Part shown: piece by piece, positions 1 through 64,000 of the stretch
How positions within the stretch are numbered: the stretch's first letter is position 1
Layout of the letters: every line of letters begins with the position of its first letter
DNA from: Desulfosudis oleivorans Hxd3
GTDB lineage: Bacteria > Desulfobacterota > Desulfobacteria > Desulfobacterales > Desulfosudaceae
DNA: 64,000 bases
Assembly (NCBI RefSeq): GCF_000018405.1
Contig: NC_009943.1
Coordinates: 2,669,001 to 2,733,000, forward strand
Reading direction: 5' to 3'
Made by a program: the position numbers and the translations under genes
Notes under the pieces: generated by a model
Told to the model about the DNA's origin: nothing
Seen by the model: the letters and a program-made list of their open reading frames with translations, nothing else
Database searches by the model: none

Positions 1-12
1 AAAAACAGGGAA

Positions 13-1023
13 TCAGGCAGACAGCAGGGCAAAGGTGGTGTCCAGCATGCGATTGGCATAGCCCCACTCGTTGTCGAACCAGGCCAGAACGGAAACCCCG
101 GTGGTGCCAGCAACCCGGGTCTGGGAGCCGTCAATGACGGCCGAGTGGGGGTCGTGGTTGAAGTCGCAGGAGACCAGGGGCAGTTCGGTGTATCCCAGAA
201 TACCGGCGAGCGGGCCGGTGGCGCCTGTCGCAAAGATTTCGTTGACCGTTGCGGCCTCGGTTTTTGTTTTGACATGAGCCGTGAGCTGCATGGCTGACAC
301 GTTGGTGGTGGGCACGCGCAGGGCAATGGCCTGGAACCGGCCGGCCAGCCGGGGCAGGAGCCGGTCAATGCCGCTGGGTAGCTCGGTGTTGACCGGAATC
401 ACCGACTGGCCGGAGCTTCGGGACTTGCGCAGGTCCCGGTTGTGATAAGCGTCGATCACCGGCTGGTCGTTCATGATGGAATGGATGGTGGTGATCATGC
501 CGTGGTCAATGCCCAGGGCCCGGTCCAGCACGTCGATCACCGGAACAATGCAATTGGAGGTGCACGAGGCGTTGGAAATGACAGTATGGTCCTTTTTAAG
601 GGAGGTATGGTTGATACCGTAAACGACAATGGCGTCCGCGTTTTCCGCCGGGCAGGAAAAAACCACCTTTTTGGCCCCGCTTTTTAAATGCCCTTCGGCC
701 GTGGCCCGGTCGATAAAGCTGCCCGTACACTCCAGCACCGCGTCCACGCCCAGCTTCGCCCAAGGCAGGGCCGCCGGATTTTTTTCAAAAGAGACCTCAA
801 TGGGATCGTCATTCACATAAAGGGTGGCCCCCTCATGAACGACACGGCCGGCAAAACGGCCATGGGTGGAGTCAAACCGGGTCAGATGGGCAATGGAATC
901 CATGTTGGACAGATCGTTGATGCCCACCACGGCCATGTCCGCCCTGCGGCCCGACTCATACAGGGCCCGCAACACGCAGCGTCCGATTCTTCCATACCCG
1001 TTGATGGCAATGCGAAACGGCAT
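13..1023 (-). CDS. epd: Erythrose-4-phosphate dehydrogenase-like enzyme of the GAPDH family
   Basis: NAD-dependent cytoplasmic dehydrogenase of 336 aa. The Rossmann start INGYGRIGR is at the N-terminus and the catalytic cysteine is Cys154 in SNASCTSNC. Several stretches match Epd better than glycolytic GAPDH: YESGRRA near residue 23, IHSIMNDQPVIDAYH after the catalytic region, and YTELPLVSCDFNHDPHS near the C-terminus. Epd makes 4-phosphoerythronate for the DXP-dependent pyridoxal phosphate route; GAPDH activity cannot be excluded from sequence. The start at MPFRIAING is chosen because AAAGGAG lies just upstream; the longer open frame (to 1119) has no homologous N-terminus. The stop is close to the window edge, so downstream operon partners are not visible. 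Confidence 0.85.
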   Translation of the reverse strand: MPFRIAINGYGRIGRCVLRALYESGRRADMAVVGINDLSNMDSIAHLTRFDSTHGRFAGRVVHEGATLYVNDDPIEVSFEKNPAALPWAKLGVDAVLECTGSFIDRATAEGHLKSGAKKVVFSCPAENADAIVVYGINHTSLKKDHTVISNASCTSNCIVPVIDVLDRALGIDHGMITTIHSIMNDQPVIDAYHNRDLRKSRSSGQSVIPVNTELPSGIDRLLPRLAGRFQAIALRVPTTNVSAMQLTAHVKTKTEAATVNEIFATGATGPLAGILGYTELPLVSCDFNHDPHSAVIDGSQTRVAGTTGVSVLAWFDNEWGYANRMLDTTFALLSA

Positions 1024-1202
1024 ACGTTCTCCTTTAAAAATGGTTCCTTTATACAGGCTTTGTGCCGGACTTGCAAGACGGCTGCCGGTGAAAAAAAGTG
1101 ATGTTTCCGGCGCTTGCATCTTTTTTTCACATGTACTATGCTTCTGTTAACAAAACCTGAACGGATAAACAAAATGCCCGAACAGATACAAGGAGGGGCG
1201 CA

Positions 1203-1736
1203 ATGGAACACATCGACCTGGAAAAAGGCAGAATACAGCACGAAGACCAATGGCTGTCGGCCGAAGAGCTGGCCGAAAAAATTCAGGAGAAAATAAAGTC
1301 CGGCGACATGAAAATCGCCAAACTGGCCGGGCTTTTAGAAGAGCTCAACACCGCCATGGAGTCGATTCATGTGCTGGAGGCCAGGATCACCATCTCAAAA
1401 GATCAGTATGAGAAACTGGTGGCAAAGGGCGGCGAGGATGACAACGAGAGTGTGCGGCAGGCCGTGCTGGCCTTTATTGAGGAGAAAACCCGGCCCAATC
1501 CGCCGGACATTGACTTTATTCCGGTGGGAGACGAGCCCCTGGCCATGGAGCCGACCGATAACGCTCCGCCGGCAAAGGGGAAGACGGTTACCATCAACTG
1601 TTCCAAGTGCAACAGCCCCATTGAGATCGACACGGAAAACATGCCCTCCGAGATTCGGTGCCCCAGTTGCAACGCCCGGGGCATGCTCAAGACCTACAAG
1701 AACAAGCCGCAGTTCAAGGACCGGTATGCGGGGTAG
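1203..1736 (+). CDS. Conserved hypothetical protein with C-terminal zinc ribbon
   Basis: A 177-aa soluble protein that I do not recognise by name. The first 80 residues are charged and helical. A C-terminal CxxC-x16-CxxC module (Cys133, Cys136, Cys153, Cys156) looks like a small zinc ribbon of the MJ0042/zinc-ribbon type. A strong AAGGAGGGG ribosome site precedes the ATG. It converges on map with only two bases between the stop codons, so there is no room for a terminator between them. Function unknown; metal or nucleic-acid binding is only suggested by the ribbon. Confidence 0.7.
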   Translation: MEHIDLEKGRIQHEDQWLSAEELAEKIQEKIKSGDMKIAKLAGLLEELNTAMESIHVLEARITISKDQYEKLVAKGGEDDNESVRQAVLAFIEEKTRPNPPDIDFIPVGDEPLAMEPTDNAPPAKGKTVTINCSKCNSPIEIDTENMPSEIRCPSCNARGMLKTYKNKPQFKDRYAG

Positions 1737-1738
1737 GG

Positions 1739-2632
1739 TCAGAGGTCAAAGGGGGTCAGGCTTTCAAAGCCGTCGGAGGTGACCACCAGGGTCTGTTCGA
1801 ACTGGGCCGACAGGGAGCCGTCGGCGGTGACCGCGGTCCAGCCGTCCGGCAGCACACGAATCCCCTTGGCGCCCAGGTTGATCATGGGTTCAATGGTAAA
1901 GACCATGCCCGGCACCAGTACCACGCCCTCCCCCCTTCTCCCGTAGTGGGGCACCTGGGGCGGCTCGTGAAAATCGAACCCCACGCCGTGGCCCACGAAC
2001 TCACGCACCACCGAGCAATCCCGCGCCTCGACATAACGCTGAATGGCCCACCCGATGTCTCCCACATGATTGCCCGGTGTCACCATGGCCATGGCCTCGG
2101 CCAGGGACCGCCGCGTCACATCCACGATTTTGACGGCATTCAGGCCCGGTGTGCCCACAAAAAAGGTTTTGTTTACATCCGCATAATAGCCGTTTAAAAT
2201 CGGCGTCACATCCACGTTGACAATATCCCCTGCCTGAAGAATCCGGTTGCCCGGGATGCCGTGGCACACCTCGTCATTGACCGACACGCACACGCTCTTG
2301 GGAAATCCCCGGTAGTTCAGGGGGGCGGGCACGGCACCGGCGGCAACCGTTTGGTCATGCACCAGGGTGTTGACCTGGTCGGTGGTGATGCCGGGCCGCA
2401 GCATCTGTTCCACCCGGTCCAGCAGTTCCAGGGCCAGGCGTCCGGCTCTGGCAATGGCCCTGATGTCCTCGGCCTGTTTGATGCAAATGCCGTATTTCTC
2501 GCGATAGGCCCTGGCCAGAGAGGACTGGGGGGTTGTTTCCCTGCCCATGCAGCACTTTTTGTATTTTTTCCCGCTGCCGCAGGGGCATGGATCATTGCGG
2601 CCGACAGTCACTGGATCTTCCTTGTGTTTCAT
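1739..2632 (-). CDS. map: Methionine aminopeptidase with N-terminal SEC-C motif
   Basis: Removes the initiator methionine from nascent proteins in the cytoplasm. The 297-aa protein begins with a SEC-C zinc motif ([16 protein letters not shown], residues about 13-28), followed by the pita-bread catalytic domain. The metal ligands are visible in order: Asp in NVDVTP, Asp in YYADVNK, His in [13 protein letters not shown], Glu in [10 protein letters not shown] and Glu in [13 protein letters not shown]-tagged type I enzymes are a known variant; the zinc tail probably helps ribosome docking, as in SecA, though that is inference. The stop lies two bases from that of the convergent neighbour. A GAGG ribosome site is 8 bases before the ATG. 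Confidence 0.95.
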
Positions 2633-2819
2633 TTAAATGCCTCATGTTGTACAAACATTATCCATATACAATCCCCGTACGGTTTGCAACCGGAAACCTG
2701 CCCGGTGCCCGGCCCGGTGGATTCGCTTTTTTATTTTGAAAAAGCACGACAAATCATGTAGAACATACACACGAACAATTACAAGACAGCAGCTTAACCC
2801 TTGAGACCGGCGGCAGACC

Positions 2820-3224
2820 ATGAGTGACAACCCGCAGCCCCCGCTTCCCTACACGGCGCTTTCCGCCGACACGGTGGGCACCAAGATGCTTACCGTGATT
2901 GAATATGCCTACCGGGAGACACGGCCCATCGACGTGGTGATCCGGCAGCCGGAATTCACTTCCCTCTGCCCCATGACCGGGCTGCCCGACTACGGATGCA
3001 TCACCATCCGCTACCGTCCCCGCCATCATATTGTGGAACTCAAATCATTGAAATACTATCTTCTGCAATATCGCAATGTGGGCATATTCTACGAGCACGT
3101 GATCAACCGAATTCTAAACGATCTGTCCGGGGCCGTGGCCCCCGTATGGATGGAGGTCTCCGGAGAATTCACCGCACGCGGCGGTATCACCACAACCGTC
3201 ACCGCGGCAACCGGAGACCAATAA
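2820..3224 (+). CDS. queF: NADPH-dependent 7-cyano-7-deazaguanine reductase (short, unimodular QueF)
   Basis: Reduces preQ0 to preQ1 in queuosine biosynthesis. The protein is 134 aa, the size of the unimodular (type I) QueF. The catalytic Cys50 lies in [12 protein letters not shown] with the catalytic Asp57 seven residues later, and the family motif ELKSLKYY follows near residue 76. It stands alone between map (opposite strand) and the cNMP-PATAN gene; other queuosine genes are not in the window. I looked for a preQ1 riboswitch upstream and saw none. Confidence 0.93.
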
Positions 3225-3263
3225 ACCGGCCTCGCCGGGTGGCGGGTATAAACGAGGATACGC

Positions 3264-4337
3264 ATGACGCTGCTTGAAGCCTTTTTTACAGTGACAGAGA
3301 ACGACAGCTGCCCGTTTTATGAGACAGACGACCAGTTCCGGTTTTCCACCAATGCCCTGCACATGCCGCCGGGCAAACCCACCTGCACCATCCTGGCCGA
3401 CGATATCAGGCGTGTCCTTAACAGCGACCAGGAAGAACCGGCGTCACAGGAGGATCCGGCAACGTTCAAATGCAGCGGGTGCTCCGGCACCATCACCCTG
3501 ACCTACGAAAAGGTCACCGAATACGTGTTCGAACTGGAAGACCCGCACGAAAACGCCAAGGACAACATCGCCCGGCTGCTGAAAAACTTTTCTTTCTTCA
3601 AAACACTCAAAAAACACGAGATCAAATACTTTGTGCCCTTTATCCGGCATAAACAGTTTCAAAAAGGCGACATCATCATCAATAAGGGAGAGCCAGGTAA
3701 AAACCTCTTTGTGATCCTGTCGGGCATGGTGGAGGTAGTGGGGGAAAACGACGTCAACATCGCGTTTCTGGGCAAGGAGGAGATTCTCGGCGAGATGAGC
3801 CTGATCAGCGGTGAGGCGGCCGGCGCCTCTATTCGGGCCGTTGAGCCCACCCGGGTGATCTTTCTGAACAGCCGGAATTTCCGCAAGCTGCTGCGCCAGT
3901 TCCCTGCCCTTCAGATGTACTTTGCCGGCCTGCTCTCCAAACGCCTGGCCAAAACCAACGTGGCCCGGTCCGCGGACCTGGAATCGGGCATGTCCGGCAA
4001 CCTCTCGGAGATGCCTGTGGCCGAACTGCTTCAGACCTTCAACATGAACCAGAAAACCGGGGTCCTGACCCTCAAGTTCCCCCACGATTCAGCCACCATC
4101 ACCTTTAAAAACGGCGAGCCGATCCGGGCCCGCTTCGGCGAGATGAACAACAAAGAGGCCTTCTGGGCCGTGCTGAAGGAAAAAACCGGCCGGTTCAAGT
4201 TTACCCCCGGTATTCCGCCGGAAGAGGAGTCCCGCAGCGAGATCGGCCAGTTCATGTGGCTGCTGATGGAGGGGCTTTCCCGCATGGATGAAGAGGCCCA
4301 CACGGAGGCGGAAACACAGCGGAAAACCGAGAACTGA
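3264..4337 (+). CDS. Cyclic nucleotide-binding domain protein with C-terminal PATAN (DUF4388) domain
   Basis: A 357-aa cytoplasmic regulator. The first 100 residues carry a CSGCSG pair and no family I recognise. Residues about 108-230 form a cNMP-binding fold (KGDIIINKGEPGKNLFVILSG, then LGEMSLISG in the phosphate-binding cassette). Residues about 240-330 match the PATAN/DUF4388 domain (MPVAELLQTFNMNQKTGVL). PATAN domains act as protein-interaction adaptors in signalling in this phylum. No DNA-binding or enzymatic domain is visible, so it is probably an adaptor that reads a nucleotide signal. GAGG is spaced well from the ATG, 39 bases after queF. Confidence 0.85.
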   Translation: MTLLEAFFTVTENDSCPFYETDDQFRFSTNALHMPPGKPTCTILADDIRRVLNSDQEEPASQEDPATFKCSGCSGTITLTYEKVTEYVFELEDPHENAKDNIARLLKNFSFFKTLKKHEIKYFVPFIRHKQFQKGDIIINKGEPGKNLFVILSGMVEVVGENDVNIAFLGKEEILGEMSLISGEAAGASIRAVEPTRVIFLNSRNFRKLLRQFPALQMYFAGLLSKRLAKTNVARSADLESGMSGNLSEMPVAELLQTFNMNQKTGVLTLKFPHDSATITFKNGEPIRARFGEMNNKEAFWAVLKEKTGRFKFTPGIPPEEESRSEIGQFMWLLMEGLSRMDEEAHTEAETQRKTEN

Positions 4338-4409
4338 AACGGCGGGGCCGGTACCCCTTCCCCTGCATCCCGGTCTGCGCCATGCCCCCCTCCTCCGGTG
4401 CGAATCAGA

Positions 4410-4730
4410 TCACCGCTGGAAATCCCGGAACTTCGTATCAATGGCGGCAATCTCGTCCAGGCGGATCAAAGCGTCAAAAAAGTCCTTGCGATCCAGCTTC
4501 TCCAGATGCACCAGGTGGTCCCCCACTGTCTTGACGGTACCCGCCAGAACGGTTCCGGATTTCAATGTGATGTAAACCTGCTTGCCTTCCAGTGCTTTCA
4601 GGTTATCCGCCAGGGACGCCTTTACATTGTAGGCCATTCCCTCAATGGCCACCACATTGGCCGCGGCGCCGGCCATGACCGGAACCAGCAGAAACGATAC
4701 CGCCAGAAACATCATGCATGCTTTTTTCAT
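4410..4730 (-). CDS. Small exported protein with Sm-like beta domain
   Basis: A 106-aa protein with a clear Sec signal peptide (MKKACMMFLAVSFLLVPVMAGAA), so it is probably periplasmic. The mature part contains LEGKQVYITLKSGTVLAGTVKTVGDH, typical of a small Sm-like/LSM-type beta barrel where a strand pair starts with K-S-G-x-V-x-x-G. Exported Sm-like proteins of this type are poorly characterised. An AGGAGG-like ribosome site is next to the ATG. It lies 62 bases downstream of the bactofilin on the same strand and may be the last gene of that operon. Confidence 0.65.
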   Translation of the reverse strand: MKKACMMFLAVSFLLVPVMAGAAANVVAIEGMAYNVKASLADNLKALEGKQVYITLKSGTVLAGTVKTVGDHLVHLEKLDRKDFFDALIRLDEIAAIDTKFRDFQR

Positions 4731-4792
4731 TTTATCCTCCCTTAACCATGATGGACACTACCCGCCGAATGCGGAGACAAAAACATTGAAGA

Positions 4793-5122
4793 TTATCCCC
4801 CGTTGCAGGCCACCTCGGTATTCAGCCGGCCGCCCTTTTCCATCCGAAGCATGCGGCAGGCGACCTTTCCGGCGCAGCTGCCGGTGGCCAGGATGACCAG
4901 GTCCCGGTCCACGGCCGCGTCCCCCTCAAACTCACCACCGACGGTCATCTCCGTCACCCGGACCGTGGCCCGAACCCGCCCCCCGGCCGCGATCACCAGG
5001 CTCTCACCGTCAATGGTTCCCCTCACATCGCCTTTTATCACCAGGGTGCCCTTAACCGTGAGCGTGCCTTCTATACTCAGCCCACCGTCAATGATCGACA
5101 GCCCTTTCTGCCGGCTATCCAT
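4793..5122 (-). CDS. Bactofilin (polymer-forming cytoskeletal protein)
   Basis: A 109-aa protein built of repeated short beta strands with periodic glycine and valine (LSIEGTLTVKGTLVIKGDV, then LVIAAGGRVRATVRVTEMTV), the right-handed beta-helix pattern of bactofilins. Bactofilins polymerise without nucleotide and recruit peptidoglycan enzymes. The second ATG (5122) is preferred because AAAGGAG is 7 bases upstream of it but only 1 base before the first ATG (5128). It overlaps the end of the M99 carboxypeptidase gene, which implies translational coupling. A conserved cysteine pair (SCAGKVAC) is visible. Its position next to two peptidoglycan-trimming enzymes suggests a morphogenetic scaffold. 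Confidence 0.85.
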   Translation of the reverse strand: MDSRQKGLSIIDGGLSIEGTLTVKGTLVIKGDVRGTIDGESLVIAAGGRVRATVRVTEMTVGGEFEGDAAVDRDLVILATGSCAGKVACRMLRMEKGGRLNTEVACNGG

Positions 5123-6968
5123 TCTCATGCTCCTTTAAAAATCGTAGCGTCACCTGCCCTATCACCTCATCTCCGCGCCGTACCTCCACGCGACAGGCTG
5201 CTTCAGCCGGTCGTCCGGCGATGCGATCGGCGCCGGGCAGCCCGCCGCCCCTGGGCCATTCGGCAAGGGTGTCGCCGAAACCGGCAAACACCCGCACACC
5301 TTTATTGTCCGACACGTTGGTGATCATGTCGGCCAGGCGCAGGGAGCCGGCCGCTTTTGTGCTCAGGACAAGCGTTGCTCCGGGCCGGCAGCAGTAGAGG
5401 TGCTCAGCACCGTCGGCCGCCTGAAGCATCAGGTATCGCAATACCGGCGGGTTGAGGTGCACGAACAGCTTTCCCGTGACCTGACCCTTCCGGGTCGCCA
5501 CCACCTGATAGGTGTTCTTCTCTTTGTCAACGGCATACCGCTCCCAAAGGTCTTTGGCGGTATGAATCAAATAGCCCCTGTCCTCACCGGTATTGTTGGT
5601 CTCGTCTCCCACAAACCCCTTGAAGTTCACCACCACGTCGCCATAGGGGCCGTTGCCCGCCACATCAACCAGCTTGAGCGTGTCGCCGCGTATCAGTTCC
5701 ACGTGGCCATAATTGGGAAATACAAGGGGTTGACCATTAACCTCCACATTGAAAAACAGGGCCGACCCGCCCGCATCCACCGTGGCAATGTTCTGGGCCC
5801 TGTTCATGGGATCACCGCCAAACGCCACGTACACGGTGCCGCAGGGCAGGGAATCCTTTCGGGCAACAAGTTTCGACTCCCGGGTGATCTTAAAATCTTT
5901 TCGCAGATCGTTCAGGGTACCTGCCCCCAGGAGATCCACGGTCAGGCCGCGCTTGTAGTTGGCTTCTATATGAATGACCCGGACGATGTCTCCCGGTCTT
6001 ACATAAAGTGTCTGCTGGTTAGCCACCAGGACCGAAGAACCGCCGTTAATGGAAACCAGCAGATAACTCAATTCCGGGGTATCCAGATAGATGCCCGGCG
6101 TTTCGGGAACAATATCCAGAAGCGCCATAAACCCGTTGATGGCGTAATTGTGCTGACTCACCTTTTCCGCCAGGGAAAGCCCTTTATGGGTCTCCACGCC
6201 AAAGGCGGGAATACCGCAATTGTAGACCGCGTAATAGGTGGCCGACCCCCGCTGTTCCTTATGGGTAGAATCTTTTTCATTGGTCCGGTGGTTGTTGAAA
6301 TGAAAATGGTGGTCCGGGTTCTTGATATGACGGTTCATATCGGCGATGACGGTCCGGGCCATCTTCCCCAGATCCAGGCGAATACCCCGTTCCGGGTCCT
6401 CGTAGATATCACAGTCGGCGATAAGGCACTGGCCGTAACGGTTGGGATTGCGCTGGTCGCTGATCCAGGTGGGAGAATAGAATCCCGATCCGTCGTGCAG
6501 GTTGAGCATGCAGTCGCTCTCCGCGATCAGCTCTTTGAGGATTTCAACCACCCTTGCCTCGTAACTGTTCCGGTCCACGTCGCCGGAAAAGGTCCGGTTC
6601 ATGTCCTTGTTGACCTGGCGTCGCTGCATCAGGATCGACTGAAAATTGGCTCTTGGCACCACGATCAGGTTGCCCCTGGCCAGGGTCAGGTCCACGTAAA
6701 GATCGGCGGAAAGAAAGCCGCCGGGCTCATCCCCCTGAATGCCGCCGATGAGCAGCAGCGTCTTGCCATCTTCCCGGCCATAAAGCCTGTAAACGTGAAG
6801 CTCATAATCGGTATTTTCAAAATAGACCACATGCTCGGCCCGTTGAGAAAGGGCCGAAACCGGCAGCAGCAGCAGGCAGGCGAGACAAAGCGCCGTCCAT
6901 GCCCCCGCTCTTCGGGAGAACCGGCTGATCCGCCACTGTTCAACGCCGGGCGATGCAGAAAAAACCAT
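5115..6968 (-). CDS. M99-family (Csd4/Pgp1-like) peptidoglycan carboxypeptidase
   Basis: A 617-aa exported protein: N-terminal hydrophobic signal (AWTALCLACLLLLPVSALS, residues 23-41), a catalytic domain of about residues 45-290, then beta-rich domains to the C-terminus. The metal site has Gln78-x-x-Glu81 in GGIQGDEPGG and His158 in MLNLHDGSG; a later FGVETHKG carries the probable catalytic Glu. Gln in place of the usual M14 His is the hallmark of Helicobacter Csd4, a D,L-carboxypeptidase that trims muropeptide tripeptides. The family assignment is from these motifs; activity is inferred. Start chosen at MVFSASPGV, 38 bases after the preceding coiled-coil gene; the 3' end overlaps the bactofilin. 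Confidence 0.82.
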   Translation of the reverse strand: MVFSASPGVEQWRISRFSRRAGAWTALCLACLLLLPVSALSQRAEHVVYFENTDYELHVYRLYGREDGKTLLLIGGIQGDEPGGFLSADLYVDLTLARGNLIVVPRANFQSILMQRRQVNKDMNRTFSGDVDRNSYEARVVEILKELIAESDCMLNLHDGSGFYSPTWISDQRNPNRYGQCLIADCDIYEDPERGIRLDLGKMARTVIADMNRHIKNPDHHFHFNNHRTNEKDSTHKEQRGSATYYAVYNCGIPAFGVETHKGLSLAEKVSQHNYAINGFMALLDIVPETPGIYLDTPELSYLLVSINGGSSVLVANQQTLYVRPGDIVRVIHIEANYKRGLTVDLLGAGTLNDLRKDFKITRESKLVARKDSLPCGTVYVAFGGDPMNRAQNIATVDAGGSALFFNVEVNGQPLVFPNYGHVELIRGDTLKLVDVAGNGPYGDVVVNFKGFVGDETNNTGEDRGYLIHTAKDLWERYAVDKEKNTYQVVATRKGQVTGKLFVHLNPPVLRYLMLQAADGAEHLYCCRPGATLVLSTKAAGSLRLADMITNVSDNKGVRVFAGFGDTLAEWPRGGGLPGADRIAGRPAEAACRVEVRRGDEVIGQVTLRFLKEHENG

Positions 6969-7006
6969 GATATTGCTTACCTTTCCGGGCGAACCCCGTT
7001 TCAGGG

Positions 7007-7822
7007 TCAGGGAGGAGACAGGGCGCCGGCACTGCCGGCAACAGGTATCGACACATTAAATGGGCCGGGGACAAACGCCATATGATCAGGGCGCTCCGAC
7101 GGATCGGCGCTGGCGGCAGGGGCTTCTCTTACCACCTTTACCGGGAAAATCGCTTCGTACAACAATTCACCGTCGGTACTGAATATATACACCGTGGCGG
7201 TTTCAAGTTCATGGGGGTTCTCGATATTCACCGTCATGGAGACCGGTTTGAATCGGGCAATTGAAAAATACTGGCCCCTGCCGGGCTGGGCGGGTACGCC
7301 GTCATTCAGGGCCACGGCAGGGGCCACCACTGTCCTGGGACCCGCGCCGGTGTCGCCTTCAAGCACCACAAACACCCGGCCGGAAACCGTGTCCGACGAA
7401 TCACCGACTTTTTTTACCGCAAACTCGATCCGGGAGGCATGGGTATCCGACGTCTGAACCACCCGCAGGTTCTCGATGGCGACAGTTGCCGCCTCTGAAG
7501 CGGCGTCATCGGGCGCGGCCCCTTTCTCACCCGTGTCGGCCACGGCATCGGGTTCTGCCGGCGTACCGGAAGGGGTATCCGTGGCGGTGAGCGCCGCAAT
7601 CCGGGCCAGCAGGGCATCGTTTCTGTCTACCAGCACCCGCACCTCCTGCCGGGCGGATGCCAGGTCGCCCGACAATTTTTCGGTTTTCGACCGTTCATTC
7701 AAGAACAGCAAAAAGCAACACAGCGAGACCAGCAGGGAGACGATGAACACGCCGGCGGCAATGGCCACGTAACGCACAAAGTGCTTTACGTGAACCAGCC
7801 GCCCATGTTCGCTGACGAACAT
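7007..7822 (-). CDS. Single-pass membrane protein with coiled coil and C-terminal beta domain
   Basis: Unnamed protein of 271 aa. Residues about 14-40 (FVRYVAIAAGVFIVSLLVSLCCFLLF) form one membrane helix, followed by a coiled coil (NERSKTEKLSGDLASARQEV) and a low-complexity Ala/Asp/Glu linker. The C-terminal 120 residues look like a beta sandwich, reminiscent of DUF6776-type proteins; this match is weak. The ATG at 7822 is chosen because ACTGGAG precedes it and it clears the upstream stop; longer frames would overlap the L,D-transpeptidase. Sandwiched between two peptidoglycan-trimming enzymes, it is a plausible membrane anchor linking cytoplasmic bactofilin to periplasmic enzymes (inference). 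Confidence 0.6.
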   Translation of the reverse strand: MFVSEHGRLVHVKHFVRYVAIAAGVFIVSLLVSLCCFLLFLNERSKTEKLSGDLASARQEVRVLVDRNDALLARIAALTATDTPSGTPAEPDAVADTGEKGAAPDDAASEAATVAIENLRVVQTSDTHASRIEFAVKKVGDSSDTVSGRVFVVLEGDTGAGPRTVVAPAVALNDGVPAQPGRGQYFSIARFKPVSMTVNIENPHELETATVYIFSTDGELLYEAIFPVKVVREAPAASADPSERPDHMAFVPGPFNVSIPVAGSAGALSPP

Positions 7823-7842
7823 GACGCTCCAGTGCTGCTCTC

Positions 7843-9243
7843 TCAGCCCTCTGTTTTCGGTGTCGGCGGAAGGTCCAACGCTTCCCAGGACTCCCGGTGA
7901 ATCCTCCATTGCCCGTCCTCCTTTTTCAGGATCAGGGTTTTCAGGCCCATATCGCTGTAACGGTCTGACTCGTATTTCTGAATGAAGGTCACCACACAAA
8001 CGGCGGGTGATGTCTCCACAAACCGCAGGTTGTCCATGGCCACGCGAATATAGTCATACTGCCAGTTCAATTTCCGCTTATAGGCCAGCCACCCCTTTTT
8101 GTTCATGCCATCGAAAACAAAATCGCCGGCATAAAAGGTGCCGTATGCGTCCATGTCCATTCGGCTCCATGCCGACAGCCACTGGTCCAGCATCCGGCGG
8201 ACACTTTTCTCCGTCACCGCCACGTCATACACGTTCCGGCAGGCCGCCACCAGACGGTTGGAAGGACTCTGGGCGCCCCCCTTCACCTCAGGTCCCTGAA
8301 AAGTGTCACCGACAATCTTCAGTCCGTTGGTCGTCTCTTCCAGGAACAGTTTTCTTCTGCCTGCTTTCACCCAGCTGCCGCCGGCTGAAACAACCTGGTC
8401 AAAAAGGGCCACATAATTTTTGTCATAGCGAACCACCAGAAGCGAATCCATGTCAATGTAAAGGTCCGGAAGTTCCCCGGCCACCTCGCCGCGCACTCGG
8501 CGCCACTTTTTCCACCACCCCATGTCGGGCAGGTAACGGGGGTCATAAAACCGAAGATAGTCGTGGTAGGTGCCGGAAACCAGTGCGTCATTCCATTGCC
8601 GCACCAGGGCTCCCACCGCCTTGTCCACCCGGGGAACGGCCTGCCATGGGGCTTCGGCCACCTCGTGGACGATCACGATGGGGGTATGATAAAGCTCTAT
8701 ATACGGGGCCAGCGCGTCAATGCTGCCATTCTCCAGCGCCACGCAGCCGTTGGAATCATTGTCCTTCAACACTTTATTGGTACCGTGAAGCCAGATGGCG
8801 CTGCCGTTCTTTTCCGCTTCATGATCCAGCACGTTGGGGTAGTCCAGAGGGAACGCAAGGGTGCCATAAATCGGCGCCAGCTCACTGTCTGTGTACTTGC
8901 GGGTGAAAAAATAGATGCCCTCCGGTGTTTTTTTGTCACCCATCACCAGCTTGGGACCATGGTTCTCACCGGTGGAGCACTTCCACTGCTTTTCCTTGCG
9001 AATAGAATTTTTGTAAAAAGAAAACAGGAAAAGCTGCTGGGTGGCCTTTTCCACCAGGATGACATACTGGGGCCGGTCCTCCTCGGAATAGACCACCAGG
9101 TCGGGAATGGAAAATGCCTGGGCCCCTGTCCCGGAGATGCCCAGTACCGCCAGCGCCATCGCTGCCGCCGGCATGTTCACACAAAAAAATCGCCCGATGC
9201 CTTTCAATAAATCCCGATACCACACCATGTTTATCCGCGCCAT
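7843..9243 (-). CDS. L,D-transpeptidase/carboxypeptidase (YkuD) with NTF2-like C-terminal domain (Csd6-like)
   Basis: A 466-aa exported protein. An N-terminal signal (about residues 24-44) is followed by a YkuD domain (about residues 58-195) with His153 in IWLHGTNK and the catalytic Cys167 in SNGC. Residues about 345-466 form an NTF2/ketosteroid-isomerase-like domain ending in [11 protein letters not shown]. YkuD plus NTF2-like is the architecture of Helicobacter Csd6, an L,D-carboxypeptidase that cuts muropeptide tetrapeptides to tripeptides, the substrate of Csd4. The start overlaps the ruvB stop by 13 bases; a second ATG at 9228 is also possible. Function by analogy. Confidence 0.82.
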
Positions 9244-10262
9244 TGCACCCCCAGATGTCTGTAGGCGGCCTCTGTCGCCTTCCTGCCCGAGGAGGTCCGC
9301 TGAAGCAGTCCTTCGGCCAGCAGAAAGGGTTCCACCACATCGACCAGTGTGTCGGTCTCCTCCTGCAGTGTGGCGCCGATGGCCTCGATGCCCACCGGGC
9401 CGCCGCCGTAATATTGAATAATGGTTTCCAGATAGGACCGGTCCAGGCCGGTCAATCCCTTTTCGTCCACTCCCTCCAGCGCCAGGGCATCGTCAATGGC
9501 CGACACCGTGATCACACCGCCATGACGCACCTGTACGTAGTCCCGGACCCGCTTTAACAGGCGGTTCACGATGCGGGGGGTTCCCCGGGACCGTCGGGCC
9601 AGTTCCATCGTGCATGTTTCATCAATGGTCAGCCCCATCAGGGCCGCGGACCGGGAAACAATGCGGGCCAGGTCTTGTCGGGAATAAAAATCAAATTTAC
9701 GAAAAATGCCGAACCGGTCCCGCAGGGGCGCGGAGAGAAGCCCCACCCGGGTGGTGGCCCCCACCAGCACGAACTGGTTGAGCCGGTACCGGTGACACCG
9801 GGCATGAATGCCCTTGTCAAACACGAAATCCACGGCAAAGTCTTCCATGGCCGGATAAAGGAACTCCTCGGTGGTCCGGGGCAGCCGATGGATCTCATCG
9901 ACAAACAGGATGTCGCCGCGTTTCAGATGGGTCAGCATGCCGATCAGGTCCCCGCCCTTTTCCAGGGCTGGGCCCGAAGTAATGGTGAGGCTGGTTCCCA
10001 TTTCAGCGGCAATAATATGGGCCAGGGTGGTCTTGCCCAGGCCGGGAGGACCGTGAAACAGCACATGCTCAAGGGGCTCGCTCCGCTGCTTGGCGGCCGC
10101 AATGGCGATCCGCAGGGTCTCCACGGTCCGGTCCTGGCCCACGTAATCTTCAAAATCGCACGGCCGCAGGGAAAAAAGATCGTCGCCGGTATCTTCTTCC
10201 GTCTCATGCCGGGTGACCGGAGAAGAGGGATCAGAAGAAAACGTAAGTATCTTTTCTTTCAT
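9231..10262 (-). CDS. ruvB: Holliday junction branch migration helicase RuvB
   Basis: AAA+ motor of the RuvABC resolvasome, 343 aa. Walker A is GPPGLGKTT, Walker B is FVDEIHRL, sensor 1 and the arginine-finger region follow ([21 protein letters not shown]), and the C-terminal winged helix ends in [17 protein letters not shown]. The start overlaps the ruvA stop as ATGA. It is the last DNA-repair gene before the envelope cluster, with which it also overlaps. Confidence 0.97.
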
Positions 10263-10876
10263 TGGGCCTGTCCGTGCTTGAAAATTTCGTCAAACAGCGC
10301 TTCCGGGGTGGAAACGTCGGGGTTGCGCTTCAGTGCCCCGGCCACCATCAGCCGGGCTTCGTTGGGTTTATAACCCAGCTGCCCCACCAGCACCTCCACT
10401 GTCTGGTCCGCCAGACTGCCGGTCACCGGCACATCCGGCGCTGATGAATGACCGGCATCGGCAAAGCGGCCCACCTTGCCCTTGAGCGTGGCGATCATCT
10501 TCTGGGCCGTGCGGCCGCCCACCCCTTTCAACTGGCCCAGCAGGGCGCTGTTGCCGGTCTCAATGGCCTCGGCCACCTCACCGATGGGCAGCGTCAGGCA
10601 CTGTACCGCCTTGAGGGGGCCGATGGCCTCCACCGTGATCAGCAAATGAAAGAAATCCTTTTCCTCCTCGGTATTGAACCCGATGAGCACCGGCTTGGGC
10701 TGCCGTTCAGTCTGGTAATGATAGATGTGGAAAAAAAGCGGGTCCCCCTCCCGCTTGCCCTGCAGGGACGCCATCACCACGGCGGGCAACAGCACCTCAT
10801 ACCCCACCGGCCCGGCCAGCAGGAGAATGCGGTCTTCCTTTTTTTTCAGCAAGGTGCCTTCAAGATAACCGATCAT
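10259..10876 (-). CDS. ruvA: Holliday junction DNA-binding protein RuvA
   Basis: Tetrameric Holliday-junction binder, 205 aa. It begins [12 protein letters not shown] like other RuvA proteins, with two helix-hairpin-helix segments ([15 protein letters not shown] and [16 protein letters not shown]) and the C-terminal RuvB-contacting domain ([10 protein letters not shown]-type, [17 protein letters not shown]). The ATG at 10876 is chosen over the longer frame to 10945 because the extra N-terminus has no counterpart and lies inside ruvC. It overlaps ruvC by 17 bases and ruvB by 4. Confidence 0.96.
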
Positions 10877-11345
10877 AACGGAGCAGTCCCATAATGGCCA
10901 GGGCCAGGGCATCGGAGGCGTGGTCCGGGCGAATCGGCCCGTCATGGCCCAAAAACCGGCTCACCGCTTCACCCAGCTGTTTTTTACCGGCATTGCCGTT
11001 GCCGGTGACAACCTGTTTGATCTCCCGCACCGGCACCTTGACGGCTTTCACATTTTCCTGGAACCCGGCCAGGAGGATCACACCGGTCACCTCGCCCAGC
11101 ACAATGCCGGAAACCGGGTATTTTTTCAAGAAAAAGACATCCTCAACCACCATGACATCCGGCTTTTCATCCCGCAGCAGATCCTGAACATTCGAAAAGA
11201 TACGGTGCAGGCGGCATTGCAAAGAGTCATTTTTCGACGTCTGGATGCAGCCAAAGGAATAGCCTGAAACCCGACCGTCACACCCTTTTACAATGCCGAC
11301 GCCGGTGTCGGCCAGGCCGGGATCAATGCCGATAACCTTAACCAT
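10860..11345 (-). CDS. ruvC: Crossover junction endodeoxyribonuclease RuvC
   Basis: Resolves Holliday junctions; 161 aa. The catalytic acidic residues are visible: Asp in VIGIDPGLADTG, Glu in VVEDVFF, and two Asp in DHASDALALA. An ATG at 11345 is chosen; a GTG two codons upstream (11351) is an alternative. First gene of the ruvCAB-envelope run on the minus strand. Confidence 0.96.
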   Translation of the reverse strand: MVKVIGIDPGLADTGVGIVKGCDGRVSGYSFGCIQTSKNDSLQCRLHRIFSNVQDLLRDEKPDVMVVEDVFFLKKYPVSGIVLGEVTGVILLAGFQENVKAVKVPVREIKQVVTGNGNAGKKQLGEAVSRFLGHDGPIRPDHASDALALAIMGLLRYDRLS

Positions 11346-11396
11346 GAACACCTGTCCGTCCGGTTATTCCGCCTGCCGGGTCGGCAACGGGTATCA

Positions 11397-12224
11397 TCAA
11401 AGCTCCGCCAGCTTTTGTTCCCCGATTTTCGCGTCACTGGAACCGGGAAACTGTTTGACCAGTTTATTGAGCACCACCCGGGCTTCCGTGGTCTTGCCGA
11501 TATAGCTGAAGGCGATGCCCTGTTTCAGGAGGGCAGCGGGCACTTTGTTCCCCCTGGGATAATCGTCGATGGCCTTCTGATATTCAAGAATGGCCTTTTC
11601 GTACCACTTTTCCCGAAAGTAGCTCTCCCCGATCCAGAACCGGGCGTTGTCCGCAAGATCAGACTTGGGAAAGCGTGCAATCAGCTCTTCAAATCCCTTT
11701 CGCGCGGCATCATAGTTGCCCTGCTCGTAGTGCTGGCGGGCCATTCCGTATAAGCGCTCAACCGCCAGGTTGCCCTCTGCGGCGCTTTCGGCCCTGTCCG
11801 CCGCCGCTTCGTCTGCCGCGGCCCCCGGTGCCGGCGCCTCCATGCCCAGATAATGTTCCATGGCGGCGACCCGTTCAATCAGGCTGCGGCCCAGGGCCGT
11901 CATCTGCTCCTGGCGTTCTTTTTCAGCGTCCGTTGCCGCGTCTTTCTGCTTTTCCAGAAGATGGACGGCGGCCTCCAGTTCTCCCCGCAGGGACTGCACC
12001 TCTTCCCGCAACGCGTTGAGCTCGGCCTTTAGCACGGCAAAATCGGCCCGCAGGGCCTGCTCCTTGCTTTCAACACTGTTTTTCAGGTAGTCGATGTCCC
12101 TCTTGACGACAAACTGCTCCTGCTCCAGTTGGTACACGCGGGAATCGACCAGGGTGCTGTTCTGGGTGGCAATGCAGCCGCCCAGAACAAAGACCGGTAA
12201 AATAAAAAAAAGGATGATTCGCAT
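11397..12224 (-). CDS. cpoB: Tol-Pal system protein CpoB (YbgF), lipoprotein form
   Basis: A 275-aa periplasmic protein that coordinates outer-membrane constriction with peptidoglycan synthesis. The signal peptide ends in a lipobox (VLGGC), a coiled coil follows (residues about 30-115), and the C-terminal 120 residues hold TPR repeats (YGMARQHYEQGNYDAARKGF, FWIGESYFREKWYEKAI). E. coli CpoB is not a lipoprotein, so the lipobox is a lineage feature. The ATG at 12224 is chosen because the signal peptide starts there; the longer frame to 12302 runs into the terminator hairpin. It is separated from pal by that terminator, so it may be transcribed only by read-through or its own promoter. Confidence 0.9.
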   Translation of the reverse strand: MRIILFFILPVFVLGGCIATQNSTLVDSRVYQLEQEQFVVKRDIDYLKNSVESKEQALRADFAVLKAELNALREEVQSLRGELEAAVHLLEKQKDAATDAEKERQEQMTALGRSLIERVAAMEHYLGMEAPAPGAAADEAAADRAESAAEGNLAVERLYGMARQHYEQGNYDAARKGFEELIARFPKSDLADNARFWIGESYFREKWYEKAILEYQKAIDDYPRGNKVPAALLKQGIAFSYIGKTTEARVVLNKLVKQFPGSSDAKIGEQKLAEL

Positions 12225-12277
12225 GGCAGGCTCCCATCCGCCTCGCACGGCATGCGGACAACACATGCGCTGTACAT

Positions 12278-12313
12278 AAAAAAGCCGGCAGGCCGAATTC
12301 AACAGCCTGCCGG
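12278..12313 (-). terminator. Strong intrinsic terminator after pal
   Basis: A perfect 10-base inverted repeat, GCCGGCAGGC and its complement (12284-12293 with 12304-12313), is separated by an 11-base loop and followed on the minus strand by TTTTTTATG. It sits just after pal (12374) and before cpoB (12224). The shape is a textbook rho-independent terminator for the tol-pal operon. Confidence 0.85.
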
Positions 12314-12373
12314 CCGATTTACGATAGTTTCAACATCCGGACATGATCCGGACCGTTTACGCAACAACCGGTT

Positions 12374-12919
12374 TTAGCGGAGCACAAACTGGGCACGACG
12401 GTTCTTTGCCCAGGCGGTTTCGTTGCTCCTGGGATCCAGGGGCCTTTCCTCGCCGTAGCTGATGGTGGAAAGGCGGGACGCGGAGATGCCCATGTCCACC
12501 AGAAAATCCTTGGCCGCCTTGGCGCGCCGGTCACCCAGGGCCAGGTTGTACTCGGTGGTGCCCCGCTCGTCGCAATGGCCTTCAACAACTACTGCCGCAT
12601 CCGAATTGTCCCGGAGCCACGTGGCCTTGGTCCGAAGAATTTCCCGGGCCGCGGGGGTCAGGGTGGATTTGTCAAAATCAAAATGGATGTTCTCGTTGAC
12701 AAAAGCGTGACGGGCCGCGGCCTTTTCAGCGGCAATGGCTTCGGCCTCGGCCATCTCTTCGGCCGCCATTTGAGATGCTTCATCGGCAGCGAGGGAGGAT
12801 TCTGTTTCCAGCTCGGTAGCCTCTGATTTCACACTCTGTTTTGCGCAAGACACGGTAAACAACAGACCGCATATGGCAAACAGCATGACAAACATGACAA
12901 ACAACCGTTTCTTTTCCAT
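12374..12919 (-). CDS. pal: Peptidoglycan-associated lipoprotein Pal
   Basis: Outer-membrane lipoprotein of 181 aa that tethers the membrane to peptidoglycan. A lipobox (TVSC) lies at about residues 22-25, then a Glu/Ala-rich linker with a possible coiled coil (residues 35-68), then an OmpA-like domain with HFDFDKSTLTPAA and VVVEGHCDERGTTEYN, the diaminopimelate-binding motif (ALGDRRAKA). Located directly after tolB with a GGAGGA ribosome site. The operon terminator follows. Confidence 0.95.
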   Translation of the reverse strand: MEKKRLFVMFVMLFAICGLLFTVSCAKQSVKSEATELETESSLAADEASQMAAEEMAEAEAIAAEKAAARHAFVNENIHFDFDKSTLTPAAREILRTKATWLRDNSDAAVVVEGHCDERGTTEYNLALGDRRAKAAKDFLVDMGISASRLSTISYGEERPLDPRSNETAWAKNRRAQFVLR

Positions 12920-12945
12920 GTGTTCCTCCTGTTGGTTTTAAAGTT

Positions 12946-14262
12946 TTATCTGCCCGCCGCCACGGCCGGCGACCATTTCGGGCCTGTCTGTTCCCCCGGC
13001 AGTATCAACAGCCGCCTTGGATCGGTGCCGGCGGCGGTCATCACGTAAATCCTGGAAACCCCGGCCTCCCGCGTGGAGCTGAACGCAATCAGGCTGCCGT
13101 CCGGCGACCATGAGGGAGACTCGTTATCACCCTGGTCGGCGGTCAGGGCCACAGTGGCGCCTGTTTTTACGTCAATGACACGAACATTAAACGCACCGCC
13201 GGTCATGGCGCAGTACGCAATCGTGTCATTTACAGGGTTCCAACTAGGATTTGTATTGTATCCGCCCTCAAAAGTCAACCTTTGGGTGCGGCCGGAGCCC
13301 ATGTCCATGATAAAAATCTGGGGGCTGCCGGCCCGGCCGGACACAAAGGCCATGCGTTTGCCGTCCGGCGAAAAAGTGGGAGAGACATCAATGCCCCAGC
13401 TTCGGGTCAGCCGCCGGACAACCGTGCCGGATCCGGTGAGCAGGTAGATTTCCTGGTCCCCTTCAAAAGAGAGAGTGGCGGCCAGCATGAACTGGCCCGG
13501 CACCCAGGACGGCGCGATGTTAATCCCCTCTTTGGAAAAAACCGTCCCCCGGTTTTCGGTGAGGTGCGTGATGTAAAGGTCCGGCCCCCCCTTGCGGTAG
13601 GAGGTGTAGGCCAGCCACTGGCCATCCGACGACCAGGCCGGGGAGAGATTGATGCTGCTGTTGCGCGTGATCCGCTGCGGGTTGTACCCGTCAAATTCAC
13701 AGGCATAGATCTCCTTGCTGCCGTCGCCGGTGGAGATAAATGCGATTCTGCTTTCAAAGATGCCTGGGGTGCCGGTAAGCTGTTCCATCACCTCCGCGCA
13801 GAACCGGCGGATCATTTTCCGCTGGTCCACAGGTTTGCCCTTGTACTTTTTGCCGAGAATCATCCGCTCCTTGAACACGTCAAACAGCCGGAGTTCCATC
13901 TCCATCATTCCCCCGGCCACTGTCACGCCGCCGGTGATCAGAAACTCGGCGCCGATGTCGCGCCAGTTCTTACAATCAATGTCGGCCAGGGTCACCCCGG
14001 TCCGGTCCGGCCGTTCCAGAAAGGCGGCCCGGTTGATCAGGTTAAAATAACGGGTGAACTCCAGGGTGTCGGCCAGCAGGTCGGCCCCGCTCTGTGCGGC
14101 CTTGACCTCGGGCTCGGTACCGGTAAGGGCCTGAAACAGGGGCACGGCAATGGGAATCTTATGCAGAAACGGGTTGCTGATCCGCACGTAATCATACTGG
14201 GCAAAAAGTGTGGCCGGCAGACAGATCAGCAGGGCCAGAACAAGCAGGGATCGCTTTACCAT
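12946..14262 (-). CDS. tolB: Tol-Pal system beta-propeller protein TolB
   Basis: Periplasmic 438-aa protein. A signal peptide (LLVLALLICLPATLFA) precedes an N-terminal alpha/beta domain, then a six-bladed propeller with repeated WD-like PD40 motifs (SPAWSSDGQWLAYTSYR, SPTFSPDGKRMAFVSGR, NPSWNPVNDTIAYCA, SPSWSPDGSLIAFSS). It binds Pal and cycles in the Tol system. It lies between tolA and pal on one strand. Confidence 0.96.
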   Translation of the reverse strand: MVKRSLLVLALLICLPATLFAQYDYVRISNPFLHKIPIAVPLFQALTGTEPEVKAAQSGADLLADTLEFTRYFNLINRAAFLERPDRTGVTLADIDCKNWRDIGAEFLITGGVTVAGGMMEMELRLFDVFKERMILGKKYKGKPVDQRKMIRRFCAEVMEQLTGTPGIFESRIAFISTGDGSKEIYACEFDGYNPQRITRNSSINLSPAWSSDGQWLAYTSYRKGGPDLYITHLTENRGTVFSKEGINIAPSWVPGQFMLAATLSFEGDQEIYLLTGSGTVVRRLTRSWGIDVSPTFSPDGKRMAFVSGRAGSPQIFIMDMGSGRTQRLTFEGGYNTNPSWNPVNDTIAYCAMTGGAFNVRVIDVKTGATVALTADQGDNESPSWSPDGSLIAFSSTREAGVSRIYVMTAAGTDPRRLLILPGEQTGPKWSPAVAAGR

Positions 14263-14290
14263 TCCTCTTTCAACCTTTCACCGCTCCGGT

Positions 14291-15115
14291 TTATCGGGCG
14301 TCTTTCGGCGTAAACTCAAGATTTACCCTGTGCAGCACAAACCCCTTTGGCAGGGGCGGCAGGGGCACGGACTTGAGAATGGCCTTGCGGGCCGACTCGT
14401 CATAGGTGTCATTGCCCGACCGCTTTTCAAACCGCAGGTCCATGAGGCTACCGTCGGCGGCAATATGAATGGCGATCACCGCCTGCAGGTTTTCATCCAC
14501 GCCCATGGGGGAAACCCAGTTTTTTCGAATCTGAAACCCCATCTCCACATTGTAGATTTCAAGAGCGCTGGCCGCCCTTCCGCCACCGGCGCCTGTGCCG
14601 CCGCCACCGGCCGGTCCGTTGCTTTGGCCGGAAATGCTGACGTTCTGTTCGGTCTGGCTCACTTTCTGTTCAAGATCGGCAAGGGTTTTGGCCAGTTCGG
14701 CATCACCCGTATCTTCGGCTTCCGGGGCCGCTGCCGGGGCGGTCCTGGGCGAAGCCTTGACCGGCGCGGTATTCTTTTTTGTCGATACCGCGGCTTTGGG
14801 TTTGGGCACCACCGCCGGCTTTTCATAGGCCGGGGCCTTGCTCTCCCTGACCGGCGGGGCCGGGGCCGGGGCTGTCTTGCCTGCGACGGCCGCCGGTTTT
14901 GACGGCCCTGAAGCCGGGCCGGGAAGAGAGACCAGGTCCACGCTGATGGCGCCCATGGGAAATGAGCGCTTCTGGCATCCCGAATAGCTTCCCGAAACCA
15001 CCAGCAGCACCAGTACCAGCAGGTGAAATCCAAAGGAGAGCGACATCCAGGCGGCAAAAGAGCCGGAACCGGTATGCCGGTCGTCCAGAAGCGATGCATG
15101 GTAAGAAACAGCCAT
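14291..15115 (-). CDS. tolA: TolA/TonB-type energy transducer
   Basis: A 274-aa inner-membrane protein. Residues about 20-45 (FAAWMSLSFGFHLLVLVLLVV) form one helix, a Pro/Ala/Lys-rich periplasmic stalk spans about residues 70-170 with a Gln/Glu coiled coil (KTLADLEQKVSQTEQ), and the C-terminal 90 residues are a TonB/TolA-C fold (MGFQIRKNWVSPMGV, LMDLRFEKRSGNDTYDESA). Its place after tolQR and before tolB makes it TolA. Confidence 0.9.
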   Translation of the reverse strand: MAVSYHASLLDDRHTGSGSFAAWMSLSFGFHLLVLVLLVVSGSYSGCQKRSFPMGAISVDLVSLPGPASGPSKPAAVAGKTAPAPAPPVRESKAPAYEKPAVVPKPKAAVSTKKNTAPVKASPRTAPAAAPEAEDTGDAELAKTLADLEQKVSQTEQNVSISGQSNGPAGGGGTGAGGGRAASALEIYNVEMGFQIRKNWVSPMGVDENLQAVIAIHIAADGSLMDLRFEKRSGNDTYDESARKAILKSVPLPPLPKGFVLHRVNLEFTPKDAR

Positions 15116-15158
15116 TATTCAAAAACCCCAGCGGCGCCCATTGTTGAGAAGGTCAGCA

Positions 15159-15577
<419 letters not shown>

Positions 15578-15581
<4 letters not shown>

Positions 15582-16300
15582 TTTTTCTCTCCCCTGGCCT
15601 GGGCCGCGATATGGACCTGGCGCTCGATAATGTTGAGAAAATCGGAGGCAAAGTTGCGCATCTCCGAATCAATCACCCGAATCTTGCCGGTGAAGTAGTT
15701 ATAGGCCACCACCGCGGGAATGGCTGCGGCCAGGCCGGCGGCCGTGGCCACCAAGGCCTCGGAGATGCCCGGCGCCACAACCGCCAGGCTGGCCGCACCC
15801 CGCTCGCCGATGCCGTGAAACGAGTTCATGATGCCCCACACCGTGCCGAACAGGCCGATAAAGGGGGTGGTATTGCCCGTGGTGGCCAGAAAGGGCACCA
15901 GCCGGTTGAGCTTGGCGGTTTCCGCGGTGATGCCCCGGGACAGGGCCCGCTCAATGCTCTTGATCACCGGCACGTCAAAATTGTTTTCCGATTCGCCGGA
16001 CCCGGTGCGGGTAGACGGGGTGCTGAACCTTTTGAACTCGCTGTACCCGGCCCGGAACACCTGGGCCACAGGCGAGGAATCAAGATTTTTGGCCTTGGCA
16101 AAGGCCTCGGAAAAGTCCCTTTTTTTCCAGAAATATTCGGAAAACTCCAGGGATTGCCTTAATGCGTGGCGAATATAGGTGTACTTGATAAAAATGATCG
16201 TCCAGGAGGTGACGGAAAAAAAGAGCAGCAGCAGCAGCACGAACTGGACCATGAGTCCAGCGTTCAGCAGCATGCTGACGATATCAAGCTTGGCGGCCAT
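15578..16300 (-). CDS. tolQ: Tol-Pal motor subunit TolQ (MotA/TolQ/ExbB family)
   Basis: A 240-aa inner-membrane proton-channel subunit. The first helix is at residues about 12-40 and two more lie in the C-terminal third ([42 protein letters not shown]), matching TolQ topology. The ATG at 16300 is chosen because GGAG lies upstream and [15 protein letters not shown] aligns with TolQ starts; the longer frame to 16387 is not conserved. First gene of the tol-pal operon. Confidence 0.95.
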
Positions 16301-16411
16301 AGTAAATGTCTCCGAGGTGTGATGGTTGATCGGGCAGGTCAGACGAGCCCGAATATTTAATGAAATATCCGGGCGAACCCGGCACAAGGCAGCATTTAAA
16401 AAATTGGCAAG

Positions 16412-16440
16412 AGCCTACCGGAACTCCCTGTCAGTGTCAA
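16412..16440 (-). promoter_or_regulatory. Predicted sigma70-type promoter for tolQRAB-pal
   Basis: On the minus strand, TTGACA (16435-16440) is followed after 17 bases by TAGGCT (16412-16417). The -35 box is perfect and the -10 matches 3 of 6 bases. It lies about 110 bases before the tolQ start with nothing else between. Between tolQ (16300) and the end of htpG (16615) I see no gene: only this promoter and the htpG terminator. Confidence 0.5.
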
Positions 16441-16517
16441 GGATATTAAGGGTTTGCGCCAGTCGTACCCAGGCGCCCACGGCCGGCGGCCCTGTTTCAG
16501 GAGAACAGAACTATAGA

Positions 16518-16556
16518 AGAAAATAAGAACGCCAGAACCACGGCATGGTCCTGGCG
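16518..16556 (-). terminator. Intrinsic terminator downstream of htpG
   Basis: CGCCAG...CTGGCG with inner ACCA/TGGT pairing forms a hairpin at 16530-16556. On the minus strand it is followed by TTCTTATTTTCTTC. It sits about 60 bases after the htpG stop and fits a rho-independent terminator. Confidence 0.75.
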
Positions 16557-16614
16557 TCGATGGGATTCGATACCGATTTCGATTTCAACCCGAATATTTC
16601 ATAAAAGCTCCGGG

Positions 16615-18543
16615 TTATGAGGCCATCAGGTCCCCCACGATCCTGGAAAACCGCGACGGATTGTCAATGCGGCCCCCTTCTCCGATCAGGGCAATGTCAT
16701 ACATAAGATTGATATAATCAGTGAGCTGCTCACTTTCCTTGTCCGCTTCAAACAGTGCCTTGATTTTGGCCATTGCCGGGTGTTCCAGGTTCAGCTCCAG
16801 CACCCTTTTGGTCTCCGGCATCTGCTGCCCCGAGGCTTTCAGAATCTTTTCCATGTAAGCGCTCATGTCGTAAGTGTCACCGGAAAGGCAGGCCGGTGAC
16901 TCCTTGAGCCGGGTGGAAGGCTTGACATCCTTGACCTTGGCCTCCAGAACGGTCTTCATATGGGACAAAAGCTTTTCATACTCGCCCTTTTGGGCCTCAT
17001 CTACCTTGTCTAAGTCCAGGTCGCCCTTTTCCGCGCTCTTGAGCTTTTTGCCCTCATACTCGGTCAAAGACTGGACCACCCACTCGTCCACCGGGTCGGC
17101 CATCAAAAGCACTTCGTACCCCTTTTCCTTGAGCCGCTCCAGGTGGGGGTGGTTCATCAGCGAGGCCAGGTCATCACCGGTGATATAATACATCTCCTGC
17201 TGGTCGGCCTTCATGCCGGCCACGTAATCCTTCAGGCTGATCCGTTTTTCCCCGGACTTGGTTGTGCGGTAGCGCAGCAGGTCGGCCAGCTTTTCCCGGT
17301 TCTCAATATCGGTATAAACGCCCTCCTTGAGCACCGGCCCCAGCTCTGCGTAAAAGGTGTCATACTTTTCCGCGCCCATTTCGGCAAACAGCTTGAGCAC
17401 CCGCTTGGTCAGGTTCTTGCGAATGTTTCGCACCACGGCGTCCTGCTGCAGAATCTCCCGGCTCACGTTGAGGTTTAAGTCCGGCGCGTCCACCACGCCC
17501 TTGATAAACCGCAGGTATTCGGGAAACAGCTCCTTACAGTCATCCATTATAAATACCCGCTTGCAGTAGAGGGAGATACCGTGCTTGCGCTCGGCCCGGA
17601 ACAGCTCAAACGGGGCCTTGGCCGGTACATAGAGCAGGGCCGTGTACTCGATCACCCCCTCCATCTTCAGGTGAAGGTGGGCCAGGGGCGGGTTCCAGTC
17701 GTGGCTCAGATGGCGGTAAAACTCGTTATGCTCCTCTTCGGTGACCTCGTTCTTGTCCCTGAGCCAGATGGCCTTCATGGAGTTCAAGGTCTCCTCTTTT
17801 ACCACCTTGCGGGTCTGGCCCTCCACCGGCTTGCCGTCCTTGTCCAGAATGGCCTCATCCTCGGGCACCGGTTCGTCGCGCTCCACATCCATTACAATGG
17901 GATAGGCCACAAAATCGGAGTGCTTGCGAACAATGTGACGAATGGTGTACTCCTCTGTAAAATCCTCAAGCTCGTCTTCTTCTTCCGACTTGTTTTCCCG
18001 CAGGTGCAGGATCACGCGAGTGCCCCGGTCGGCCTTTTCCGTGTCTTCGATGGTATAGGCCCCGTCACCGGCAGACTCCCAACAGACCGCTGTATCCGCT
18101 CCGGCGGCCCTCGTGACCAGGGTCACCCGGTCGGCCACAATAAAGGCGCTGTAAAACCCCACACCAAACTGGCCGATCAGCTCAGGCGACAGCTGCCCCT
18201 CTTTTTTCGACTGTTCCAGGGCCGCCAGGAACGATGCCGTGCCGCTCTGGGCAATGGTGCCGATGTTCTCGATTACCTCTTCCCGGGTCATGCCGATGCC
18301 GTTGTCCGCCACCTCAATGGTGCGGTTCTCTTTGTCGGCCGTGATCTTTATTTTAAACTCCGTGTCATCTCCCAGGATGTCGGGGTCGGTCTGCGCGGCA
18401 AACCGCAGCTTGTCAATGGCGTCCGACGCGTTTGAAATCAGCTCGCGCAGAAAAATCTCCCGGTTGGAATACAGGGAATTGATGATCAGGTTTAACAGCT
18501 GCTGAACTTCGGTTTTAAACGAGTGGGTCTCCTTGTTTGTCAT
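16615..18543 (-). CDS. htpG: Molecular chaperone HtpG (Hsp90)
   Basis: Cytoplasmic ATP-dependent chaperone, 642 aa. The GHKL ATPase motifs are present: [29 protein letters not shown] and [13 protein letters not shown]. The middle domain ([21 protein letters not shown]-type [14 protein letters not shown]) and C-terminal dimerisation domain follow. [17 protein letters not shown] is chosen as the start, with AAGGAGAGG before it. A sigma32-like promoter lies about 60 bases upstream and a terminator downstream, so it is a monocistronic heat-shock gene. Confidence 0.97.
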
Positions 18544-18605
18544 GCCTGCCTCTCCTTGCTTTTTTCTCAAGTTTAAATGGATATCGCTGTGGTAAATAGA
18601 TAACA

Positions 18606-18631
18606 ATGGGGATTGATTGAAAAATGTCAAG
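18606..18631 (-). promoter_or_regulatory. Sigma32-like heat-shock promoter of htpG
   Basis: On the minus strand CTTGAC (18626-18631) and CCCCAT (18606-18611) are separated by 14 bases. These are close to the sigma32 consensus CTTGAA and CCCCAT with its usual 13-15 base spacing. The predicted transcription start would be about 55 bases before the htpG ATG. The CTTGACA also matches a sigma70 -35 box, so dual recognition is possible. Confidence 0.55.
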
Positions 18632-18645
18632 CCCGAAGGCTGATT

Positions 18646-18785
18646 TTACTCCGGCCCCGCATCCAGTGGGCTTTTTACCCCCAGCCGGTTCTTTTGTGCC
18701 ACGTGTGTGTAGATCATGGTGTCTTCACGCTGCTGTGTCCCAACAGTTCCTGGAAGGTGCGAGTGTTATAACCGCTTTCCAGTTG
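18646..18785 (-). pseudogene. Remnant of a tyrosine recombinase/integrase C-terminus
   Basis: Reading the minus strand gives ESGYNTRTFQELLGHSSVKT, then after a one-base deletion TMIYTHVAQKNRLGVKSP and LDAGPE before a TAA. This is the conserved C-terminal box of XerCD/IntI-type recombinases (LLGH...TTMIYTHV with the catalytic His and Tyr), with the frame broken within the codons for T-T. No upstream catalytic Arg region remains: before residue ESG the sequence stops matching. The rest of 18786-18918 shows nothing I can assign. A decayed mobile element or integron integrase end. Confidence 0.8.
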
Positions 18786-18918
18786 ATCCGGATTCAGCCC
18801 GCCAAAAAAAAAAGTGAAATGTAAAAGTTAAGATTTTCCCGGACACTTCCGGCAGATGGTAAGGCGCCGCCCCGGCACCCACAACACCCGGCATGCGGGT
18901 CCGCACAGGGCGTTTCAC

Positions 18919-20103
18919 CTAAACTACCGGGCCATCCGCCGTCGCCCGGTAAATCTCCAGGATTGAAACCTTGCGTTCCAGGGAGATCTTGCGGCAGGCT
19001 TCATACTCCGGGGCGATGCGGGTGGTGCCGTTGGGCAGGGTGACGGCCTTGGCCTGGACCGGGCCAAAGGCCGTTTTCACCGTGACCGGCCGGCGGGCCA
19101 GCATGATGCGCTCCACCGGATAGTAGCGCACGCCGATGGAGGTGGTTTCAGACAGGATGCAGGCGGCCAGGGCCTCGCGTTGGGCCTTGTCGCACAGTAC
19201 GCAAAGCAGGATACCGGGCCGGTTCTTTTTCATGTGCACCGGGACAAAATAAACATCCCTGGCCCCGGCTTCAAAGAGCCGTTCCATGACATGGCCCCAG
19301 ATTTCGGGGGTCATATCGTCAATGCAGGTCTCCATCATCAGGTCGGCATGGCCGTCTGCCGCACCGGCAGTCTGAAATCTGCCGGAAATGAGGCGCAGCA
19401 GGTTGGGCATGGCCGCAATCTCCCGGGTACCGGCGCCGTAACCGGTCTTTTCCATGGTCATGGCCGGCATGGGGCCAAATTCGGTTGCCAGTGTGGTAAG
19501 AATGGCCGCGCCTGTGGGGGTCACCAGTTCACAATCCACGTTCGTGCCGTACACCGGCACGCCTTTTAAGATTCCCACCGTGGCCGGTGCCGGCACCGGC
19601 AGCACCCCGTGCCTGCACGTCACATGGCCGGAGCCCAGGGGCACTGCTGAGGCGGCGATTTTTCCGACCTTCAGGTGGGCCACGCACAGGGCCGCGCCCA
19701 CGATGTCCACGATGGCATCCACCCCGCCCACTTCGTGAAAGTGAACCTTTTCCAGAGGCACGCCGTGAACAGCGGCTTCGGCCTTTGCCAGCTTTTCAAA
19801 GGCGGCCAGGGCGATCTGCTTGACCCGCTCGGGCAGGGGGCTGCCGCCGATCAGGGAACGGATGGCCGCGTAGTGGCGGCCATGGGCGTGGCCGTCATCC
19901 CCATCGCCATGAATGTCGATTACGTCGATTTTTTTCGCCCGAATCCCGTTACGCGACACAACGGATTCCTGAATGTCAAACCCGTCCAAGGGCAGGCGGG
20001 CCAGCTCCTGCCTGAGCCACTCCACAGGCACGCCCAGGTCCACAAACGCGGCCAGGGTCATGTCGCCGCTGATGCCGGAACCGCAGTCAAAATAGATGTC
20101 CAT
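18919..20103 (-). CDS. larC: Nickel pincer cofactor biosynthesis protein LarC
   Basis: CTP-dependent nickel insertase, 394 aa, which completes the nickel-pincer nucleotide cofactor of lactate racemase-type enzymes. It begins MDIYFDCGSGISGDMTLAAF, the LarC/DUF111 signature, with VHFHEVGGVDAIVDIVGAAL after about residue 115 and ETCIDDMTPEIWGHVMERL near residue 260. In lactobacilli larC is split by a programmed frameshift; here it is one continuous frame. larB, larE and larA are not in the window. It lies 9 bases after the PepT-like gene. Confidence 0.92.
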   Translation of the reverse strand: MDIYFDCGSGISGDMTLAAFVDLGVPVEWLRQELARLPLDGFDIQESVVSRNGIRAKKIDVIDIHGDGDDGHAHGRHYAAIRSLIGGSPLPERVKQIALAAFEKLAKAEAAVHGVPLEKVHFHEVGGVDAIVDIVGAALCVAHLKVGKIAASAVPLGSGHVTCRHGVLPVPAPATVGILKGVPVYGTNVDCELVTPTGAAILTTLATEFGPMPAMTMEKTGYGAGTREIAAMPNLLRLISGRFQTAGAADGHADLMMETCIDDMTPEIWGHVMERLFEAGARDVYFVPVHMKKNRPGILLCVLCDKAQREALAACILSETTSIGVRYYPVERIMLARRPVTVKTAFGPVQAKAVTLPNGTTRIAPEYEACRKISLERKVSILEIYRATADGPVV

Positions 20104-20112
20104 GGATCTCCC

Positions 20113-21252
20113 CTATTGCACCGACCACTGCCGGATGATCTCCACCAGGAGTTCGGCGGCCCGGGCCATGTCGTCTACGGCAACGGTTTCGCGCACGGTG
20201 TGCATGTCTTTCATGCCGGTGCCCAGAATGGCCGCGGTGATTCCCTGCTGAAAAAAGATGTTGGCGTCCGACCCGCCGCCGGAGGTCTTTTCTTTCAGGT
20301 CCACGCCGATTTGGGACGCGGCGTTCATGGCGGTGCGCACCACCTTGTGGTCCGGCCCGATGAACAGGCTTTTAAAATCGTTTTCCACCTCGATATCCAC
20401 AAAGGGCAGGCCGGGGTAGCACGATGTGGCGGCCTGGGCTTCGGCGGTCTCTTTAAACACGGAAACAATATGATCGGTAAGGTCGGCCAGCTTCTGGTCG
20501 CTGTGACTGCGGGCCTCGCCCTTAATGGTTACTACCGGCGGAACGATGTTGGTGGCGATGCCGCCCTGGATCAGGCCGATGTTGAACGTGGTGTCCGCGT
20601 CCACCCGGCCGGGAGAAAGCTTTGCCAGGGCTTTTGCCGCCACGGCAATGGCGTTGATGCCATCTTCGGGATGGGCCCCGGCATGGGCGTCTTTTCCCTG
20701 CACCACAAAACTGAACTTGTTGGCTGCCGGGGCCCGGGTCACGATGCCCGCCGTGTCCGAGGCGTCCAGCACATAACCATTTTTCGCGGAAAAGAGGCTT
20801 GTGTCCAGGTGCTTGGCCCCTACCAGGCCGATCTCCTCGCACACGGTGATCACCAGGTCGATGGGACAGACCGGCCCCCCCTGGTCGCTGGTCACGCGCA
20901 GGGCCTCGGCAATGATGGCAAGCGCGCTCTTGTCATCAGCCCCCAGAATGGTATCGCCCCGGCTGGAAAACACGCCGTCTGTCAGCACGGGATCAATGCC
21001 CTGCCCCGGCGCCACCGTGTCCATATGGGCGGAGAGCAGAAGGGGTTCGATGCCCGGAGCACCGGCAAACCGGACCACCAGGTTGCCGCTGTTGCCGCCT
21101 ATGCCGGCGGCGGCATCGTCTATTTCCGGGACGCCGCCCATGTCCTGGAACAGGTCGGCCAGAAACGCGCACACTGCCTTTTCATTTTTTGATTCACTGT
21201 CGATTTTTACCAGGGACACAAAGGTGTCGGTCAGTCTTTTTCTGTTGATCAT
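20113..21252 (-). CDS. PepT-like M20 family metallopeptidase
   Basis: A 379-aa cytoplasmic peptidase of the M20 clan (tripeptidase T-like). Zinc ligands are visible: His in LLSAHMDTVAPG, Asp in ILGADDKSALAII, the catalytic Glu pair in TVCEEIGLVGAKHLD, and a C-terminal His in GTGMKDMHTVRETV. A dimerisation domain lies between (about residues 180-290). The ATG at 21252 has GGGAG upstream; the longer frame would start with TTG. Substrate is unknown; PepT is the best-known relative. Confidence 0.85.
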   Translation of the reverse strand: MINRKRLTDTFVSLVKIDSESKNEKAVCAFLADLFQDMGGVPEIDDAAAGIGGNSGNLVVRFAGAPGIEPLLLSAHMDTVAPGQGIDPVLTDGVFSSRGDTILGADDKSALAIIAEALRVTSDQGGPVCPIDLVITVCEEIGLVGAKHLDTSLFSAKNGYVLDASDTAGIVTRAPAANKFSFVVQGKDAHAGAHPEDGINAIAVAAKALAKLSPGRVDADTTFNIGLIQGGIATNIVPPVVTIKGEARSHSDQKLADLTDHIVSVFKETAEAQAATSCYPGLPFVDIEVENDFKSLFIGPDHKVVRTAMNAASQIGVDLKEKTSGGGSDANIFFQQGITAAILGTGMKDMHTVRETVAVDDMARAAELLVEIIRQWSVQ

Positions 21253-21341
21253 GGAGGACACTCCCAAACCGATTCGGCGCCGCTTGATGCAAAATCTTGT
21301 TGACTTGTCCGGCGCCAGTCATTAGCCTTATCAACGGATGC

Positions 21342-21439
21342 GGAAGTGCGCAGCGTTCTGGTGATGCTCCCGGACTTCAAATCCGGTGTGGGGCGCTAAC
21401 ACCGTCCCGGGTGGGTTCGATTCCCATGCACTTCCGCCA
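21342..21439 (+). tRNA. selC: tRNA-Sec (anticodon TCA), selenocysteine
   Basis: An 8-base acceptor stem (GGAAGTGC with GCACTTCC), anticodon stem CCGGA/TCCGG with loop CTTCAAA and anticodon TCA at 21377-21379, a long variable arm, T-loop TTCGATT, and an encoded G-CCA end. The long acceptor and long variable arm separate tRNA-Sec from tRNA-Ser. It shows that the organism decodes UGA as selenocysteine; I found no selenoprotein within the window. Confidence 0.95.
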
Positions 21440-21623
21440 TATGTTTTCCCGTATTCTTAACATTGTACCCCGGCCGGGTAAAGCAAAAACACCGTCGGCC
21501 GTTTCATGCGAATAGACGTGAGGGCCATCGGCGCCGGGCATTAAATATATTGACAATACAGGCGATCTTTGTTACACATACGACTGTACATAACCATTAT
21601 AAAAGGGACCAAAGAGCCTTAAA

Positions 21624-22298
21624 ATGAGCCAATACAAGTGGGCTGATCCGCCGTCCCGGTCTGCATTTCCCATTGCCAGGCCGGGATATCCATTTATAGG
21701 GGCCGGTGCGTTTGTGACCGCTGTTTTCGCGCTGGCCGGGTTTTCAACCCTGTCGGTAACCGGGCTTCTGGTCACCGGCTTTATCTGCTGGTTCTTCCGG
21801 GATCCGGACCGGATCATTCCGGATGAAAAGAACGCGGTGGTGTCGCCGGCGGACGGCAAGATCGTCACGGCAACGCTGGTTGAAAACAGCCCCCTGGGAA
21901 AGGAAAAATGCCTGAAAATCAGTATTTTCATGTCGGTTTTCAACGTACATGTCAACCGGATCCCCTTTGCCGGGAAGATAACGAAAATACTGTATTACCC
22001 GGGAAAATTCTTCTCGGCCAACCTGGACAAGGCGTCTGCCGAGAACGAGCACAACGCCGTGTTTCTGCACACCGAAACCGGCAAGGACATCTGTTTTGTG
22101 CAGATTGCCGGGCTGGTGGCGCGGCGGATTATATGCAATGTCTACGAAGGAGACCAGTTGGAGCGGGGGCAGCGGTTCGGCATGATCTGCTTCGGCTCGC
22201 GGCTTGATGTTTACCTGCCGGCCGGCACCTCCCTGAATGTATCGATCGGGGACAAGGTGGCCGCCGGTGCATCCATTCTGGCATATTTGAAATCATGA
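21624..22298 (+). CDS. psd: Phosphatidylserine decarboxylase (short, archaetidylserine-decarboxylase type)
   Basis: Makes phosphatidylethanolamine at the inner membrane. The 224-aa protein has an N-terminal hydrophobic region (residues about 22-58), then FFRDPDRIIP and VVSPADGKIV, MSVFNVHVNRIP, and the self-cleavage motif FGSR near residues 189-192, where Gly-Ser is cut to make the pyruvoyl group. The short length matches the PSD-A type and not the 320-aa E. coli enzyme. Its stop overlaps pssA as ATGA, so the two consecutive steps are translationally coupled. Confidence 0.95.
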   Translation: MSQYKWADPPSRSAFPIARPGYPFIGAGAFVTAVFALAGFSTLSVTGLLVTGFICWFFRDPDRIIPDEKNAVVSPADGKIVTATLVENSPLGKEKCLKISIFMSVFNVHVNRIPFAGKITKILYYPGKFFSANLDKASAENEHNAVFLHTETGKDICFVQIAGLVARRIICNVYEGDQLERGQRFGMICFGSRLDVYLPAGTSLNVSIGDKVAAGASILAYLKS

Positions 22299-23134
22299 AA
22301 AAAAGACACATTGAAAAAGAAAAACTGCGCAGGAGCATCTATCTGCTGCCCAACCTGTTTACCACGTTAAACCTGTTCTGCGGGTTTCTGGCCATTATCG
22401 CCGCCATAGAAGGCCGGTTTGAAAACAGCGCGTTTTTGATTCTCGGCGGCATGGTGTTTGATATTCTGGACGGCAAAACCGCCCGGCTCACCAAAACCAC
22501 CAGCCGGTTCGGTATTGAATACGACTCCCTGGCCGACCTGATCACCTTCGGCCTGGCGCCGGGTATTCTGGCCTACCTGTGGGCCTTTCAGCCTCTGGGG
22601 AAACTGGGATGGCTGGCGGCCCTGATCTTTATGACGTGCGGAGCCCTTCGCCTGGCCCGCTTCAACACCCACGTGGATGTGGCCGACTCTTCGGTGTTTA
22701 CCGGGCTGCCCATTCCCGGAGCGGCCGGCATGACCGCCACCAGCGTGCTGTTCATCATGAAGGTCACCAACGGCGCGGGCCCAGGCCCCTATGCCACGGT
22801 TCTGCTGCTGGGGGCCATGTTTGCGCTGGCCTTTCTCATGGTCAGCAATATTCCCTACACCAGTTTTAAGAAGGCGCCGCCCGTTCTGGTGAGGGCGAAC
22901 AACTTCAACATCCTGGTTATTGCCGTGCTGATGCTGGTGTTTATTGTCCAGGAACCGGTGGTGGCCCTCTTCACGCTGGGGGCGCTGTATGTCTCTTTCG
23001 GTCCGGCCCGCGCCGTCCGCCGCCTCTTTTCCAGAGACGGCCGGCACACGGAGGATGACGCGGCCGACGACCTGCTGATCGAAACCGATGCCGCCGATTC
23101 GGACGAGGAAGAGCATAGCCCATACCACATCTGA
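22295..23134 (+). CDS. pssA: CDP-diacylglycerol--serine O-phosphatidyltransferase
   Basis: Membrane enzyme of 279 aa that joins serine to CDP-diacylglycerol, the step before Psd. The CDP-alcohol phosphatidyltransferase motif is intact: DILDGKTARLTKT then FGIEYDSLADLITFG (residues about 51-87). About six to eight hydrophobic segments follow. The C-terminus is a charged acidic tail (RHTEDDAADDLLIETDAA). Coupled to psd by an ATGA overlap. Confidence 0.95.
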   Translation: MKKRHIEKEKLRRSIYLLPNLFTTLNLFCGFLAIIAAIEGRFENSAFLILGGMVFDILDGKTARLTKTTSRFGIEYDSLADLITFGLAPGILAYLWAFQPLGKLGWLAALIFMTCGALRLARFNTHVDVADSSVFTGLPIPGAAGMTATSVLFIMKVTNGAGPGPYATVLLLGAMFALAFLMVSNIPYTSFKKAPPVLVRANNFNILVIAVLMLVFIVQEPVVALFTLGALYVSFGPARAVRRLFSRDGRHTEDDAADDLLIETDAADSDEEEHSPYHI

Positions 23135-23231
23135 TTCTCACCACATTCACCGTCATGCAACAAAACAGAAGCGCCTGCCGGTATCGGCGGGTCAATGATA
23201 TTTATTTATTAACCTGTTAAGGAAGGAAACC

Positions 23232-24299
23232 ATGGGAAAAAGTTACAACATCGCGGTCATACCGGGAGACGGCACCGGCCCGGAAGTGGTGGCCGAAGGG
23301 GTGAAGGTGCTCAACGCCGCCGCCGCCCGGTTCGGCTTCAACCTTGACTACACCGATTATTCGCTGGGCGGTGAACACTACAAGGCCACCGGCGAAATCC
23401 TGAACGACGACACCATCGACCGGCTCAAGAAAGCGGACGCCATCTTTCTGGGCGCCATCGGCCATCCCGACGTCAAGCCCGGCATCCTGGAAAAGGGCCT
23501 GCTGCTCAAACTTCGATTCACCTGCGACCAGTACATCAACCTCCGGCCGGTACGGCTGTACGAAGGGGTCTATACACCCCTGAAAGACAAGACACCGGCG
23601 GATATCGATTTTACCGTTGTTCGGGAAAACACCGAAGGGCTTTATGCCGGGGCCGGTGGCTTTCTGAAGTACGGTACCCCGGACGAGGTGGCCATTCAGG
23701 AATCGATCAACACGCGAAAAGGGGTGGAGCGGTGCATCCGGTTCGCCTTTGAATACACCCGCAACCGGAACAAACGAAAAAAGCTGACCCTGTGCGGCAA
23801 GACCAACGTGCTGACCTTTGCCTTTGACCTGTGGGAGCGGACCTTTCACGATGTGGCAAAAGAGTATCCGGATATCGAGACCGACTACGCCCACGTGGAC
23901 GCCATCTGCATGTGGATGGTGAAAAACCCGGAGTGGTTTGACGTGATCGTGACCGACAACATGTTCGGCGATATCATCACCGACCTGGGCGCCATGATTC
24001 AGGGCGGCATGGGCGTGGCCGCCGGCGGCAACATCAACCCCGAGGGGGTCTCCATGTTCGAGCCCATCGGCGGATCAGCCCCCAAGTACACCGGCCTGGG
24101 CGTGATCAACCCCATTGCCGCCATCATGGCCGGCAGCCTGATGCTGGAACACCTGGGCGAGAGCGCGGCCGCGGACGCCATTGAGCAGGCCGCGATGACC
24201 GCCATCAAAAAAGACTTGAAGAGTGTGGAAGCCAGAAAAATGGGCATGAGCACCGCGGAAGTGGGCGCCCGGGTGGCCGCCTATGTGGCTCAATCTTAA
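23232..24299 (+). CDS. leuB: 3-isopropylmalate dehydrogenase family enzyme
   Basis: NAD-dependent decarboxylating dehydrogenase, 355 aa, cytoplasmic. [12 protein letters not shown] is at the N-terminus, then [17 protein letters not shown] and [12 protein letters not shown], and the metal/NAD motifs [22 protein letters not shown] and [20 protein letters not shown]. The family also contains isocitrate, homoisocitrate and tartrate dehydrogenases; LeuB is favoured by the region near [14 protein letters not shown] and by the neighbour asd, an amino-acid gene. AAGGAAGG precedes the ATG. It is followed 20 bases later by asd. Confidence 0.82.
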
Positions 24300-24319
24300 A
24301 AAAGGAAAAGAGAGGAGAC

Positions 24320-25342
24320 ATGGCTGAAAAATCATACAACGTAGCGGTGGCCGGCGCCACTGGTGTTGTGGGCGGCCAGATGCTGGCCTGCCTTGAAGAA
24401 CGAAACTTTCCGATCAAATCCATCAAGATGCTGGCATCCAGCCGGTCGGTGGGGAAAAAGTTGAGGTTCAAAGGGGAAGACGTCCCCGTGGAGGAGCTGA
24501 CCGAGGAGTCCTTCAAGGACGTGGATATCGCCTTTTTCTCGGCCGGCGGCGGGCCCAGCAAGAAGTTCGCCCCTATCGCGGCCCAGGACGGGTGCGTGGT
24601 GATCGACAACTCCAAGACATGGCGCATGGACCCGGACATTCCCCTGGTGGTGCCGGAGGTCAATCCCCATGCCGTGGCCGGTTATTCCAAAAAGGGCATC
24701 ATCGCCAACCCCAACTGTTCAACGATCCAGATGGTGGTGGCCCTGGCGCCCATTCACAAAAAGGCCCGCATCAAACGCATCGTGGTCTGTACCTACCAGG
24801 CGGTGTCGGGCACGGGCAAGGCGGCCATTGACGAGCTGCTCCACCAGAGCCGGGCGATTCTGGACAACGCCTCTTTTGAAAAAAAGGTGTATCCACATCA
24901 GATCGCCTTCAACTGCCTGCCCCATATCGGCTCGTTCCTGGAAACCGGATACACCGATGAAGAGATGAAGATGGTCAACGAGACCCGCAAAATCATGGAA
25001 GACGACACCATCATGGTGTCCGCCACCACCATTCGGGTGCCGGTTCTCTACAGCCATTCGGAAGCGGTGAACGTCGAGACCGAAACCCCCATCTCACCGG
25101 AAGAGGTGCGGGAGCTTATGAAAAACGCGCCCGGTGTGAAGGTGGTGGACGACCCTGGGGCCAACATTTATCCCATGGCCATCGACGCTGCCGGCATAGA
25201 CGAAACCCTGGTGGGCCGGATTCGAAAAGATGTTTCGGTACCCAACGGCATCGATATGTGGGTTGTGGCCGACAACATTCGAAAGGGCGCAGCCACCAAC
25301 GCCATCCAGATCGGCGAGATTCTGATCCGGGACTATTTCTAA
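24320..25342 (+). CDS. asd: Aspartate-semialdehyde dehydrogenase
   Basis: Forms aspartate semialdehyde for lysine/diaminopimelate, threonine and methionine. The 340-aa protein has [15 protein letters not shown] (NADP fold), [12 protein letters not shown], the catalytic Cys in [16 protein letters not shown], and the acceptor-binding residues [24 protein letters not shown] precedes the ATG. Probable operon with leuB; a hairpin terminator separates it from greA. Confidence 0.96.
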
Positions 25343-25350
25343 AACCACCC

Positions 25351-25388
25351 GTGCACCCGCCTGAAAATACCGGGCGGATGCACCTTTT
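25351..25388 (+). terminator. Hairpin terminator or attenuator between asd and greA
   Basis: GTGCACCCGCC at 25351-25361 pairs with GGCGGATGCAC ending at 25383 (one mismatch), followed by CTTTT. It lies 9 bases after the asd stop and 19 bases before the greA start. The short T-tract suggests partial termination. Confidence 0.6.
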
Positions 25389-25401
25389 CGCGGAGGCAGT
25401 A

Positions 25402-25872
25402 GTGGTAGAAACCATTCCGATTACCCGACAGGGGTATGAAAAGCTCAACCAGGAGCTGAGTCGTCTCAAGGCCGTTGAGCGACCGGCCAACATTCGGGCC
25501 ATTGAAGAGGCCCGGGCCCACGGTGACCTTTCCGAAAACGCCGAGTTCCACGCGGCCAAAGAGAAACAGGGGTTCATCGAGGGCCGCATCAACGACCTGG
25601 AGCACAAGCTGGCCAGCGCCAACATCATCGACCCGTCCACCCTGACAAAGGACCGGGCCGTGTTCGGCTGCACCATCCGGCTGGAGAGCATTGACACGGG
25701 TGATGAAGTGGAGTATCAACTGGTCGGCCCGGATGAGTCCAACATCGACAACGGGCTTATTTCCGTGACCTCCCCCCTGGGAAAGGCGATTCTGGGAAAG
25801 GTGCCCGGCGATGAGGTGGTGCTTCAGGCCCCGGGCGGCAAACGGAGTTATGAACTCATAGAAATTCGATAA
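25402..25872 (+). CDS. greA: Transcription elongation factor GreA
   Basis: Rescues backtracked RNA polymerase by stimulating transcript cleavage. The 156-aa protein has the N-terminal coiled coil with the acidic tip [17 protein letters not shown] (residues about 40-56) and the C-terminal FKBP-like domain ([20 protein letters not shown]). I choose the GTG at 25402 because GGAGG is 5 bases before it; the in-frame ATG at 25378 sits inside the terminator hairpin. Transcription and RNA polymerase genes rpoZ follow directly. Confidence 0.94.
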
Positions 25873-25889
25873 TCCATGGAGGATAAAAA

Positions 25890-26270
25890 ATGGCACGAAT
25901 CACGGTGGAAGACTGTCTGCGCAAGGTACCGTCCCGTTTCGAGCTGGTTCACCTGGCGGCCCAGCGGGTGCGCCAGATACGGGAAGGCTCTGAATACCTG
26001 GTCATCTCTCCCAAAAACGAAGACATTGTGGTGGCCCTGCGGGAGATCGCCGCGGGCAAGATCACCCAGGAGAACATGGCCGCGGCCCTGGCGTCCGGTT
26101 TTTTCAAGGCAGACGCCTTTGAAAATGACGGCATCAGCGAGGAAATCGCCGAAGAAATGACCCGGAACATGAATGAAGGCGCCGGGCTGGCCGACAGCGG
26201 CCTGGAAACCCGGGAGGATGAAGACCTTGAAGCGGACGGGGACGAAGGCGACGACGAAGACGACGCATAG
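25890..26270 (+). CDS. rpoZ: RNA polymerase omega subunit
   Basis: A 126-aa protein. The first 60 residues match omega (MARITVEDCLRKVPSRFELVHLAAQRVRQI), which binds and stabilises beta-prime. The remaining 60 residues form a very acidic tail (DEDLEADGDEGDDEDDA), longer than the usual omega of about 80-90 aa. Start fixed by TGGAGGA before the ATG. The next gene starts inside its 3' end in another frame. Confidence 0.93.
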   Translation: MARITVEDCLRKVPSRFELVHLAAQRVRQIREGSEYLVISPKNEDIVVALREIAAGKITQENMAAALASGFFKADAFENDGISEEIAEEMTRNMNEGAGLADSGLETREDEDLEADGDEGDDEDDA

Positions 26271-27021
26271 AAGCGGACGACAACGTCCGGCGCCCCCGGA
26301 AGACCGGAGTTACAAGGTTCTCAACAAGGCAGTGGGCACGGCCCAGCACCGGTACGACATGATCGCCGACGGGGACCGTGTCTGCGTCGGTGTTTCCGGC
26401 GGCAAGGACAGCCTCACCCTGTTCTGGTTCCTTTACGAACGGCTCTCCCGAATTCCCATCTCCTATACCCTTTTCCCCTGTTACGTCGATCCCGGATTTG
26501 AAGACGGTTTTGGCGGTGTGCTGCAGGATTTTTTCGCGCAAACCGGGTGGCCCCCCCTGCGGGTGGAGTCCACCGACTGCGGTATCGTGGCGCACAGCGA
26601 CGCCAACAGGGAAAACCCCTGTTTTCTCTGCTCCCGGCTGCGAAGAAAACGACTGTTTGAAGTATCGGCCGAACTGGACTGCAACAAGCTGGCCCTGGGC
26701 CATCACAAGGACGACATCATCGAGTCCCTGTTTATCAACATGTGCTATGCCGGTGAAATCAGCCTGATGAAACCGTTTCTCCCCATGTTCGGCGGCAAGG
26801 TCACCCTGGTCCGGCCCCTGGCGCTTGCCGATGAAAAGGATATTCAGCGGTTTGCCGGCCATCTGCGTTTTCCGGAATTCAAAAACCCCTGCCCTTCGGC
26901 TGAAACCTCCAAGCGCAGCGAGATCAAGGCCCTGCTGGAAGCGCTCTACAGGGGCAACAGAAAGGTCAAAGGTAACATCTTCCGGTCCCTGTCCAACGTG
27001 AAAACCGATTATTTGTTGTAA
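26218..27021 (+). CDS. TtcA-family PP-loop ATPase (tRNA thiolation-like)
   Basis: A 267-aa cytoplasmic enzyme with the PP-loop SGGKDSLTLFWFL (near residue 58) and a CxxC in ENPCFLCSRLRRKR, followed by GHHKDDIIESLFINM and later NPCPSAE, the arrangement of TtcA, which puts 2-thiocytidine at tRNA position 32 using an Fe-S cluster. Exact tRNA substrate is inferred. The start is uncertain: ATG at 26218 abuts a GGGAGG, and an in-frame TTG at 26227 has better spacing from it. Either way it overlaps rpoZ by 40 or more bases. Confidence 0.82.
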   Translation: MKTLKRTGTKATTKTTHRSGRQRPAPPEDRSYKVLNKAVGTAQHRYDMIADGDRVCVGVSGGKDSLTLFWFLYERLSRIPISYTLFPCYVDPGFEDGFGGVLQDFFAQTGWPPLRVESTDCGIVAHSDANRENPCFLCSRLRRKRLFEVSAELDCNKLALGHHKDDIIESLFINMCYAGEISLMKPFLPMFGGKVTLVRPLALADEKDIQRFAGHLRFPEFKNPCPSAETSKRSEIKALLEALYRGNRKVKGNIFRSLSNVKTDYLL

Positions 27022-27121
27022 TTCATCTCCCTCCGGCGTATATAGCAAAAAACGACAACAACGGTAACCACGGCCCGCTGCCCCGGCACCGCGCCTGCAC
27101 GCGCAATTCGACTGATACAGT

Positions 27122-27910
27122 ATGGAAATGAAAGATATTCAGAAAGAGCGGGATTTTCGCAACATGCCCATTGACAAGGTCGGCATCAAAAACCTCAAAT
27201 ACCCCATCCGGGTACTGGACCGGAAAAACGGCTGCCAGCAGACTGTTGGCACCATCAACATGTATGTGGACCTGCCCCATGAAAGCAAGGGGACCCACAT
27301 GAGCCGGTTCGTGGAGATGCTCCACATCCTTCAGCCGGAGATATCGCCCAAGACCTTTTCCGTCATTTTAGACCAGATGAAAAAGGACCTGGACGCGGCC
27401 TCGGCCCACATGGAAGTCACCTTTCCCTATTTCATCGAAAAAGCGGCGCCGGTGAGCGGCACTCCAGGCTTCATGGAGTACACCTGCAAACTCATGGGCA
27501 CCAGCCGTGCCGACGGCAGGGTGGACCTTGTCTCTGAAGTGGTGGTGCCCATCTCTTCGGTGTGTCCCTGCTCAAAGGAGATCAGTGACGGCGGCGCCCA
27601 TAACCAGCGGGGAGAGGTGCGGCTGGCCATCCGGTCCAAAAAGTTCGTCTGGATCGAAGACCTGATTCAGCTGGTGGAAGCGGCTGCCTCCTGCGAACTC
27701 TATTCGGTCTTGAAACGGGTGGATGAAAAATGGGTGACGGAAAAGGGATACCAGAACCCCAAGTTCGTGGAAGACATCGTGCGCGACGTGGCCGTGGCCC
27801 TGAAAAACGATACCAACATCACCTGGTTTAACATCAGCGTGGAAAACTTCGAGTCCATTCACAACCACAGCGCATACGCCACCATCACCTGCGGCCGGAT
27901 CAATCCGTAA
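27122..27910 (+). CDS. folE2: GTP cyclohydrolase IB (FolE2)
   Basis: Opens the pterin and 7-deazaguanine pathways by converting GTP to dihydroneopterin triphosphate; the product also feeds queuosine, and queF is in this window. The 262-aa protein contains PHESKGTHMSRFVEML and SVCPCSKEISDGGAHNQRG, the FolE2 signatures, with the metal-binding Cys and the catalytic Glu/His region. No clear Shine-Dalgarno is seen before the ATG. The 3' end overlaps the convergent dacB-like gene by 11 bases. Confidence 0.95.
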   Translation: MEMKDIQKERDFRNMPIDKVGIKNLKYPIRVLDRKNGCQQTVGTINMYVDLPHESKGTHMSRFVEMLHILQPEISPKTFSVILDQMKKDLDAASAHMEVTFPYFIEKAAPVSGTPGFMEYTCKLMGTSRADGRVDLVSEVVVPISSVCPCSKEISDGGAHNQRGEVRLAIRSKKFVWIEDLIQLVEAAASCELYSVLKRVDEKWVTEKGYQNPKFVEDIVRDVAVALKNDTNITWFNISVENFESIHNHSAYATITCGRINP

Positions 27911-29207
27911 GCTCTCCCGGCCCTGCCGGGGTCTGCCGGCGATCCGACTCGACACGCTTTCTGATCTCCGGCATGAGCACATCCGCGCTTCTGCCCGGCG
28001 TGTTGCTCATCACAACAAACAGGTAGCGCGGCCCGTCTTCATACAGAAAATACCCGGCCCGGGTGTTTACCCCCGACAACGTCCCGGTTTTGTAATACTC
28101 GTTACCAAAAACGCGCATTCGCCCGGCATAGGGCTCGAACGCGGCCAGCACACCGGCCATCATGCGGGCAGACATCCGGTTCTCCCGTGACAGGCCCGAC
28201 CCCTCCACCACTTTCATGCCGTCAATGGCCAGAACCGTTTTCACGTAGTCCTGAACAGCGGCCACCCCCCTGGCCAGGTCGGCGGGCGGGCCGTAAGCCT
28301 TTGCGCCACAGGCCAGCAGCAGCTGGTTGGCCGTAAAATTATTGGAATAGCGCAGCAGTTTTTCCACGTTGTCGCCCAGGGCGGATGAAGAGACGTGGGT
28401 AAACTCCAGGGTATCCCTGCCCTTTTCCACCCGGCCGCAAGCCACCTTGCCCGATACATGGCACCCGTGTTTTTCCAGAAACCAGGCAAACAGCTCTCCG
28501 GCATACAGGGCCGCCGCTGATGCGTCTTCTATAAACGCGACCCTGCCGGAAAAAGGGTCCATTCTTGCAATCCGCCGCCGGGCAAAGTCAAGCAGGGGGG
28601 TCTGGGGTTCGGCACTGACATACCGGCCGTCTTTTCGCGTCACATTCACAGTGTTATAATTGGCGCACAGTGCTCCGTTGACAGCGTCATAGGGCTGGGA
28701 CGATCCGATTTTCCGGCCGGGGACCGCAATGCCGGGGGCAAAAAAAGAGGCGTCCACCAGAATGTCACCCACGGACGGCACCATGGCCGCGATGCGAAAT
28801 GCGGCCGCCTCTATCTCTTCGGACACCAGGCTGGGATCACCATATCCCTTAATAATCAGGTCGCCGCCGGGGGTTGTGTAAAACTCGGTGATAAAACGAA
28901 AATCTTTTCCCAGGATCTCAAACGCGGCCAGGCTGGTGACGATTTTCAGAATAGAGGCCGGCACCAGCAGGGTATCGGGATTTTCGGCAAGCACCACACG
29001 GCCGTCGTCCATGCGCTGTACCAGCACACTGTCGCCAGGCTCGAGCAGTTGGGAAAGGGGCCTTTCGGCAAAAGCCGGCGCAAAGGCGACGGTACACAGC
29101 ACCATGGCCGTTGCCAACACGGCAACGGTCCGCACGGCCCGGGAAAAGCTGAAAGAGTGATATGCCACGCGCCTTTTTCCTGTGATCAACAGATTACTGC
29201 CGGTCAT
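27900..29207 (-). CDS. dacB: D-alanyl-D-alanine carboxypeptidase (PBP4/DacB, family S13)
   Basis: Periplasmic penicillin-binding protein of 435 aa. A signal anchor lies at residues about 25-48. The active-site motifs are SILK at residues 85-88, SNN in YSNNFTANQLLLA, and KTG in YKTGTLSGVNTRAGYF. The S13 insertion domain lies between the first two. It can trim peptidoglycan stem peptides or cut crosslinks. It overlaps the M18 aminopeptidase gene by 14 bases and converges on folE2. Confidence 0.92.
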   Translation of the reverse strand: MTGSNLLITGKRRVAYHSFSFSRAVRTVAVLATAMVLCTVAFAPAFAERPLSQLLEPGDSVLVQRMDDGRVVLAENPDTLLVPASILKIVTSLAAFEILGKDFRFITEFYTTPGGDLIIKGYGDPSLVSEEIEAAAFRIAAMVPSVGDILVDASFFAPGIAVPGRKIGSSQPYDAVNGALCANYNTVNVTRKDGRYVSAEPQTPLLDFARRRIARMDPFSGRVAFIEDASAAALYAGELFAWFLEKHGCHVSGKVACGRVEKGRDTLEFTHVSSSALGDNVEKLLRYSNNFTANQLLLACGAKAYGPPADLARGVAAVQDYVKTVLAIDGMKVVEGSGLSRENRMSARMMAGVLAAFEPYAGRMRVFGNEYYKTGTLSGVNTRAGYFLYEDGPRYLFVVMSNTPGRSADVLMPEIRKRVESDRRQTPAGPGELTD

Positions 29208-30621
29208 CGAAAAACGCTTTGAAGGCTTTGAAGGTCATGTACACATCGGCCTTGCTGGAGAGTTCAAAGGGTGAGTGCATGGAGAGCAGGGCCGGGCCGC
29301 AATCCACGATATCCATGCCGTAGGCGGCCAGGAACTTGGCCAGGGTGCCGCCGCCGCCCTGGTCCACCCGGCCCAGCTCACCGGTCTGCCACACGATGCC
29401 GGCCCGGTTGAATATCTGCCGTACCCGGCCCACGTATTCGGCACTGGCGTCACTGGACCCGGACTTGCCACCGGAACCGGTGAACTTGGTGATGCAGATA
29501 CCGTATCCCAGACGGGCCGCGTTGCGCTTTTCATGGACCTCCTGGTAGTCCGGGTCCAGGGCCGCGTTCACGTCCGCGGAAAGGGCCTCTGAAGCGGTGA
29601 TGGCCTTTCGCAGCACCCGTTCGGAAACCGGTGCGTCCTGTTTTTCAAACAGGTCGGCGATAAAGTCCTCCATGAACCGGGACCGGGCGCCGGAGTTGCC
29701 TTCGCTGCCGATCTCCTCCTTGTCGAAAAACAGGGCCACGGCCGTCCGGGGCGGCTTCTTCAGGTCCTGAATCGCGGCCAGGGCCGTGTAGGCGCAAACC
29801 CGGTCATCCTGGCCGTAGGCCCCGATCAGGCCGCGGTCAAACCCCACGTCCCTGGCCCTTCCAGCAGGCACCGCCTCCAGCTCGGCGCTGGCAAAATCCT
29901 CCTCCACCAGGCCGTACCGGTCAAACAGGTATTTGAGCACGGTAAGCTTGAACCGGTCCTTCTGCTTCTCGTCACCGGCGGGCAGGCTGCCGGCCACCAG
30001 GTTGAGTTTTTCGGCCTCAAACACATCAGACAATTTTTTGCTGTTCTGCAGTTTGGCCGCCAGGTGGGGCAGCAGGTCGGCAATGGTGATCACCGGATCA
30101 GTTTCCGCCTCGCCGATCTCCACATCAAAGGACCGGCCGTCTTTGCCCACCACTGTTCCGTAAAGGGCCAGGGGCCGGGCCAGCCACTGGTATTTGCGAA
30201 TGCCGCCGTAGTAGTGGACCTTGAGCATGGCCAGGTCCACCTCTTCGTAAAGGGGGTTCTGCTTGAGGTCCAGTCGGGGCGAGTCCACGTGGGCCGCGAT
30301 GATCCGCATGCCCTGGTCCAGGGGGGCGCTGCCCACAACCGCGGCGGCCACCGCCTTGTTGCGAAACACCTTGTAGAATTTCCCCTTGCCTTTGGCCCGG
30401 CCGTCAATGTCCACAAAGCCGGCGGCGGCCAGGGCCTTCTGAATAACGGTCACAGCCTTTCGCTCGGTTTTGGCATCGTCCAGAAACCGCTTGTAGTTTT
30501 CAGCAAAATCAAAGGACTGCCGGGTCTCGGCAGGAGAAAGCGCGTCCCACACCAGGGCGGGCTTCCGAATAGTCTTCTTTGAAAAGGCGTCCAGCTCTTT
30601 TTTGCTCATTTGACCTGTCAT
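29194..30621 (-). CDS. M18 family zinc aminopeptidase
   Basis: Cytoplasmic aminopeptidase of 475 aa, tetrahedral M18 type. Metal and catalytic residues appear in AAHVDSPRLDLKQN, GAYGQDDRVCAYTAL, DKEEIGSEGNSGARS and the C-terminal LLSMHSPFELSSKAD. M18 enzymes prefer acidic N-terminal residues, but specificity here is not determined. The first ATG (30621) has GGAG 7 bases upstream; another lies 4 codons later. Confidence 0.9.
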   Translation of the reverse strand: MTGQMSKKELDAFSKKTIRKPALVWDALSPAETRQSFDFAENYKRFLDDAKTERKAVTVIQKALAAAGFVDIDGRAKGKGKFYKVFRNKAVAAAVVGSAPLDQGMRIIAAHVDSPRLDLKQNPLYEEVDLAMLKVHYYGGIRKYQWLARPLALYGTVVGKDGRSFDVEIGEAETDPVITIADLLPHLAAKLQNSKKLSDVFEAEKLNLVAGSLPAGDEKQKDRFKLTVLKYLFDRYGLVEEDFASAELEAVPAGRARDVGFDRGLIGAYGQDDRVCAYTALAAIQDLKKPPRTAVALFFDKEEIGSEGNSGARSRFMEDFIADLFEKQDAPVSERVLRKAITASEALSADVNAALDPDYQEVHEKRNAARLGYGICITKFTGSGGKSGSSDASAEYVGRVRQIFNRAGIVWQTGELGRVDQGGGGTLAKFLAAYGMDIVDCGPALLSMHSPFELSSKADVYMTFKAFKAFFDDRQ

Positions 30622-30671
30622 TCTTTTTCTCCGTATGGCTTTTTTCTTAAGCGTTTTTTTCGTTTTATGTT

Positions 30672-30725
30672 CTTCGTGCCCTTCGTGTTCTTCGTGCCCT
30701 TCGTGTTCTTCGTGTTCTTCGTGTT
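30672..30725. repeat. Six-unit 9-bp tandem repeat, CTTCGTG(TT/CC)
   Basis: Six head-to-tail 9-base units: CTTCGTGCC, CTTCGTGTT, CTTCGTGCC, CTTCGTGTT, CTTCGTGTT, CTTCGTGTT. They sit in the 183-base gap upstream of the M18 gene. This is the seed of a spurious low-complexity reading frame and not a gene. Confidence 0.9.
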
Positions 30726-30764
30726 AAAAAGCAGCCTGCCGGTTCAGTCGGAAGTCATTGTTTT

Positions 30765-30794
30765 CGATAGCGATACCGATCCCGATACCGATAA
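30765..30794. repeat. Five-unit 6-bp tandem repeat, CGATAN-type
   Basis: Units are CGATAG, CGATAC, CGATCC, CGATAC and CGATAA, ending 10 bases before the dtd stop. A second, independent microsatellite in the same intergenic gap as the 9-bp repeat. Confidence 0.85.
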
Positions 30795-30804
30795 TAAGGT
30801 AGTG

Positions 30805-31245
30805 TTATTGGCTTTCAATCACAAAGGTTACCGGCCCGTCATTGACCAGGGAGACATCCATCATGGCGCCGAAGGTGCCCGTGGCTGTTGTCAACCCCCT
30901 GTTTTTTACCGCCTCGACAAACGCGAGATACAGGGCTTCGGCCTTCCGGGGTTCGGCGGCCTGCACAAAAGAGGGGCGCCGGCCCTTGCGGCAGTCGGCC
31001 AGCAGGGTAAACTGGGAAACCACCAGCACGCCCCCGCCGGTATCAATCACCGACCGGTTCATCTTGCCGGCATCATCCTCAAATATGCGCAAGGACGTGA
31101 TCTTGTTTGCCAGAAACTCGGCATCCTTCTGCTCATCATTGCCGGCCACGCCCAGCAGCACCAGCAGGCCCGGTCCGATGCTTCCCACCACGTGCCCGTC
31201 CACGGTGACGGAACTCTTTTGAACCCGCTGAATCACCGCGCGCAT
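30805..31245 (-). CDS. dtd: D-aminoacyl-tRNA deacylase
   Basis: Frees tRNA mischarged with D-amino acids or glycine. The 146-aa protein starts [17 protein letters not shown] and contains the two family motifs, [17 protein letters not shown] and [11 protein letters not shown] (cross-subunit GP motif). The ATG at 31245 is preferred since the typical N-terminus is MRAVIQRV; the frame extends to 31263. Confidence 0.96.
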
Positions 31246-31330
31246 GCCTGCCCCTCGACACAAAACCGGCTGAAAAGCCGGAACAAAAAATTACACCTGG
31301 TCGCCATGATCGGTCCGCCGCTGGTTTCAA

Positions 31331-31780
31331 TCAGATCAGCCCGGCCATGGCCTGGACGGCCAGAAGATAGCCGGCCTTGCCGAACCCGGCGATCTGTCCC
31401 ACGGCCACGTCAGCCACCATGGAGGTGTGCCGGAACGGTTCCCGGCGATAGATGTTGGAAAGGTGAACCTCCACTATAGGAATGGAAAGCAGGAGAAGGG
31501 CGTCCCGAATGGCGATGCTGGTATGGGTGAAGGCGGCGGGGTTGATGATCACTCCGTGAACGTCACCATCCACCAGGGTTTGAATCTTTTCCACGATAGC
31601 CGACTCGCTGTTGGACTGAAAGCTCTCCACGACAACCCCGTGCTCAGCGCCGCGATTTTTGACCGCGGTGTCAATGTCGGCCAGCGTCTGGCTGCCATAG
31701 GTTTCCGGCTCCCGCAGCCCGAGCATGTTCAGGTTGGGACCGTGAATGACCAGGACCTTTTTTTTGACCGGACGCGCCAT
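31331..31780 (-). CDS. aroQ: 3-dehydroquinate dehydratase, type II
   Basis: Shikimate pathway step 3, dodecameric type II enzyme of 149 aa. Motifs: HGPNLNMLGLREPETYG (catalytic Tyr), NPAAFTHTSIAIRDAL, and EVHLSNIYRREPFRH with the catalytic His. It follows rpe after 8 bases on the same strand. Confidence 0.96.
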   Translation of the reverse strand: MARPVKKKVLVIHGPNLNMLGLREPETYGSQTLADIDTAVKNRGAEHGVVVESFQSNSESAIVEKIQTLVDGDVHGVIINPAAFTHTSIAIRDALLLLSIPIVEVHLSNIYRREPFRHTSMVADVAVGQIAGFGKAGYLLAVQAMAGLI

Positions 31781-31788
31781 TTTGCCCC

Positions 31789-32448
31789 CTATGCCTCATT
31801 TGCCAGCTTGCGAAGCGTGGCGATGGTGGTTTTGTAATTGCTGCTGCCGAACACGGCCGACCCGGCCACAAACACGTCGGTACCGGCCGCGGATACGTCC
31901 CTGATGGTTTTTTCGTTTACCCCGCCATCCACCTGAATCTGGGTGGCCAGCCCCCGCTCGGTGATGCGCTGCTTGAGTGCCCGGACCTTGTCCAGGGAAT
32001 TGGGTATAAACTGCTGGCCCCCGAAGCCGGGATTCACGCTCATGATCACCACCAGGTCCAGGTCGTCCAGCACCCAGTCCAGGACGCTCAACGGCGTGGA
32101 GGGGTTTAAGGCCACGCCGGCCCTGGCACCCAGCCCCTTGATCAACTGAATAGTGCGGTTCAGGTGGACACTGGCCTCGGCGTGAACGGCCACCAGGTCG
32201 GCCCCGGCCTGAACGAATTCCGCCACGTAGCGTTCCGGCTCCATGATCATCAGGTGGGCATCCACCGGCAGGCTGGTGACACTCCGGACCGCCTTGACCA
32301 CCAGCGGGCCGATGGTGATGTTGGGCACATACCGGCCGTCCATCACATCCACGTGAATCCAGTCGGCGCCGGCCGCCTCAACCGCCATCACCTCATCGCC
32401 CAGCCGGGCAAAATCAGCCGACAGTATCGACGGCGCAATCAGTTTCAT
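31789..32448 (-). CDS. rpe: Ribulose-phosphate 3-epimerase
   Basis: Pentose phosphate enzyme, 219-aa TIM barrel. Metal and catalytic residues appear in [49 protein letters not shown] and [19 protein letters not shown] precedes the ATG. Confidence 0.97.
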
Positions 32449-32490
32449 CAGTTGATCTCCTTAATTTCCATTTTCACGGCCCGCTGGGCC

Positions 32491-33462
32491 TTACCAGCTT
32501 TCAAACACCTCTGTTTTCACCAGCTTTCCGTCTTCATACACCAGCACCGTGGCCTCCTGGTGGGCCGGAATAAAGGCCCACACCTCGGAACCCGGTTCCC
32601 GGAACTCGTCAATCAGGTCAAAAGAGGTGCCCATACAGTTGAGTTTCACATTAATATGCCTGTTTAGAAAACCGTTTGCAAGCCTGTACCGGGAAACCCG
32701 TATCCCTCCCCCACCCTGAAGCAACCGGCTCCCCTCCTCCGCATTCACCCGATTGATCACCAGATCGACCCGGCTGCCTTCGAGAACACGTGCCCCCGGC
32801 TCGGGGACCTGGCCGACAACAGCGTTCCTGGGAGCCGTATCCCGCACCTCGAAACGAATCTCTCCGGGCAGCAGCCCCAGCAGATCCAGACTGTCGATGG
32901 CTTCAGCCAGGGAGTCCCCCGTTATGTCGGGCATCACGTAGGCAACAGGCCGTTTGCCGAGACTGACCAGCAGGTCTACCGGCGTCCCTCTGTTGATCGT
33001 GACCCCGGCACCGGGATACTGGGCAATAACGGCCCGGGCCTCGACCCCGGCAGCGTGGGCCTCGGACAAAACCCCCCGGGCCAGTCCATTTTCCTCTATC
33101 ACGATGCGAACATGGTCCAGGCCCATGCCCCGAAGATCCGGCATGAGCACCTCTTTGTTACCCCTGGAAATAATGATGCTGACGCTGCGGCCCTGCTTGA
33201 TTCGGGCACCGGGTTCAGGGTCCTGCCAGATCACGTGGTACTTGGGCACGGTGGCGCTGTAGTCCGACGCCTTGACCCGGCTGCTCAGCCCCAGCCCGGT
33301 GAGCATCTCAAGGCCGTAAGCCACGTTTCGGCCGGTGATGTCAGGTACCACAACCGTCTCCTCCGATGCCACCAGAAACACAAAGGTCAGGTAGACGCTG
33401 GCACCGGCGCCCAGGGCCATGACCACAAAAAGAACCGACAGCTTTAAGAGTTGCTTAACCAT
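32491..33462 (-). CDS. Membrane-anchored PASTA-domain protein without kinase
   Basis: A 323-aa protein with one N-terminal membrane helix (LLKLSVLFVVMALGAGASVYLT-like, residues 5-30) and three PASTA domains (about residues 36-105, 106-175 and 180-250: VVVPDITGRNVAYGL, VLMPDLRGMGLDHV, YVMPDITGDSLAEA), then a 70-residue C-terminal part. PASTA domains bind peptidoglycan or beta-lactam-like stems and usually sit on Ser/Thr kinases or PBPs; no such domain is present. It overlaps rsmB by 8 bases, so it is in the ribF-to-dacB operon. Role unknown; a cell-wall sensor or scaffold is plausible. Confidence 0.85.
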   Translation of the reverse strand: MVKQLLKLSVLFVVMALGAGASVYLTFVFLVASEETVVVPDITGRNVAYGLEMLTGLGLSSRVKASDYSATVPKYHVIWQDPEPGARIKQGRSVSIIISRGNKEVLMPDLRGMGLDHVRIVIEENGLARGVLSEAHAAGVEARAVIAQYPGAGVTINRGTPVDLLVSLGKRPVAYVMPDITGDSLAEAIDSLDLLGLLPGEIRFEVRDTAPRNAVVGQVPEPGARVLEGSRVDLVINRVNAEEGSRLLQGGGGIRVSRYRLANGFLNRHINVKLNCMGTSFDLIDEFREPGSEVWAFIPAHQEATVLVYEDGKLVKTEVFESW

Positions 33463-34885
33463 TTTTTTTCAGGCGCACACCAAAAAATCCGTCCATGCCG
33501 TGGCGCCAGGGAAATGTCCGGAAAAAGCCCGGGTCGTCTGTAAACCCGGCCACCGCCGGAACATCGGCCGCCACGCCTGTATCTATAGCAAAATCGGGCC
33601 GCCTCTTCAAAAAGGACTGCACCACGGCGTCGTTTTCCTCGGGCTCCATGCTGCAGACGGCATAGACCAAAAGCCCGCCGTCACGCACATGATCGGCCAG
33701 GTTGGTCAGCATGGCGATCTGGTCGTTCTGCAGCCGCGCCAGGTCCTGTTCGGAAAGACGCCACTTGGTGTCCGGATTGCGGCGAATTACCCCGGTGCCG
33801 GAACAGGGACAGTCGGCCAGCACGCGGTCAAACCCGCCTGCGTCCTTCAACTGTTCCGGGACCAGCATATCCAGGGTCATGGGCCGCACATTGGTGATGC
33901 CCAGCCGCGTCATCTCACCGGCAAGCCGCTCCAGCTTTGCCGTGTCCCGGTCCGCCGCCACGATCCGGCCCTGGTTTTCCATGAGCCGGGCCAGATGGCC
34001 GGTCTTTCCGCCCAGGCCGGCGCAGGCGTCCAGCACCCGCTGACCGGGCCGGGGATCGGTCAAAAGGCCGATCAGCTGGGCCGCCTCGTCCTGTACCTGG
34101 AACCATCCCGCGCCAAAGGCCGTCATCTCATGCACCGGCACTTTTGGAGAGGAAAAACTCACGGCCTCGGGCGCGTGCCGGCCCGGTGTCACGCCCGCCG
34201 CCTCCTGGGCAAGGGAGGCGGCCACCTGTTCCGGGGCTGCCCGCAGTCCGTTGACCCGCACCGTGATGGGCGGCACCGTATTCAAAAAATCACATAGTTG
34301 CACCGTCTCTTCGATACCGAAGCGGGCGATCCATCGCCGGATCATCCATTCGGGAAACGATTTTGTCACGCAAAGGGCCTGCACCGGGTCTTTGTCCATA
34401 TCGGGCGGATCCGGCTCACCGGGATGCCGGGTCGAGCTTCGCAGCAGGCCGTTTACAAATCCGGACAGCCGGCCAAGCCCGGCCTGTTTCGACAGATCTA
34501 CTGAACTGTTGATGGCGGCAAAATCGGGAATTCTGTCCAGAAACCGCAGCTGAAACAGACCGAGCCGCAGAATATTCAGCACCGCCGGATCCATGCGCTG
34601 CAGCGGGGTCCTGGAAAAATGGACGATGGTGTAATCCAGGGTGTTGCGCCACCGCAAAACACCGTACACCAGGGTAGTGACAAGGGCCCGGTCCCGCTTT
34701 TCCGGAAACGACACCCTGGCCAGCGCCTCATCGGCCACCTGGTCCAGGGTGCGGTGGCCCTTTTCAAGGGCAGTGAGTATGCGAAGGGCAACAGCCCGGG
34801 GGTCGGATTTCCTGGCCGCTGTCGGCCGCCTGTTGTCAGCGGGTCGATGGAATTTACGCAAACCGCGTTCCTTCGGCAATGGCAT
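33455..34885 (-). CDS. rsmB: 16S rRNA (cytosine-967-C5)-methyltransferase RsmB
   Basis: Methylates C967 of 16S rRNA. The 476-aa protein has an N-terminal NusB-like RNA-binding domain (ALRILTALEKGHRTLDQVA) and a C-terminal Rossmann methyltransferase (VLDACAGLGGKTGHLARL). Both cysteines of the RNA m5C family are present: PCSGTG (catalytic release) and VCSMEPEEN (nucleophile). I choose the ATG at 34885, which overlaps fmt by 32 bases; the longer frame reads MSWWWPRPTAALL antisense to nothing conserved. Confidence 0.93.
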   Translation of the reverse strand: MPLPKERGLRKFHRPADNRRPTAARKSDPRAVALRILTALEKGHRTLDQVADEALARVSFPEKRDRALVTTLVYGVLRWRNTLDYTIVHFSRTPLQRMDPAVLNILRLGLFQLRFLDRIPDFAAINSSVDLSKQAGLGRLSGFVNGLLRSSTRHPGEPDPPDMDKDPVQALCVTKSFPEWMIRRWIARFGIEETVQLCDFLNTVPPITVRVNGLRAAPEQVAASLAQEAAGVTPGRHAPEAVSFSSPKVPVHEMTAFGAGWFQVQDEAAQLIGLLTDPRPGQRVLDACAGLGGKTGHLARLMENQGRIVAADRDTAKLERLAGEMTRLGITNVRPMTLDMLVPEQLKDAGGFDRVLADCPCSGTGVIRRNPDTKWRLSEQDLARLQNDQIAMLTNLADHVRDGGLLVYAVCSMEPEENDAVVQSFLKRRPDFAIDTGVAADVPAVAGFTDDPGFFRTFPWRHGMDGFFGVRLKKNG

Positions 34886-35795
34886 GCCCCCGCAAAAAAT
34901 CGGCCACATCCATGGGTTTTCCCGCCTCGCCCTGAATGCGGGTGACAACAAGGCCGCCGTCGGCCGTGGCCACCACCAGCTCATCCGGAAAGCGGGTCAC
35001 CACGGTGCCGGGCGACGCCTTCTTTTCCAGGGTCACCGGCCGGGCTGCCAGAATTTTGTATCGCCGGGTGCCGGTCTCGGTAAAGGCGCCGGGCCAGGGC
35101 GTCATGGCGTTGATAAACCGCCGAAGCCGGGCCGAAGGCTGGTTCCAGTCAATCCGGCCATGGGTTTTTTTTAAAAGCGGCGCGAATGTTACCGCCTCCG
35201 GGTCCTGGGGCACCGGGGTTGCGGTGCCGCTTTCGATCCGGGCCAGGGTATCGATCAAGACGTCGGCGCCCAGAACAGCCAGCCGGTCATGAAGGTCGGC
35301 GGCCGTGTCCTCGTCCGATATCGGGGCTCTGGCAGAAAGAATCATGTCTCCGGAGTCCATGCCCTCGTCCATGAAGATGCTGGTGACCCCGGTCTCTGCT
35401 TCCATGCCGGCAATGGCCCACTGAATGGGCGACGGCCCCCGGTAACGGGGCAGCAGGGATGGATGAATGTTCACCGCGCCCAGCGCCGGCAGCTCAAGAA
35501 CCGCCCGGGGCAGAATTTTTCCATAAGCCACCACCACGAGCAGGTCCGGGGCGATGTTTTTAAGGGTGCGGATAAAGTCGTCGGTGCGGACCGATGCCGG
35601 CTGGGCAACGGCCAGGCCCAGTGCTTCGGCCGCCACCTTCACCGGCGGCGGCGCCATCTTGCGGCCCCGGCCCTTGGGCTTGTCCGGCTGGGTCACCACC
35701 AGGGGCACATCATACCCATTGTCCGCAAGGGCTTTCAGGCAGGGCACCGCGTAATCCGGGGTTCCCATGAAAACGATTCTCAGGTCTCTTGCCAT
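34854..35795 (-). CDS. fmt: Methionyl-tRNA formyltransferase
   Basis: Formylates initiator Met-tRNA. The 313-aa protein begins RIVFMGTPDYAVPCLKAL and has the folate/catalytic loop NIHPSLLPRYRGPSPIQWAI with Asn-His and later SIFMDEGMDSGDMI. The C-terminal domain (FPDELVVATADGGLVVTRIQ) binds tRNA. It overlaps def by 16 bases; the pair forms the classical formylation-deformylation module. Confidence 0.97.
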   Translation of the reverse strand: MARDLRIVFMGTPDYAVPCLKALADNGYDVPLVVTQPDKPKGRGRKMAPPPVKVAAEALGLAVAQPASVRTDDFIRTLKNIAPDLLVVVAYGKILPRAVLELPALGAVNIHPSLLPRYRGPSPIQWAIAGMEAETGVTSIFMDEGMDSGDMILSARAPISDEDTAADLHDRLAVLGADVLIDTLARIESGTATPVPQDPEAVTFAPLLKKTHGRIDWNQPSARLRRFINAMTPWPGAFTETGTRRYKILAARPVTLEKKASPGTVVTRFPDELVVATADGGLVVTRIQGEAGKPMDVADFLRGHAIAEGTRFA

Positions 35796-36301
35796 GCCTG
35801 CTTTATTCTTTTCTGCACTTTGCGTTTGTAAAGCTCCCGCTTCAGGCGGCTGGCCCTGTCCAGAATCAGGGTACCGTTGAGGTGATCAATTTCGTGCTGA
35901 AGCACAATGGCCTCAAGCCCTTCGGCATCAATGACCAGGGGCCGGCCTTCCCGGTCCACGCCCTCCACCCGGACCGTGGCGGCCCGTTTCACATCGGTAC
36001 GCAGCTCGGGCACGCTGAGGCACCCCTCCTGTTCGGAGACACACTCGCCGTCGACGGCCACGACCTCGGGATTGATCACCACCCGGAACTGCTGTTTTTC
36101 CCGCTGATCCGACACATCGTAAATCACCAGCCGCAGACCGCTGTCCACCTGGACCGCGGCCAGGCCAACGCCCTGGTGGGCATACATGGTCTGGGCCATA
36201 TCGTCAATGAGCTGTTGCAGCTTGCCGTCGATGTTTGCCACCGGCAGGGCCCCGTCTTTTAAAACATCCGCCGGATAGGTCACGATATCCAGAACTGTCA
36301 T
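35780..36301 (-). CDS. def: Peptide deformylase
   Basis: Removes the N-formyl group from nascent proteins. The 173-aa protein has the three metal motifs: GVGLAAVQV, EGCLSVPELR and HEIDHLNG. The C-terminal tail is basic (LKRELYKRKVQKRIKQ), as in ribosome-binding deformylases. Located between ribF and fmt. Confidence 0.97.
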   Translation of the reverse strand: MTVLDIVTYPADVLKDGALPVANIDGKLQQLIDDMAQTMYAHQGVGLAAVQVDSGLRLVIYDVSDQREKQQFRVVINPEVVAVDGECVSEQEGCLSVPELRTDVKRAATVRVEGVDREGRPLVIDAEGLEAIVLQHEIDHLNGTLILDRASRLKRELYKRKVQKRIKQAWQET

Positions 36302-36344
36302 ATCACATATCCTTGTTCATACCCTGCATGCCGCCGGGCCTCTA

Positions 36345-37277
36345 TCAGGCCAGAATCCGCCGGGCCTCGGCCGCATCCACCGCTATCTGCCGTTTAAGCT
36401 CATCAATGCCGGAAAACTTTTTCTCATCCCGCAGGCGTTCAATAAAATTGACTCTTATCCGCTGGCCGGTGATCTGTTCGGCAAAATCAAAAATATGGAC
36501 CTCCACGGTAAACAGGTGATCTTCAAAAGTGGGGCTGTAGCCGATGTTGGCCACGCCCTTCAGTCGCCGTCCTCCGTATTCCACGGTTACCGCGTAGACG
36601 CCGTTGGCCGGGCACAGCTCGTCGGTGAGGGCGATGTTGGCCGTGGGAAACCCCAGGGCGCTGCCGCCCCGGCCCCGGCCCGACACAACGGTACCCCGCA
36701 CCTGGTAGTAACGGCCCAGCAGGTCAAAAGCAACCGCCACATCCCCGGCCATCACGGTTTTCCGTACCGTGGTGCTGCTGATGCGCCCATGGCCCGGCAC
36801 CGTGTCTACCCAGGGTTCGCATATCACCTCAAAACCCAATTCCTGAGCGTGCTTTTCCAGAAAATCGACGTTTCCTTCCCTGTGTTTGCCAAAGGTATAA
36901 TCACGGCCCACCACGATTGCCTTCATGCCGATTCGGTGGATCAGTATATCTTTCAGAAACGCCATGGCGCCCAGCGCGGCAAACACCATGGAAAAAGGGA
37001 TGCAGACAAGGGCGTCTATTCCGTTTGCCGCGATCAGTTCCGCCTTCTGCTCATAGAGGGTGATCCGGGGGGGCGCCGGTGTATTCGGGTGCAGCACCTT
37101 GGCGGGATGGGGCTCAAAGGTAACGGCAACCGCTGTGCCGCCGATCTCCCGGGCCTTTTCTTTTACCCTGGCAAAGAGGGCCTGGTGGCCCTTGTGCACA
37201 CCGTCAAAGTTGCCGATGGTGACCACGGCCCGCTCAAAGGGCCCTTCCAGACTGTCCAGACCTTCGACAACCCGCAT
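36345..37277 (-). CDS. ribF: Bifunctional riboflavin kinase/FAD synthetase
   Basis: Makes FMN and FAD. The 310-aa protein has an N-terminal nucleotidyltransferase domain (ITIGNFDGVHKGHQALF, then VGRDYTFGKHREG and ISSTTVR) and a C-terminal riboflavin kinase domain (RGRGGSALGFPTANI, VEVHIFDF). MRVVEGL is chosen as start (37277) with AGGCGGCGG upstream; an ATG at 37298 is also in frame. First gene of the housekeeping operon that runs down to dacB. Confidence 0.95.
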   Translation of the reverse strand: MRVVEGLDSLEGPFERAVVTIGNFDGVHKGHQALFARVKEKAREIGGTAVAVTFEPHPAKVLHPNTPAPPRITLYEQKAELIAANGIDALVCIPFSMVFAALGAMAFLKDILIHRIGMKAIVVGRDYTFGKHREGNVDFLEKHAQELGFEVICEPWVDTVPGHGRISSTTVRKTVMAGDVAVAFDLLGRYYQVRGTVVSGRGRGGSALGFPTANIALTDELCPANGVYAVTVEYGGRRLKGVANIGYSPTFEDHLFTVEVHIFDFAEQITGQRIRVNFIERLRDEKKFSGIDELKRQIAVDAAEARRILA

Positions 37278-37412
37278 TTTAAAACCGCCGCCTTTCATTT
37301 TTGATCATGTTTTTGCTTGACACTGTTCCAAAGCTTATATATATAAAAACTTTTTCCGGCAGACGCAATGATTATTATCCGGTAACACTGCGTCTGTTTT
37401 TCTCTGATACGT

Positions 37413-37499
37413 GCCGAAGTGGCGGAATTGGTAGACGCGCTAGGTTCAGGGTCTAGTGGGGGTTTCCTCGTGGGAGTTCAAGTCTCCCCTTCGGCACCA
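37413..37499 (+). tRNA. tRNA-Leu (anticodon CAG)
   Basis: Acceptor stem GCCGAAG/CTTCGGC, D-arm GGAATTGGTAGACGC, anticodon stem CTAGG/TCTAG with loop TTCAGGG (anticodon 37447-37449), long variable arm, T-loop TTCAAGT, and encoded ACCA end. The long variable arm and D-loop are leucine type, close to E. coli tRNA-Leu1. Confidence 0.95.
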
Positions 37500-37626
37500 T
37501 CTTTTTTTTCTGAATTTTCCTTTTTCTGAAAACAGGCGGCATACCTGCCGTGATGGAATCGCCGCAGGCGGCAGTCCATGCTGTCCGTCACGGGGGTGTC
37601 ACTGTGGGGATACTTCGTGCGTGCCC

Positions 37627-37983
37627 TTACGCTGTCCGCTTCCGCGTATATTCCCGCACGCAATCGACCAGATTTTCCACGGGGAAGGGTTTGGACAGAA
37701 CGGCGTCAAAGTGCTCCCTGTCCGGCAGCCAGGGGGTGGAGGAGATGCCGATGATCGGAAGCGCCGTTCCTGCAAGATTTCGAATATGCCGCACCACGTG
37801 CATGCCATCCAGCTCGGGCAGCAGGATATCGGCTATAACAAGATCAATGCTTTCTTCCTTAAACGTCGCAAGGCCTTCCCGGGCACTTTCAGCAATATGA
37901 ATAGTATGGCCGAACCGTGACAGGTTATGCCGGATCATCTCCAGAACGCTTTTCTCGTCATCTATGATCAGAATCGACGCCAT
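37627..37983 (-). CDS. Single-domain response regulator (CheY-like)
   Basis: A 118-aa receiver domain with no output domain. Acidic pocket Asp8-Asp9 (LIIDDEKS), phosphorylation site Asp52 (VIADILLPELDG), the conserved switch Ser/Thr region (GISST) and Lys98 (VLSKPF). Such proteins relay phosphate to a partner or to a flagellar motor; no kinase gene lies next to it. A TTGACA-17-TAAAAA promoter is visible upstream (38089-38117). Confidence 0.92.
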   Translation of the reverse strand: MASILIIDDEKSVLEMIRHNLSRFGHTIHIAESAREGLATFKEESIDLVIADILLPELDGMHVVRHIRNLAGTALPIIGISSTPWLPDREHFDAVLSKPFPVENLVDCVREYTRKRTA

Positions 37984-38310
37984 CGGTCACCTGTCGTACA
38001 GTTCGAAGGGCCCGGCAACACACCTGTAGAAACTGCGGCAAAGGAAATAACCATCTGACTTGAATAGATTTTACAGGCGTGAACACTGTTTTTAGCATTC
38101 AACGTCATCCTTGTCAAGCGGAAAGTCTTTTCAAGAGAATCGTTTGCAGGGGGGGTAAATACAAATTGCGATCATATATGGCCTTGTGGTATGTTGACGA
38201 AAAATCTTTTCAACACAAGCCCTTGGGGCACCGCCCTGCTTAACGAGGAAACCGACTTTGAGACCACCACAGCAAAAGCCAAAAACAGACGCCACTGACA
38301 CAGAGAGCCT
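37984..38310. other. 327-base intergenic region with a minus-strand promoter
   Basis: Between the response regulator and hsdM. On the minus strand TTGACA (38112-38117) and TAAAAA (38089-38094), with 17 bases between, look like a sigma70 promoter for the response regulator. On the plus strand I see no convincing promoter or open frame for hsdM. Confidence 0.5.
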
Positions 38311-39897
38311 ATGAATCACAACGGAAACAATACTGAAGCCCGTCTATGGGACGCGGCGGATCAACTGCGGGCAAACTCCAAGCTGAAGTCTTCAGAATAT
38401 TCCGTACCGGTGCTGGGTCTGGTCTTTCTGCGCTATGCAGACCACAAATTCCAGGCAGCGGCAAAAGAGCTGGAGGGCAAAGGCGGCGGGCGGCGTAAAA
38501 CCGGCCCGGCCGATTATCAGGCCAAAGGCGTGCTCTATCTGCCCAAGGCTGCGCGTTTTTCGGCCCTGATCCAGATGCCTGAAGGGGCCAACATCGGCAC
38601 GGCCATCAACAATGCCATGCGGGCCATTGAGGCCGAGAACCCCGATCTCAAGGACGTGCTGCCCAAGACCTACAACCGCTTTGAGAACACCCTGCTAAAA
38701 GAACTGCTCAAGACCATGAACTCCGTCCCCATGGACATTGAGGGGGACGCCTTTGGCAGGATTTACGAGTATTTTCTGGGGAACTTCGCCCGCGCCGAAG
38801 GCCAGAAGGGCGGCGAGTTTTTTACGCCCACCGCCATTGTCCGGCTCATCGTCGGCATCATCGAACCGTTCCACGGCCGCATCTATGACCCGGCCTGCGG
38901 CTCCGGCGGCATGTTTGTGCAGAGCGCCCGGTTTGTGGCCGAACACAAAAAGAACCCCGGCGCCGAACTGAGTGTTTACGGACAGGAAAAGGTGGCAGAA
39001 ACCGTGCGCCTGGGCAAAATGAACCTGGCCGTGCACGGCCTTTCCGGCGATATCCGCGAAGGCAACGCCTATTATGAGGATCTGCACCGCGCCGTCAACA
39101 AATTTGACTTTGTCATGGCCAATCCGCCCTTTAACGTGGACCGGGTGGACAAGGACCGGCTCAAGGACGACCCCCGCTTTCCCTTTGGCCTGCCCCGCAC
39201 GGATAACGCCAATTATCTCTGGATTCAAATATTTTACAGCGCCCTGAACAAAACCGGCCGGTCCGGATTTGTCATGGCCAACTCGGCCTCCGACGCCCGC
39301 GGCTCAGAACTGGACATCCGCCGGCAGCTCATCGAAGCCCAAGCCGTGGATGTGATGGTGGCCGTGGGCTCCAATTTTTTTTACACCGTGACCCTGCCCT
39401 GCACCCTCTGGTTTTTCGATAAGGGCAAGAGGAATGCCGTTCCTGGGAGCGCCGCACCCCAGTGCGGCATTTCCCGCGCGGACACCGTTCTTTTCATCGA
39501 CGCCCGCCATCTTTACCGTCAGATCGACCGGGCTCACCGGGACTGGACCCCGGCCCAGATCGAGTTTCTGGCCAACATCGCCCGGCTCTACCGGGGCGAG
39601 CAGACCGAAAACCTTCACGACAGCGCCGACCTGCTGGCCGAGCACTTCGGCAAGAAGTCCAAATATGTTGATGTTCCCGGTCTGTGCAAGGTGGCCACCA
39701 TTGCCGAGATCGAGGCCCAGGGCTGGAGCCTCAACCCCGGACGTTATGTGGGCGTGGCGGCAAGGACCGAAGATGATTTTGACTTCAAGGAACGGCTGGA
39801 GGAGATGAACGAAGAACTGGAAATCCTCAATGCCGAGGCCCGGGAGTTGGAAGAACGGATTGCCGAGAATGTGGCGAAGTTGCTGGAGGGGGAGTGA
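38311..39897 (+). CDS. hsdM: Type I restriction-modification methyltransferase subunit HsdM
   Basis: Adenine-N6 methyltransferase and shared subunit of the type I complex. The 528-aa protein has an N-terminal helical domain ([20 protein letters not shown]), S-adenosylmethionine motif [11 protein letters not shown] (about residue 191) and the catalytic NPPF (about residue 270). The C-terminal helices contact HsdS. Its stop overlaps hsdS as TGATG. First gene of a four-gene coupled operon. Confidence 0.96.
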
Positions 39898-41135
39898 TGG
39901 ACCTTCATGAAGTGTGTGATCTGATTGTTGATTGTGAGCATAAGACCGCACCAACCCAAGCAGAAGGCTACCCCTCTATTAGAACCCCAAACATTGGTCG
40001 AGGATATTTTCTTTTGGACGGAGTGAATCGTGTTTCAGAAGAAACTTACCGGTCATGGACAAGACGAGCCGAACCAAAACCTGGCGACTTAATAATGGCC
40101 CGAGAGGCTCCGGTTGGGAATGTTGCTATGGTCCCTGCGGGTCTTCGCCCCTGCCTTGGACAAAGGACCTTGCTGATACGACCAATGAGGTCAAAGGTTT
40201 TCCCACGCTACCTCGCGTATTTGCTGATTGGCGACCAAATCCAGAATATTATCCATGCCATGACGAATGGAGTCACCGTACCTCATTTAAACATGAAGGA
40301 TGTGAGGTCGCTTCCCCTACCACCGCTTCCCCCCCTTCCCACCCAGCGCAAAATCGCCGCCATACTTTCGGCCTATGACGACCTGATCGAGAACAACCTG
40401 AGGCGGATCAAGATTCTGGAGGAGATGGCGCAGAACCTCTACCGCGAGTGGTTCGTCAAGTTCCGCTTCCCCGGCTGGGAGAAAGCCCGCTTTGTGGATT
40501 CGCCGCTGGGGAAGATTCCGGAGGAGTGGGAGGTGACAACAATCAACAAAGTCACCTCATACATTAACCGTGGCGTAACTCCTAAATATGACGCCTCTGC
40601 ATCGAGTCTTGTTGTAAATCAAAAATGTATTCGTGATCGCAAACTTAACTTGAGCCTTGCGAGACAGCATAAAAGTCGCGTGATGGATGACAAATACGTT
40701 GTGTTTGGCGATATTTTGATCAATTCCACTGGTGTTGGAACTTTAGGTCGTGTGGCCCAGGTGTATGAAGATTTGAACGATGTGACAGTTGATACGCATG
40801 TGTCGATTGTTCGCCCTTCAAACGGAGATGGCATTGATTTCTTGGGCCTCGCCTTGATTGATTTAGAGCCTCATTTTGAGTCGCTCGGAGCGGGTGCCAC
40901 CGGTCAAACCGAGCTTCGTCGTGATAGGATTGGTGAAACCGAAATCGTTTTACCACCGGTTAAAATGCGGAAGCAGTTTTCAGAAAAGGTAACTTCGCTT
41001 CGAAAATTGGTCCTTAATCTGGCAGCTCGAAACGAAACCCTGCGCCGCACCCGCGACCTGCTTCTCCCCAAACTCATATCCGGCGAGGTGGATGTGTCGG
41101 AACTGGACATCGCTATTCCTGAGGAGGCTGCATGA
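39897..41135 (+). CDS. hsdS: Type I restriction-modification specificity subunit HsdS
   Basis: Recognises the bipartite DNA target. The 412-aa protein has a first target-recognition domain (residues about 1-150), a central conserved helical spacer (LPTQRKIAAILSAYDDLIE), a second target-recognition domain and a C-terminal helical repeat (RRTRDLLLPKLISGEVDV). Base composition of both recognition domains is visibly more AT-rich than the neighbours, typical of horizontally exchanged TRDs. ATG at 39897 with GGAGGGGGAG upstream; a GTG one codon earlier is possible. Confidence 0.95.
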   Translation: MDLHEVCDLIVDCEHKTAPTQAEGYPSIRTPNIGRGYFLLDGVNRVSEETYRSWTRRAEPKPGDLIMAREAPVGNVAMVPAGLRPCLGQRTLLIRPMRSKVFPRYLAYLLIGDQIQNIIHAMTNGVTVPHLNMKDVRSLPLPPLPPLPTQRKIAAILSAYDDLIENNLRRIKILEEMAQNLYREWFVKFRFPGWEKARFVDSPLGKIPEEWEVTTINKVTSYINRGVTPKYDASASSLVVNQKCIRDRKLNLSLARQHKSRVMDDKYVVFGDILINSTGVGTLGRVAQVYEDLNDVTVDTHVSIVRPSNGDGIDFLGLALIDLEPHFESLGAGATGQTELRRDRIGETEIVLPPVKMRKQFSEKVTSLRKLVLNLAARNETLRRTRDLLLPKLISGEVDVSELDIAIPEEAA

Positions 41136-43246
41136 AAGCCACTGAAGCAAAGTTTTTGGATTTTATAAAAAAGTCTCCGCAGTTTGTCATCCCCATCTAC
41201 CAGCGGACCTACTCATGGACGGAGCGGGAGTGCCGGCAACTCTGGGACGATATCCTGCGAACCGGAAGTAACGATGATGTGTCAGCCCATTTTGTCGGCT
41301 CCATCGTATATATCGAAAAGGGGTTGTATCAGGTGATGAGCCAGTCGCCGCTGCTGGTCATTGACGGGCAGCAACGCCTGACCACAATGGCGCTGCTGAT
41401 TGCCGCACTGGTCAAGGCGCTGGAGAGCCAGCCCGAGGAAGCGCGGGAACCCGTGGACGGGTTTTCCCCGCGCAAGCTGCGCAATTACTACCTTATCAAC
41501 CCGGAAGAAGAAGACGCGCGGCATTACAAACTCATCCTCTCCCAGACCGACCGCGATTCGCTTATTGCCATTGTTTCAGAAAAAGAACAGCCCAAAGAAT
41601 TTTCGCGGCGCGTCACGGAGAACTATGCCCTTTTTGCCTCCTGGATCAAGGGCTTTAAAGGTGATCTGGCCCCTCTGTGCAAAGGTATCGCCAAACTGAT
41701 GGTGGTGGACATTGCGCTGAATCGGGACCAGGACAACCCGCAGTTGATCTTTGAGAGCATGAACTCCACCGGTCGGGAACTGACCCAGGCCGACCTGATC
41801 CGCAATTTCATCTTAATGGGGCTGGAGCCGGAACTTCAAACCCGTCTCTATGAGCACTACTGGCGGCCGATGGAACTGGATTTTGGGCAGGAGGCATACG
41901 GCACCCATTTTGATGGCTTCATGCGCCATTATTTGACGGTTAAAACCGGCGATATTCCAAAACTGGACGCCGTGTACGACGCCTTCAAGGCCCACGCCCG
42001 TTCCCCCAAGATGGCAGAGGCAGGAGTTGAGTCGCTGGTGTCCGACATTCGAATCTTTTCACACTATTTTTGCGCCATGGCACTGGGGGCCGAGCCTGAT
42101 GGAGAGCTGAAGCGCGCCTTTCACGACCTGCGCGAGTTAAAAGTGGATGTCTCCTACCCTTTCCTGTTGGAGCTGTATCACGATTATGCCGAGGGGGTTT
42201 TATCAAAACAGGATTTTGTGACGGCGGTACGTTTGATAGAGGCGTATGTTTTTCGCCGGGCCATCTGCAATATCCCCACCAACTCGCTTAACAAGACTTT
42301 TGCAACCTTTACAAAAGCGCTGAAAAAAGATCGCTACCTGGAAAGCATTCAGGCCCATCTGCTGACGCTGCCCTCCTATCGACGCTTCCCGAATGACGAT
42401 GAGTTCAAACGGGAGTTGCAGGTGCGTGATCTTTACAACTTCCGAAGCCGCAGCTACTGGTTGAGACGGCTGGAAAACCAGGGGCGTAAGGAACGTGTGG
42501 ATGTGGCCGAATATACCATTGAGCATATTCTGCCGCAAAACGAGAACCTCTCCACAGCATGGAAGGAAGCGCTGGGATCCGAGTGGGAGCGTATCAGGGA
42601 AACATGGCTCCATACCCTGGGAAACTTGACCCTGACCGGTTATAACTCGGAATACAGCGACAAATCCTTTATCGAAAAACGTGATATGCAGGGCGGCTTT
42701 AAGGAAATCCCGCTCAAACTGAATCAGGGGCTGGGCCAGCTTGAGCAGTGGAATGAAGACACGATCAAGGACCGTGCCCAACGTCTGAGCGAAATTGCGG
42801 TGAGTGTCTGGTGCACTCCGCACCTGGCCGCTGATGTGCTGGATGCCTACCGGCCGAACGCGGAATCGGCCTCGGCCTATTCGATAGAGGATCACCCGCA
42901 TCTGCACAATGGTGTGGGGCGAGAGCTCTTTGAGGCGTTTCGAAAAGAAGTGATGGCGCTCAATCCCGTAGTCAGCGAAGAATTTCTGAAACTTTATGTG
43001 GCCTATAAAGCCGAGACCAACTTTGTCGATGTGGTTCCGCAGGCAAAGCGGCTCCGGCTATCGCTGAATATGCCGTTTGCCGATATTACCGACCCGCGCG
43101 GCATATGCAAGGACGTTTCCGGCCTTGGCCGCTGGGGAAATGGCGATGTGGAAGTAGGGTTCAGCTCGATGGAAGAACTGCCTTATCTCATGGGGCTGGT
43201 TCGCCAGTCCTTCGAACGACAAATGGATAATGGAAACGTGCAATGA
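41132..43246 (+). CDS. GmrSD-like DUF262/HNH nuclease embedded in the type I operon
   Basis: A 704-aa protein. Residues about 1-250 are a DUF262 (GmrS/ParB-like) domain with IYQRTYSW and LLVIDGQQRLTTMA, the NTP-binding DGQQR motif. Residues about 460-505 hold a DUF1524 HNH motif (YTIEHILPQNE, LGNLTLTGYN). Residues about 588-700 match DUF5655. GmrSD enzymes are type IV restriction factors that cut modified DNA, for example glucosylated phage DNA. Both ends overlap: 4 bases with hsdS and 4 with hsdR, so it is translated as part of the type I unit. Confidence 0.85.
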   Translation: MKATEAKFLDFIKKSPQFVIPIYQRTYSWTERECRQLWDDILRTGSNDDVSAHFVGSIVYIEKGLYQVMSQSPLLVIDGQQRLTTMALLIAALVKALESQPEEAREPVDGFSPRKLRNYYLINPEEEDARHYKLILSQTDRDSLIAIVSEKEQPKEFSRRVTENYALFASWIKGFKGDLAPLCKGIAKLMVVDIALNRDQDNPQLIFESMNSTGRELTQADLIRNFILMGLEPELQTRLYEHYWRPMELDFGQEAYGTHFDGFMRHYLTVKTGDIPKLDAVYDAFKAHARSPKMAEAGVESLVSDIRIFSHYFCAMALGAEPDGELKRAFHDLRELKVDVSYPFLLELYHDYAEGVLSKQDFVTAVRLIEAYVFRRAICNIPTNSLNKTFATFTKALKKDRYLESIQAHLLTLPSYRRFPNDDEFKRELQVRDLYNFRSRSYWLRRLENQGRKERVDVAEYTIEHILPQNENLSTAWKEALGSEWERIRETWLHTLGNLTLTGYNSEYSDKSFIEKRDMQGGFKEIPLKLNQGLGQLEQWNEDTIKDRAQRLSEIAVSVWCTPHLAADVLDAYRPNAESASAYSIEDHPHLHNGVGRELFEAFRKEVMALNPVVSEEFLKLYVAYKAETNFVDVVPQAKRLRLSLNMPFADITDPRGICKDVSGLGRWGNGDVEVGFSSMEELPYLMGLVRQSFERQMDNGNVQ

Positions 43247-46200
43247 CCCCTGCCGGATACACCGAAGACGCCCTGATCGAACAGCCGGCCATCGCCCTGT
43301 TTAAAGAACTGGGATGGGAAACGGTCAATGCCTATCACGAGTTTGAACAGGGCGGGAGCACGCTGGGCCGGGAGACAAAAGGCGAGGTCATCCTTGCTCT
43401 CCGGCTGCGGAGTGCCCTGCTGCGCCTTAACCCGGACGCGCCGACCGAGGCCATTGACCAGACCATTGAAGACCTGACCCGGGACCGTTCGCGCATGAGC
43501 CCGGCGGCCGCCAACCGGGAGGTCTATCATCTGCTTAAACACGGCGTGCGCGTTCCCGTGCCCGACCCCGAAGGCGACGGTGAAACGGTAGAAGTGGTGC
43601 GAATCATCGACTGGGAGAACCCGGGCAAAAACGACTTTCTGCTCTGCTCGCAGTTCTGGGTGACCGGCGAGATGTATACCCGCCGGGCCGACCTGGTGGG
43701 TTTTGTCAACGGCCTGCCCTTGCTGTTTATCGAACTTAAAGCAACACACCGCCGCCTGGAAACCGCCTTTACCGGCAACCTGAACGATTATAAAGATACC
43801 ATTCCTCAGATGTTCTGGCCGAATGGCCTGGTCATACTTTCCAACGGCAGCCAGAGCCGGGTGGGCAGTATCACCGCCGGATGGGAACACTTTTCCGAGT
43901 GGAAGAAAATCGGCAGCGAGGATGAGGCGGGCAAAATCTCGCTGGAGACCATGCTGCGCGGCGTGTGCGAACCGGCCAGGCTGCTGGACCTGGTAGAGAA
44001 CTTCACCCTGTTTCAGGAAGCGCCCGGCGGGCTGATCAAGCTGACGGCCAAGAATCATCAGTACCTTGGGGTCAACAACGCGCTGGCCGCCCTGACCGAC
44101 ATTCGGCAACGGGAAGGCAAACTGGGCGTGTTCTGGCATACCCAGGGCAGCGGCAAGAGCGTTTCCATGATCTTTTTTGCCCAGAAGGTGATGCGCAAGC
44201 AGCCGGGCAACTGGACCTTTGTGATTGTCACCGACCGCCAGGAACTGGACGGACAGATTTACAAAAATTTCGCTTCGGCCGGGGTTGTCACCGAAGGCCG
44301 CGCCCAGGCCGAAAGCAGCAAGCACCTGCGGCAGTTGCTGGGTGAGGATCACCGCTATATTTTTACCCTGATCCACAAATTCCGTGCGCCGGAGATGATC
44401 TCCACCCGCGACGACATCATCGTCATCACTGACGAAGCCCACCGCAGCCAGTATGATACTCTGGCGCTGAACATGCGCACGGCTTTGCCGAACGCGGCTT
44501 TTCTGGCCTTTACCGGCACGCCGCTGATCGTAGGCGAGGAGAAGACGCGGCAGGTATTCGGTGATTACATCAGTGTTTATGATTTCCGTCAGTCGGTGAT
44601 TGACGGCGCCACAGTGCCCCTCTATTACGAAAACCGCATTCCTGAACTGCAACTGGTCAACGACAACCTCAACGAGGAGATGGCGCGCCTGCTGGAAGAG
44701 GCGGAACTGGATGAGGCCCAGGAGAAAAAACTGGAACGGGAATTTTCCCGGGAGTACCACCTGATCACCCGCGATGACCGGCTGGAGGCTGTGGCCAAGG
44801 ACATTGTCGCGCATTTCACCGGTCGGGGCTTTTCCGGCAAGGGTATGGTGATCTGCATTGACAAGGCCACGGCCATCCGCATGTACGATAAAGTGAAAAA
44901 ACACTGGGCGGCAAAGATCGCCACCCTGGAGGCGGAAAAGGATACGGCGCCGATTGAAGCCCTGCCTGAAACCGAAGATCGCCTTGCCTGGATGAAAGAG
45001 ACCGATATGGCAGTGGTGGTTTCGCAGGGGCAGAACGAAATCGCCGAAATGGCGAACAAGGGGCTGGACATCCGCCCGCACCGCAAGCGCGTGGTCGAAG
45101 AAGACCTGGATACCAAGTTCAAAAAACCGGACGATCCGTTCCGGCTGGTATTTGTCTGCGCCATGTGGATGACCGGCTTTGACGTGCCAAGCTGTTCCAC
45201 CCTCTATCTTGACAAGCCCATGCGCAATCACACGCTGATGCAGACCATTGCCCGAGCCAACCGGGTCTATCCCGGCAAGGTCAGCGGCCTGATCGTGGAT
45301 TATGCCGGGGTGTTCCGAAACCTTGAAAAGGCGCTGGCCATTTATGGCGCCGGCGAGGGCGGCGACAAGCCGATTGAAGATAAGGCCGCGCTGGTGGCGG
45401 CGCTGCGGCAGGTATTGGAAGAAACCGGGGCCTTGTGTCAGGAACAGGGGGTGGGTCTTGCGGCCATTCGATCTGCTGATGGGTTTGCCCGCGTGGGCCT
45501 GCTTGATGATGCCGTGGAGGCGCTGGTTGTTTCAGAAGAGATCAAGCGCCGTTATCTTGACCTGGCCAATGCCGTGCAGCGGCTGTATAAGGCTGTGCTG
45601 CCCGACCCGGCCGCGCATGCGTTTGTCGCCGAGGTGACGCCCGTCAAGGTGATTGCGGATAAAATCCGCGTTTTGGCACCGCCGGCCGACATCTCCCAGG
45701 TCATGCAACAGGTGGAGGAACTGCTTGACCGCTCCATTGCCACTGAGGGTTACGTCTTTCGCGAGATTGTTCCGCCTTTTGGCCACGAGCACCAGATTGA
45801 CTTGAGTGATATTGACTTTGAAAAGCTGGCTGAGAAATTTAAGACCGGCCGCAAGCGCACCATCAATGAAAAGCTCAAAGGGGCTGTGGCGAGGAAACTC
45901 ATGATCATGGTGCGGCTCAACCGCACTCGCATGGATTATCTGGAAAAGTTCCAGGCGATGATCGACGCCTACAACGCCGGCAGCCTCAATGCCGAGGCGT
46001 TCTTTGAACAACTGATGGCTTTTGCCGGGAGCCTGAATGAAGAAGAAAAACGCGGCGTAAGTGAACAATTAAATGAGGAAGAGCTGGTACTGTTTGACCT
46101 TTTAACCAAACCACGGATTGAAATGAGCGAGGCGGATCGCAACAAGGTGAAAGTCACTGCCCGGGAACTGCTGGCCACACTCAAAACTGGCAAACTGGTG

Positions 46201-46383
46201 CTGGACTGGCGCAAGCGGCAACAGGCGCGGGCTGAAGTCCGAGTCCCCATTGAAAAGGTGCTTGATAAGGGGCTGCCAAGGGCCTACACACCGGAACTGT
46301 TTGAGCAAAAAACAGCGGCTGTTTTCCAGCATGTCTATGAGGCTTACTGTGGTGCGGGACAAAGTATTTACGCGGCGGCATAA
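43243..46383 (+). CDS. hsdR: Type I restriction endonuclease subunit HsdR
   Basis: Motor and nuclease subunit, 1046 aa. The N-terminal PD-(D/E)xK nuclease has LPLLFIELKATHR (about residue 160), then SF2 helicase motifs: WHTQGSGKSVSMIFF (Walker A, about residue 300), VITDEAHRSQYD (DEAH), FTGTPLI, and FVCAMWMTGFDVPSCSTLYLDKPM plus QTIARANR (motifs V and VI). A C-terminal helical domain (DUF3387 type) follows. Coupled to the GmrSD gene by ATGA. Appears intact. Confidence 0.96.
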   Translation: MTPAGYTEDALIEQPAIALFKELGWETVNAYHEFEQGGSTLGRETKGEVILALRLRSALLRLNPDAPTEAIDQTIEDLTRDRSRMSPAAANREVYHLLKHGVRVPVPDPEGDGETVEVVRIIDWENPGKNDFLLCSQFWVTGEMYTRRADLVGFVNGLPLLFIELKATHRRLETAFTGNLNDYKDTIPQMFWPNGLVILSNGSQSRVGSITAGWEHFSEWKKIGSEDEAGKISLETMLRGVCEPARLLDLVENFTLFQEAPGGLIKLTAKNHQYLGVNNALAALTDIRQREGKLGVFWHTQGSGKSVSMIFFAQKVMRKQPGNWTFVIVTDRQELDGQIYKNFASAGVVTEGRAQAESSKHLRQLLGEDHRYIFTLIHKFRAPEMISTRDDIIVITDEAHRSQYDTLALNMRTALPNAAFLAFTGTPLIVGEEKTRQVFGDYISVYDFRQSVIDGATVPLYYENRIPELQLVNDNLNEEMARLLEEAELDEAQEKKLEREFSREYHLITRDDRLEAVAKDIVAHFTGRGFSGKGMVICIDKATAIRMYDKVKKHWAAKIATLEAEKDTAPIEALPETEDRLAWMKETDMAVVVSQGQNEIAEMANKGLDIRPHRKRVVEEDLDTKFKKPDDPFRLVFVCAMWMTGFDVPSCSTLYLDKPMRNHTLMQTIARANRVYPGKVSGLIVDYAGVFRNLEKALAIYGAGEGGDKPIEDKAALVAALRQVLEETGALCQEQGVGLAAIRSADGFARVGLLDDAVEALVVSEEIKRRYLDLANAVQRLYKAVLPDPAAHAFVAEVTPVKVIADKIRVLAPPADISQVMQQVEELLDRSIATEGYVFREIVPPFGHEHQIDLSDIDFEKLAEKFKTGRKRTINEKLKGAVARKLMIMVRLNRTRMDYLEKFQAMIDAYNAGSLNAEAFFEQLMAFAGSLNEEEKRGVSEQLNEEELVLFDLLTKPRIEMSEADRNKVKVTARELLATLKTGKLVLDWRKRQQARAEVRVPIEKVLDKGLPRAYTPELFEQKTAAVFQHVYEAYCGAGQSIYAAA

Positions 46384-46472
46384 AAAACCATCCGAATAAT
46401 GTGCTGCAACAGGTTGTTGATCCGCCTACTCTGTAAAAATAATAATCCGGCATTAGCAACAGGAGAAAATTT

Positions 46473-46997
46473 ATGTCCCCGGAAGCTCAAGCGGCATTTG
46501 CGGAATGTGGCGCCTTTTACCGTGATACGGTGCTGCCCACGACGATTTTATCGCTTTATAAGACAGGCACACTGTTCCGCGAGTTGACATTTTGCGACGC
46601 AACTTACAAATTCGGTGGATTTGCTGCAGCAGATCGTTATCTCATCATTTCCGCCAACGCTCACTGCATTGACGAACTCTCTGAGCATCCTGAATGGGGT
46701 TTATGTGTTTGGCAAACAGGTAGCATCTTCAAAGTTATTGGGCACCACCAGAGCGATCGCCATTCACAAATTACTCTACTTGAAGTTCCCGAGGAGTTTC
46801 TCGATGAGTTTTTAACGCCGGATCTATCCGAGATGGAACAGTACTTTTCAAGAGGGGCTGAAGAGCAGTTCCAGGCAGCCTTGCAAACAGAGGCGTTGGA
46901 AGAGCATCAAACCCGGCTGTGGTTAGATCGCTTAATATTCCCGGTCGGGGTAGATGACGATGGGCACTTCTTCGAGTGTTGGCATCATAGCAACTAA
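46473..46997 (+). CDS. Hypothetical protein in the defence block
   Basis: A 174-aa soluble protein I do not recognise. It has no signal peptide or membrane segment; about six cysteines are scattered and the C-terminal half is acidic (FLDEFLTPDLSEMEQYFSRG). A CAGGAGA ribosome site precedes the ATG. It lies 89 bases after hsdR on the same strand and 99 bases before a toxin gene. It may be an accessory or immunity factor, but nothing in the sequence proves it. Confidence 0.6.
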   Translation: MSPEAQAAFAECGAFYRDTVLPTTILSLYKTGTLFRELTFCDATYKFGGFAAADRYLIISANAHCIDELSEHPEWGLCVWQTGSIFKVIGHHQSDRHSQITLLEVPEEFLDEFLTPDLSEMEQYFSRGAEEQFQAALQTEALEEHQTRLWLDRLIFPVGVDDDGHFFECWHHSN

Positions 46998-47062
46998 CCA
47001 TTCACTGGTGCGGACACAAAAAGCCAGGTGACATTGTGCAACCGTTCTCCGCAATAAAATGC

Positions 47063-47096
47063 TTGACACCTGTTGCTTTAAAGCTACAATACAACC
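47063..47096 (+). promoter_or_regulatory. Promoter of the HigBA-type operon, apparently leaderless
   Basis: TTGACA (47063-47068), 16 bases, TACAAT (47085-47090); only six bases separate the -10 box from the toxin ATG at 47097. The expected transcription start therefore falls on or beside the ATG, and no Shine-Dalgarno is present. CAGGTGACA at 47034-47042 and TGACACCTG at 47064-47072 form an imperfect inverted pair around the -35, a possible antitoxin operator. Confidence 0.6.
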
Positions 47097-47432
47097 ATGG
47101 ATGATTCCAGAATAGAACTCCGCGAATATTTAACCGAAGACGGAGACAACCCCTTCCATAAATGGCTTAATTCACTGAAAGACCGATTCGCACGTGCGCG
47201 AATTCGCGTTCGATTGAATCGTGTAAGGCTTGGAAACTTTGGTGATTGCAAACCTGTTGGAAAAGGTGTGAATGAGTTACGGGTGGATTATGGCCCAGGA
47301 TATCGGGTTTATTATGGGAAATCGGAGATGACCATCGTGATTTTACTGTGCGGAGGTTCTAAAAAATCTCAGTCAAAAGATATTCAGTTGGCACAAGCAT
47401 ATTGGGCTGATTTCCAAAGGAGAACGAAATGA
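47097..47432 (+). CDS. HigB-like (RelE/ParE superfamily) toxin
   Basis: A 111-aa basic protein with the RelE fold pattern: NPFHKWLNSLKDRFARARIRVRLNRV and GVNELRVDYGPGYRVYYG, then IVILLCGGSKKSQSKDIQ. This is the addiction-module killer family (TIGR02683-type). Likely an mRNA interferase, by family. The gene comes before the antitoxin, as in higBA, and overlaps it by 4 bases. Confidence 0.88.
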   Translation: MDDSRIELREYLTEDGDNPFHKWLNSLKDRFARARIRVRLNRVRLGNFGDCKPVGKGVNELRVDYGPGYRVYYGKSEMTIVILLCGGSKKSQSKDIQLAQAYWADFQRRTK

Positions 47433-47728
47433 AAAAAGTAACAGAGAAATACGAAAATAATCTCAAAGCAGATCTTCTCGATCCTGTTGAGGCCGCAGAA
47501 TATTTAAATGCCGCACTGGCGGATGGTTCCCATGAGGTGTTCTTAATGGCCTTAAAAGACGTTGCAAATGCAAAGGGTATTTCTGAAATTGCACGAGAAA
47601 CAAAACTCAACCGTGAAAATCTTTATCGAATTCTTTCAACACAAGGCAATCCAAAATTTAAAAGCCTAAGTTCTGTGCTTCATAGTGTCGGCTTGAAACT
47701 GTCTGTTGAAGTAGAAAATCGAGCTTAA
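47429..47728 (+). CDS. HigA-like antitoxin with helix-turn-helix
   Basis: A 99-aa protein of the addiction-module antidote family. A helix-turn-helix (ISEIARETKLNRENLYRILS) lies near residues 50-70. Its start overlaps the toxin stop as ATGA and has a strong AAAGGAG, whereas the toxin has none, so the antitoxin should be translated more. It probably represses its own promoter. Confidence 0.88.
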   Translation: MKKVTEKYENNLKADLLDPVEAAEYLNAALADGSHEVFLMALKDVANAKGISEIARETKLNRENLYRILSTQGNPKFKSLSSVLHSVGLKLSVEVENRA

Positions 47729-47852
47729 AAACTATTCTGCAAACATATCAACTTGGCCGTCCCCCTGAACTTGGCGGCTGATCTTAGGCGTTTGCCTTAA
47801 AAAACCCGGGGCGATCCGACTGAATATAACTTTCTGTTGATCAGGCAATCCC

Positions 47853-48995
47853 ATGACCCGACCCATTTATCTTGATTACAACGGCACCACGCCCCTTGAT
47901 CCGGAAGTGCTTGAGGCCATGCGGCCCTTCTGGGAAACGGAATTCGGCAACCCGTCCAGTGCCCACTGGTACGGTATTCGGCCCAGGCAGGCCGTGGAAG
48001 CGGCCCGGCGCCAGGTGGCGGGTTTGCTCGGCTGCCTTGCCGAAGAGGTCCTTTTCACCTCCGGCGGTACGGAATCCAACAACCACGCCATACTGGGCAT
48101 GGCCCGGGCCCTGAGGCATAAGGGCCGCCACATTGTCACCAGCACCATTGAGCACCCGGCGGTGCTGGAGGTGTGCCAATACCTGGAAAAAGAAGGCTTT
48201 GAAACCACGCGAGTTGCGGTGAATGAGTTGGGCATGGTGGACCCGGCAGCCGCGGAACAGGCCATTCGGCCTGACACCATTCTGGTGACCATCATGCATG
48301 CCAACAACGAAGTGGGCACGGTGCAGCCCATTGCCGAAATTTCCGAACGGGTAAGAGCACGCGGCATTACCATGCACACGGACGCGGCCCAGTCCCTGGG
48401 CAAAATCCCGGTGAATGTTTCAACCCTGGGCGTGGACCTGCTGTCTGTTGCCGGGCACAAGATTTACGCGCCCAAGGGCATCGGCGCCCTTTATATAAAA
48501 AAAGGGCTGGCCCTGGAAAAGTTCTGCCACGGCGCTGGCCAGGAAACCGGCCGGCGGGCCGGAACCGAAAACGTGACCGGCATTGTCGGTCTGGGCAAAG
48601 CCTGTGAAATTGCGACCAGGGATCTGGAAGTGAACCGGGTACACATGAAGGATATGCGCGACCGGCTGCACAGCGGGATCAGCGAGCGGGTGGCGGATAT
48701 GCGGTTAAACGGCCACCCTGAAAACCGGCTGCCCAACACGTTAAGCATGGCCTTTAAAGAGCTGGAAGCAAACCGCCTGCTGGAGGAGATCTGTCTGGAG
48801 GTGGCGGCCTCGGCCGGGGCCGCCTGTCACAGCGACACGGTCACCCTTTCCCATGTGCTGGAGGCCATGGGCGTGCCTGTGGAATGGGCCAAGGGCACCC
48901 TGCGGTTTTCAACGGGCCGCATGACCACTGCCGAAGAGATCGACCGGACCGTGGAGGTGGTGGCCGAAGCGGTGGCCCGGCTGCGTAAATCATAA
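47853..48995 (+). CDS. Cysteine desulfurase (NifS/IscS family)
   Basis: PLP enzyme of 380 aa that takes sulfur from cysteine for Fe-S clusters or tRNA thiolation. PLP lysine in SVAGHKIYAPKGIGALY (about residue 205) and the reactive Cys in SAGAACHSDTVTL (about residue 329). It could be IscS-type or a selenocysteine-linked paralogue; no iscU or nifU is nearby. First conserved chromosomal gene after the defence block. Confidence 0.93.
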   Translation: MTRPIYLDYNGTTPLDPEVLEAMRPFWETEFGNPSSAHWYGIRPRQAVEAARRQVAGLLGCLAEEVLFTSGGTESNNHAILGMARALRHKGRHIVTSTIEHPAVLEVCQYLEKEGFETTRVAVNELGMVDPAAAEQAIRPDTILVTIMHANNEVGTVQPIAEISERVRARGITMHTDAAQSLGKIPVNVSTLGVDLLSVAGHKIYAPKGIGALYIKKGLALEKFCHGAGQETGRRAGTENVTGIVGLGKACEIATRDLEVNRVHMKDMRDRLHSGISERVADMRLNGHPENRLPNTLSMAFKELEANRLLEEICLEVAASAGAACHSDTVTLSHVLEAMGVPVEWAKGTLRFSTGRMTTAEEIDRTVEVVAEAVARLRKS

Positions 48996-49021
48996 CGAAA
49001 CCATCACAAAAGGAGAACATC

Positions 49022-49468
49022 ATGAAACTGCCGGAGTATATAACCGTTGATGAGGTAAAACGGGTCTGCAATGAAATCGGTTTGCGGGACTGGTCCGAAA
49101 TCACTGACCCGTCTGTTTCGGAGGCGGAAGCGTCCACGATCCTTAAGATAGTGAATGTCCAGGGAATGGATATCCCTCTGGAGGCCTTTCGAAAGGGGCT
49201 GGAGGTGGAGCTTGAACATGGGACAAGGTTTGAGGATGCGAATGTAACGAACAATCACCCGGTTTTGACGGGAAAAATCGTGCTCGCGCATCTCAAAGAG
49301 ACCATGGATTATTATGAAAGAATCGAGGTCGCGGAAATAGAAGGCGATTTATTAAAAGCGGTGTTGTCGAAAAATATCGACAAAATCGGCTCGAAATACA
49401 AAAAGCTCATAGAGGCTCAGAAAGCACTGAATCAATCGGTTGCCGAACAATTAAAAAGAGGCGACTAG
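49022..49468 (+). CDS. DUF5661-like conserved hypothetical protein
   Basis: A 148-aa cytoplasmic protein. The region FRKGLEVELEHGTRFEDANVTNN and HPVLTGKIVLAHLKETMDYYERIE resembles the DUF5661 family, found often near metal or phage genes but of unknown role. AAGGAGA precedes the ATG. C-terminal helices are charged. Confidence 0.75.
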   Translation: MKLPEYITVDEVKRVCNEIGLRDWSEITDPSVSEAEASTILKIVNVQGMDIPLEAFRKGLEVELEHGTRFEDANVTNNHPVLTGKIVLAHLKETMDYYERIEVAEIEGDLLKAVLSKNIDKIGSKYKKLIEAQKALNQSVAEQLKRGD

Positions 49469-49533
49469 CCCCGGCGTGACAACCGCATAAAAAAGCGCGC
49501 GACAATTGCCGGCATCGGGAAAGGATCAGGGTC

Positions 49534-50799
49534 ATGCATCAACGCCCCTCATTAAAACCGGATTGGATCAAGCACCTGGAAGATCGTATCGCGGGGCGGG
49601 TGCCCTACCCGCCCGCGCTCCTTTCTTCAGTCAAGCTGTTCATTATTACGCCGGCTTTGTACCTTTCTTTTAAACAGGTCGGCTGGTTCCCCAACGCTTC
49701 GGCATGGGTGTTTTTCCTGTTTCTGTGTTTCTGGGCGCTGGATTACCTGGCTGCAAGCGTTACGCGGGCCCGCTGCCCGGATTCGGCATTTGACCGTATT
49801 TACAACCGTATTACCGACTACCCCCTGTTGTTCATGGTGGCCCTGGCTTGCATGGGGATTGTGCCCTCCGCCTTGATCATCGCCAAGTTATCACTGGACT
49901 GCATCCTGCTGGTTCAGTTCTTTCTTAATCCGCATTCCACGGAAAACTGGATCCGTTCGACCATTTCTTATACGGTTCTGGTGTCCCTGCTGTTTCTCAG
50001 CCAGGGATGGGCGGGCGGCTATATAAACGCGGAATTCGTCAACGCGCTGCTGCTGGTCAACATCGCCTTCGCCGCCATCATCGGGTTGTACAACGTCCGG
50101 ATGTTCCAGCTGCGGTTTGTTGCGGATGTGCTGTCCGGGGCCAACCTGCTGTGCGGCCTGTTCAGCATGTATTTCGCGTATTACGGCAGGATTGAAATCA
50201 GCCTGCTGTTCCTGCTGATGGGGGAGCTGTTTGACGGGTTTGACGGCGCCGCGGCCCGGAAATTCGGCGGCACACGCTGGGGTGTCTATTCGGACGACAT
50301 TGCCGACGGCGTGAACTACGGGATTGCCCCGGGGGTTGCCCTGTTTTTCATCATCGGGGGATGGGAGGGGTTTGTCACCGGTTTTATTTACGGGTTTTTC
50401 ACGATTTCGCGGCTTGTCTATTTCACACTCAACAAGGAAGCGGCGGACCCGGACTTCTTTTCCGGTGTTCCCAGCCCCATCGGCGGACTGATCGTCATCT
50501 GTTCGTTGATCCTTTTTCAATCAGCACCTGTCCTGCTCGGCCTGTCCGTGGGTATCGCATGCGTACAGATGGTATCGTTTGATGCTTATTACCGCCATGT
50601 TGGCCGGGCCTTCTTCAGCGGTCAGAAACAATATATTCTTGGGCTTCCGCTCTATGCCATGGCCCTGATTCTGGGGGCCTTTGTATGGGGAATCCGTGTT
50701 TCCGTCGCCCTCCTGCTGGTGATCGCCCTGGCTTACGGATTTGCCCCATCGTACAGACGGATAAAACAGGTCATGACCAAAAGTGCCGCATCGGAATAA
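49534..50799 (+). CDS. CDP-alcohol phosphatidyltransferase, double-length
   Basis: A 421-aa polytopic membrane enzyme. The C-terminal half has a complete CDP-alcohol phosphatidyltransferase motif, GELFDGFDGAAARKFGG then WGVYSDDIADGVNY (about residues 232-262). The N-terminal half has a related but degenerate pattern, FWALDYLAASVTRARCPDSA then FDRIYNRITDYP (about residues 67-96), where several Asp are lost. Usual enzymes are 200-280 aa, so the gene looks like an internal duplication with one dead copy. The alcohol acceptor is unknown. pssA is at 22.3 kb, so this is a second phospholipid head-group enzyme. Confidence 0.8.
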   Translation: MHQRPSLKPDWIKHLEDRIAGRVPYPPALLSSVKLFIITPALYLSFKQVGWFPNASAWVFFLFLCFWALDYLAASVTRARCPDSAFDRIYNRITDYPLLFMVALACMGIVPSALIIAKLSLDCILLVQFFLNPHSTENWIRSTISYTVLVSLLFLSQGWAGGYINAEFVNALLLVNIAFAAIIGLYNVRMFQLRFVADVLSGANLLCGLFSMYFAYYGRIEISLLFLLMGELFDGFDGAAARKFGGTRWGVYSDDIADGVNYGIAPGVALFFIIGGWEGFVTGFIYGFFTISRLVYFTLNKEAADPDFFSGVPSPIGGLIVICSLILFQSAPVLLGLSVGIACVQMVSFDAYYRHVGRAFFSGQKQYILGLPLYAMALILGAFVWGIRVSVALLLVIALAYGFAPSYRRIKQVMTKSAASE

Positions 50800-50812
50800 G
50801 GGACGCCCGGAC

Positions 50813-51041
50813 CTTGAACGATATAAACAAAGCCGACAGCCAGGACCCCCTGCGGGTAATCGTGCTTTACTCCGCCGGTCACCTCGGCAGCACGATGATT
50901 TTAAACCGCCTCTTAACCATGCCGGCCTATGATGTTGTGGGCGTCATCAAGGCCCAGCCCATTGCCTTTTCGTTTACCGGTATCAGAAAAATCAGAAAAC
51001 ACCTGAAAAAAGTGGGCTGGCGTTTTGCGTGGCGGCGGTGA
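50813..51041 (+). pseudogene. Truncated formyltransferase-like gene
   Basis: From a TTG at 50813 the frame reads RVIVLYSAGHLGSTMILNRLL and VGVIKAQPIAFSFTGIRKIRK, like the N-terminal Rossmann part of formyltransferase-fold proteins, then stops after about 75 codons at TGA. The catalytic Asn-His region is missing. Reading through the stop gives no further similarity, so this is a truncation and not a selenoprotein. It begins 14 bases after the CDP-alcohol enzyme stop. Confidence 0.55.
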
Positions 51042-51232
51042 GGTATAAAATCCTTTGATCAATTACCTTTGACACCTCCCCGGTCAATATATATTATGCC
51101 TCAAATATTCTATATTCTTTATAAGAACAGGGGTCGGCGTCCAAATCGTGTGCAAAAAAAACGAAGGGTCTTAACTAAAACAGGAGCGGCTATCAGCCCG
51201 GAAATTTCGGCAATACGTTAAGGATATCATCC

Positions 51233-53527
51233 ATGTTCAGCATCTTTCCTAAAGACGATCACGACCAGACTTTAAGAATCAAACGCTTTCTCATGGCCTT
51301 TGGCGCATATGTTATATGGAGCGCTATCTGCTACGTTGGTTATTTTTTAGGATTAACCAAGGTGCCGTTGTACATCCTGTCTGCCGGTGTTGCAGGCAGC
51401 TTTATCGTAAATATTCTATTATATTTAATCTTCAGAACCGGATTAAATAAAAAGTTCCAAGACAAGAGCCTGACCCTTATCCAGATGGTGATAGCCACCT
51501 TCTGGATCATGGTGGTTGTGTATTACGCCTATGAGGCCAGAAGCGCGGTCCTTCTTGTTTATATGGTTGTGCTTGTGTTCGGACTTTTCAGGTTGAGAAT
51601 CCGGCAATTTCTTTTTCTGTCGATTTTTGCCCTGGTTAATTTTTCCGCGGTTATTTTTGTACTTTATAAATTACAGCCCGGATACATCAATGTTAGAGTG
51701 GACATATTCAACATTGTGGTCCTGGCGTTTATTCTTCCATGGTTTTCCGTGGTCGGCGGATACATCACCAACCTCAGGGCCAGCATTTCCAGGGCCTTTA
51801 CAACCATTGAGCTGCTGACGAACAACATCGAAGATATCGTTTTCGTTGTGGATTTGGATCTGAATTATACCTATGTCAGTCCTTCTGTTAAAATTCTGAG
51901 GGGATACGAACCGGAAGCGGTGATGAAACAGGCGCTGTCCGATTCCTTTGCCCCTTCCTCCCTGGATTTGGCCATGAGGACGCTATCCGAAGCCGTGGCG
52001 CTGGGAAAATCAGGCGGTACAGAATACAACAAATCCCGGACGCTCCAGTTGGAAATCAAGAAAAAAGACGGGACTACCGTGTGGACGGAAACAAAATTTT
52101 CCTTTGTCCGGGATAAAAACAAACAAACGGTTGGTATTCTGGGGGTAAGCCGGGATATTACCGAACGCAGGCTCGCCGAAGAAAAGATTCGATACCTGGC
52201 CACGCACGACAACCTGACGGAACTCCCCAACCGCACCCTGTTCGGTCAGATGTTAGGTCGGGCAATCAAGTTTGCTCAGCGTTATCAGCGGCAGTTTGCC
52301 GTTTTATTCATCGATCTGGACCGATTCAAGATTATTAATGATACCATGGGGCACGATGCCGGTGACCAGCTGTTGAAAGAGATCGCCAGCAGGTTTAGAC
52401 AATCGCTGCGGGCAGTTGATGTTGTTGGTCGGCTAAACGAAAAAGACAGTGTTGTCGGCCGTCTGGGGGGAGACGAATTTGTTGTACTGATCGAGGAAGT
52501 GACGAACCTGAGCCAGGTGGCAACCGTCGCCCAAAAAATACTGAACACCGCCATTAAACCGATGGTTCTTCTGGGGGAAGAGTGTCGGGTAACAGCCAGC
52601 ATCGGCATCAGCGTATACCCGGATGATGGAGAGGACGAACGCACCCTGATGAAAAAAGCGGACATGGCCATGTACTTTGCCAAAGAAGAAGGCAAGAATA
52701 ACTTCCAGTTTTATTCTCAAAACACACATTCACCGGCATTTGAACGTTTTTTCGTCGAAGCGGAATTGCGTCATGCGCTGGAGCGCAATGAACTGTATTT
52801 AGACTATCAGGCCAAATTGGATTTCAAAACCGGCGCCATCACGGGTTCTGAAGCCCTGCTGCGCTGGCGGAACCCCGGACTGGGTTTAGTGGCACCAACG
52901 CAATTCCTTCCGGTAGCCGAAGAAACCGGATTGATCGTACCCATCGGCAGATGGGTAATGAAGACCGCCTGCGCCCAGAATGTCGCCTGGCAGCGTCAGG
53001 GGCTGCCACCGGTCACCGTGGCAGTCAACTTATCGCTTCGTCAACTCATGGACGATAAACTCATAGAAGATATCAGGACCGCGTTGGAAGCTTCCGGCAT
53101 GGCGCCCAACCTTCTGGAGCTGGAAATCACTGAGAGCATTGTAATGCATAAGCCCGCGCCCCTGATTGAATTGCTGGCCAGGATAAAAAGCCTGGGTGTA
53201 CGGATTGCGCTTGACGATTTCGGCACCGGCTACTCTTCCCTCGCCCAGATAAAACACCTTCCAGTCGACACCCTCAAAGTGGACCGATCGTTCATTCGCA
53301 ACCTTCAGCAAAACCCGGACGACAGAGAGATTATCGAAGCGGTCATCGCCATGGGCAGGGCGCTGAGTCTTAATGTTATTGCCGAAGGCGTGGAGACGCT
53401 GGCTCAGGACACCTATCTGCGAGAACATATCTGCGATGAGATGCAGGGGTTTTATTTCAGTAAGCCGGTTGCGCCTGATCAGTTTGCCGATCTGTTGAGT
53501 AAGCATACGACACCATCGTCAACATGA
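51233..53527 (+). CDS. Membrane sensor with PAS, GGDEF and EAL domains
   Basis: A 764-aa inner-membrane signalling protein. About six helices fill residues 15-185. A PAS domain follows (residues about 190-310). The GGDEF domain has GGDEF intact (RLGGDEFVVLI), with a ten-residue extra VVGRLNEKDS just before it. The EAL domain has GSEALLRWRNP and ALDDFGTGYSSLAQIKHLPVD, catalytically complete, so both cyclic-di-GMP synthesis and breakdown are possible. No clear output genes are adjacent. The stop overlaps a transposase remnant. Confidence 0.93.
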   Translation: MFSIFPKDDHDQTLRIKRFLMAFGAYVIWSAICYVGYFLGLTKVPLYILSAGVAGSFIVNILLYLIFRTGLNKKFQDKSLTLIQMVIATFWIMVVVYYAYEARSAVLLVYMVVLVFGLFRLRIRQFLFLSIFALVNFSAVIFVLYKLQPGYINVRVDIFNIVVLAFILPWFSVVGGYITNLRASISRAFTTIELLTNNIEDIVFVVDLDLNYTYVSPSVKILRGYEPEAVMKQALSDSFAPSSLDLAMRTLSEAVALGKSGGTEYNKSRTLQLEIKKKDGTTVWTETKFSFVRDKNKQTVGILGVSRDITERRLAEEKIRYLATHDNLTELPNRTLFGQMLGRAIKFAQRYQRQFAVLFIDLDRFKIINDTMGHDAGDQLLKEIASRFRQSLRAVDVVGRLNEKDSVVGRLGGDEFVVLIEEVTNLSQVATVAQKILNTAIKPMVLLGEECRVTASIGISVYPDDGEDERTLMKKADMAMYFAKEEGKNNFQFYSQNTHSPAFERFFVEAELRHALERNELYLDYQAKLDFKTGAITGSEALLRWRNPGLGLVAPTQFLPVAEETGLIVPIGRWVMKTACAQNVAWQRQGLPPVTVAVNLSLRQLMDDKLIEDIRTALEASGMAPNLLELEITESIVMHKPAPLIELLARIKSLGVRIALDDFGTGYSSLAQIKHLPVDTLKVDRSFIRNLQQNPDDREIIEAVIAMGRALSLNVIAEGVETLAQDTYLREHICDEMQGFYFSKPVAPDQFADLLSKHTTPSST

Positions 53528-53547
53528 TCAATACCGGCCTGCGGGCC

Positions 53548-53625
53548 GTCAGAAAACCCTGGGCGCGCTTGATGCACAAAATATATGAGGTCGATCCGCT
53601 ATTGTGCCCAGATGCCAGGGGACAA
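53548..53625 (+). pseudogene. Transposase C-terminal remnant (IS91-like)
   Basis: RKPWARLMHKIYEVDPLLCPD matches the C-terminal segment of IS91/IS801-type transposases, where WARLIxKIYEVDPLxCPxCG is conserved. The following Cys pair is broken (CPDARGQC) and the frame then runs into the antisense of the Fe-S gene. No other part of the transposase remains. It marks a past insertion between the GGDEF-EAL gene and the Fe-S gene. Confidence 0.6.
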
Positions 53626-53630
53626 TGCAG

Positions 53631-54914
53631 CTATCTGGCCCGCCAGGCGTTCCAGGCATTTCGAACAAGGTTGGGGGCCAGACCTACCAGCAGCGAGGCC
53701 CAGCCGGCCGGCGGTTTTTTATAGTCCGGCACTTCGGCCATTTTAACGGCCTTTTTCCTGTCGCAGGCCAGGGCGCACAGCCCGCACCCCACGCACCGCT
53801 GAACCTGATGAACAAGGGTTTTTCCTTTCACATCCACGGTGATGGCGCCCATGGGGCAGGCCCTGGCGCACTTGCCGCAGTGATCACAGGCAGCAACGTC
53901 AAATTCCGGAATAAAATGGGCCGGCGCAATCATGCCCGGCATGTTGAACTCACTGACCGTGCGCATCATGTGGCAGCAGCAGCCGCAGCAGGAACAGGAG
54001 CAGGCCGGGCCTTTCCCGGAATCCTCGTTGAACATCCAGCTCACCAGGCCGCTGGCCTCGGCCTTTGCCTTGATATCGAGAAGCTCCTGCTTTTCCACCT
54101 GCCGCATCATGCCGGCGTTGATCACGACACGAGCCGCGTTGCCGAACACCGAACAGTTCTCCATGGGCCGGCCGCACTCCCGGTCCACCATCTTTTCCGT
54201 CAGCCGGCACTGGCACAGGCCCACGGCAAAAATATCATACCGGTCCAGCACCGCCTCCAGCCGGTCCGAAGGCCAGGCCACGGGCAGGGCGCTCAAAGTC
54301 CGCATCACGGGCAGATAGCGCACCGCCGGGCTGGGGAACTTTAAAAAATCGGTCAAAAACCCGGTCTCCCACAGCGCCTCGAAAAGCACGGCAAACTGTT
54401 TGTGCCAGTCGGTCAGCGTGTCCGTGGCGGGTCGCATCAGGGCCATTTCAAAGGTGCCGGGTAAGATGGGCAAAATGTCATACAGCTTTTTGTCTTCCGG
54501 ACCGTGGGCCACGATCAGTCGCTTTTCCACGGCCAGCTGGTTTAAAACGGCACGCACCTCGGATTCGGGCCGGTTCTCTTTTTTGGCCACCTTTTCCGCG
54601 GTCCTGCCAAAGGGATAAGGCTTGAGATGGCGCACCAGCCGGGCCTCATCCTCGGTGAACATATGCTGGACCAGGGCGACCAGCTCATCGCATACCGGCG
54701 GGCCGATGACCAGGGGACTGCTGTAATGTTTTGCCACGTCCAGATAGGCCCTGGGCGTGGACGGGTAAGCGCCGACGTTCCTGTACACCACTGTTTTGGG
54801 TTTCGGTTCGCAGGGGCCGATGATACCGGCATTAACTCGAATAAAACGGTTGGAAAACTTCGGTATTTTCTCCACGTCTTCCGTATTTTTCAAAATTTTG
54901 CCGTTTGGGGACAT
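53631..54914 (-). CDS. 4Fe-4S ferredoxin-type protein
   Basis: A 427-aa cytoplasmic protein with no name I can give. Residues about 150-290 form an unknown domain with CQCR and an ENCSVFGN cysteine. A CSCSCCGCCCHMM cluster lies near residue 308, then two 4Fe-4S motifs (CDHCGKCARACP and CVGCGLCALACDR, residues about 345-385). Similar proteins occur in sulfate reducers beside HdrA- or acyl-CoA-related genes. The divergent enoyl-CoA hydratase on the other strand may be functionally linked. CAGGGAGA precedes the ATG. Confidence 0.7.
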   Translation of the reverse strand: MSPNGKILKNTEDVEKIPKFSNRFIRVNAGIIGPCEPKPKTVVYRNVGAYPSTPRAYLDVAKHYSSPLVIGPPVCDELVALVQHMFTEDEARLVRHLKPYPFGRTAEKVAKKENRPESEVRAVLNQLAVEKRLIVAHGPEDKKLYDILPILPGTFEMALMRPATDTLTDWHKQFAVLFEALWETGFLTDFLKFPSPAVRYLPVMRTLSALPVAWPSDRLEAVLDRYDIFAVGLCQCRLTEKMVDRECGRPMENCSVFGNAARVVINAGMMRQVEKQELLDIKAKAEASGLVSWMFNEDSGKGPACSCSCCGCCCHMMRTVSEFNMPGMIAPAHFIPEFDVAACDHCGKCARACPMGAITVDVKGKTLVHQVQRCVGCGLCALACDRKKAVKMAEVPDYKKPPAGWASLLVGLAPNLVRNAWNAWRAR

Positions 54915-54962
54915 TAACTTTCTCCCTGTGTATGGATAATTTGTCCAGTGTGCCCTGTTCAG

Positions 54963-55147
54963 GGGCGGCTGTCAAACTGGGGGAACTCGTAAAAAGTCTA
55001 TTTGGGATGGCAAAGTAAAAAGTTCAAGATCAAGGCGTCACAAAGCCCGAAGAATGAGGCGTACTTGGCGTACGCCGCAGTGATGAGGGGTGCAGCACAA
55101 CGCAGATATTGGACTTTTTACGAAGCCATCAAACTTGACAGTCGCCC
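54963..55147. mobile_element. MITE-like element with nested inverted repeats
   Basis: Perfect 12-base inner inverted repeats, TCGTAAAAAGTC at 54987-54998 and GACTTTTTACGA at 55112-55123, bound a 137-base core with no open frame. Outside them GGGCGGCTGTCAA (54963-54975) and TTGACAGTCGCCC (55135-55147) form a second, one-mismatch inverted pair. The core contains GGCGTACTTGGCGTACGCC. This pattern fits a non-autonomous element inserted in or bounded by a palindrome. It lies between the Fe-S gene and the enoyl-CoA hydratase, both pointing away, and could carry their promoters. Confidence 0.75.
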
Positions 55148-55194
55148 TGCCCGACCGCTATAGTCCCGGCATGTCAACACGCAAAGGAGATTTC

Positions 55195-56019
55195 ATGTCT
55201 TACAAGACCATTCTGCTGGATATTAACGATAGTGTCGCCACCATCACCTTAAACCGTCCCGAGGCCATGAACGCATGGAACCCGGCCATGTCCCGGGACC
55301 TGGGCCATGCCCTGGCGGCCCTGGACAAGGACGATACCGTGCGGGCCGTGGTGATCACCGGCGCGGGACGGGCTTTCTGCGCCGGCGCCGACCTTTCCGG
55401 CGCGGCCGAGGCCTTTGACGCGGAAAACAGGGAAGACGTAAGGGCTGCCCTGGCCTTTCCCGCGGTCATGCCCTACCAGATTCGAAAACCGGTGCTGGCC
55501 GCCATCAATGGCCATGCCATCGGCGTGGGCATCACCTTTTCCATGACCTGTGACATTCGCATCGTGGCCGAGGATGCCAAGATCCAGTTTGCCTTTGTGC
55601 GGCGGGGCCTGACCCCGGAGCTGGCCTCCCACGTGATCGTGCCCCGCATCGCGGGCCTCTCCGTGGCCGCGGACCTGATGCTCTCCGGCCGCATAATCAA
55701 CGGCAGGGAGATGGCCCGGCTGGGGCTGGCGTCAGAGGCCCTGCCGGCCGCGGACGTGCTGCCGGCCACCCTGGAGCGGGCCAGAGACTATAAAAACGCG
55801 GCCCCGGTGTCGGTGGCCATTACCAAGCACCTGCTGTGGCAGGGCCTCACCGCCTCCATTCCGGAAATGGATGACTCTGAATTTACCCTGTTCCAGTGGG
55901 TCTGCTGCCAGCCCGATGCCGCGGAAGGGGTGATCTCCTTTCTGGAAAAACGGGCGCCGGACTGGAAGATGTCGGCCAGTAAAGACCTGCCCGACCTGCT
56001 GGGCGATCCCCTGCCCTGA
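55195..56019 (+). CDS. Enoyl-CoA hydratase/isomerase family protein
   Basis: Crotonase-fold enzyme of 274 aa, cytoplasmic. Oxyanion-hole segments are VVITGAGRAFCAGADLSG and AINGHAIGVGITFSMTCD, followed by AEDAKIQFAFVRRGLTPELAS where the catalytic Glu is expected. Substrate unknown; fatty or aromatic acyl-CoA oxidation is likely in such organisms. AAAGGAGA before the ATG at 55195 decides the start over an upstream ATG at 55090 that lies inside the MITE. Confidence 0.9.
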   Translation: MSYKTILLDINDSVATITLNRPEAMNAWNPAMSRDLGHALAALDKDDTVRAVVITGAGRAFCAGADLSGAAEAFDAENREDVRAALAFPAVMPYQIRKPVLAAINGHAIGVGITFSMTCDIRIVAEDAKIQFAFVRRGLTPELASHVIVPRIAGLSVAADLMLSGRIINGREMARLGLASEALPAADVLPATLERARDYKNAAPVSVAITKHLLWQGLTASIPEMDDSEFTLFQWVCCQPDAAEGVISFLEKRAPDWKMSASKDLPDLLGDPLP

Positions 56020-56053
56020 ACGCATGAAAAACTGACAACCGGAGGATTTATCA

Positions 56054-57142
56054 ATGCAAAAAACCTTTTTGCGGGCCGGTTTTGTTTTATCGCTTGCCTG
56101 GGTGCTTCTTTGTTTTGCCACCGCCCATGCCACTCCGGTCATTATTGATCACAACTGCACCGACATCACCGCCATACCGGAATCCGCCATCAACCAGGCA
56201 AAAAGCACGCTGCACATCGCCTACGGCCACACCTCCCACGGCAGCCAGCTGACCAGCGGTATGACCGGGCTGGTTGCTTTTGCCAACACCGGCGGTCTCG
56301 GGCTGACACTGCCGGACAATGTCTTTGCGTGGAACAACGGCGGCGCCGGCGGCGCACTGGACCTGCACGACTACGCAATGGGTGGGGATGTGGGCTACCA
56401 TCCCGACTGGGTAGACAACACCCGGGCCTACCTTGACAATCCCGGCAATGCTGACGTTAATGTCATTATCTGGTCGTGGTGCGGCCAGGTGGACGATAAA
56501 TACAGGGCCGGCACTCTGAACAGCGAGTACCTGGCGCCCATGGCCGCACTGGAGGCCGCATACCCGGATGTAAATTTTGTCTACATGACCGGACACGTTG
56601 ATATCTGGGACGATGCCGACAACAAGGCCGCCAACCGGATGATCCGGGACTTCTGCATGGACAACGATAAAATCCTCTATGACTTTGCCGATATCGAGCG
56701 GTACAACCCGGACGGCACCTATTTCGAGTATGTTCACGACAATTGTGACTATTACGATACCGCTCCCGACGGAACCCGTCAGGGCAACTGGGCCATCGAG
56801 TGGCAGAACACGCATACGGAAGGTATGGACTGGTATGACTGCAGTTCAGCGCACAGCCAGGCCCTGAACGCCAATCAGAAAGCCTACGCGGCATGGTGGC
56901 TGTGGGCCGCACTGGCAGGATGGGACCCGGACCCGCCGGCGGATGACGACGATGATGATACGGCCGATGATGATGCGGGAGACGATGACAATACCGATAC
57001 GGATACGGTTCCCGATACGGACGATGACGGCAAGGACAGTCCTCTGCCCCCTGCCGGCGGTTCAGGCGGCGGTTGTTTTATCGGTACGCTTTGCTGGACA
57101 TTCGCGGATACGGTAGGGGCTAACCCTGTGTTTGCCCCTTGA
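56054..57142 (+). CDS. Exported protein with acidic linker and Cys-containing C-terminus
   Basis: A 362-aa Sec-exported protein (signal residues 1-27, ending ATAHA). Residues about 28-300 have IAYGHTSHGSQLTSGMTGL and VNVIIWSWCGQVD, which look like an SGNH-hydrolase-like extracellular domain, though I cannot name the family. Residues about 297-330 are a run of Asp/Thr, then PPAGGSGGGCFIGTLCW. The Gly-rich GGGCFI(A/G)T end is common in exported deltaproteobacterial proteins. The last 8 codons and stop lie inside a palindromic repeat, so the original C-terminus may have been lost. Confidence 0.65.
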   Translation: MQKTFLRAGFVLSLAWVLLCFATAHATPVIIDHNCTDITAIPESAINQAKSTLHIAYGHTSHGSQLTSGMTGLVAFANTGGLGLTLPDNVFAWNNGGAGGALDLHDYAMGGDVGYHPDWVDNTRAYLDNPGNADVNVIIWSWCGQVDDKYRAGTLNSEYLAPMAALEAAYPDVNFVYMTGHVDIWDDADNKAANRMIRDFCMDNDKILYDFADIERYNPDGTYFEYVHDNCDYYDTAPDGTRQGNWAIEWQNTHTEGMDWYDCSSAHSQALNANQKAYAAWWLWAALAGWDPDPPADDDDDDTADDDAGDDDNTDTDTVPDTDDDGKDSPLPPAGGSGGGCFIGTLCWTFADTVGANPVFAP

Positions 57143-57167
57143 TGGGCAAGCACAGTGGGCTGCCCCT
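57115..57167. repeat. Palindromic repeat at the 3' end of the exported-protein gene
   Basis: AGGGGCTAACCCTGTGTTTGCCC (57115-57137) pairs with GGGCAAGCACAGTGGGCTGCCCCT-type sequence (57144-57167) as an imperfect stem of about 23 bases with a short loop. It looks like a mobile palindromic unit of the GGGGCGAACCCTGTGTTCGCCC kind and could also act as a terminator. Confidence 0.75.
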
Positions 57168-57429
57168 GTAATATTTTGTCCCGCGCCTTGCATCCGGGGC
57201 CAAATCAACTCGTGACATATCCGAGTTCGCTCCTTCAAACCTCATGGATTGGAAAAAAGTGGTGACGCACACGGCTTGATATGCCAAACCCCGTTCACCA
57301 CAATACCCACAAGACCGTTTTGTCGGTTCTCCGCCCTTGCAAAAGCCCCTTTTCTCCCGATTTTTATCTATTTTTTATGTTAAAAATCAAAATTTTATAA
57401 AAATCATTTGAAAATCGGAAAAAAAATGC

Positions 57430-57457
57430 TTGACATCATGCTCAAGGATCATTAAAT
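57430..57457 (+). promoter_or_regulatory. Predicted sigma70 promoter of the hmc operon
   Basis: TTGACA (57430-57435), 16 bases, TTAAAT (57452-57457), in a strongly AT-rich stretch (57350-57430). The start of transcription would be about 270 bases before hmcA, giving a long leader. The stretch 57168-57429 contains nothing else I can assign. Confidence 0.5.
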
Positions 57458-57463
57458 CTGTTC

Positions 57464-57630
57464 ACATGCTTCCTACTATTTTGGTAGGATAATACCATAC
57501 CTTGAAAGTAGCAGTATTACCAAACCGATTTGGGGGGATACAACCTGATGCACTTCGTGCAGCATCCACTCAAAACCCGCCGATGCCGATGCAGGGCCGC
57601 GCATGAACGCGCCGGCCGGCTTTTTGTTGT
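57464..57630 (+). ncRNA. Candidate structured leader or small RNA ending in a terminator
   Basis: From the predicted start (about 57464) the RNA would include a TGCAC-TTC-GTGCA hairpin (57548-57560), then a CGCG-CATGAA-CGCG stem with flanking G/C pairs (57595-57613) followed after GGCCGGC by TTTTTGTTG. This would make a transcript of about 165 nt that ends before hmcA. It may be an attenuator of hmc or an independent small RNA. I could not match it to a known riboswitch family. Confidence 0.35.
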
Positions 57631-57647
57631 CCGTCAAGCAATAACAA

Positions 57648-57685
57648 GTGTCCATCCATTTAACATGGATGACACCATGTGGTGT
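57648..57685 (+). promoter_or_regulatory. Overlapping inverted repeats before hmcA
   Basis: GTGTCCATCCAT (57648-57659) pairs with ATGGATGACAC (57665-57675), one bulge. The perfect repeat ACACCA-TG-TGGTGT (57672-57685) shares bases with its 3' arm, so the two structures exclude each other. It lies between the terminator-like site and the hmcA start (57733), and could be an operator or an RNA switch. Confidence 0.5.
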
Positions 57686-57732
57686 TTCCAATCCAGAAAT
57701 GAGAATTTTTTCGCAAGGTCAAGGGATCGTTT

Positions 57733-59349
57733 ATGAAAAAGGTGCTTTTATCGATCGGTATTTTCATCACCCTGGTGTTGGCCATCAACATCACACTCCA
57801 TGCCCGGGACACGCTCGCCTCCGCCGGAGGCGATTCGGCACAACGGCCCGACCTGCTGATGATCGACAGCATGAAGGTGTTCGGCCCCATTAAAAGAAGA
57901 CCGGTGCCCTTTGCCCACGACGCTCACCAGAAGGCCGTGACCCAGAAGGGCCAGGACTGTTCGGTCTGCCACGAGGCAAAACCCGAATCAACGAACAATG
58001 AACTGGTCTACCTGTTCAAGCGGCTGGAAAACAGCGATGCCGACACCGTGCGCAACATCTACCACGGCCAGTGCATCGACTGCCATGAGCAGACCCTGGC
58101 CAGAGGAGACAAGAGCGGCCCGGTTTCCTGCAACGCCTGCCACACGAAAGACCCGAAATACACCCCCGGCCAGGCCCCCATGGGGTTTGACCATTCGCTT
58201 CACTACCGGCATGCCAAGGCCCGGGACAACAAGTGCGAACAGTGCCACCACGAGTACAACAAGGAAACCGAGAAGCTCGTATACGTCAAGGGCAAAGAGG
58301 GGTCCTGCCGTTACTGTCACGGCGACGTGAAGGTGGAAAACCGCATTCCCATGCAGGCCGCGGCCCATCAGGCGTGTATCACCTGCCACCAGGCTGAAAA
58401 GACGAAAAAGAAGAACAGCGGCCCCATCGACTGTGGCGGGTGCCATGATCCCGAGCAGCAGGCCCTGATCGCCAAGGTGGAGAATATCCCCCGTTATGAA
58501 CGGGGCCAGCCGGACGCGGCCCTGATCCTGCCCTTTTCGCCGGACAAGCCGGTTGACGACAAGAACCTCATGCAGCCGGTGGCCTTCAACCACCTGGCCC
58601 ACGAGTCGGCCAACGACACCTGCCGGGTCTGCCACCACGCGGAGATGACCGCCTGTGTCACCTGCCACACGATGAAAGGCGACCCGGAAAAGGGCGATGA
58701 TGTCAATCTCATGCTCGCCATGCACAAGGAAGACGCCGATCAGAGCTGTATCGGCTGCCACAAGACCCTGGCAGAAGAAACGGCCTGCATCGGCTGCCAT
58801 GCCGCCATGCCCCGGACGGCCAAAAAAGATGAGGCCGAATGCGCCGCCTGCCACACCGCACCACCGGATGCCGGCATGGACCTGGCAAAGATGGATGCCA
58901 AGGCAAGACGCGCCATGGCCGAGGCCATGCTCAAGGCAAGGCCTGACAATATAAAGAAGGTGGCCACAGAAGACATTCCGGAAACCGTCACCATTGACAC
59001 CATGGCCACGGTGCCGGCCATGACGGACCCGGACCTGGCACTCGACCAGTACAAAGAGGCCAAGCTGCCGCACCGCAAAATCTATGCGGCACTGAAAAAG
59101 GGCGTGACCGACAACAACCTGGCCGCATTTTTCCACGGCAACGAGACCACCCTGTGTCAGGGATGCCACCACAACAGCCCGGCCGGCACCAAACCGCCGA
59201 AATGCGCCAGCTGCCACAGCCGGCCGGATCGTGCCGCCAGCCCGCTGATGCCCGGCCTGAGGGGCGCCTATCACCAGCAGTGCATCGGGTGTCACCAGGT
59301 AATGAATATTGAAAAGGTCGGTTGCACCGACTGTCATGCAAAAAAGTAA
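57733..59349 (+). CDS. hmcA: High-molecular-weight cytochrome c HmcA, 16 haems
   Basis: Periplasmic electron carrier, 538 aa, with a signal peptide (residues 1-25). I count 16 CxxCH haem-binding motifs (for example CSVCH, CIDCH, CNACH, CEQCH, CRYCH, CITCH, CGGCH, CRVCH, CVTCH, two CIGCH, CAACH, CQGCH, CASCH, CIGCH, CTDCH), the same number as Desulfovibrio HmcA, which is about 545 aa. It takes electrons from periplasmic hydrogenases or cytochrome c3 and passes them to the membrane complex HmcBCDEF. First gene of the hmc operon. Confidence 0.96.
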
Positions 59350-59369
59350 CACCATTTGAGGGAATGCAT

Positions 59370-60431
59370 ATGTCTGTGTCACGAAGAAAGTTTCTGGCCT
59401 GGATGGGAACCGCCGGCGTCGGCCTGACCGGCGTTGGGCAGGCGGTCGCCGCCGGTCCCAAGGAGTTCAAGGGATACGCGAATTCGGTGGGTGTTCTTTT
59501 TGACGCCACCCGGTGCGTGGGGTGCCGGTCCTGCGAAGCGGCCTGCAACAAGGTCAACCAGTTACCGGCCCCGGAAAAACCGTTTGACGACCTGTCCGTA
59601 CTTGACGAAAAACGCCGCACCGATGCGGAATCGTTTACCGTGGTCAATCGTTACACCCCGCCGGGGGCCGCCAGGCCCGTGTTCCGAAAGATTCAGTGCA
59701 ACCACTGCCTGGAACCGGCCTGCGCATCGGCCTGTTTTGTCAAGGCCTTCAAAAAGACTCCCCAGGGGCCGGTCACTTACGACGCTTCAGTCTGCGTGGG
59801 ATGCCGCTATTGCATGATCGCCTGTCCCTTTGAAATCCCGTGTTACGAATATGATAAAGTCCTTACGCCCCGGGTCACCAAGTGTACCCTGTGCGCGCCC
59901 CGGCTCAAACAGGGGCTGCTGCCCGGCTGCGTGTCGGCCTGCCCCATGGAGGCCCTTACCTTCGGCAAGCGGGAAGACCTGTTGAAAATCGCCCACGAAC
60001 GCATTCGCGCCTATCCCGGGCGATACGTAGACCATGTCTACGGCGAGCGTGAGATGGGCGGCACCAGCTGGCTCCACCTGTCCGGGGTTCCCTTTGGCCA
60101 GATCGGCATGCGCGAGGACCTGGGCACCACGCCGGCGCCCCAGCTCACCAAGGGCGCCCTGTCCGTGGTTCCCATGGTGACCGGTCTGTGGCCGGTACTG
60201 CTGGTGGGCATCTATGCCATCACCCAGCGCAAGAACAAGATCGCCCGGGAGGAACAGGCCGAGGCGGTGGCCACTGCCGTGGCCCAAACCCAGGCCGAGG
60301 CCGAGGCCAAGCTGGCCAAGGCCAGGGAAGCCGCTGAAAAACAGAAACAGACCGCCATTGACCAGGCCGTGAAAAAGGCCCTGGAAGAAGCGGCGGCAGA
60401 AGAAAAAAGTCAAGATACGGAGGAGTCCTGA
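59370..60431 (+). CDS. hmcB: Hmc complex iron-sulfur subunit HmcB
   Basis: A 353-aa protein. A twin-arginine-like start ([13 protein letters not shown]) precedes four 4Fe-4S motifs: [40 protein letters not shown], and CTLCAP...CVSACP. A membrane helix ([19 protein letters not shown]) anchors the C-terminus, followed by a 60-residue Ala/Glu/Lys-rich coiled coil ([16 protein letters not shown]) on the other side. The second ATG is chosen because GAGGG is 7 bases upstream. Its stop overlaps hmcC as TGATG. Confidence 0.93.
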
Positions 60432-61639
60432 TGTCACACGATATTTCGGCTGCGCGCGGCCGGTTGCTCACCCCGTTCAACATGATTTCCGGCATCATTC
60501 TGCTGATCGGCGTGGTTCTGACCATCGTCCGGTTTACCGGCGGGTTGAGCGCCATGACCAATCTTTCCCACAACAACCCGTGGGGCATCTGGATCGGCTT
60601 TGACCTGCTGGTGGGTGTGGCCCTGGCCGCCGGCGGCTATGTCACCTCCGCCGCCGTCTATGTCTTCGGTATGAAGAAATACCATTCCGCGGTGCGGCCG
60701 GCGGTACTCACCGGTTTTCTGGGATACGCCCTGGTGGTGGTGGCTCTGCACTACGACGTGGGCCGGCCCTGGCGCCTGCCCTACCCTTTTGCCATCTCAC
60801 CGGGCACCACGTCGCTGCTCTTCGAGGTGGGCGCCTGTGTGGCCCTTTACCTCACCGTCCTGTTTCTGGAGTTCTCCCCGGCGGCCCTGGAGTGGCTGGG
60901 CCTTCGCCGTGCCCGCAACCTGGCGGTCAAGCTCACCATGCTGCTGACCATCTTCGGCGTGGTGCTTTCCACCCTTCACCAGTCCTCCCTGGGGGCACTG
61001 TTTCTGATCGCGCCGTCCAAGCTCCACCCCCTGTGGTACACGCCCTACCTGCCCACCTACTTTTTCATATCCAGTATTATTGCCGGCCTTTCCATGGTGA
61101 TTTTTGAAAGTTCGCTGTCCCACCGGTATCTTCATCACAAGATGGACGAAACCCACCTGAAAGAGGCCGACGGCGTGGTGCTGGGCTTCGGCAGGGCAGC
61201 CTCCCTGGTGTTGTTCGGTTATTTTATCATCAAAGTCATCGGGGTGGCCAGCGGCGATCTCTGGCACTACCTGGCCACCGGTTACGGGGCATGGTTCCTG
61301 GTGGAGATGCTGGGCTTTGTGGCCCTGCCCTCTCTTTTGTACGCCATCGGCGCGCGTGAGAAAAACATCCGCCTGATCCGGTGGACCTCGGTTTTGGCCG
61401 TACTGGGGATTATCCTGAACCGTTTCAATGTCAGCCTGATCGCCTTTAACTGGCACCTGCCGGCGGACCAGCGGTACTTCCCCTCCTTGAGCGAGATCGG
61501 GGTATCTCTCTTTCTCGTGACCCTGGGTGTGCTGGCCTACCGGTTCATCGCCAGCCACATGCCGATTCTGTACGAACACCCGGAATATGCCGAACACGAG
61601 GCGCCGGAAGCCCAGAAGGCGACGGGGCACCACCATTAA
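60431..61639 (+). CDS. hmcC: Hmc complex integral membrane subunit HmcC (NrfD family)
   Basis: A 402-aa polytopic protein with about ten helices (for example FNMISGIILLIGVVLTIV, FLGYALVVVALHYDVG, SIIAGLSMVIFESSLSH). It belongs to the NrfD/PsrC quinone-interacting family and pairs with HmcB. HKMDETHLKEADG lies in a cytoplasmic loop. Translationally coupled to hmcB. Confidence 0.94.
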   Translation: MSHDISAARGRLLTPFNMISGIILLIGVVLTIVRFTGGLSAMTNLSHNNPWGIWIGFDLLVGVALAAGGYVTSAAVYVFGMKKYHSAVRPAVLTGFLGYALVVVALHYDVGRPWRLPYPFAISPGTTSLLFEVGACVALYLTVLFLEFSPAALEWLGLRRARNLAVKLTMLLTIFGVVLSTLHQSSLGALFLIAPSKLHPLWYTPYLPTYFFISSIIAGLSMVIFESSLSHRYLHHKMDETHLKEADGVVLGFGRAASLVLFGYFIIKVIGVASGDLWHYLATGYGAWFLVEMLGFVALPSLLYAIGAREKNIRLIRWTSVLAVLGIILNRFNVSLIAFNWHLPADQRYFPSLSEIGVSLFLVTLGVLAYRFIASHMPILYEHPEYAEHEAPEAQKATGHHH

Positions 61640-61683
61640 AAACGAAACCGGCGGCAAAACGCCGTTAAAACAGAGGAAAGCAT

Positions 61684-61818
61684 ATGGAAGGCACGATTCA
61701 CACCCTGCATGAGTTCATGCTGAAAACCGAGAGCATCACCTACATTCTTATTGTTTTCGGACTGATCGGCATCACCCTGTTCTGGCGGTTTTTAACGGAA
61801 CGGGACGACGGGGAGTAA
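61684..61818 (+). CDS. hmcD: Small membrane subunit HmcD
   Basis: A 44-aa single-helix protein, too short for many gene finders. It reads MEGTIHTLHEFMLKTESITY at the start, one helix (ILIVFGLIGITLFWRFL) and an acidic end (TERDDGE). Its place between hmcC and hmcE, and size, match the small D subunit of the Desulfovibrio operon. AGAGGAAAG is upstream. Confidence 0.85.
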   Translation: MEGTIHTLHEFMLKTESITYILIVFGLIGITLFWRFLTERDDGE

Positions 61819-61875
61819 CGCAACCGTTGTCAAACGCGGCGTCGATATTGGCACGCAACCTCATTCAAGGAGTAT

Positions 61876-62559
61876 ATGGTAATGTACGATTTTGTCACAG
61901 GCCCCCTGCTCTGGCTCACCTTCATCATCTTTGTCGTCGGCCTTCTTGTCCGGCTGGTGGTCTATATCCGCGGACTTGACTGGAAGGCGGACCGCGTCAC
62001 CTACCGGGTCAACACGTCATACGGGATAAAGGGGGCGCTGCGCTCGATCATTTCCTGGCTGATCCCCTACAAAACCTTTGGCTGGCGGACCAACCCGGTG
62101 ATGACGGTTCTTTTTTTCATCATGCATGTCGGCCTGCTGGTGACGCCGGTCTTTCTGAAGGCCCACAATTACATGCTGTACGATGCGTTCGGTTTCTCCC
62201 TGCCCACCATTCCGGACGGGGTGGCCGATCTCCTGACCATCGGCGTGATAACGGCTGTGGCCTTTATCCTGCTGCGCCGGCTTGCGCTGCCCGAGGTCCG
62301 CATTCTCACCGACTGGAAAGACATCGTGCTGCTGGGGATCACGGCGGCTCCCTTTGTCACCGGTTTTCTGGCCTACCACGAGGCGGGCAACTACGATTTC
62401 TGGATCATCGCCCATATATTAAGCGGCGAGATCATGCTGATAGCCGTTCCCTTTACCAAGCTTTCCCACTTCCTGCTCTTTTTCCTGTCCCGGGCACAGC
62501 TTGGCATGGATTTCGGCATTAAGCGCGGCGGAATGAAAGGCAAAGGGTTCGCCTGGTAG
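61876..62559 (+). CDS. hmcE: Hmc complex membrane subunit HmcE
   Basis: A 227-aa membrane protein with about five helices (PLLWLTFIIFVVGLLVRLVV, VMTVLFFIMHVGLLVTPVF, LLTIGVITAVAFILL, DIVLLGITAAPFVTGFLAY, IMLIAVPFTKLSHFLLFF) and conserved His in IMHVGLLV, AHNYM and AHILSGE. It resembles the haem b-binding gamma subunits of nitrate reductase-type complexes. AGGAG precedes the ATG. Confidence 0.9.
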   Translation: MVMYDFVTGPLLWLTFIIFVVGLLVRLVVYIRGLDWKADRVTYRVNTSYGIKGALRSIISWLIPYKTFGWRTNPVMTVLFFIMHVGLLVTPVFLKAHNYMLYDAFGFSLPTIPDGVADLLTIGVITAVAFILLRRLALPEVRILTDWKDIVLLGITAAPFVTGFLAYHEAGNYDFWIIAHILSGEIMLIAVPFTKLSHFLLFFLSRAQLGMDFGIKRGGMKGKGFAW

Positions 62560-62614
62560 GCGCTTCCCTGGACACGAAACAGAGCAACTGTTTGAGCAAT
62601 AAGGATAGACGATT

Positions 62615-63997
62615 ATGCCTGAAGGAACACTGTGCAACCGCAAAATGGTCAACGAGAAGGAGTTTCTCTCCGCGCTCCTGGCGGACAAGCAGGGCAAGCA
62701 GTACTACGCGGAACTGAACGAACTGGATGTGGACCACAAGAAGCTGGTCGATACCCTGTCCAAGACCCTTAAATCCCGCACGAAAACATGGCTTGAAATC
62801 TGCGCCCACTGCGGTATGTGCGCCGACAGCTGTTTTTTCTACCTGGCCAACAAAAAGGATCCGGAGCAGGTCCCCTCCTACAAGATTCAGTCCACCCTGG
62901 GCCGGCTGGTCAAGGCCCCTCACAAGGCGGACAACGCCTTCATGCAGTACTGCATGGACACGGCCTGGGGCAAATGCACCTGTTGCAACCGGTGCGGCTC
63001 TTACTGCCCCTTCGGCATCGACATGGGGGTCATGTTCAGCTACCTGCGGGGCCTGCTCTTCTCTCAGGGCTTTGTTCCCTGGGAACTCAAGATCGGTTCC
63101 GGCATGCACCGCATCTACCAGGCACAGATGGATGTCACGTCCGAAGACTGGGTCGAAACCTGCGAATGGATGGCCGAAGAGAGCGAGGAAGAGTACCCGG
63201 GCCTGGAAATCCCCATCGACAAGGAGGGGGCCGACATCATGTACACGGTCAACGCCCGGGAGCCCAAGCACTACCCCCAGGACATCGCCGAGGCGGCCAT
63301 GCTCTTTCACATTGCCGGTGAAAACTGGACCGTGCCCAGCCGAGGATGGGAAGAGACCAGCCTGGCCATGTTCGCCGGCGACTGGGAGGCCTGCAAGATG
63401 CAGGTGGAGTCGGTGTACGCGGCCATGGACCGGCTCAAGCCCAAGCGCATGGTGGTCACCGAGTGCGGCCATGCCTATCGGGCCACGGTAATTGAAGGTC
63501 CCTACTGGGCCGGCCTTGCCTCGGGCAAGACCCCGGTGGAAAGCCTTCACTACGTGGAGTGGGTGGCCGAGGCCCTGCGTACCGGCAAACTCAAGATCGA
63601 CCCGGCCAAAAAAATCAAGGAACCGGTAACCTACCAGGACTCCTGCAACTATATCCGAAACGCGGGCCTGCGCGATATCCCCAGAGAGATCATGAGCTAC
63701 ATCGCCGAGGATTTCCGGGAGATGAAGCCCTGCAAGGAGCACAACTTCTGCTGCGGCGGCGGCGGTGGCATGAACGGCCTGGGCCGCTACCGGGAGCAGC
63801 GCAATATCGGCCTGAAGGTCAAGCGGGATCAGATTCTGGCCACCGGCGCCAAGCTGGTGATCTCGCCGTGCCACAACTGCTGGGACGCCATCCGGGATAT
63901 GGAAGAGGTCTACCGGATCGGCATCCGCTGGAGTTTTTTAAAGCCACTGCTGCTGGACATGGTGATCGTGCCGGAGCACCTGCGGGCCGAGGAGTAA
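62615..63997 (+). CDS. hmcF: Hmc complex cytoplasmic iron-sulfur subunit HmcF (CCG domain, HdrD-like)
   Basis: A 460-aa protein. Two ferredoxin-like motifs ([11 protein letters not shown] and [14 protein letters not shown], residues about 68-135) are followed by CCG cysteine-rich domains ([33 protein letters not shown]). CCG domains occur in heterodisulfide reductase HdrD/B and bind a non-cubane cluster, so HmcF is the likely cytoplasmic exit of electrons to sulfate reduction. It ends 3 bases before the window edge, so further genes (for example rrf regulators) may follow. Confidence 0.94.
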
Positions 63998-64000
63998 TGC

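Follow-up and report, generated by a model that had tools for sequence, protein, structure and literature searches.

A Csd6/Csd4/bactofilin-type gene cluster of Desulfosudis oleivorans Hxd3 encoding a candidate bactofilin-docking membrane adaptor

Several described systems combine bactofilins with enzymes acting on the cell wall. In Helicobacter pylori, Csd6 and then Csd4 are reported to act in series (PMC3844677), while the L,D-carboxypeptidase Bd1075 of Bdellovibrio bacteriovorus is described as generating curvature, its authors stating that they knew of no mechanistic basis for its one-sided placement (PMC8938487). For LmdC of Rhodospirillum rubrum, a hairpin was reported to be a critical portion of the bactofilin-binding site (PMC10945521), and the determinants of bactofilin client binding were called poorly understood in a 2025 paper (PMC12448750). 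The question these systems raise is how a bactofilin in the cytoplasm can position periplasmic peptide-trimming enzymes along just one side of the wall.

The locus described here lies in a window of 64,000 nucleotides, i.e. the whole stretch of D. oleivorans Hxd3 DNA that was analysed, and consists of four genes, all on the minus strand, which run from 9243 to 4793 and encode a YkuD plus NTF2-like protein, a membrane coiled-coil protein, an M99 carboxypeptidase and a bactofilin. Judging from the coordinates, the YkuD gene overlaps ruvB by 13 bp and, taking the coiled-coil start at 7909, the coiled-coil gene by 67 bp; a gap of 38 bp separates the latter from the M99 gene, which overlaps the bactofilin gene by 8 bp. 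The coiled-coil protein probably starts at the ATG at 7909, preceded by GGAGG, and not near 7843, the former being preferred because many relatives begin with ME[DN] there. Promoter- and terminator-like sites between 4200 and 11700 were no more frequent than in shuffled sequence, and no conserved RNA families were found within 1-20000. The first-pass annotation had described four consecutive minus-strand genes with these domains (YkuD plus NTF2, M99 and bactofilin), the enzymes, the bactofilin and the coiled-coil protein being linked in one operon; the genes are present at its coordinates, which agree with the linkage, and Pfam and PDB matches bear out the domain calls.

The first gene (7843..9243, minus strand) encodes a protein of 466 aa matching Pfam YkuD (E 3.4e-19) and the NTF2-like domain Cds6_C (E 2.3e-24); as the Cds6_C match is split over two stretches, the protein probably contains two NTF2 units. 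Among its PDB matches (7o21, 4xzz and 6xj7), the top ones were 7o21 (Bd1075; E 2.4e-44), the alignment with which takes in both domains, and 4xzz (Csd6; E 3.9e-19), and the protein shares with Csd6, Pgp2 and Bd1075 a YkuD domain followed by a C-terminal NTF2-like domain. This class is described as using His and Cys for catalysis and as having Ala or Val at the second residue after the Cys (Cys+2), where most L,D-transpeptidases carry Arg (PMC8938487). In the window protein, the active-site stretch reads WLHG...SNGCVAL, i.e. His and Cys are present and Cys+2 is Ala. Position Cys+2 was readable in 108 of 111 distinct relatives, the other three being frames without the motif; it was Val in 49, Ala in 41, and Glu, Thr and Ser in six each, and Arg in none. 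The N-terminus, judged by eye from the sequence, is signal-peptide-like. We predict, from these sequence features, a periplasmic L,D-carboxypeptidase of the Csd6/Pgp2/Bd1075 type.

The M99 metallo-carboxypeptidase (5115..6968, minus strand; 617 aa) matches Pfam PF17033 (E 3.5e-44) and, by sequence against PDB, Csd4 (E 4.1e-35). Structure prediction, proposed earlier as a check of this identity, likewise gave a model with Csd4 as its top PDB matches (4wck, E 6.0e-27), with 480 aligned columns but an rmsd of 14.1. Residues Q78, E81, H158 and E259 align with Q46, E49, H128 and E222 of Csd4, whose catalytic and metal residues were taken as given in PMC4220969, and are invariant across 52 alignment rows; both the metal-binding QxxE...H motif and the general base Glu of Csd4 and Pgp1 are present. 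Csd4 His126, a substrate contact, corresponds to Asn156. Csd4 and Pgp1 consist of a carboxypeptidase, a beta-barrel and an Ig-like domain; in the window protein, the C-terminal part is longer than in Csd4, appears beta-rich in the model and matches Peptidase_M99_C weakly (E 0.068). A pattern search of viral contigs gave 16 matches, none related to M99. The window protein is predicted to be a D,L-carboxypeptidase of the Csd4/Pgp1 type. The adjoining bactofilin (4793..5122, minus strand; 109 aa) carries the PF04519 domain (E 5.1e-21) and is one of two matches over the cut-off in the genome.

The remaining gene (7007..7909, minus strand) encodes a coiled-coil membrane protein of 300 aa, the proposed bactofilin-docking adaptor, with a conserved family of relatives. 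No Pfam family reached the cut-off and no M23 match was found in the Pfam search, while the best sequence match among solved structures (E 0.039) was in the range of coiled-coil or chance matches. DUF6776 (PF20567) was considered as its identity and rejected as too weak: the window gene is the top match in its genome, below cut-off (E 0.028), and three of 60 DUF6776 members match at E<=1. An AlphaFold2 model from a 60-row alignment (mean pLDDT 82.2) suggests a hairpin in the cytoplasm, a membrane helix that runs on as a coiled coil, and an Ig-like domain in the periplasm. Predicted strands at residues 30-32 and 38-40 are followed by a 67-residue helix (44-110), the first part of which, about residues 44-66 (7712..7780, minus strand) and coinciding with a hydrophobic stretch read from the sequence, would span the membrane, the coiled coil then extending to residue 110. 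The beta-hairpin region WSVMFVSEHGRLVHVK (residues 27-42; 7784..7831, minus strand) is the proposed bactofilin docking site, and its motif is common to 107 aligned N-termini, drawn from 121 family ORFs. By fold, the model matched Ig/FnIII-like sandwiches with low TM-scores, and therefore no function was taken from these matches. Four distinct genomes encode a YkuD protein with the Ig-like domain fused onto it; three of these fusions were found by the window coiled-coil protein alone (E 4.9e-9 to 7.7e-5).

The hairpin is similar to the one seen in LmdC-type M23 proteins from the same phylum, on which the likeness rests, the experimentally studied LmdC proteins being from other organisms. In a plain hairpin profile search, the best matches outside the family included several M23 proteins, none of them significant (best M23 E 0.57); a gap-tolerant score with controls was then used. 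The median score was 8.2 for 41 M23 ORFs (those of 43 passing a membrane-helix filter) and -12.2 for 943 controls, many of which are open frames and not real genes (AUC 0.98). Collapsing identical hairpins gave medians of 5.9 for 32 M23 ORFs and -12.3 for 913 controls (AUC 0.98), and limiting the controls to 456 ORFs of >=250 aa gave an AUC of 0.97. Of the 943 controls, L314 alone scored as high as the M23 median or higher, and it is itself a member of the coiled-coil family that the E cut-off had wrongly placed among the controls. In a profile comparison, the M23 cluster ranked first among 21 clusters, a result that is weak alone (probability 44.6, E 2.3e-4) and for which the control clusters left out one 165-ORF component containing 104 family members; comparison with another LmdC alignment was weaker (probability 7.4, E 0.0048). 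One M23 protein encoded just upstream of a bactofilin (L317) matched the adaptor profile across hairpin, helix and coil (E 5.2e-9) and a 54-column N-terminal profile (E 6.3e-6). Six regions were also fetched around bactofilins from plasmid records, two of them with an adjoining M23 gene, i.e. L193 (Paracoccus), the sole alphaproteobacterial M23-bactofilin pair scored, with a borderline -3.7 (near the 90th percentile in the controls), and L196 (Caballeronia, betaproteobacterial), with -6.8 and 177 of the 943 controls higher; neither hairpin was clearly above controls. Among 59 bactofilins sampled from the phylum, only three had a recognised M23 gene beside them, which we count against the adaptor reading. 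The coiled-coil protein is not classed as LmdC because it has no M23 domain, its C-terminal domain being Ig-like in the model. Nevertheless, the model and the hairpin scores point to an LmdC-type hairpin, a single membrane helix and a coiled coil, and at the sequence level LmdC is the better analogue found for it, where the first-pass annotation had pointed to a position like that of Csd5 and Csd7.

Conservation of the gene order outside the source genome, without which the first-pass annotation would have given up its reading, was found in two sets of loci. The YkuD, coiled-coil and M99 genes are contiguous at 43 of the 75 M99 loci of set A and at 57 of the 80 of set B, which was picked by similarity to the window M99 and has four loci in common with set A. 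A bactofilin gene lies within the cluster at 58/80 set B loci and at 18/75 in set A, the latter making the full four-gene set one arrangement among several. YkuD together with M99, but without a separate adaptor gene, occurs at 7/75 set A and 8/80 set B loci, two in each set having the fused form. Other variants include clusters of LmdC-type M23 proteins, bactofilins, adaptor and M99 (L180 and L188), LmdC between M99 and bactofilin (L092 and L097) and the order YkuD-adaptor-LmdC-bactofilin (L269). At some loci, the module stands behind ruvCAB and tol-pal genes. It is also present in Ca. Magnetocorallium (L180), a multicellular magnetotactic lineage.

At the genome level, tests covered 390 genomes and not 395, two (G393 and G394) being in set A only; two further genomes with M99 below the cut-off (G003 and G041) enter the count of 73/395 and no other M99 count. 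In raw counts that ignore kinship, Cds6_C was found in 66 of 69 M99 genomes versus 27 of 321 others, the pattern to be expected were M99 to depend on what the first enzyme produces, and a bactofilin in all 62 genomes with an adaptor match at E<=1e-8 versus 180 of 328 others. This adaptor cut-off was our choice; at E<=1e-3, 154 of the 390 genomes match, but the weaker matches comprise M23 proteins and further coiled-coil proteins alongside family members, and some of these matches lie in genomes that have no bactofilin. The 62 include two genomes counted via the fused YkuD form (G016 and G168) and exclude one whose match falls in an M23 ORF (G331). Taken together, the predicted topology and LmdC-like hairpin, the YkuD fusion and the nesting in bactofilin-bearing genomes support the earlier suggestion of a membrane-adaptor role for the coiled-coil protein.

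The coiled-coil protein probably acts as an adaptor that docks on the bactofilin and serves enzymes trimming the peptides in series, and we infer binding of hairpin to bactofilin, recruitment of the enzymes and an effect on shape. The bactofilin would polymerise at the inner face of the cytoplasmic membrane, and the coiled-coil protein would dock onto it by its cytoplasmic beta-hairpin and cross the membrane once, its coiled coil and Ig-like domain holding or steering the periplasmic YkuD plus NTF2 enzyme and probably M99 too. The former would trim tetrapeptides to tripeptides and M99 tripeptides to dipeptides; with less peptide for cross-linking near the bactofilin track, the wall may be bent or otherwise shaped there. 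LmdC and bactofilin of R. rubrum are placed at the inner curve (PMC10945521), whereas CcmA and Bd1075 are described at the outer face, and therefore no side is predicted for the window module; a literature search on the host's cell shape returned nothing. That the locus is a morphogenetic module of this kind, i.e. a bactofilin-docked adaptor holding serial trimming enzymes where the wall is shaped, seems to us reasonably likely.

The same biochemistry might have an output other than curvature, such as local wall trimming at the division site or pole, or for envelope integrity or stress, with the bactofilin as a general scaffold. Bactofilins are reported to act in stalks and growth zones, among further roles (PMC10945521, PMC12448750), the position behind ruvCAB and tol-pal in a number of loci is an envelope and DNA-repair neighbourhood, and the module occurs in Ca. 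Magnetocorallium as well. However, Csd6, Pgp2 and Bd1075 are each described as affecting curvature and Csd4 relatives as occurring mainly in spiral bacteria (PMC4220969), and we regard such an output as rather unlikely.

An unlikely reading, too, would have the coiled-coil protein partner or stabilise just the YkuD enzyme, much as Csd7 is described as stabilising Csd1 in H. pylori, the bactofilin link being operon hitch-hiking and the hairpin a generic pre-membrane element. It would fit the fusion of the Ig-like domain to YkuD proteins, the borderline hairpin score of the alphaproteobacterial M23 protein (L193) and four loci (L311-L314) in which the adaptor follows a YkuD gene and neither bactofilin nor M99 was recognised across the stretch that was fetched. 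By contrast, the adaptor adjoins a bactofilin without recognised YkuD or M99 in seven of 20 further stretches, among them a 3 kb contig (L306) and one from a genome with both enzymes elsewhere (L310), all 62 adaptor genomes have a bactofilin, and only one of the 456 longer control ORFs reached the median M23 hairpin score. In five of the 20 stretches, the adaptor stands without any recognised partner. Finally, although 25 of the 75 set A M99 loci have no nearby partner and the module is often beside conserved genes, it is highly improbable that the four genes are neighbours by chance or shared housekeeping context without a joint role, since their order recurs in many families with differing outer neighbours and Cds6_C accompanies M99 in 66/69 genomes.

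Returning to the bactofilin-docked adaptor, it is tempting to speculate that the hairpin, together with the membrane helix and the coiled coil, makes up a portable module for docking on bactofilin that is placed on differing periplasmic ends, i.e. either an M23 peptidase, as in the LmdC type, or an Ig-like domain by which separate L,D- and D,L-carboxypeptidases are recruited. In that case, the coiled-coil protein would represent a widespread unnamed bactofilin-adaptor family, the missing physical link from cytoplasmic bactofilin to Csd6/Bd1075- and Csd4-type enzymes, a proposition to which we give an even chance. For testing one-sided enzyme placement, the locus supplies a gene and a short motif as the candidate docking site, together with natural variants, i.e. 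fusions, enzyme-less versions and clusters also containing an LmdC-type peptidase.

Compared with known systems, LmdC of Hyphomonas neptunium and R. rubrum is likewise a bitopic protein encoded beside its bactofilin (BacA), its cytoplasmic hairpin preceding the membrane helix and its coiled coil lying in the periplasm, as predicted for the adaptor (PMC10945521). In contrast to LmdC, which has its own M23 peptidase, the adaptor has an Ig-like end in the model, and separate YkuD and M99 enzymes are encoded alongside. The same two enzyme families, serial there, together with a bactofilin are found in H. pylori (Csd4, Csd6 and CcmA) and Campylobacter jejuni (Pgp1 and Pgp2); in H. pylori, where according to the first-pass annotation the genes are scattered, the bactofilin partners are described as Csd5 and Csd7, whereas in the window the enzymes, the bactofilin and the membrane protein are linked in one operon. 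The closest solved structure to the window YkuD protein is Bd1075 (7O21; PMC8938487), which has one NTF2 domain where the window protein probably has two, and an adaptor of the window type could supply the basis for the one-sided placement of a Bd1075-like enzyme. The kind of system is therefore already known, and the adaptor and its linkage to enzymes and bactofilin, not described in the literature searched, are its new part.

Positions 9243 to 4793 of the window are filled by four minus-strand genes, in order encoding a YkuD protein whose C-terminal domain is NTF2-like (matched by Cds6_C in two stretches), a one-pass membrane coiled-coil protein (7007–7909; no Pfam family at the cut-off), an M99 carboxypeptidase matching Csd4 by both sequence and model, and a bactofilin recognized by its domain match. 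The four-gene arrangement reported in the first-pass annotation is real and conserved, as the gene order recurs in both sets of loci, i.e. set A (73 loci fetched from a 395-genome sample, one same-family locus and the window, giving 75) and set B (80 loci kept of 530 relatives of the window M99 in a species collection, four of them also in set A). With loci truncated by contig ends counted as found and set B biased towards the window M99, the YkuD, coiled-coil and M99 genes were contiguous on one strand in 43/75 and 57/80 loci of sets A and B, and a bactofilin lay within the cluster in 18/75 and 58/80, respectively. M99 occurred in 73 of 395 genomes of the phylum (71 above the cut-off). It was solitary in 25 of the 75 set A loci, three with a short flank on one side; 17 of these solitary M99s were of a higher-scoring type, nearer Csd4.

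Several variants of the locus were seen. A locus of an Olavius algarvensis symbiont MAG (L133, 10019–12184) has M99 and bactofilin joined in a single reading frame, a fusion that would place the bactofilin in the periplasm and may be a sequence error or frameshift. In four loci of family f48 (L311–L314), possibly Desulfovibrio-like, a long YkuD protein gene precedes the coiled-coil gene and M99 lies elsewhere in the genome. The window module sits directly behind genes reading as ruvCAB and tol-pal (9231–16387); of 102 loci with sufficiently long flanks, 18 have RuvB no more than 600 bp upstream of YkuD, and in others the distance is up to about 1.5 kb. Just downstream of the bactofilin, a small secreted-looking protein (4410–4730) gives weak LSM and DUF6897 matches, and no relatives of it were found in other set A loci. 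The host genome, a single contig of 3,944,167 bases, has a second bactofilin gene (9255–9662 of the fetched stretch L189; G000:C1 about 668754–669161), upstream of putative ATP synthase genes and downstream of putative mreC, mreD, PBP2 and rodA (names by reading), so that this second bactofilin is placed with the elongation machinery.

Both enzymes are members of known families. The closest solved relatives of the YkuD protein are 7o21 (Bd1075), Csd6 and Pgp2. While most transpeptidases are described as carrying Arg at Cys+2 (PMC8938487), this position is Ala in the YkuD protein, and Arg was found there in 0 of 108 readable relatives. M99 residues Q78, E81, H158 and E259, invariant in a 52-row alignment, are the counterparts in the sequence alignment of Csd4 Q46, E49, H128 and E222, reported to be the metal ligands and general base (PMC4220969). 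Enzymes of these two types are described as working in series in H. pylori, from tetrapeptide to tripeptide to dipeptide (PMC3844677). Cds6_C was present in 66 of 69 genomes with M99 versus 27 of 321 without (Fisher p 1e-48, at genome level and not corrected for phylogeny); its presence in nearly all M99 genomes fits a dependence of M99 on the product of the first enzyme. In one same-order genome (L104, 8706–10267), a stop breaks the M99 reading frame, a possible pseudogene or sequence error.

The start of the coiled-coil gene is best placed at 7909, just after a GGAGG and at the ME[DN] with which many relatives open. Family members have diverged widely (mean column identity 20%), yet 107 N-termini align almost gap-free over a motif like WTILIVGDHGKVRSFKIS, immediately before the membrane helix. 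AlphaFold2 predicts a beta-hairpin (30–32 and 38–40, pLDDT about 81 there), a single helix (44–110) and an Ig-like sandwich (143–261), with a mean pLDDT of 82.2. The coiled-coil gene is also the genome's best DUF6776 match, below the cut-off; DUF6776 probably adjoins bactofilin in Pseudomonas.

The hairpin resembles an element that M23 ORFs of the host's phylum have ahead of their membrane helix. In LmdC of R. rubrum, an M23 peptidase, the cytoplasmic hairpin is described as critical within the site that binds bactofilin (PMC10945521); the phylum's M23 ORFs served as stand-ins for the tested LmdC proteins, which makes the link to those proteins indirect. Scored with the hairpin matrix of the coiled-coil family, 41 M23 ORFs reached a median of 8.2, and the 943 controls, membrane-type ORFs of other kinds, one of −12.2 (AUC 0.98); once identical hairpins were collapsed, the medians were 5.9 and −12.3 (32 and 913 ORFs; AUC 0.98). 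Since the 41 ORFs are related to one another, p values are overstated. The one alphaproteobacterial M23 beside a bactofilin that was scored reached only −3.7, a value at about the 90th percentile among the controls. In profile comparison, the M23 cluster came first of 21 clusters (probability 44.6), and another LmdC alignment gave 7.4. One M23, encoded just ahead of a bactofilin in stretch L317, is matched by the coiled-coil family profile at E 5.2e-9 across its hairpin, helix and coil, and by the N-terminal profile of 54 columns at E 6.3e-6.

We use LmdC-type for M23 ORFs with kinship to one that adjoins a bactofilin; 27 of 30 loci with such genes have a bactofilin in the flanks, and NCBIfam M23 endopeptidase models match the C-terminal halves of all three ORFs scanned, below the curated cut-offs. 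Such a gene lies between M99 and bactofilin in L092 and L097 (L156 has the same sequence as L092), and L269 has the order YkuD-coiled-coil-LmdC-bactofilin. In Ca. Magnetocorallium (L180), the order is LmdC-bactofilin-bactofilin-YkuD-coiled-coil-M99, and a Nitrospirae MAG (L188) repeats it minus YkuD; we take both MAGs to be of magnetotactic lineages.

In four distinct genomes (L101, L102, L103 and L166), the YkuD protein carries the Ig-like domain as a C-terminal fusion; three of these fusions are found with the window coiled-coil protein alone (E 4.9e-9 to 7.7e-5). Twenty further stretches were picked around coiled-coil matches outside M99 clusters, one being the M23 case of L317. In seven of the other 19, the coiled-coil protein adjoins bactofilin with no recognized YkuD or M99; one of the seven also has an M23, and another is a contig of 3 kb. 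Two more have the order YkuD-coiled-coil-bactofilin, five have YkuD alone beside the coiled-coil gene (in one case a weak match where the contig ends), and in the last five no partner was recognized. In L308 (6019–7119), the coiled-coil gene and bactofilin follow putative ruvCAB (by reading) with no enzyme gene between, and the coiled-coil protein is short, its match limited to the profile's N-terminal half; this single case looks like a joint loss of the two enzymes and of the domain that would face them. Bactofilin was present in all 62 genomes with a coiled-coil match at E<=1e-8 versus 180 of 328 others, in 48/48 versus 35/45 Cds6_C genomes with and without the coiled-coil protein, and, by genus within these, in 32/32 versus 19/25.

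Taken together, the LmdC-like hairpin, the YkuD fusion, and the adjacency and co-occurrence with bactofilin point to the coiled-coil protein as an adaptor, most likely docked on bactofilin and linked to periplasmic peptide trimming and shape. Bactofilin would form a track beneath the membrane, on which the coiled-coil protein would dock with its Ig-like domain facing the periplasm; trimming of stem peptides close to the track by the YkuD and M99 enzymes would alter local cross-linking and hence shape, possibly as curvature. Three of these steps are inferred, namely that the hairpin binds bactofilin, that the Ig-like domain recruits the enzymes and that the trimming affects shape. The adaptor proposal is directly testable.

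The module could lie on either side of a curved cell, as published accounts place R. rubrum LmdC and bactofilin at the inner curve and assign CcmA and Bd1075 to the outer face. Among the mostly open-access papers found on bactofilins and M99 carboxypeptidases, no title or abstract opening describes the operon or the coiled-coil family. PbpC, LmdC and Csd5 are reported to bind bactofilin via N-terminal cytoplasmic parts, and Csd7 to bind it too. The kind of system is already known; the combination and the putative adaptor are new, the linking protein being the novel element.
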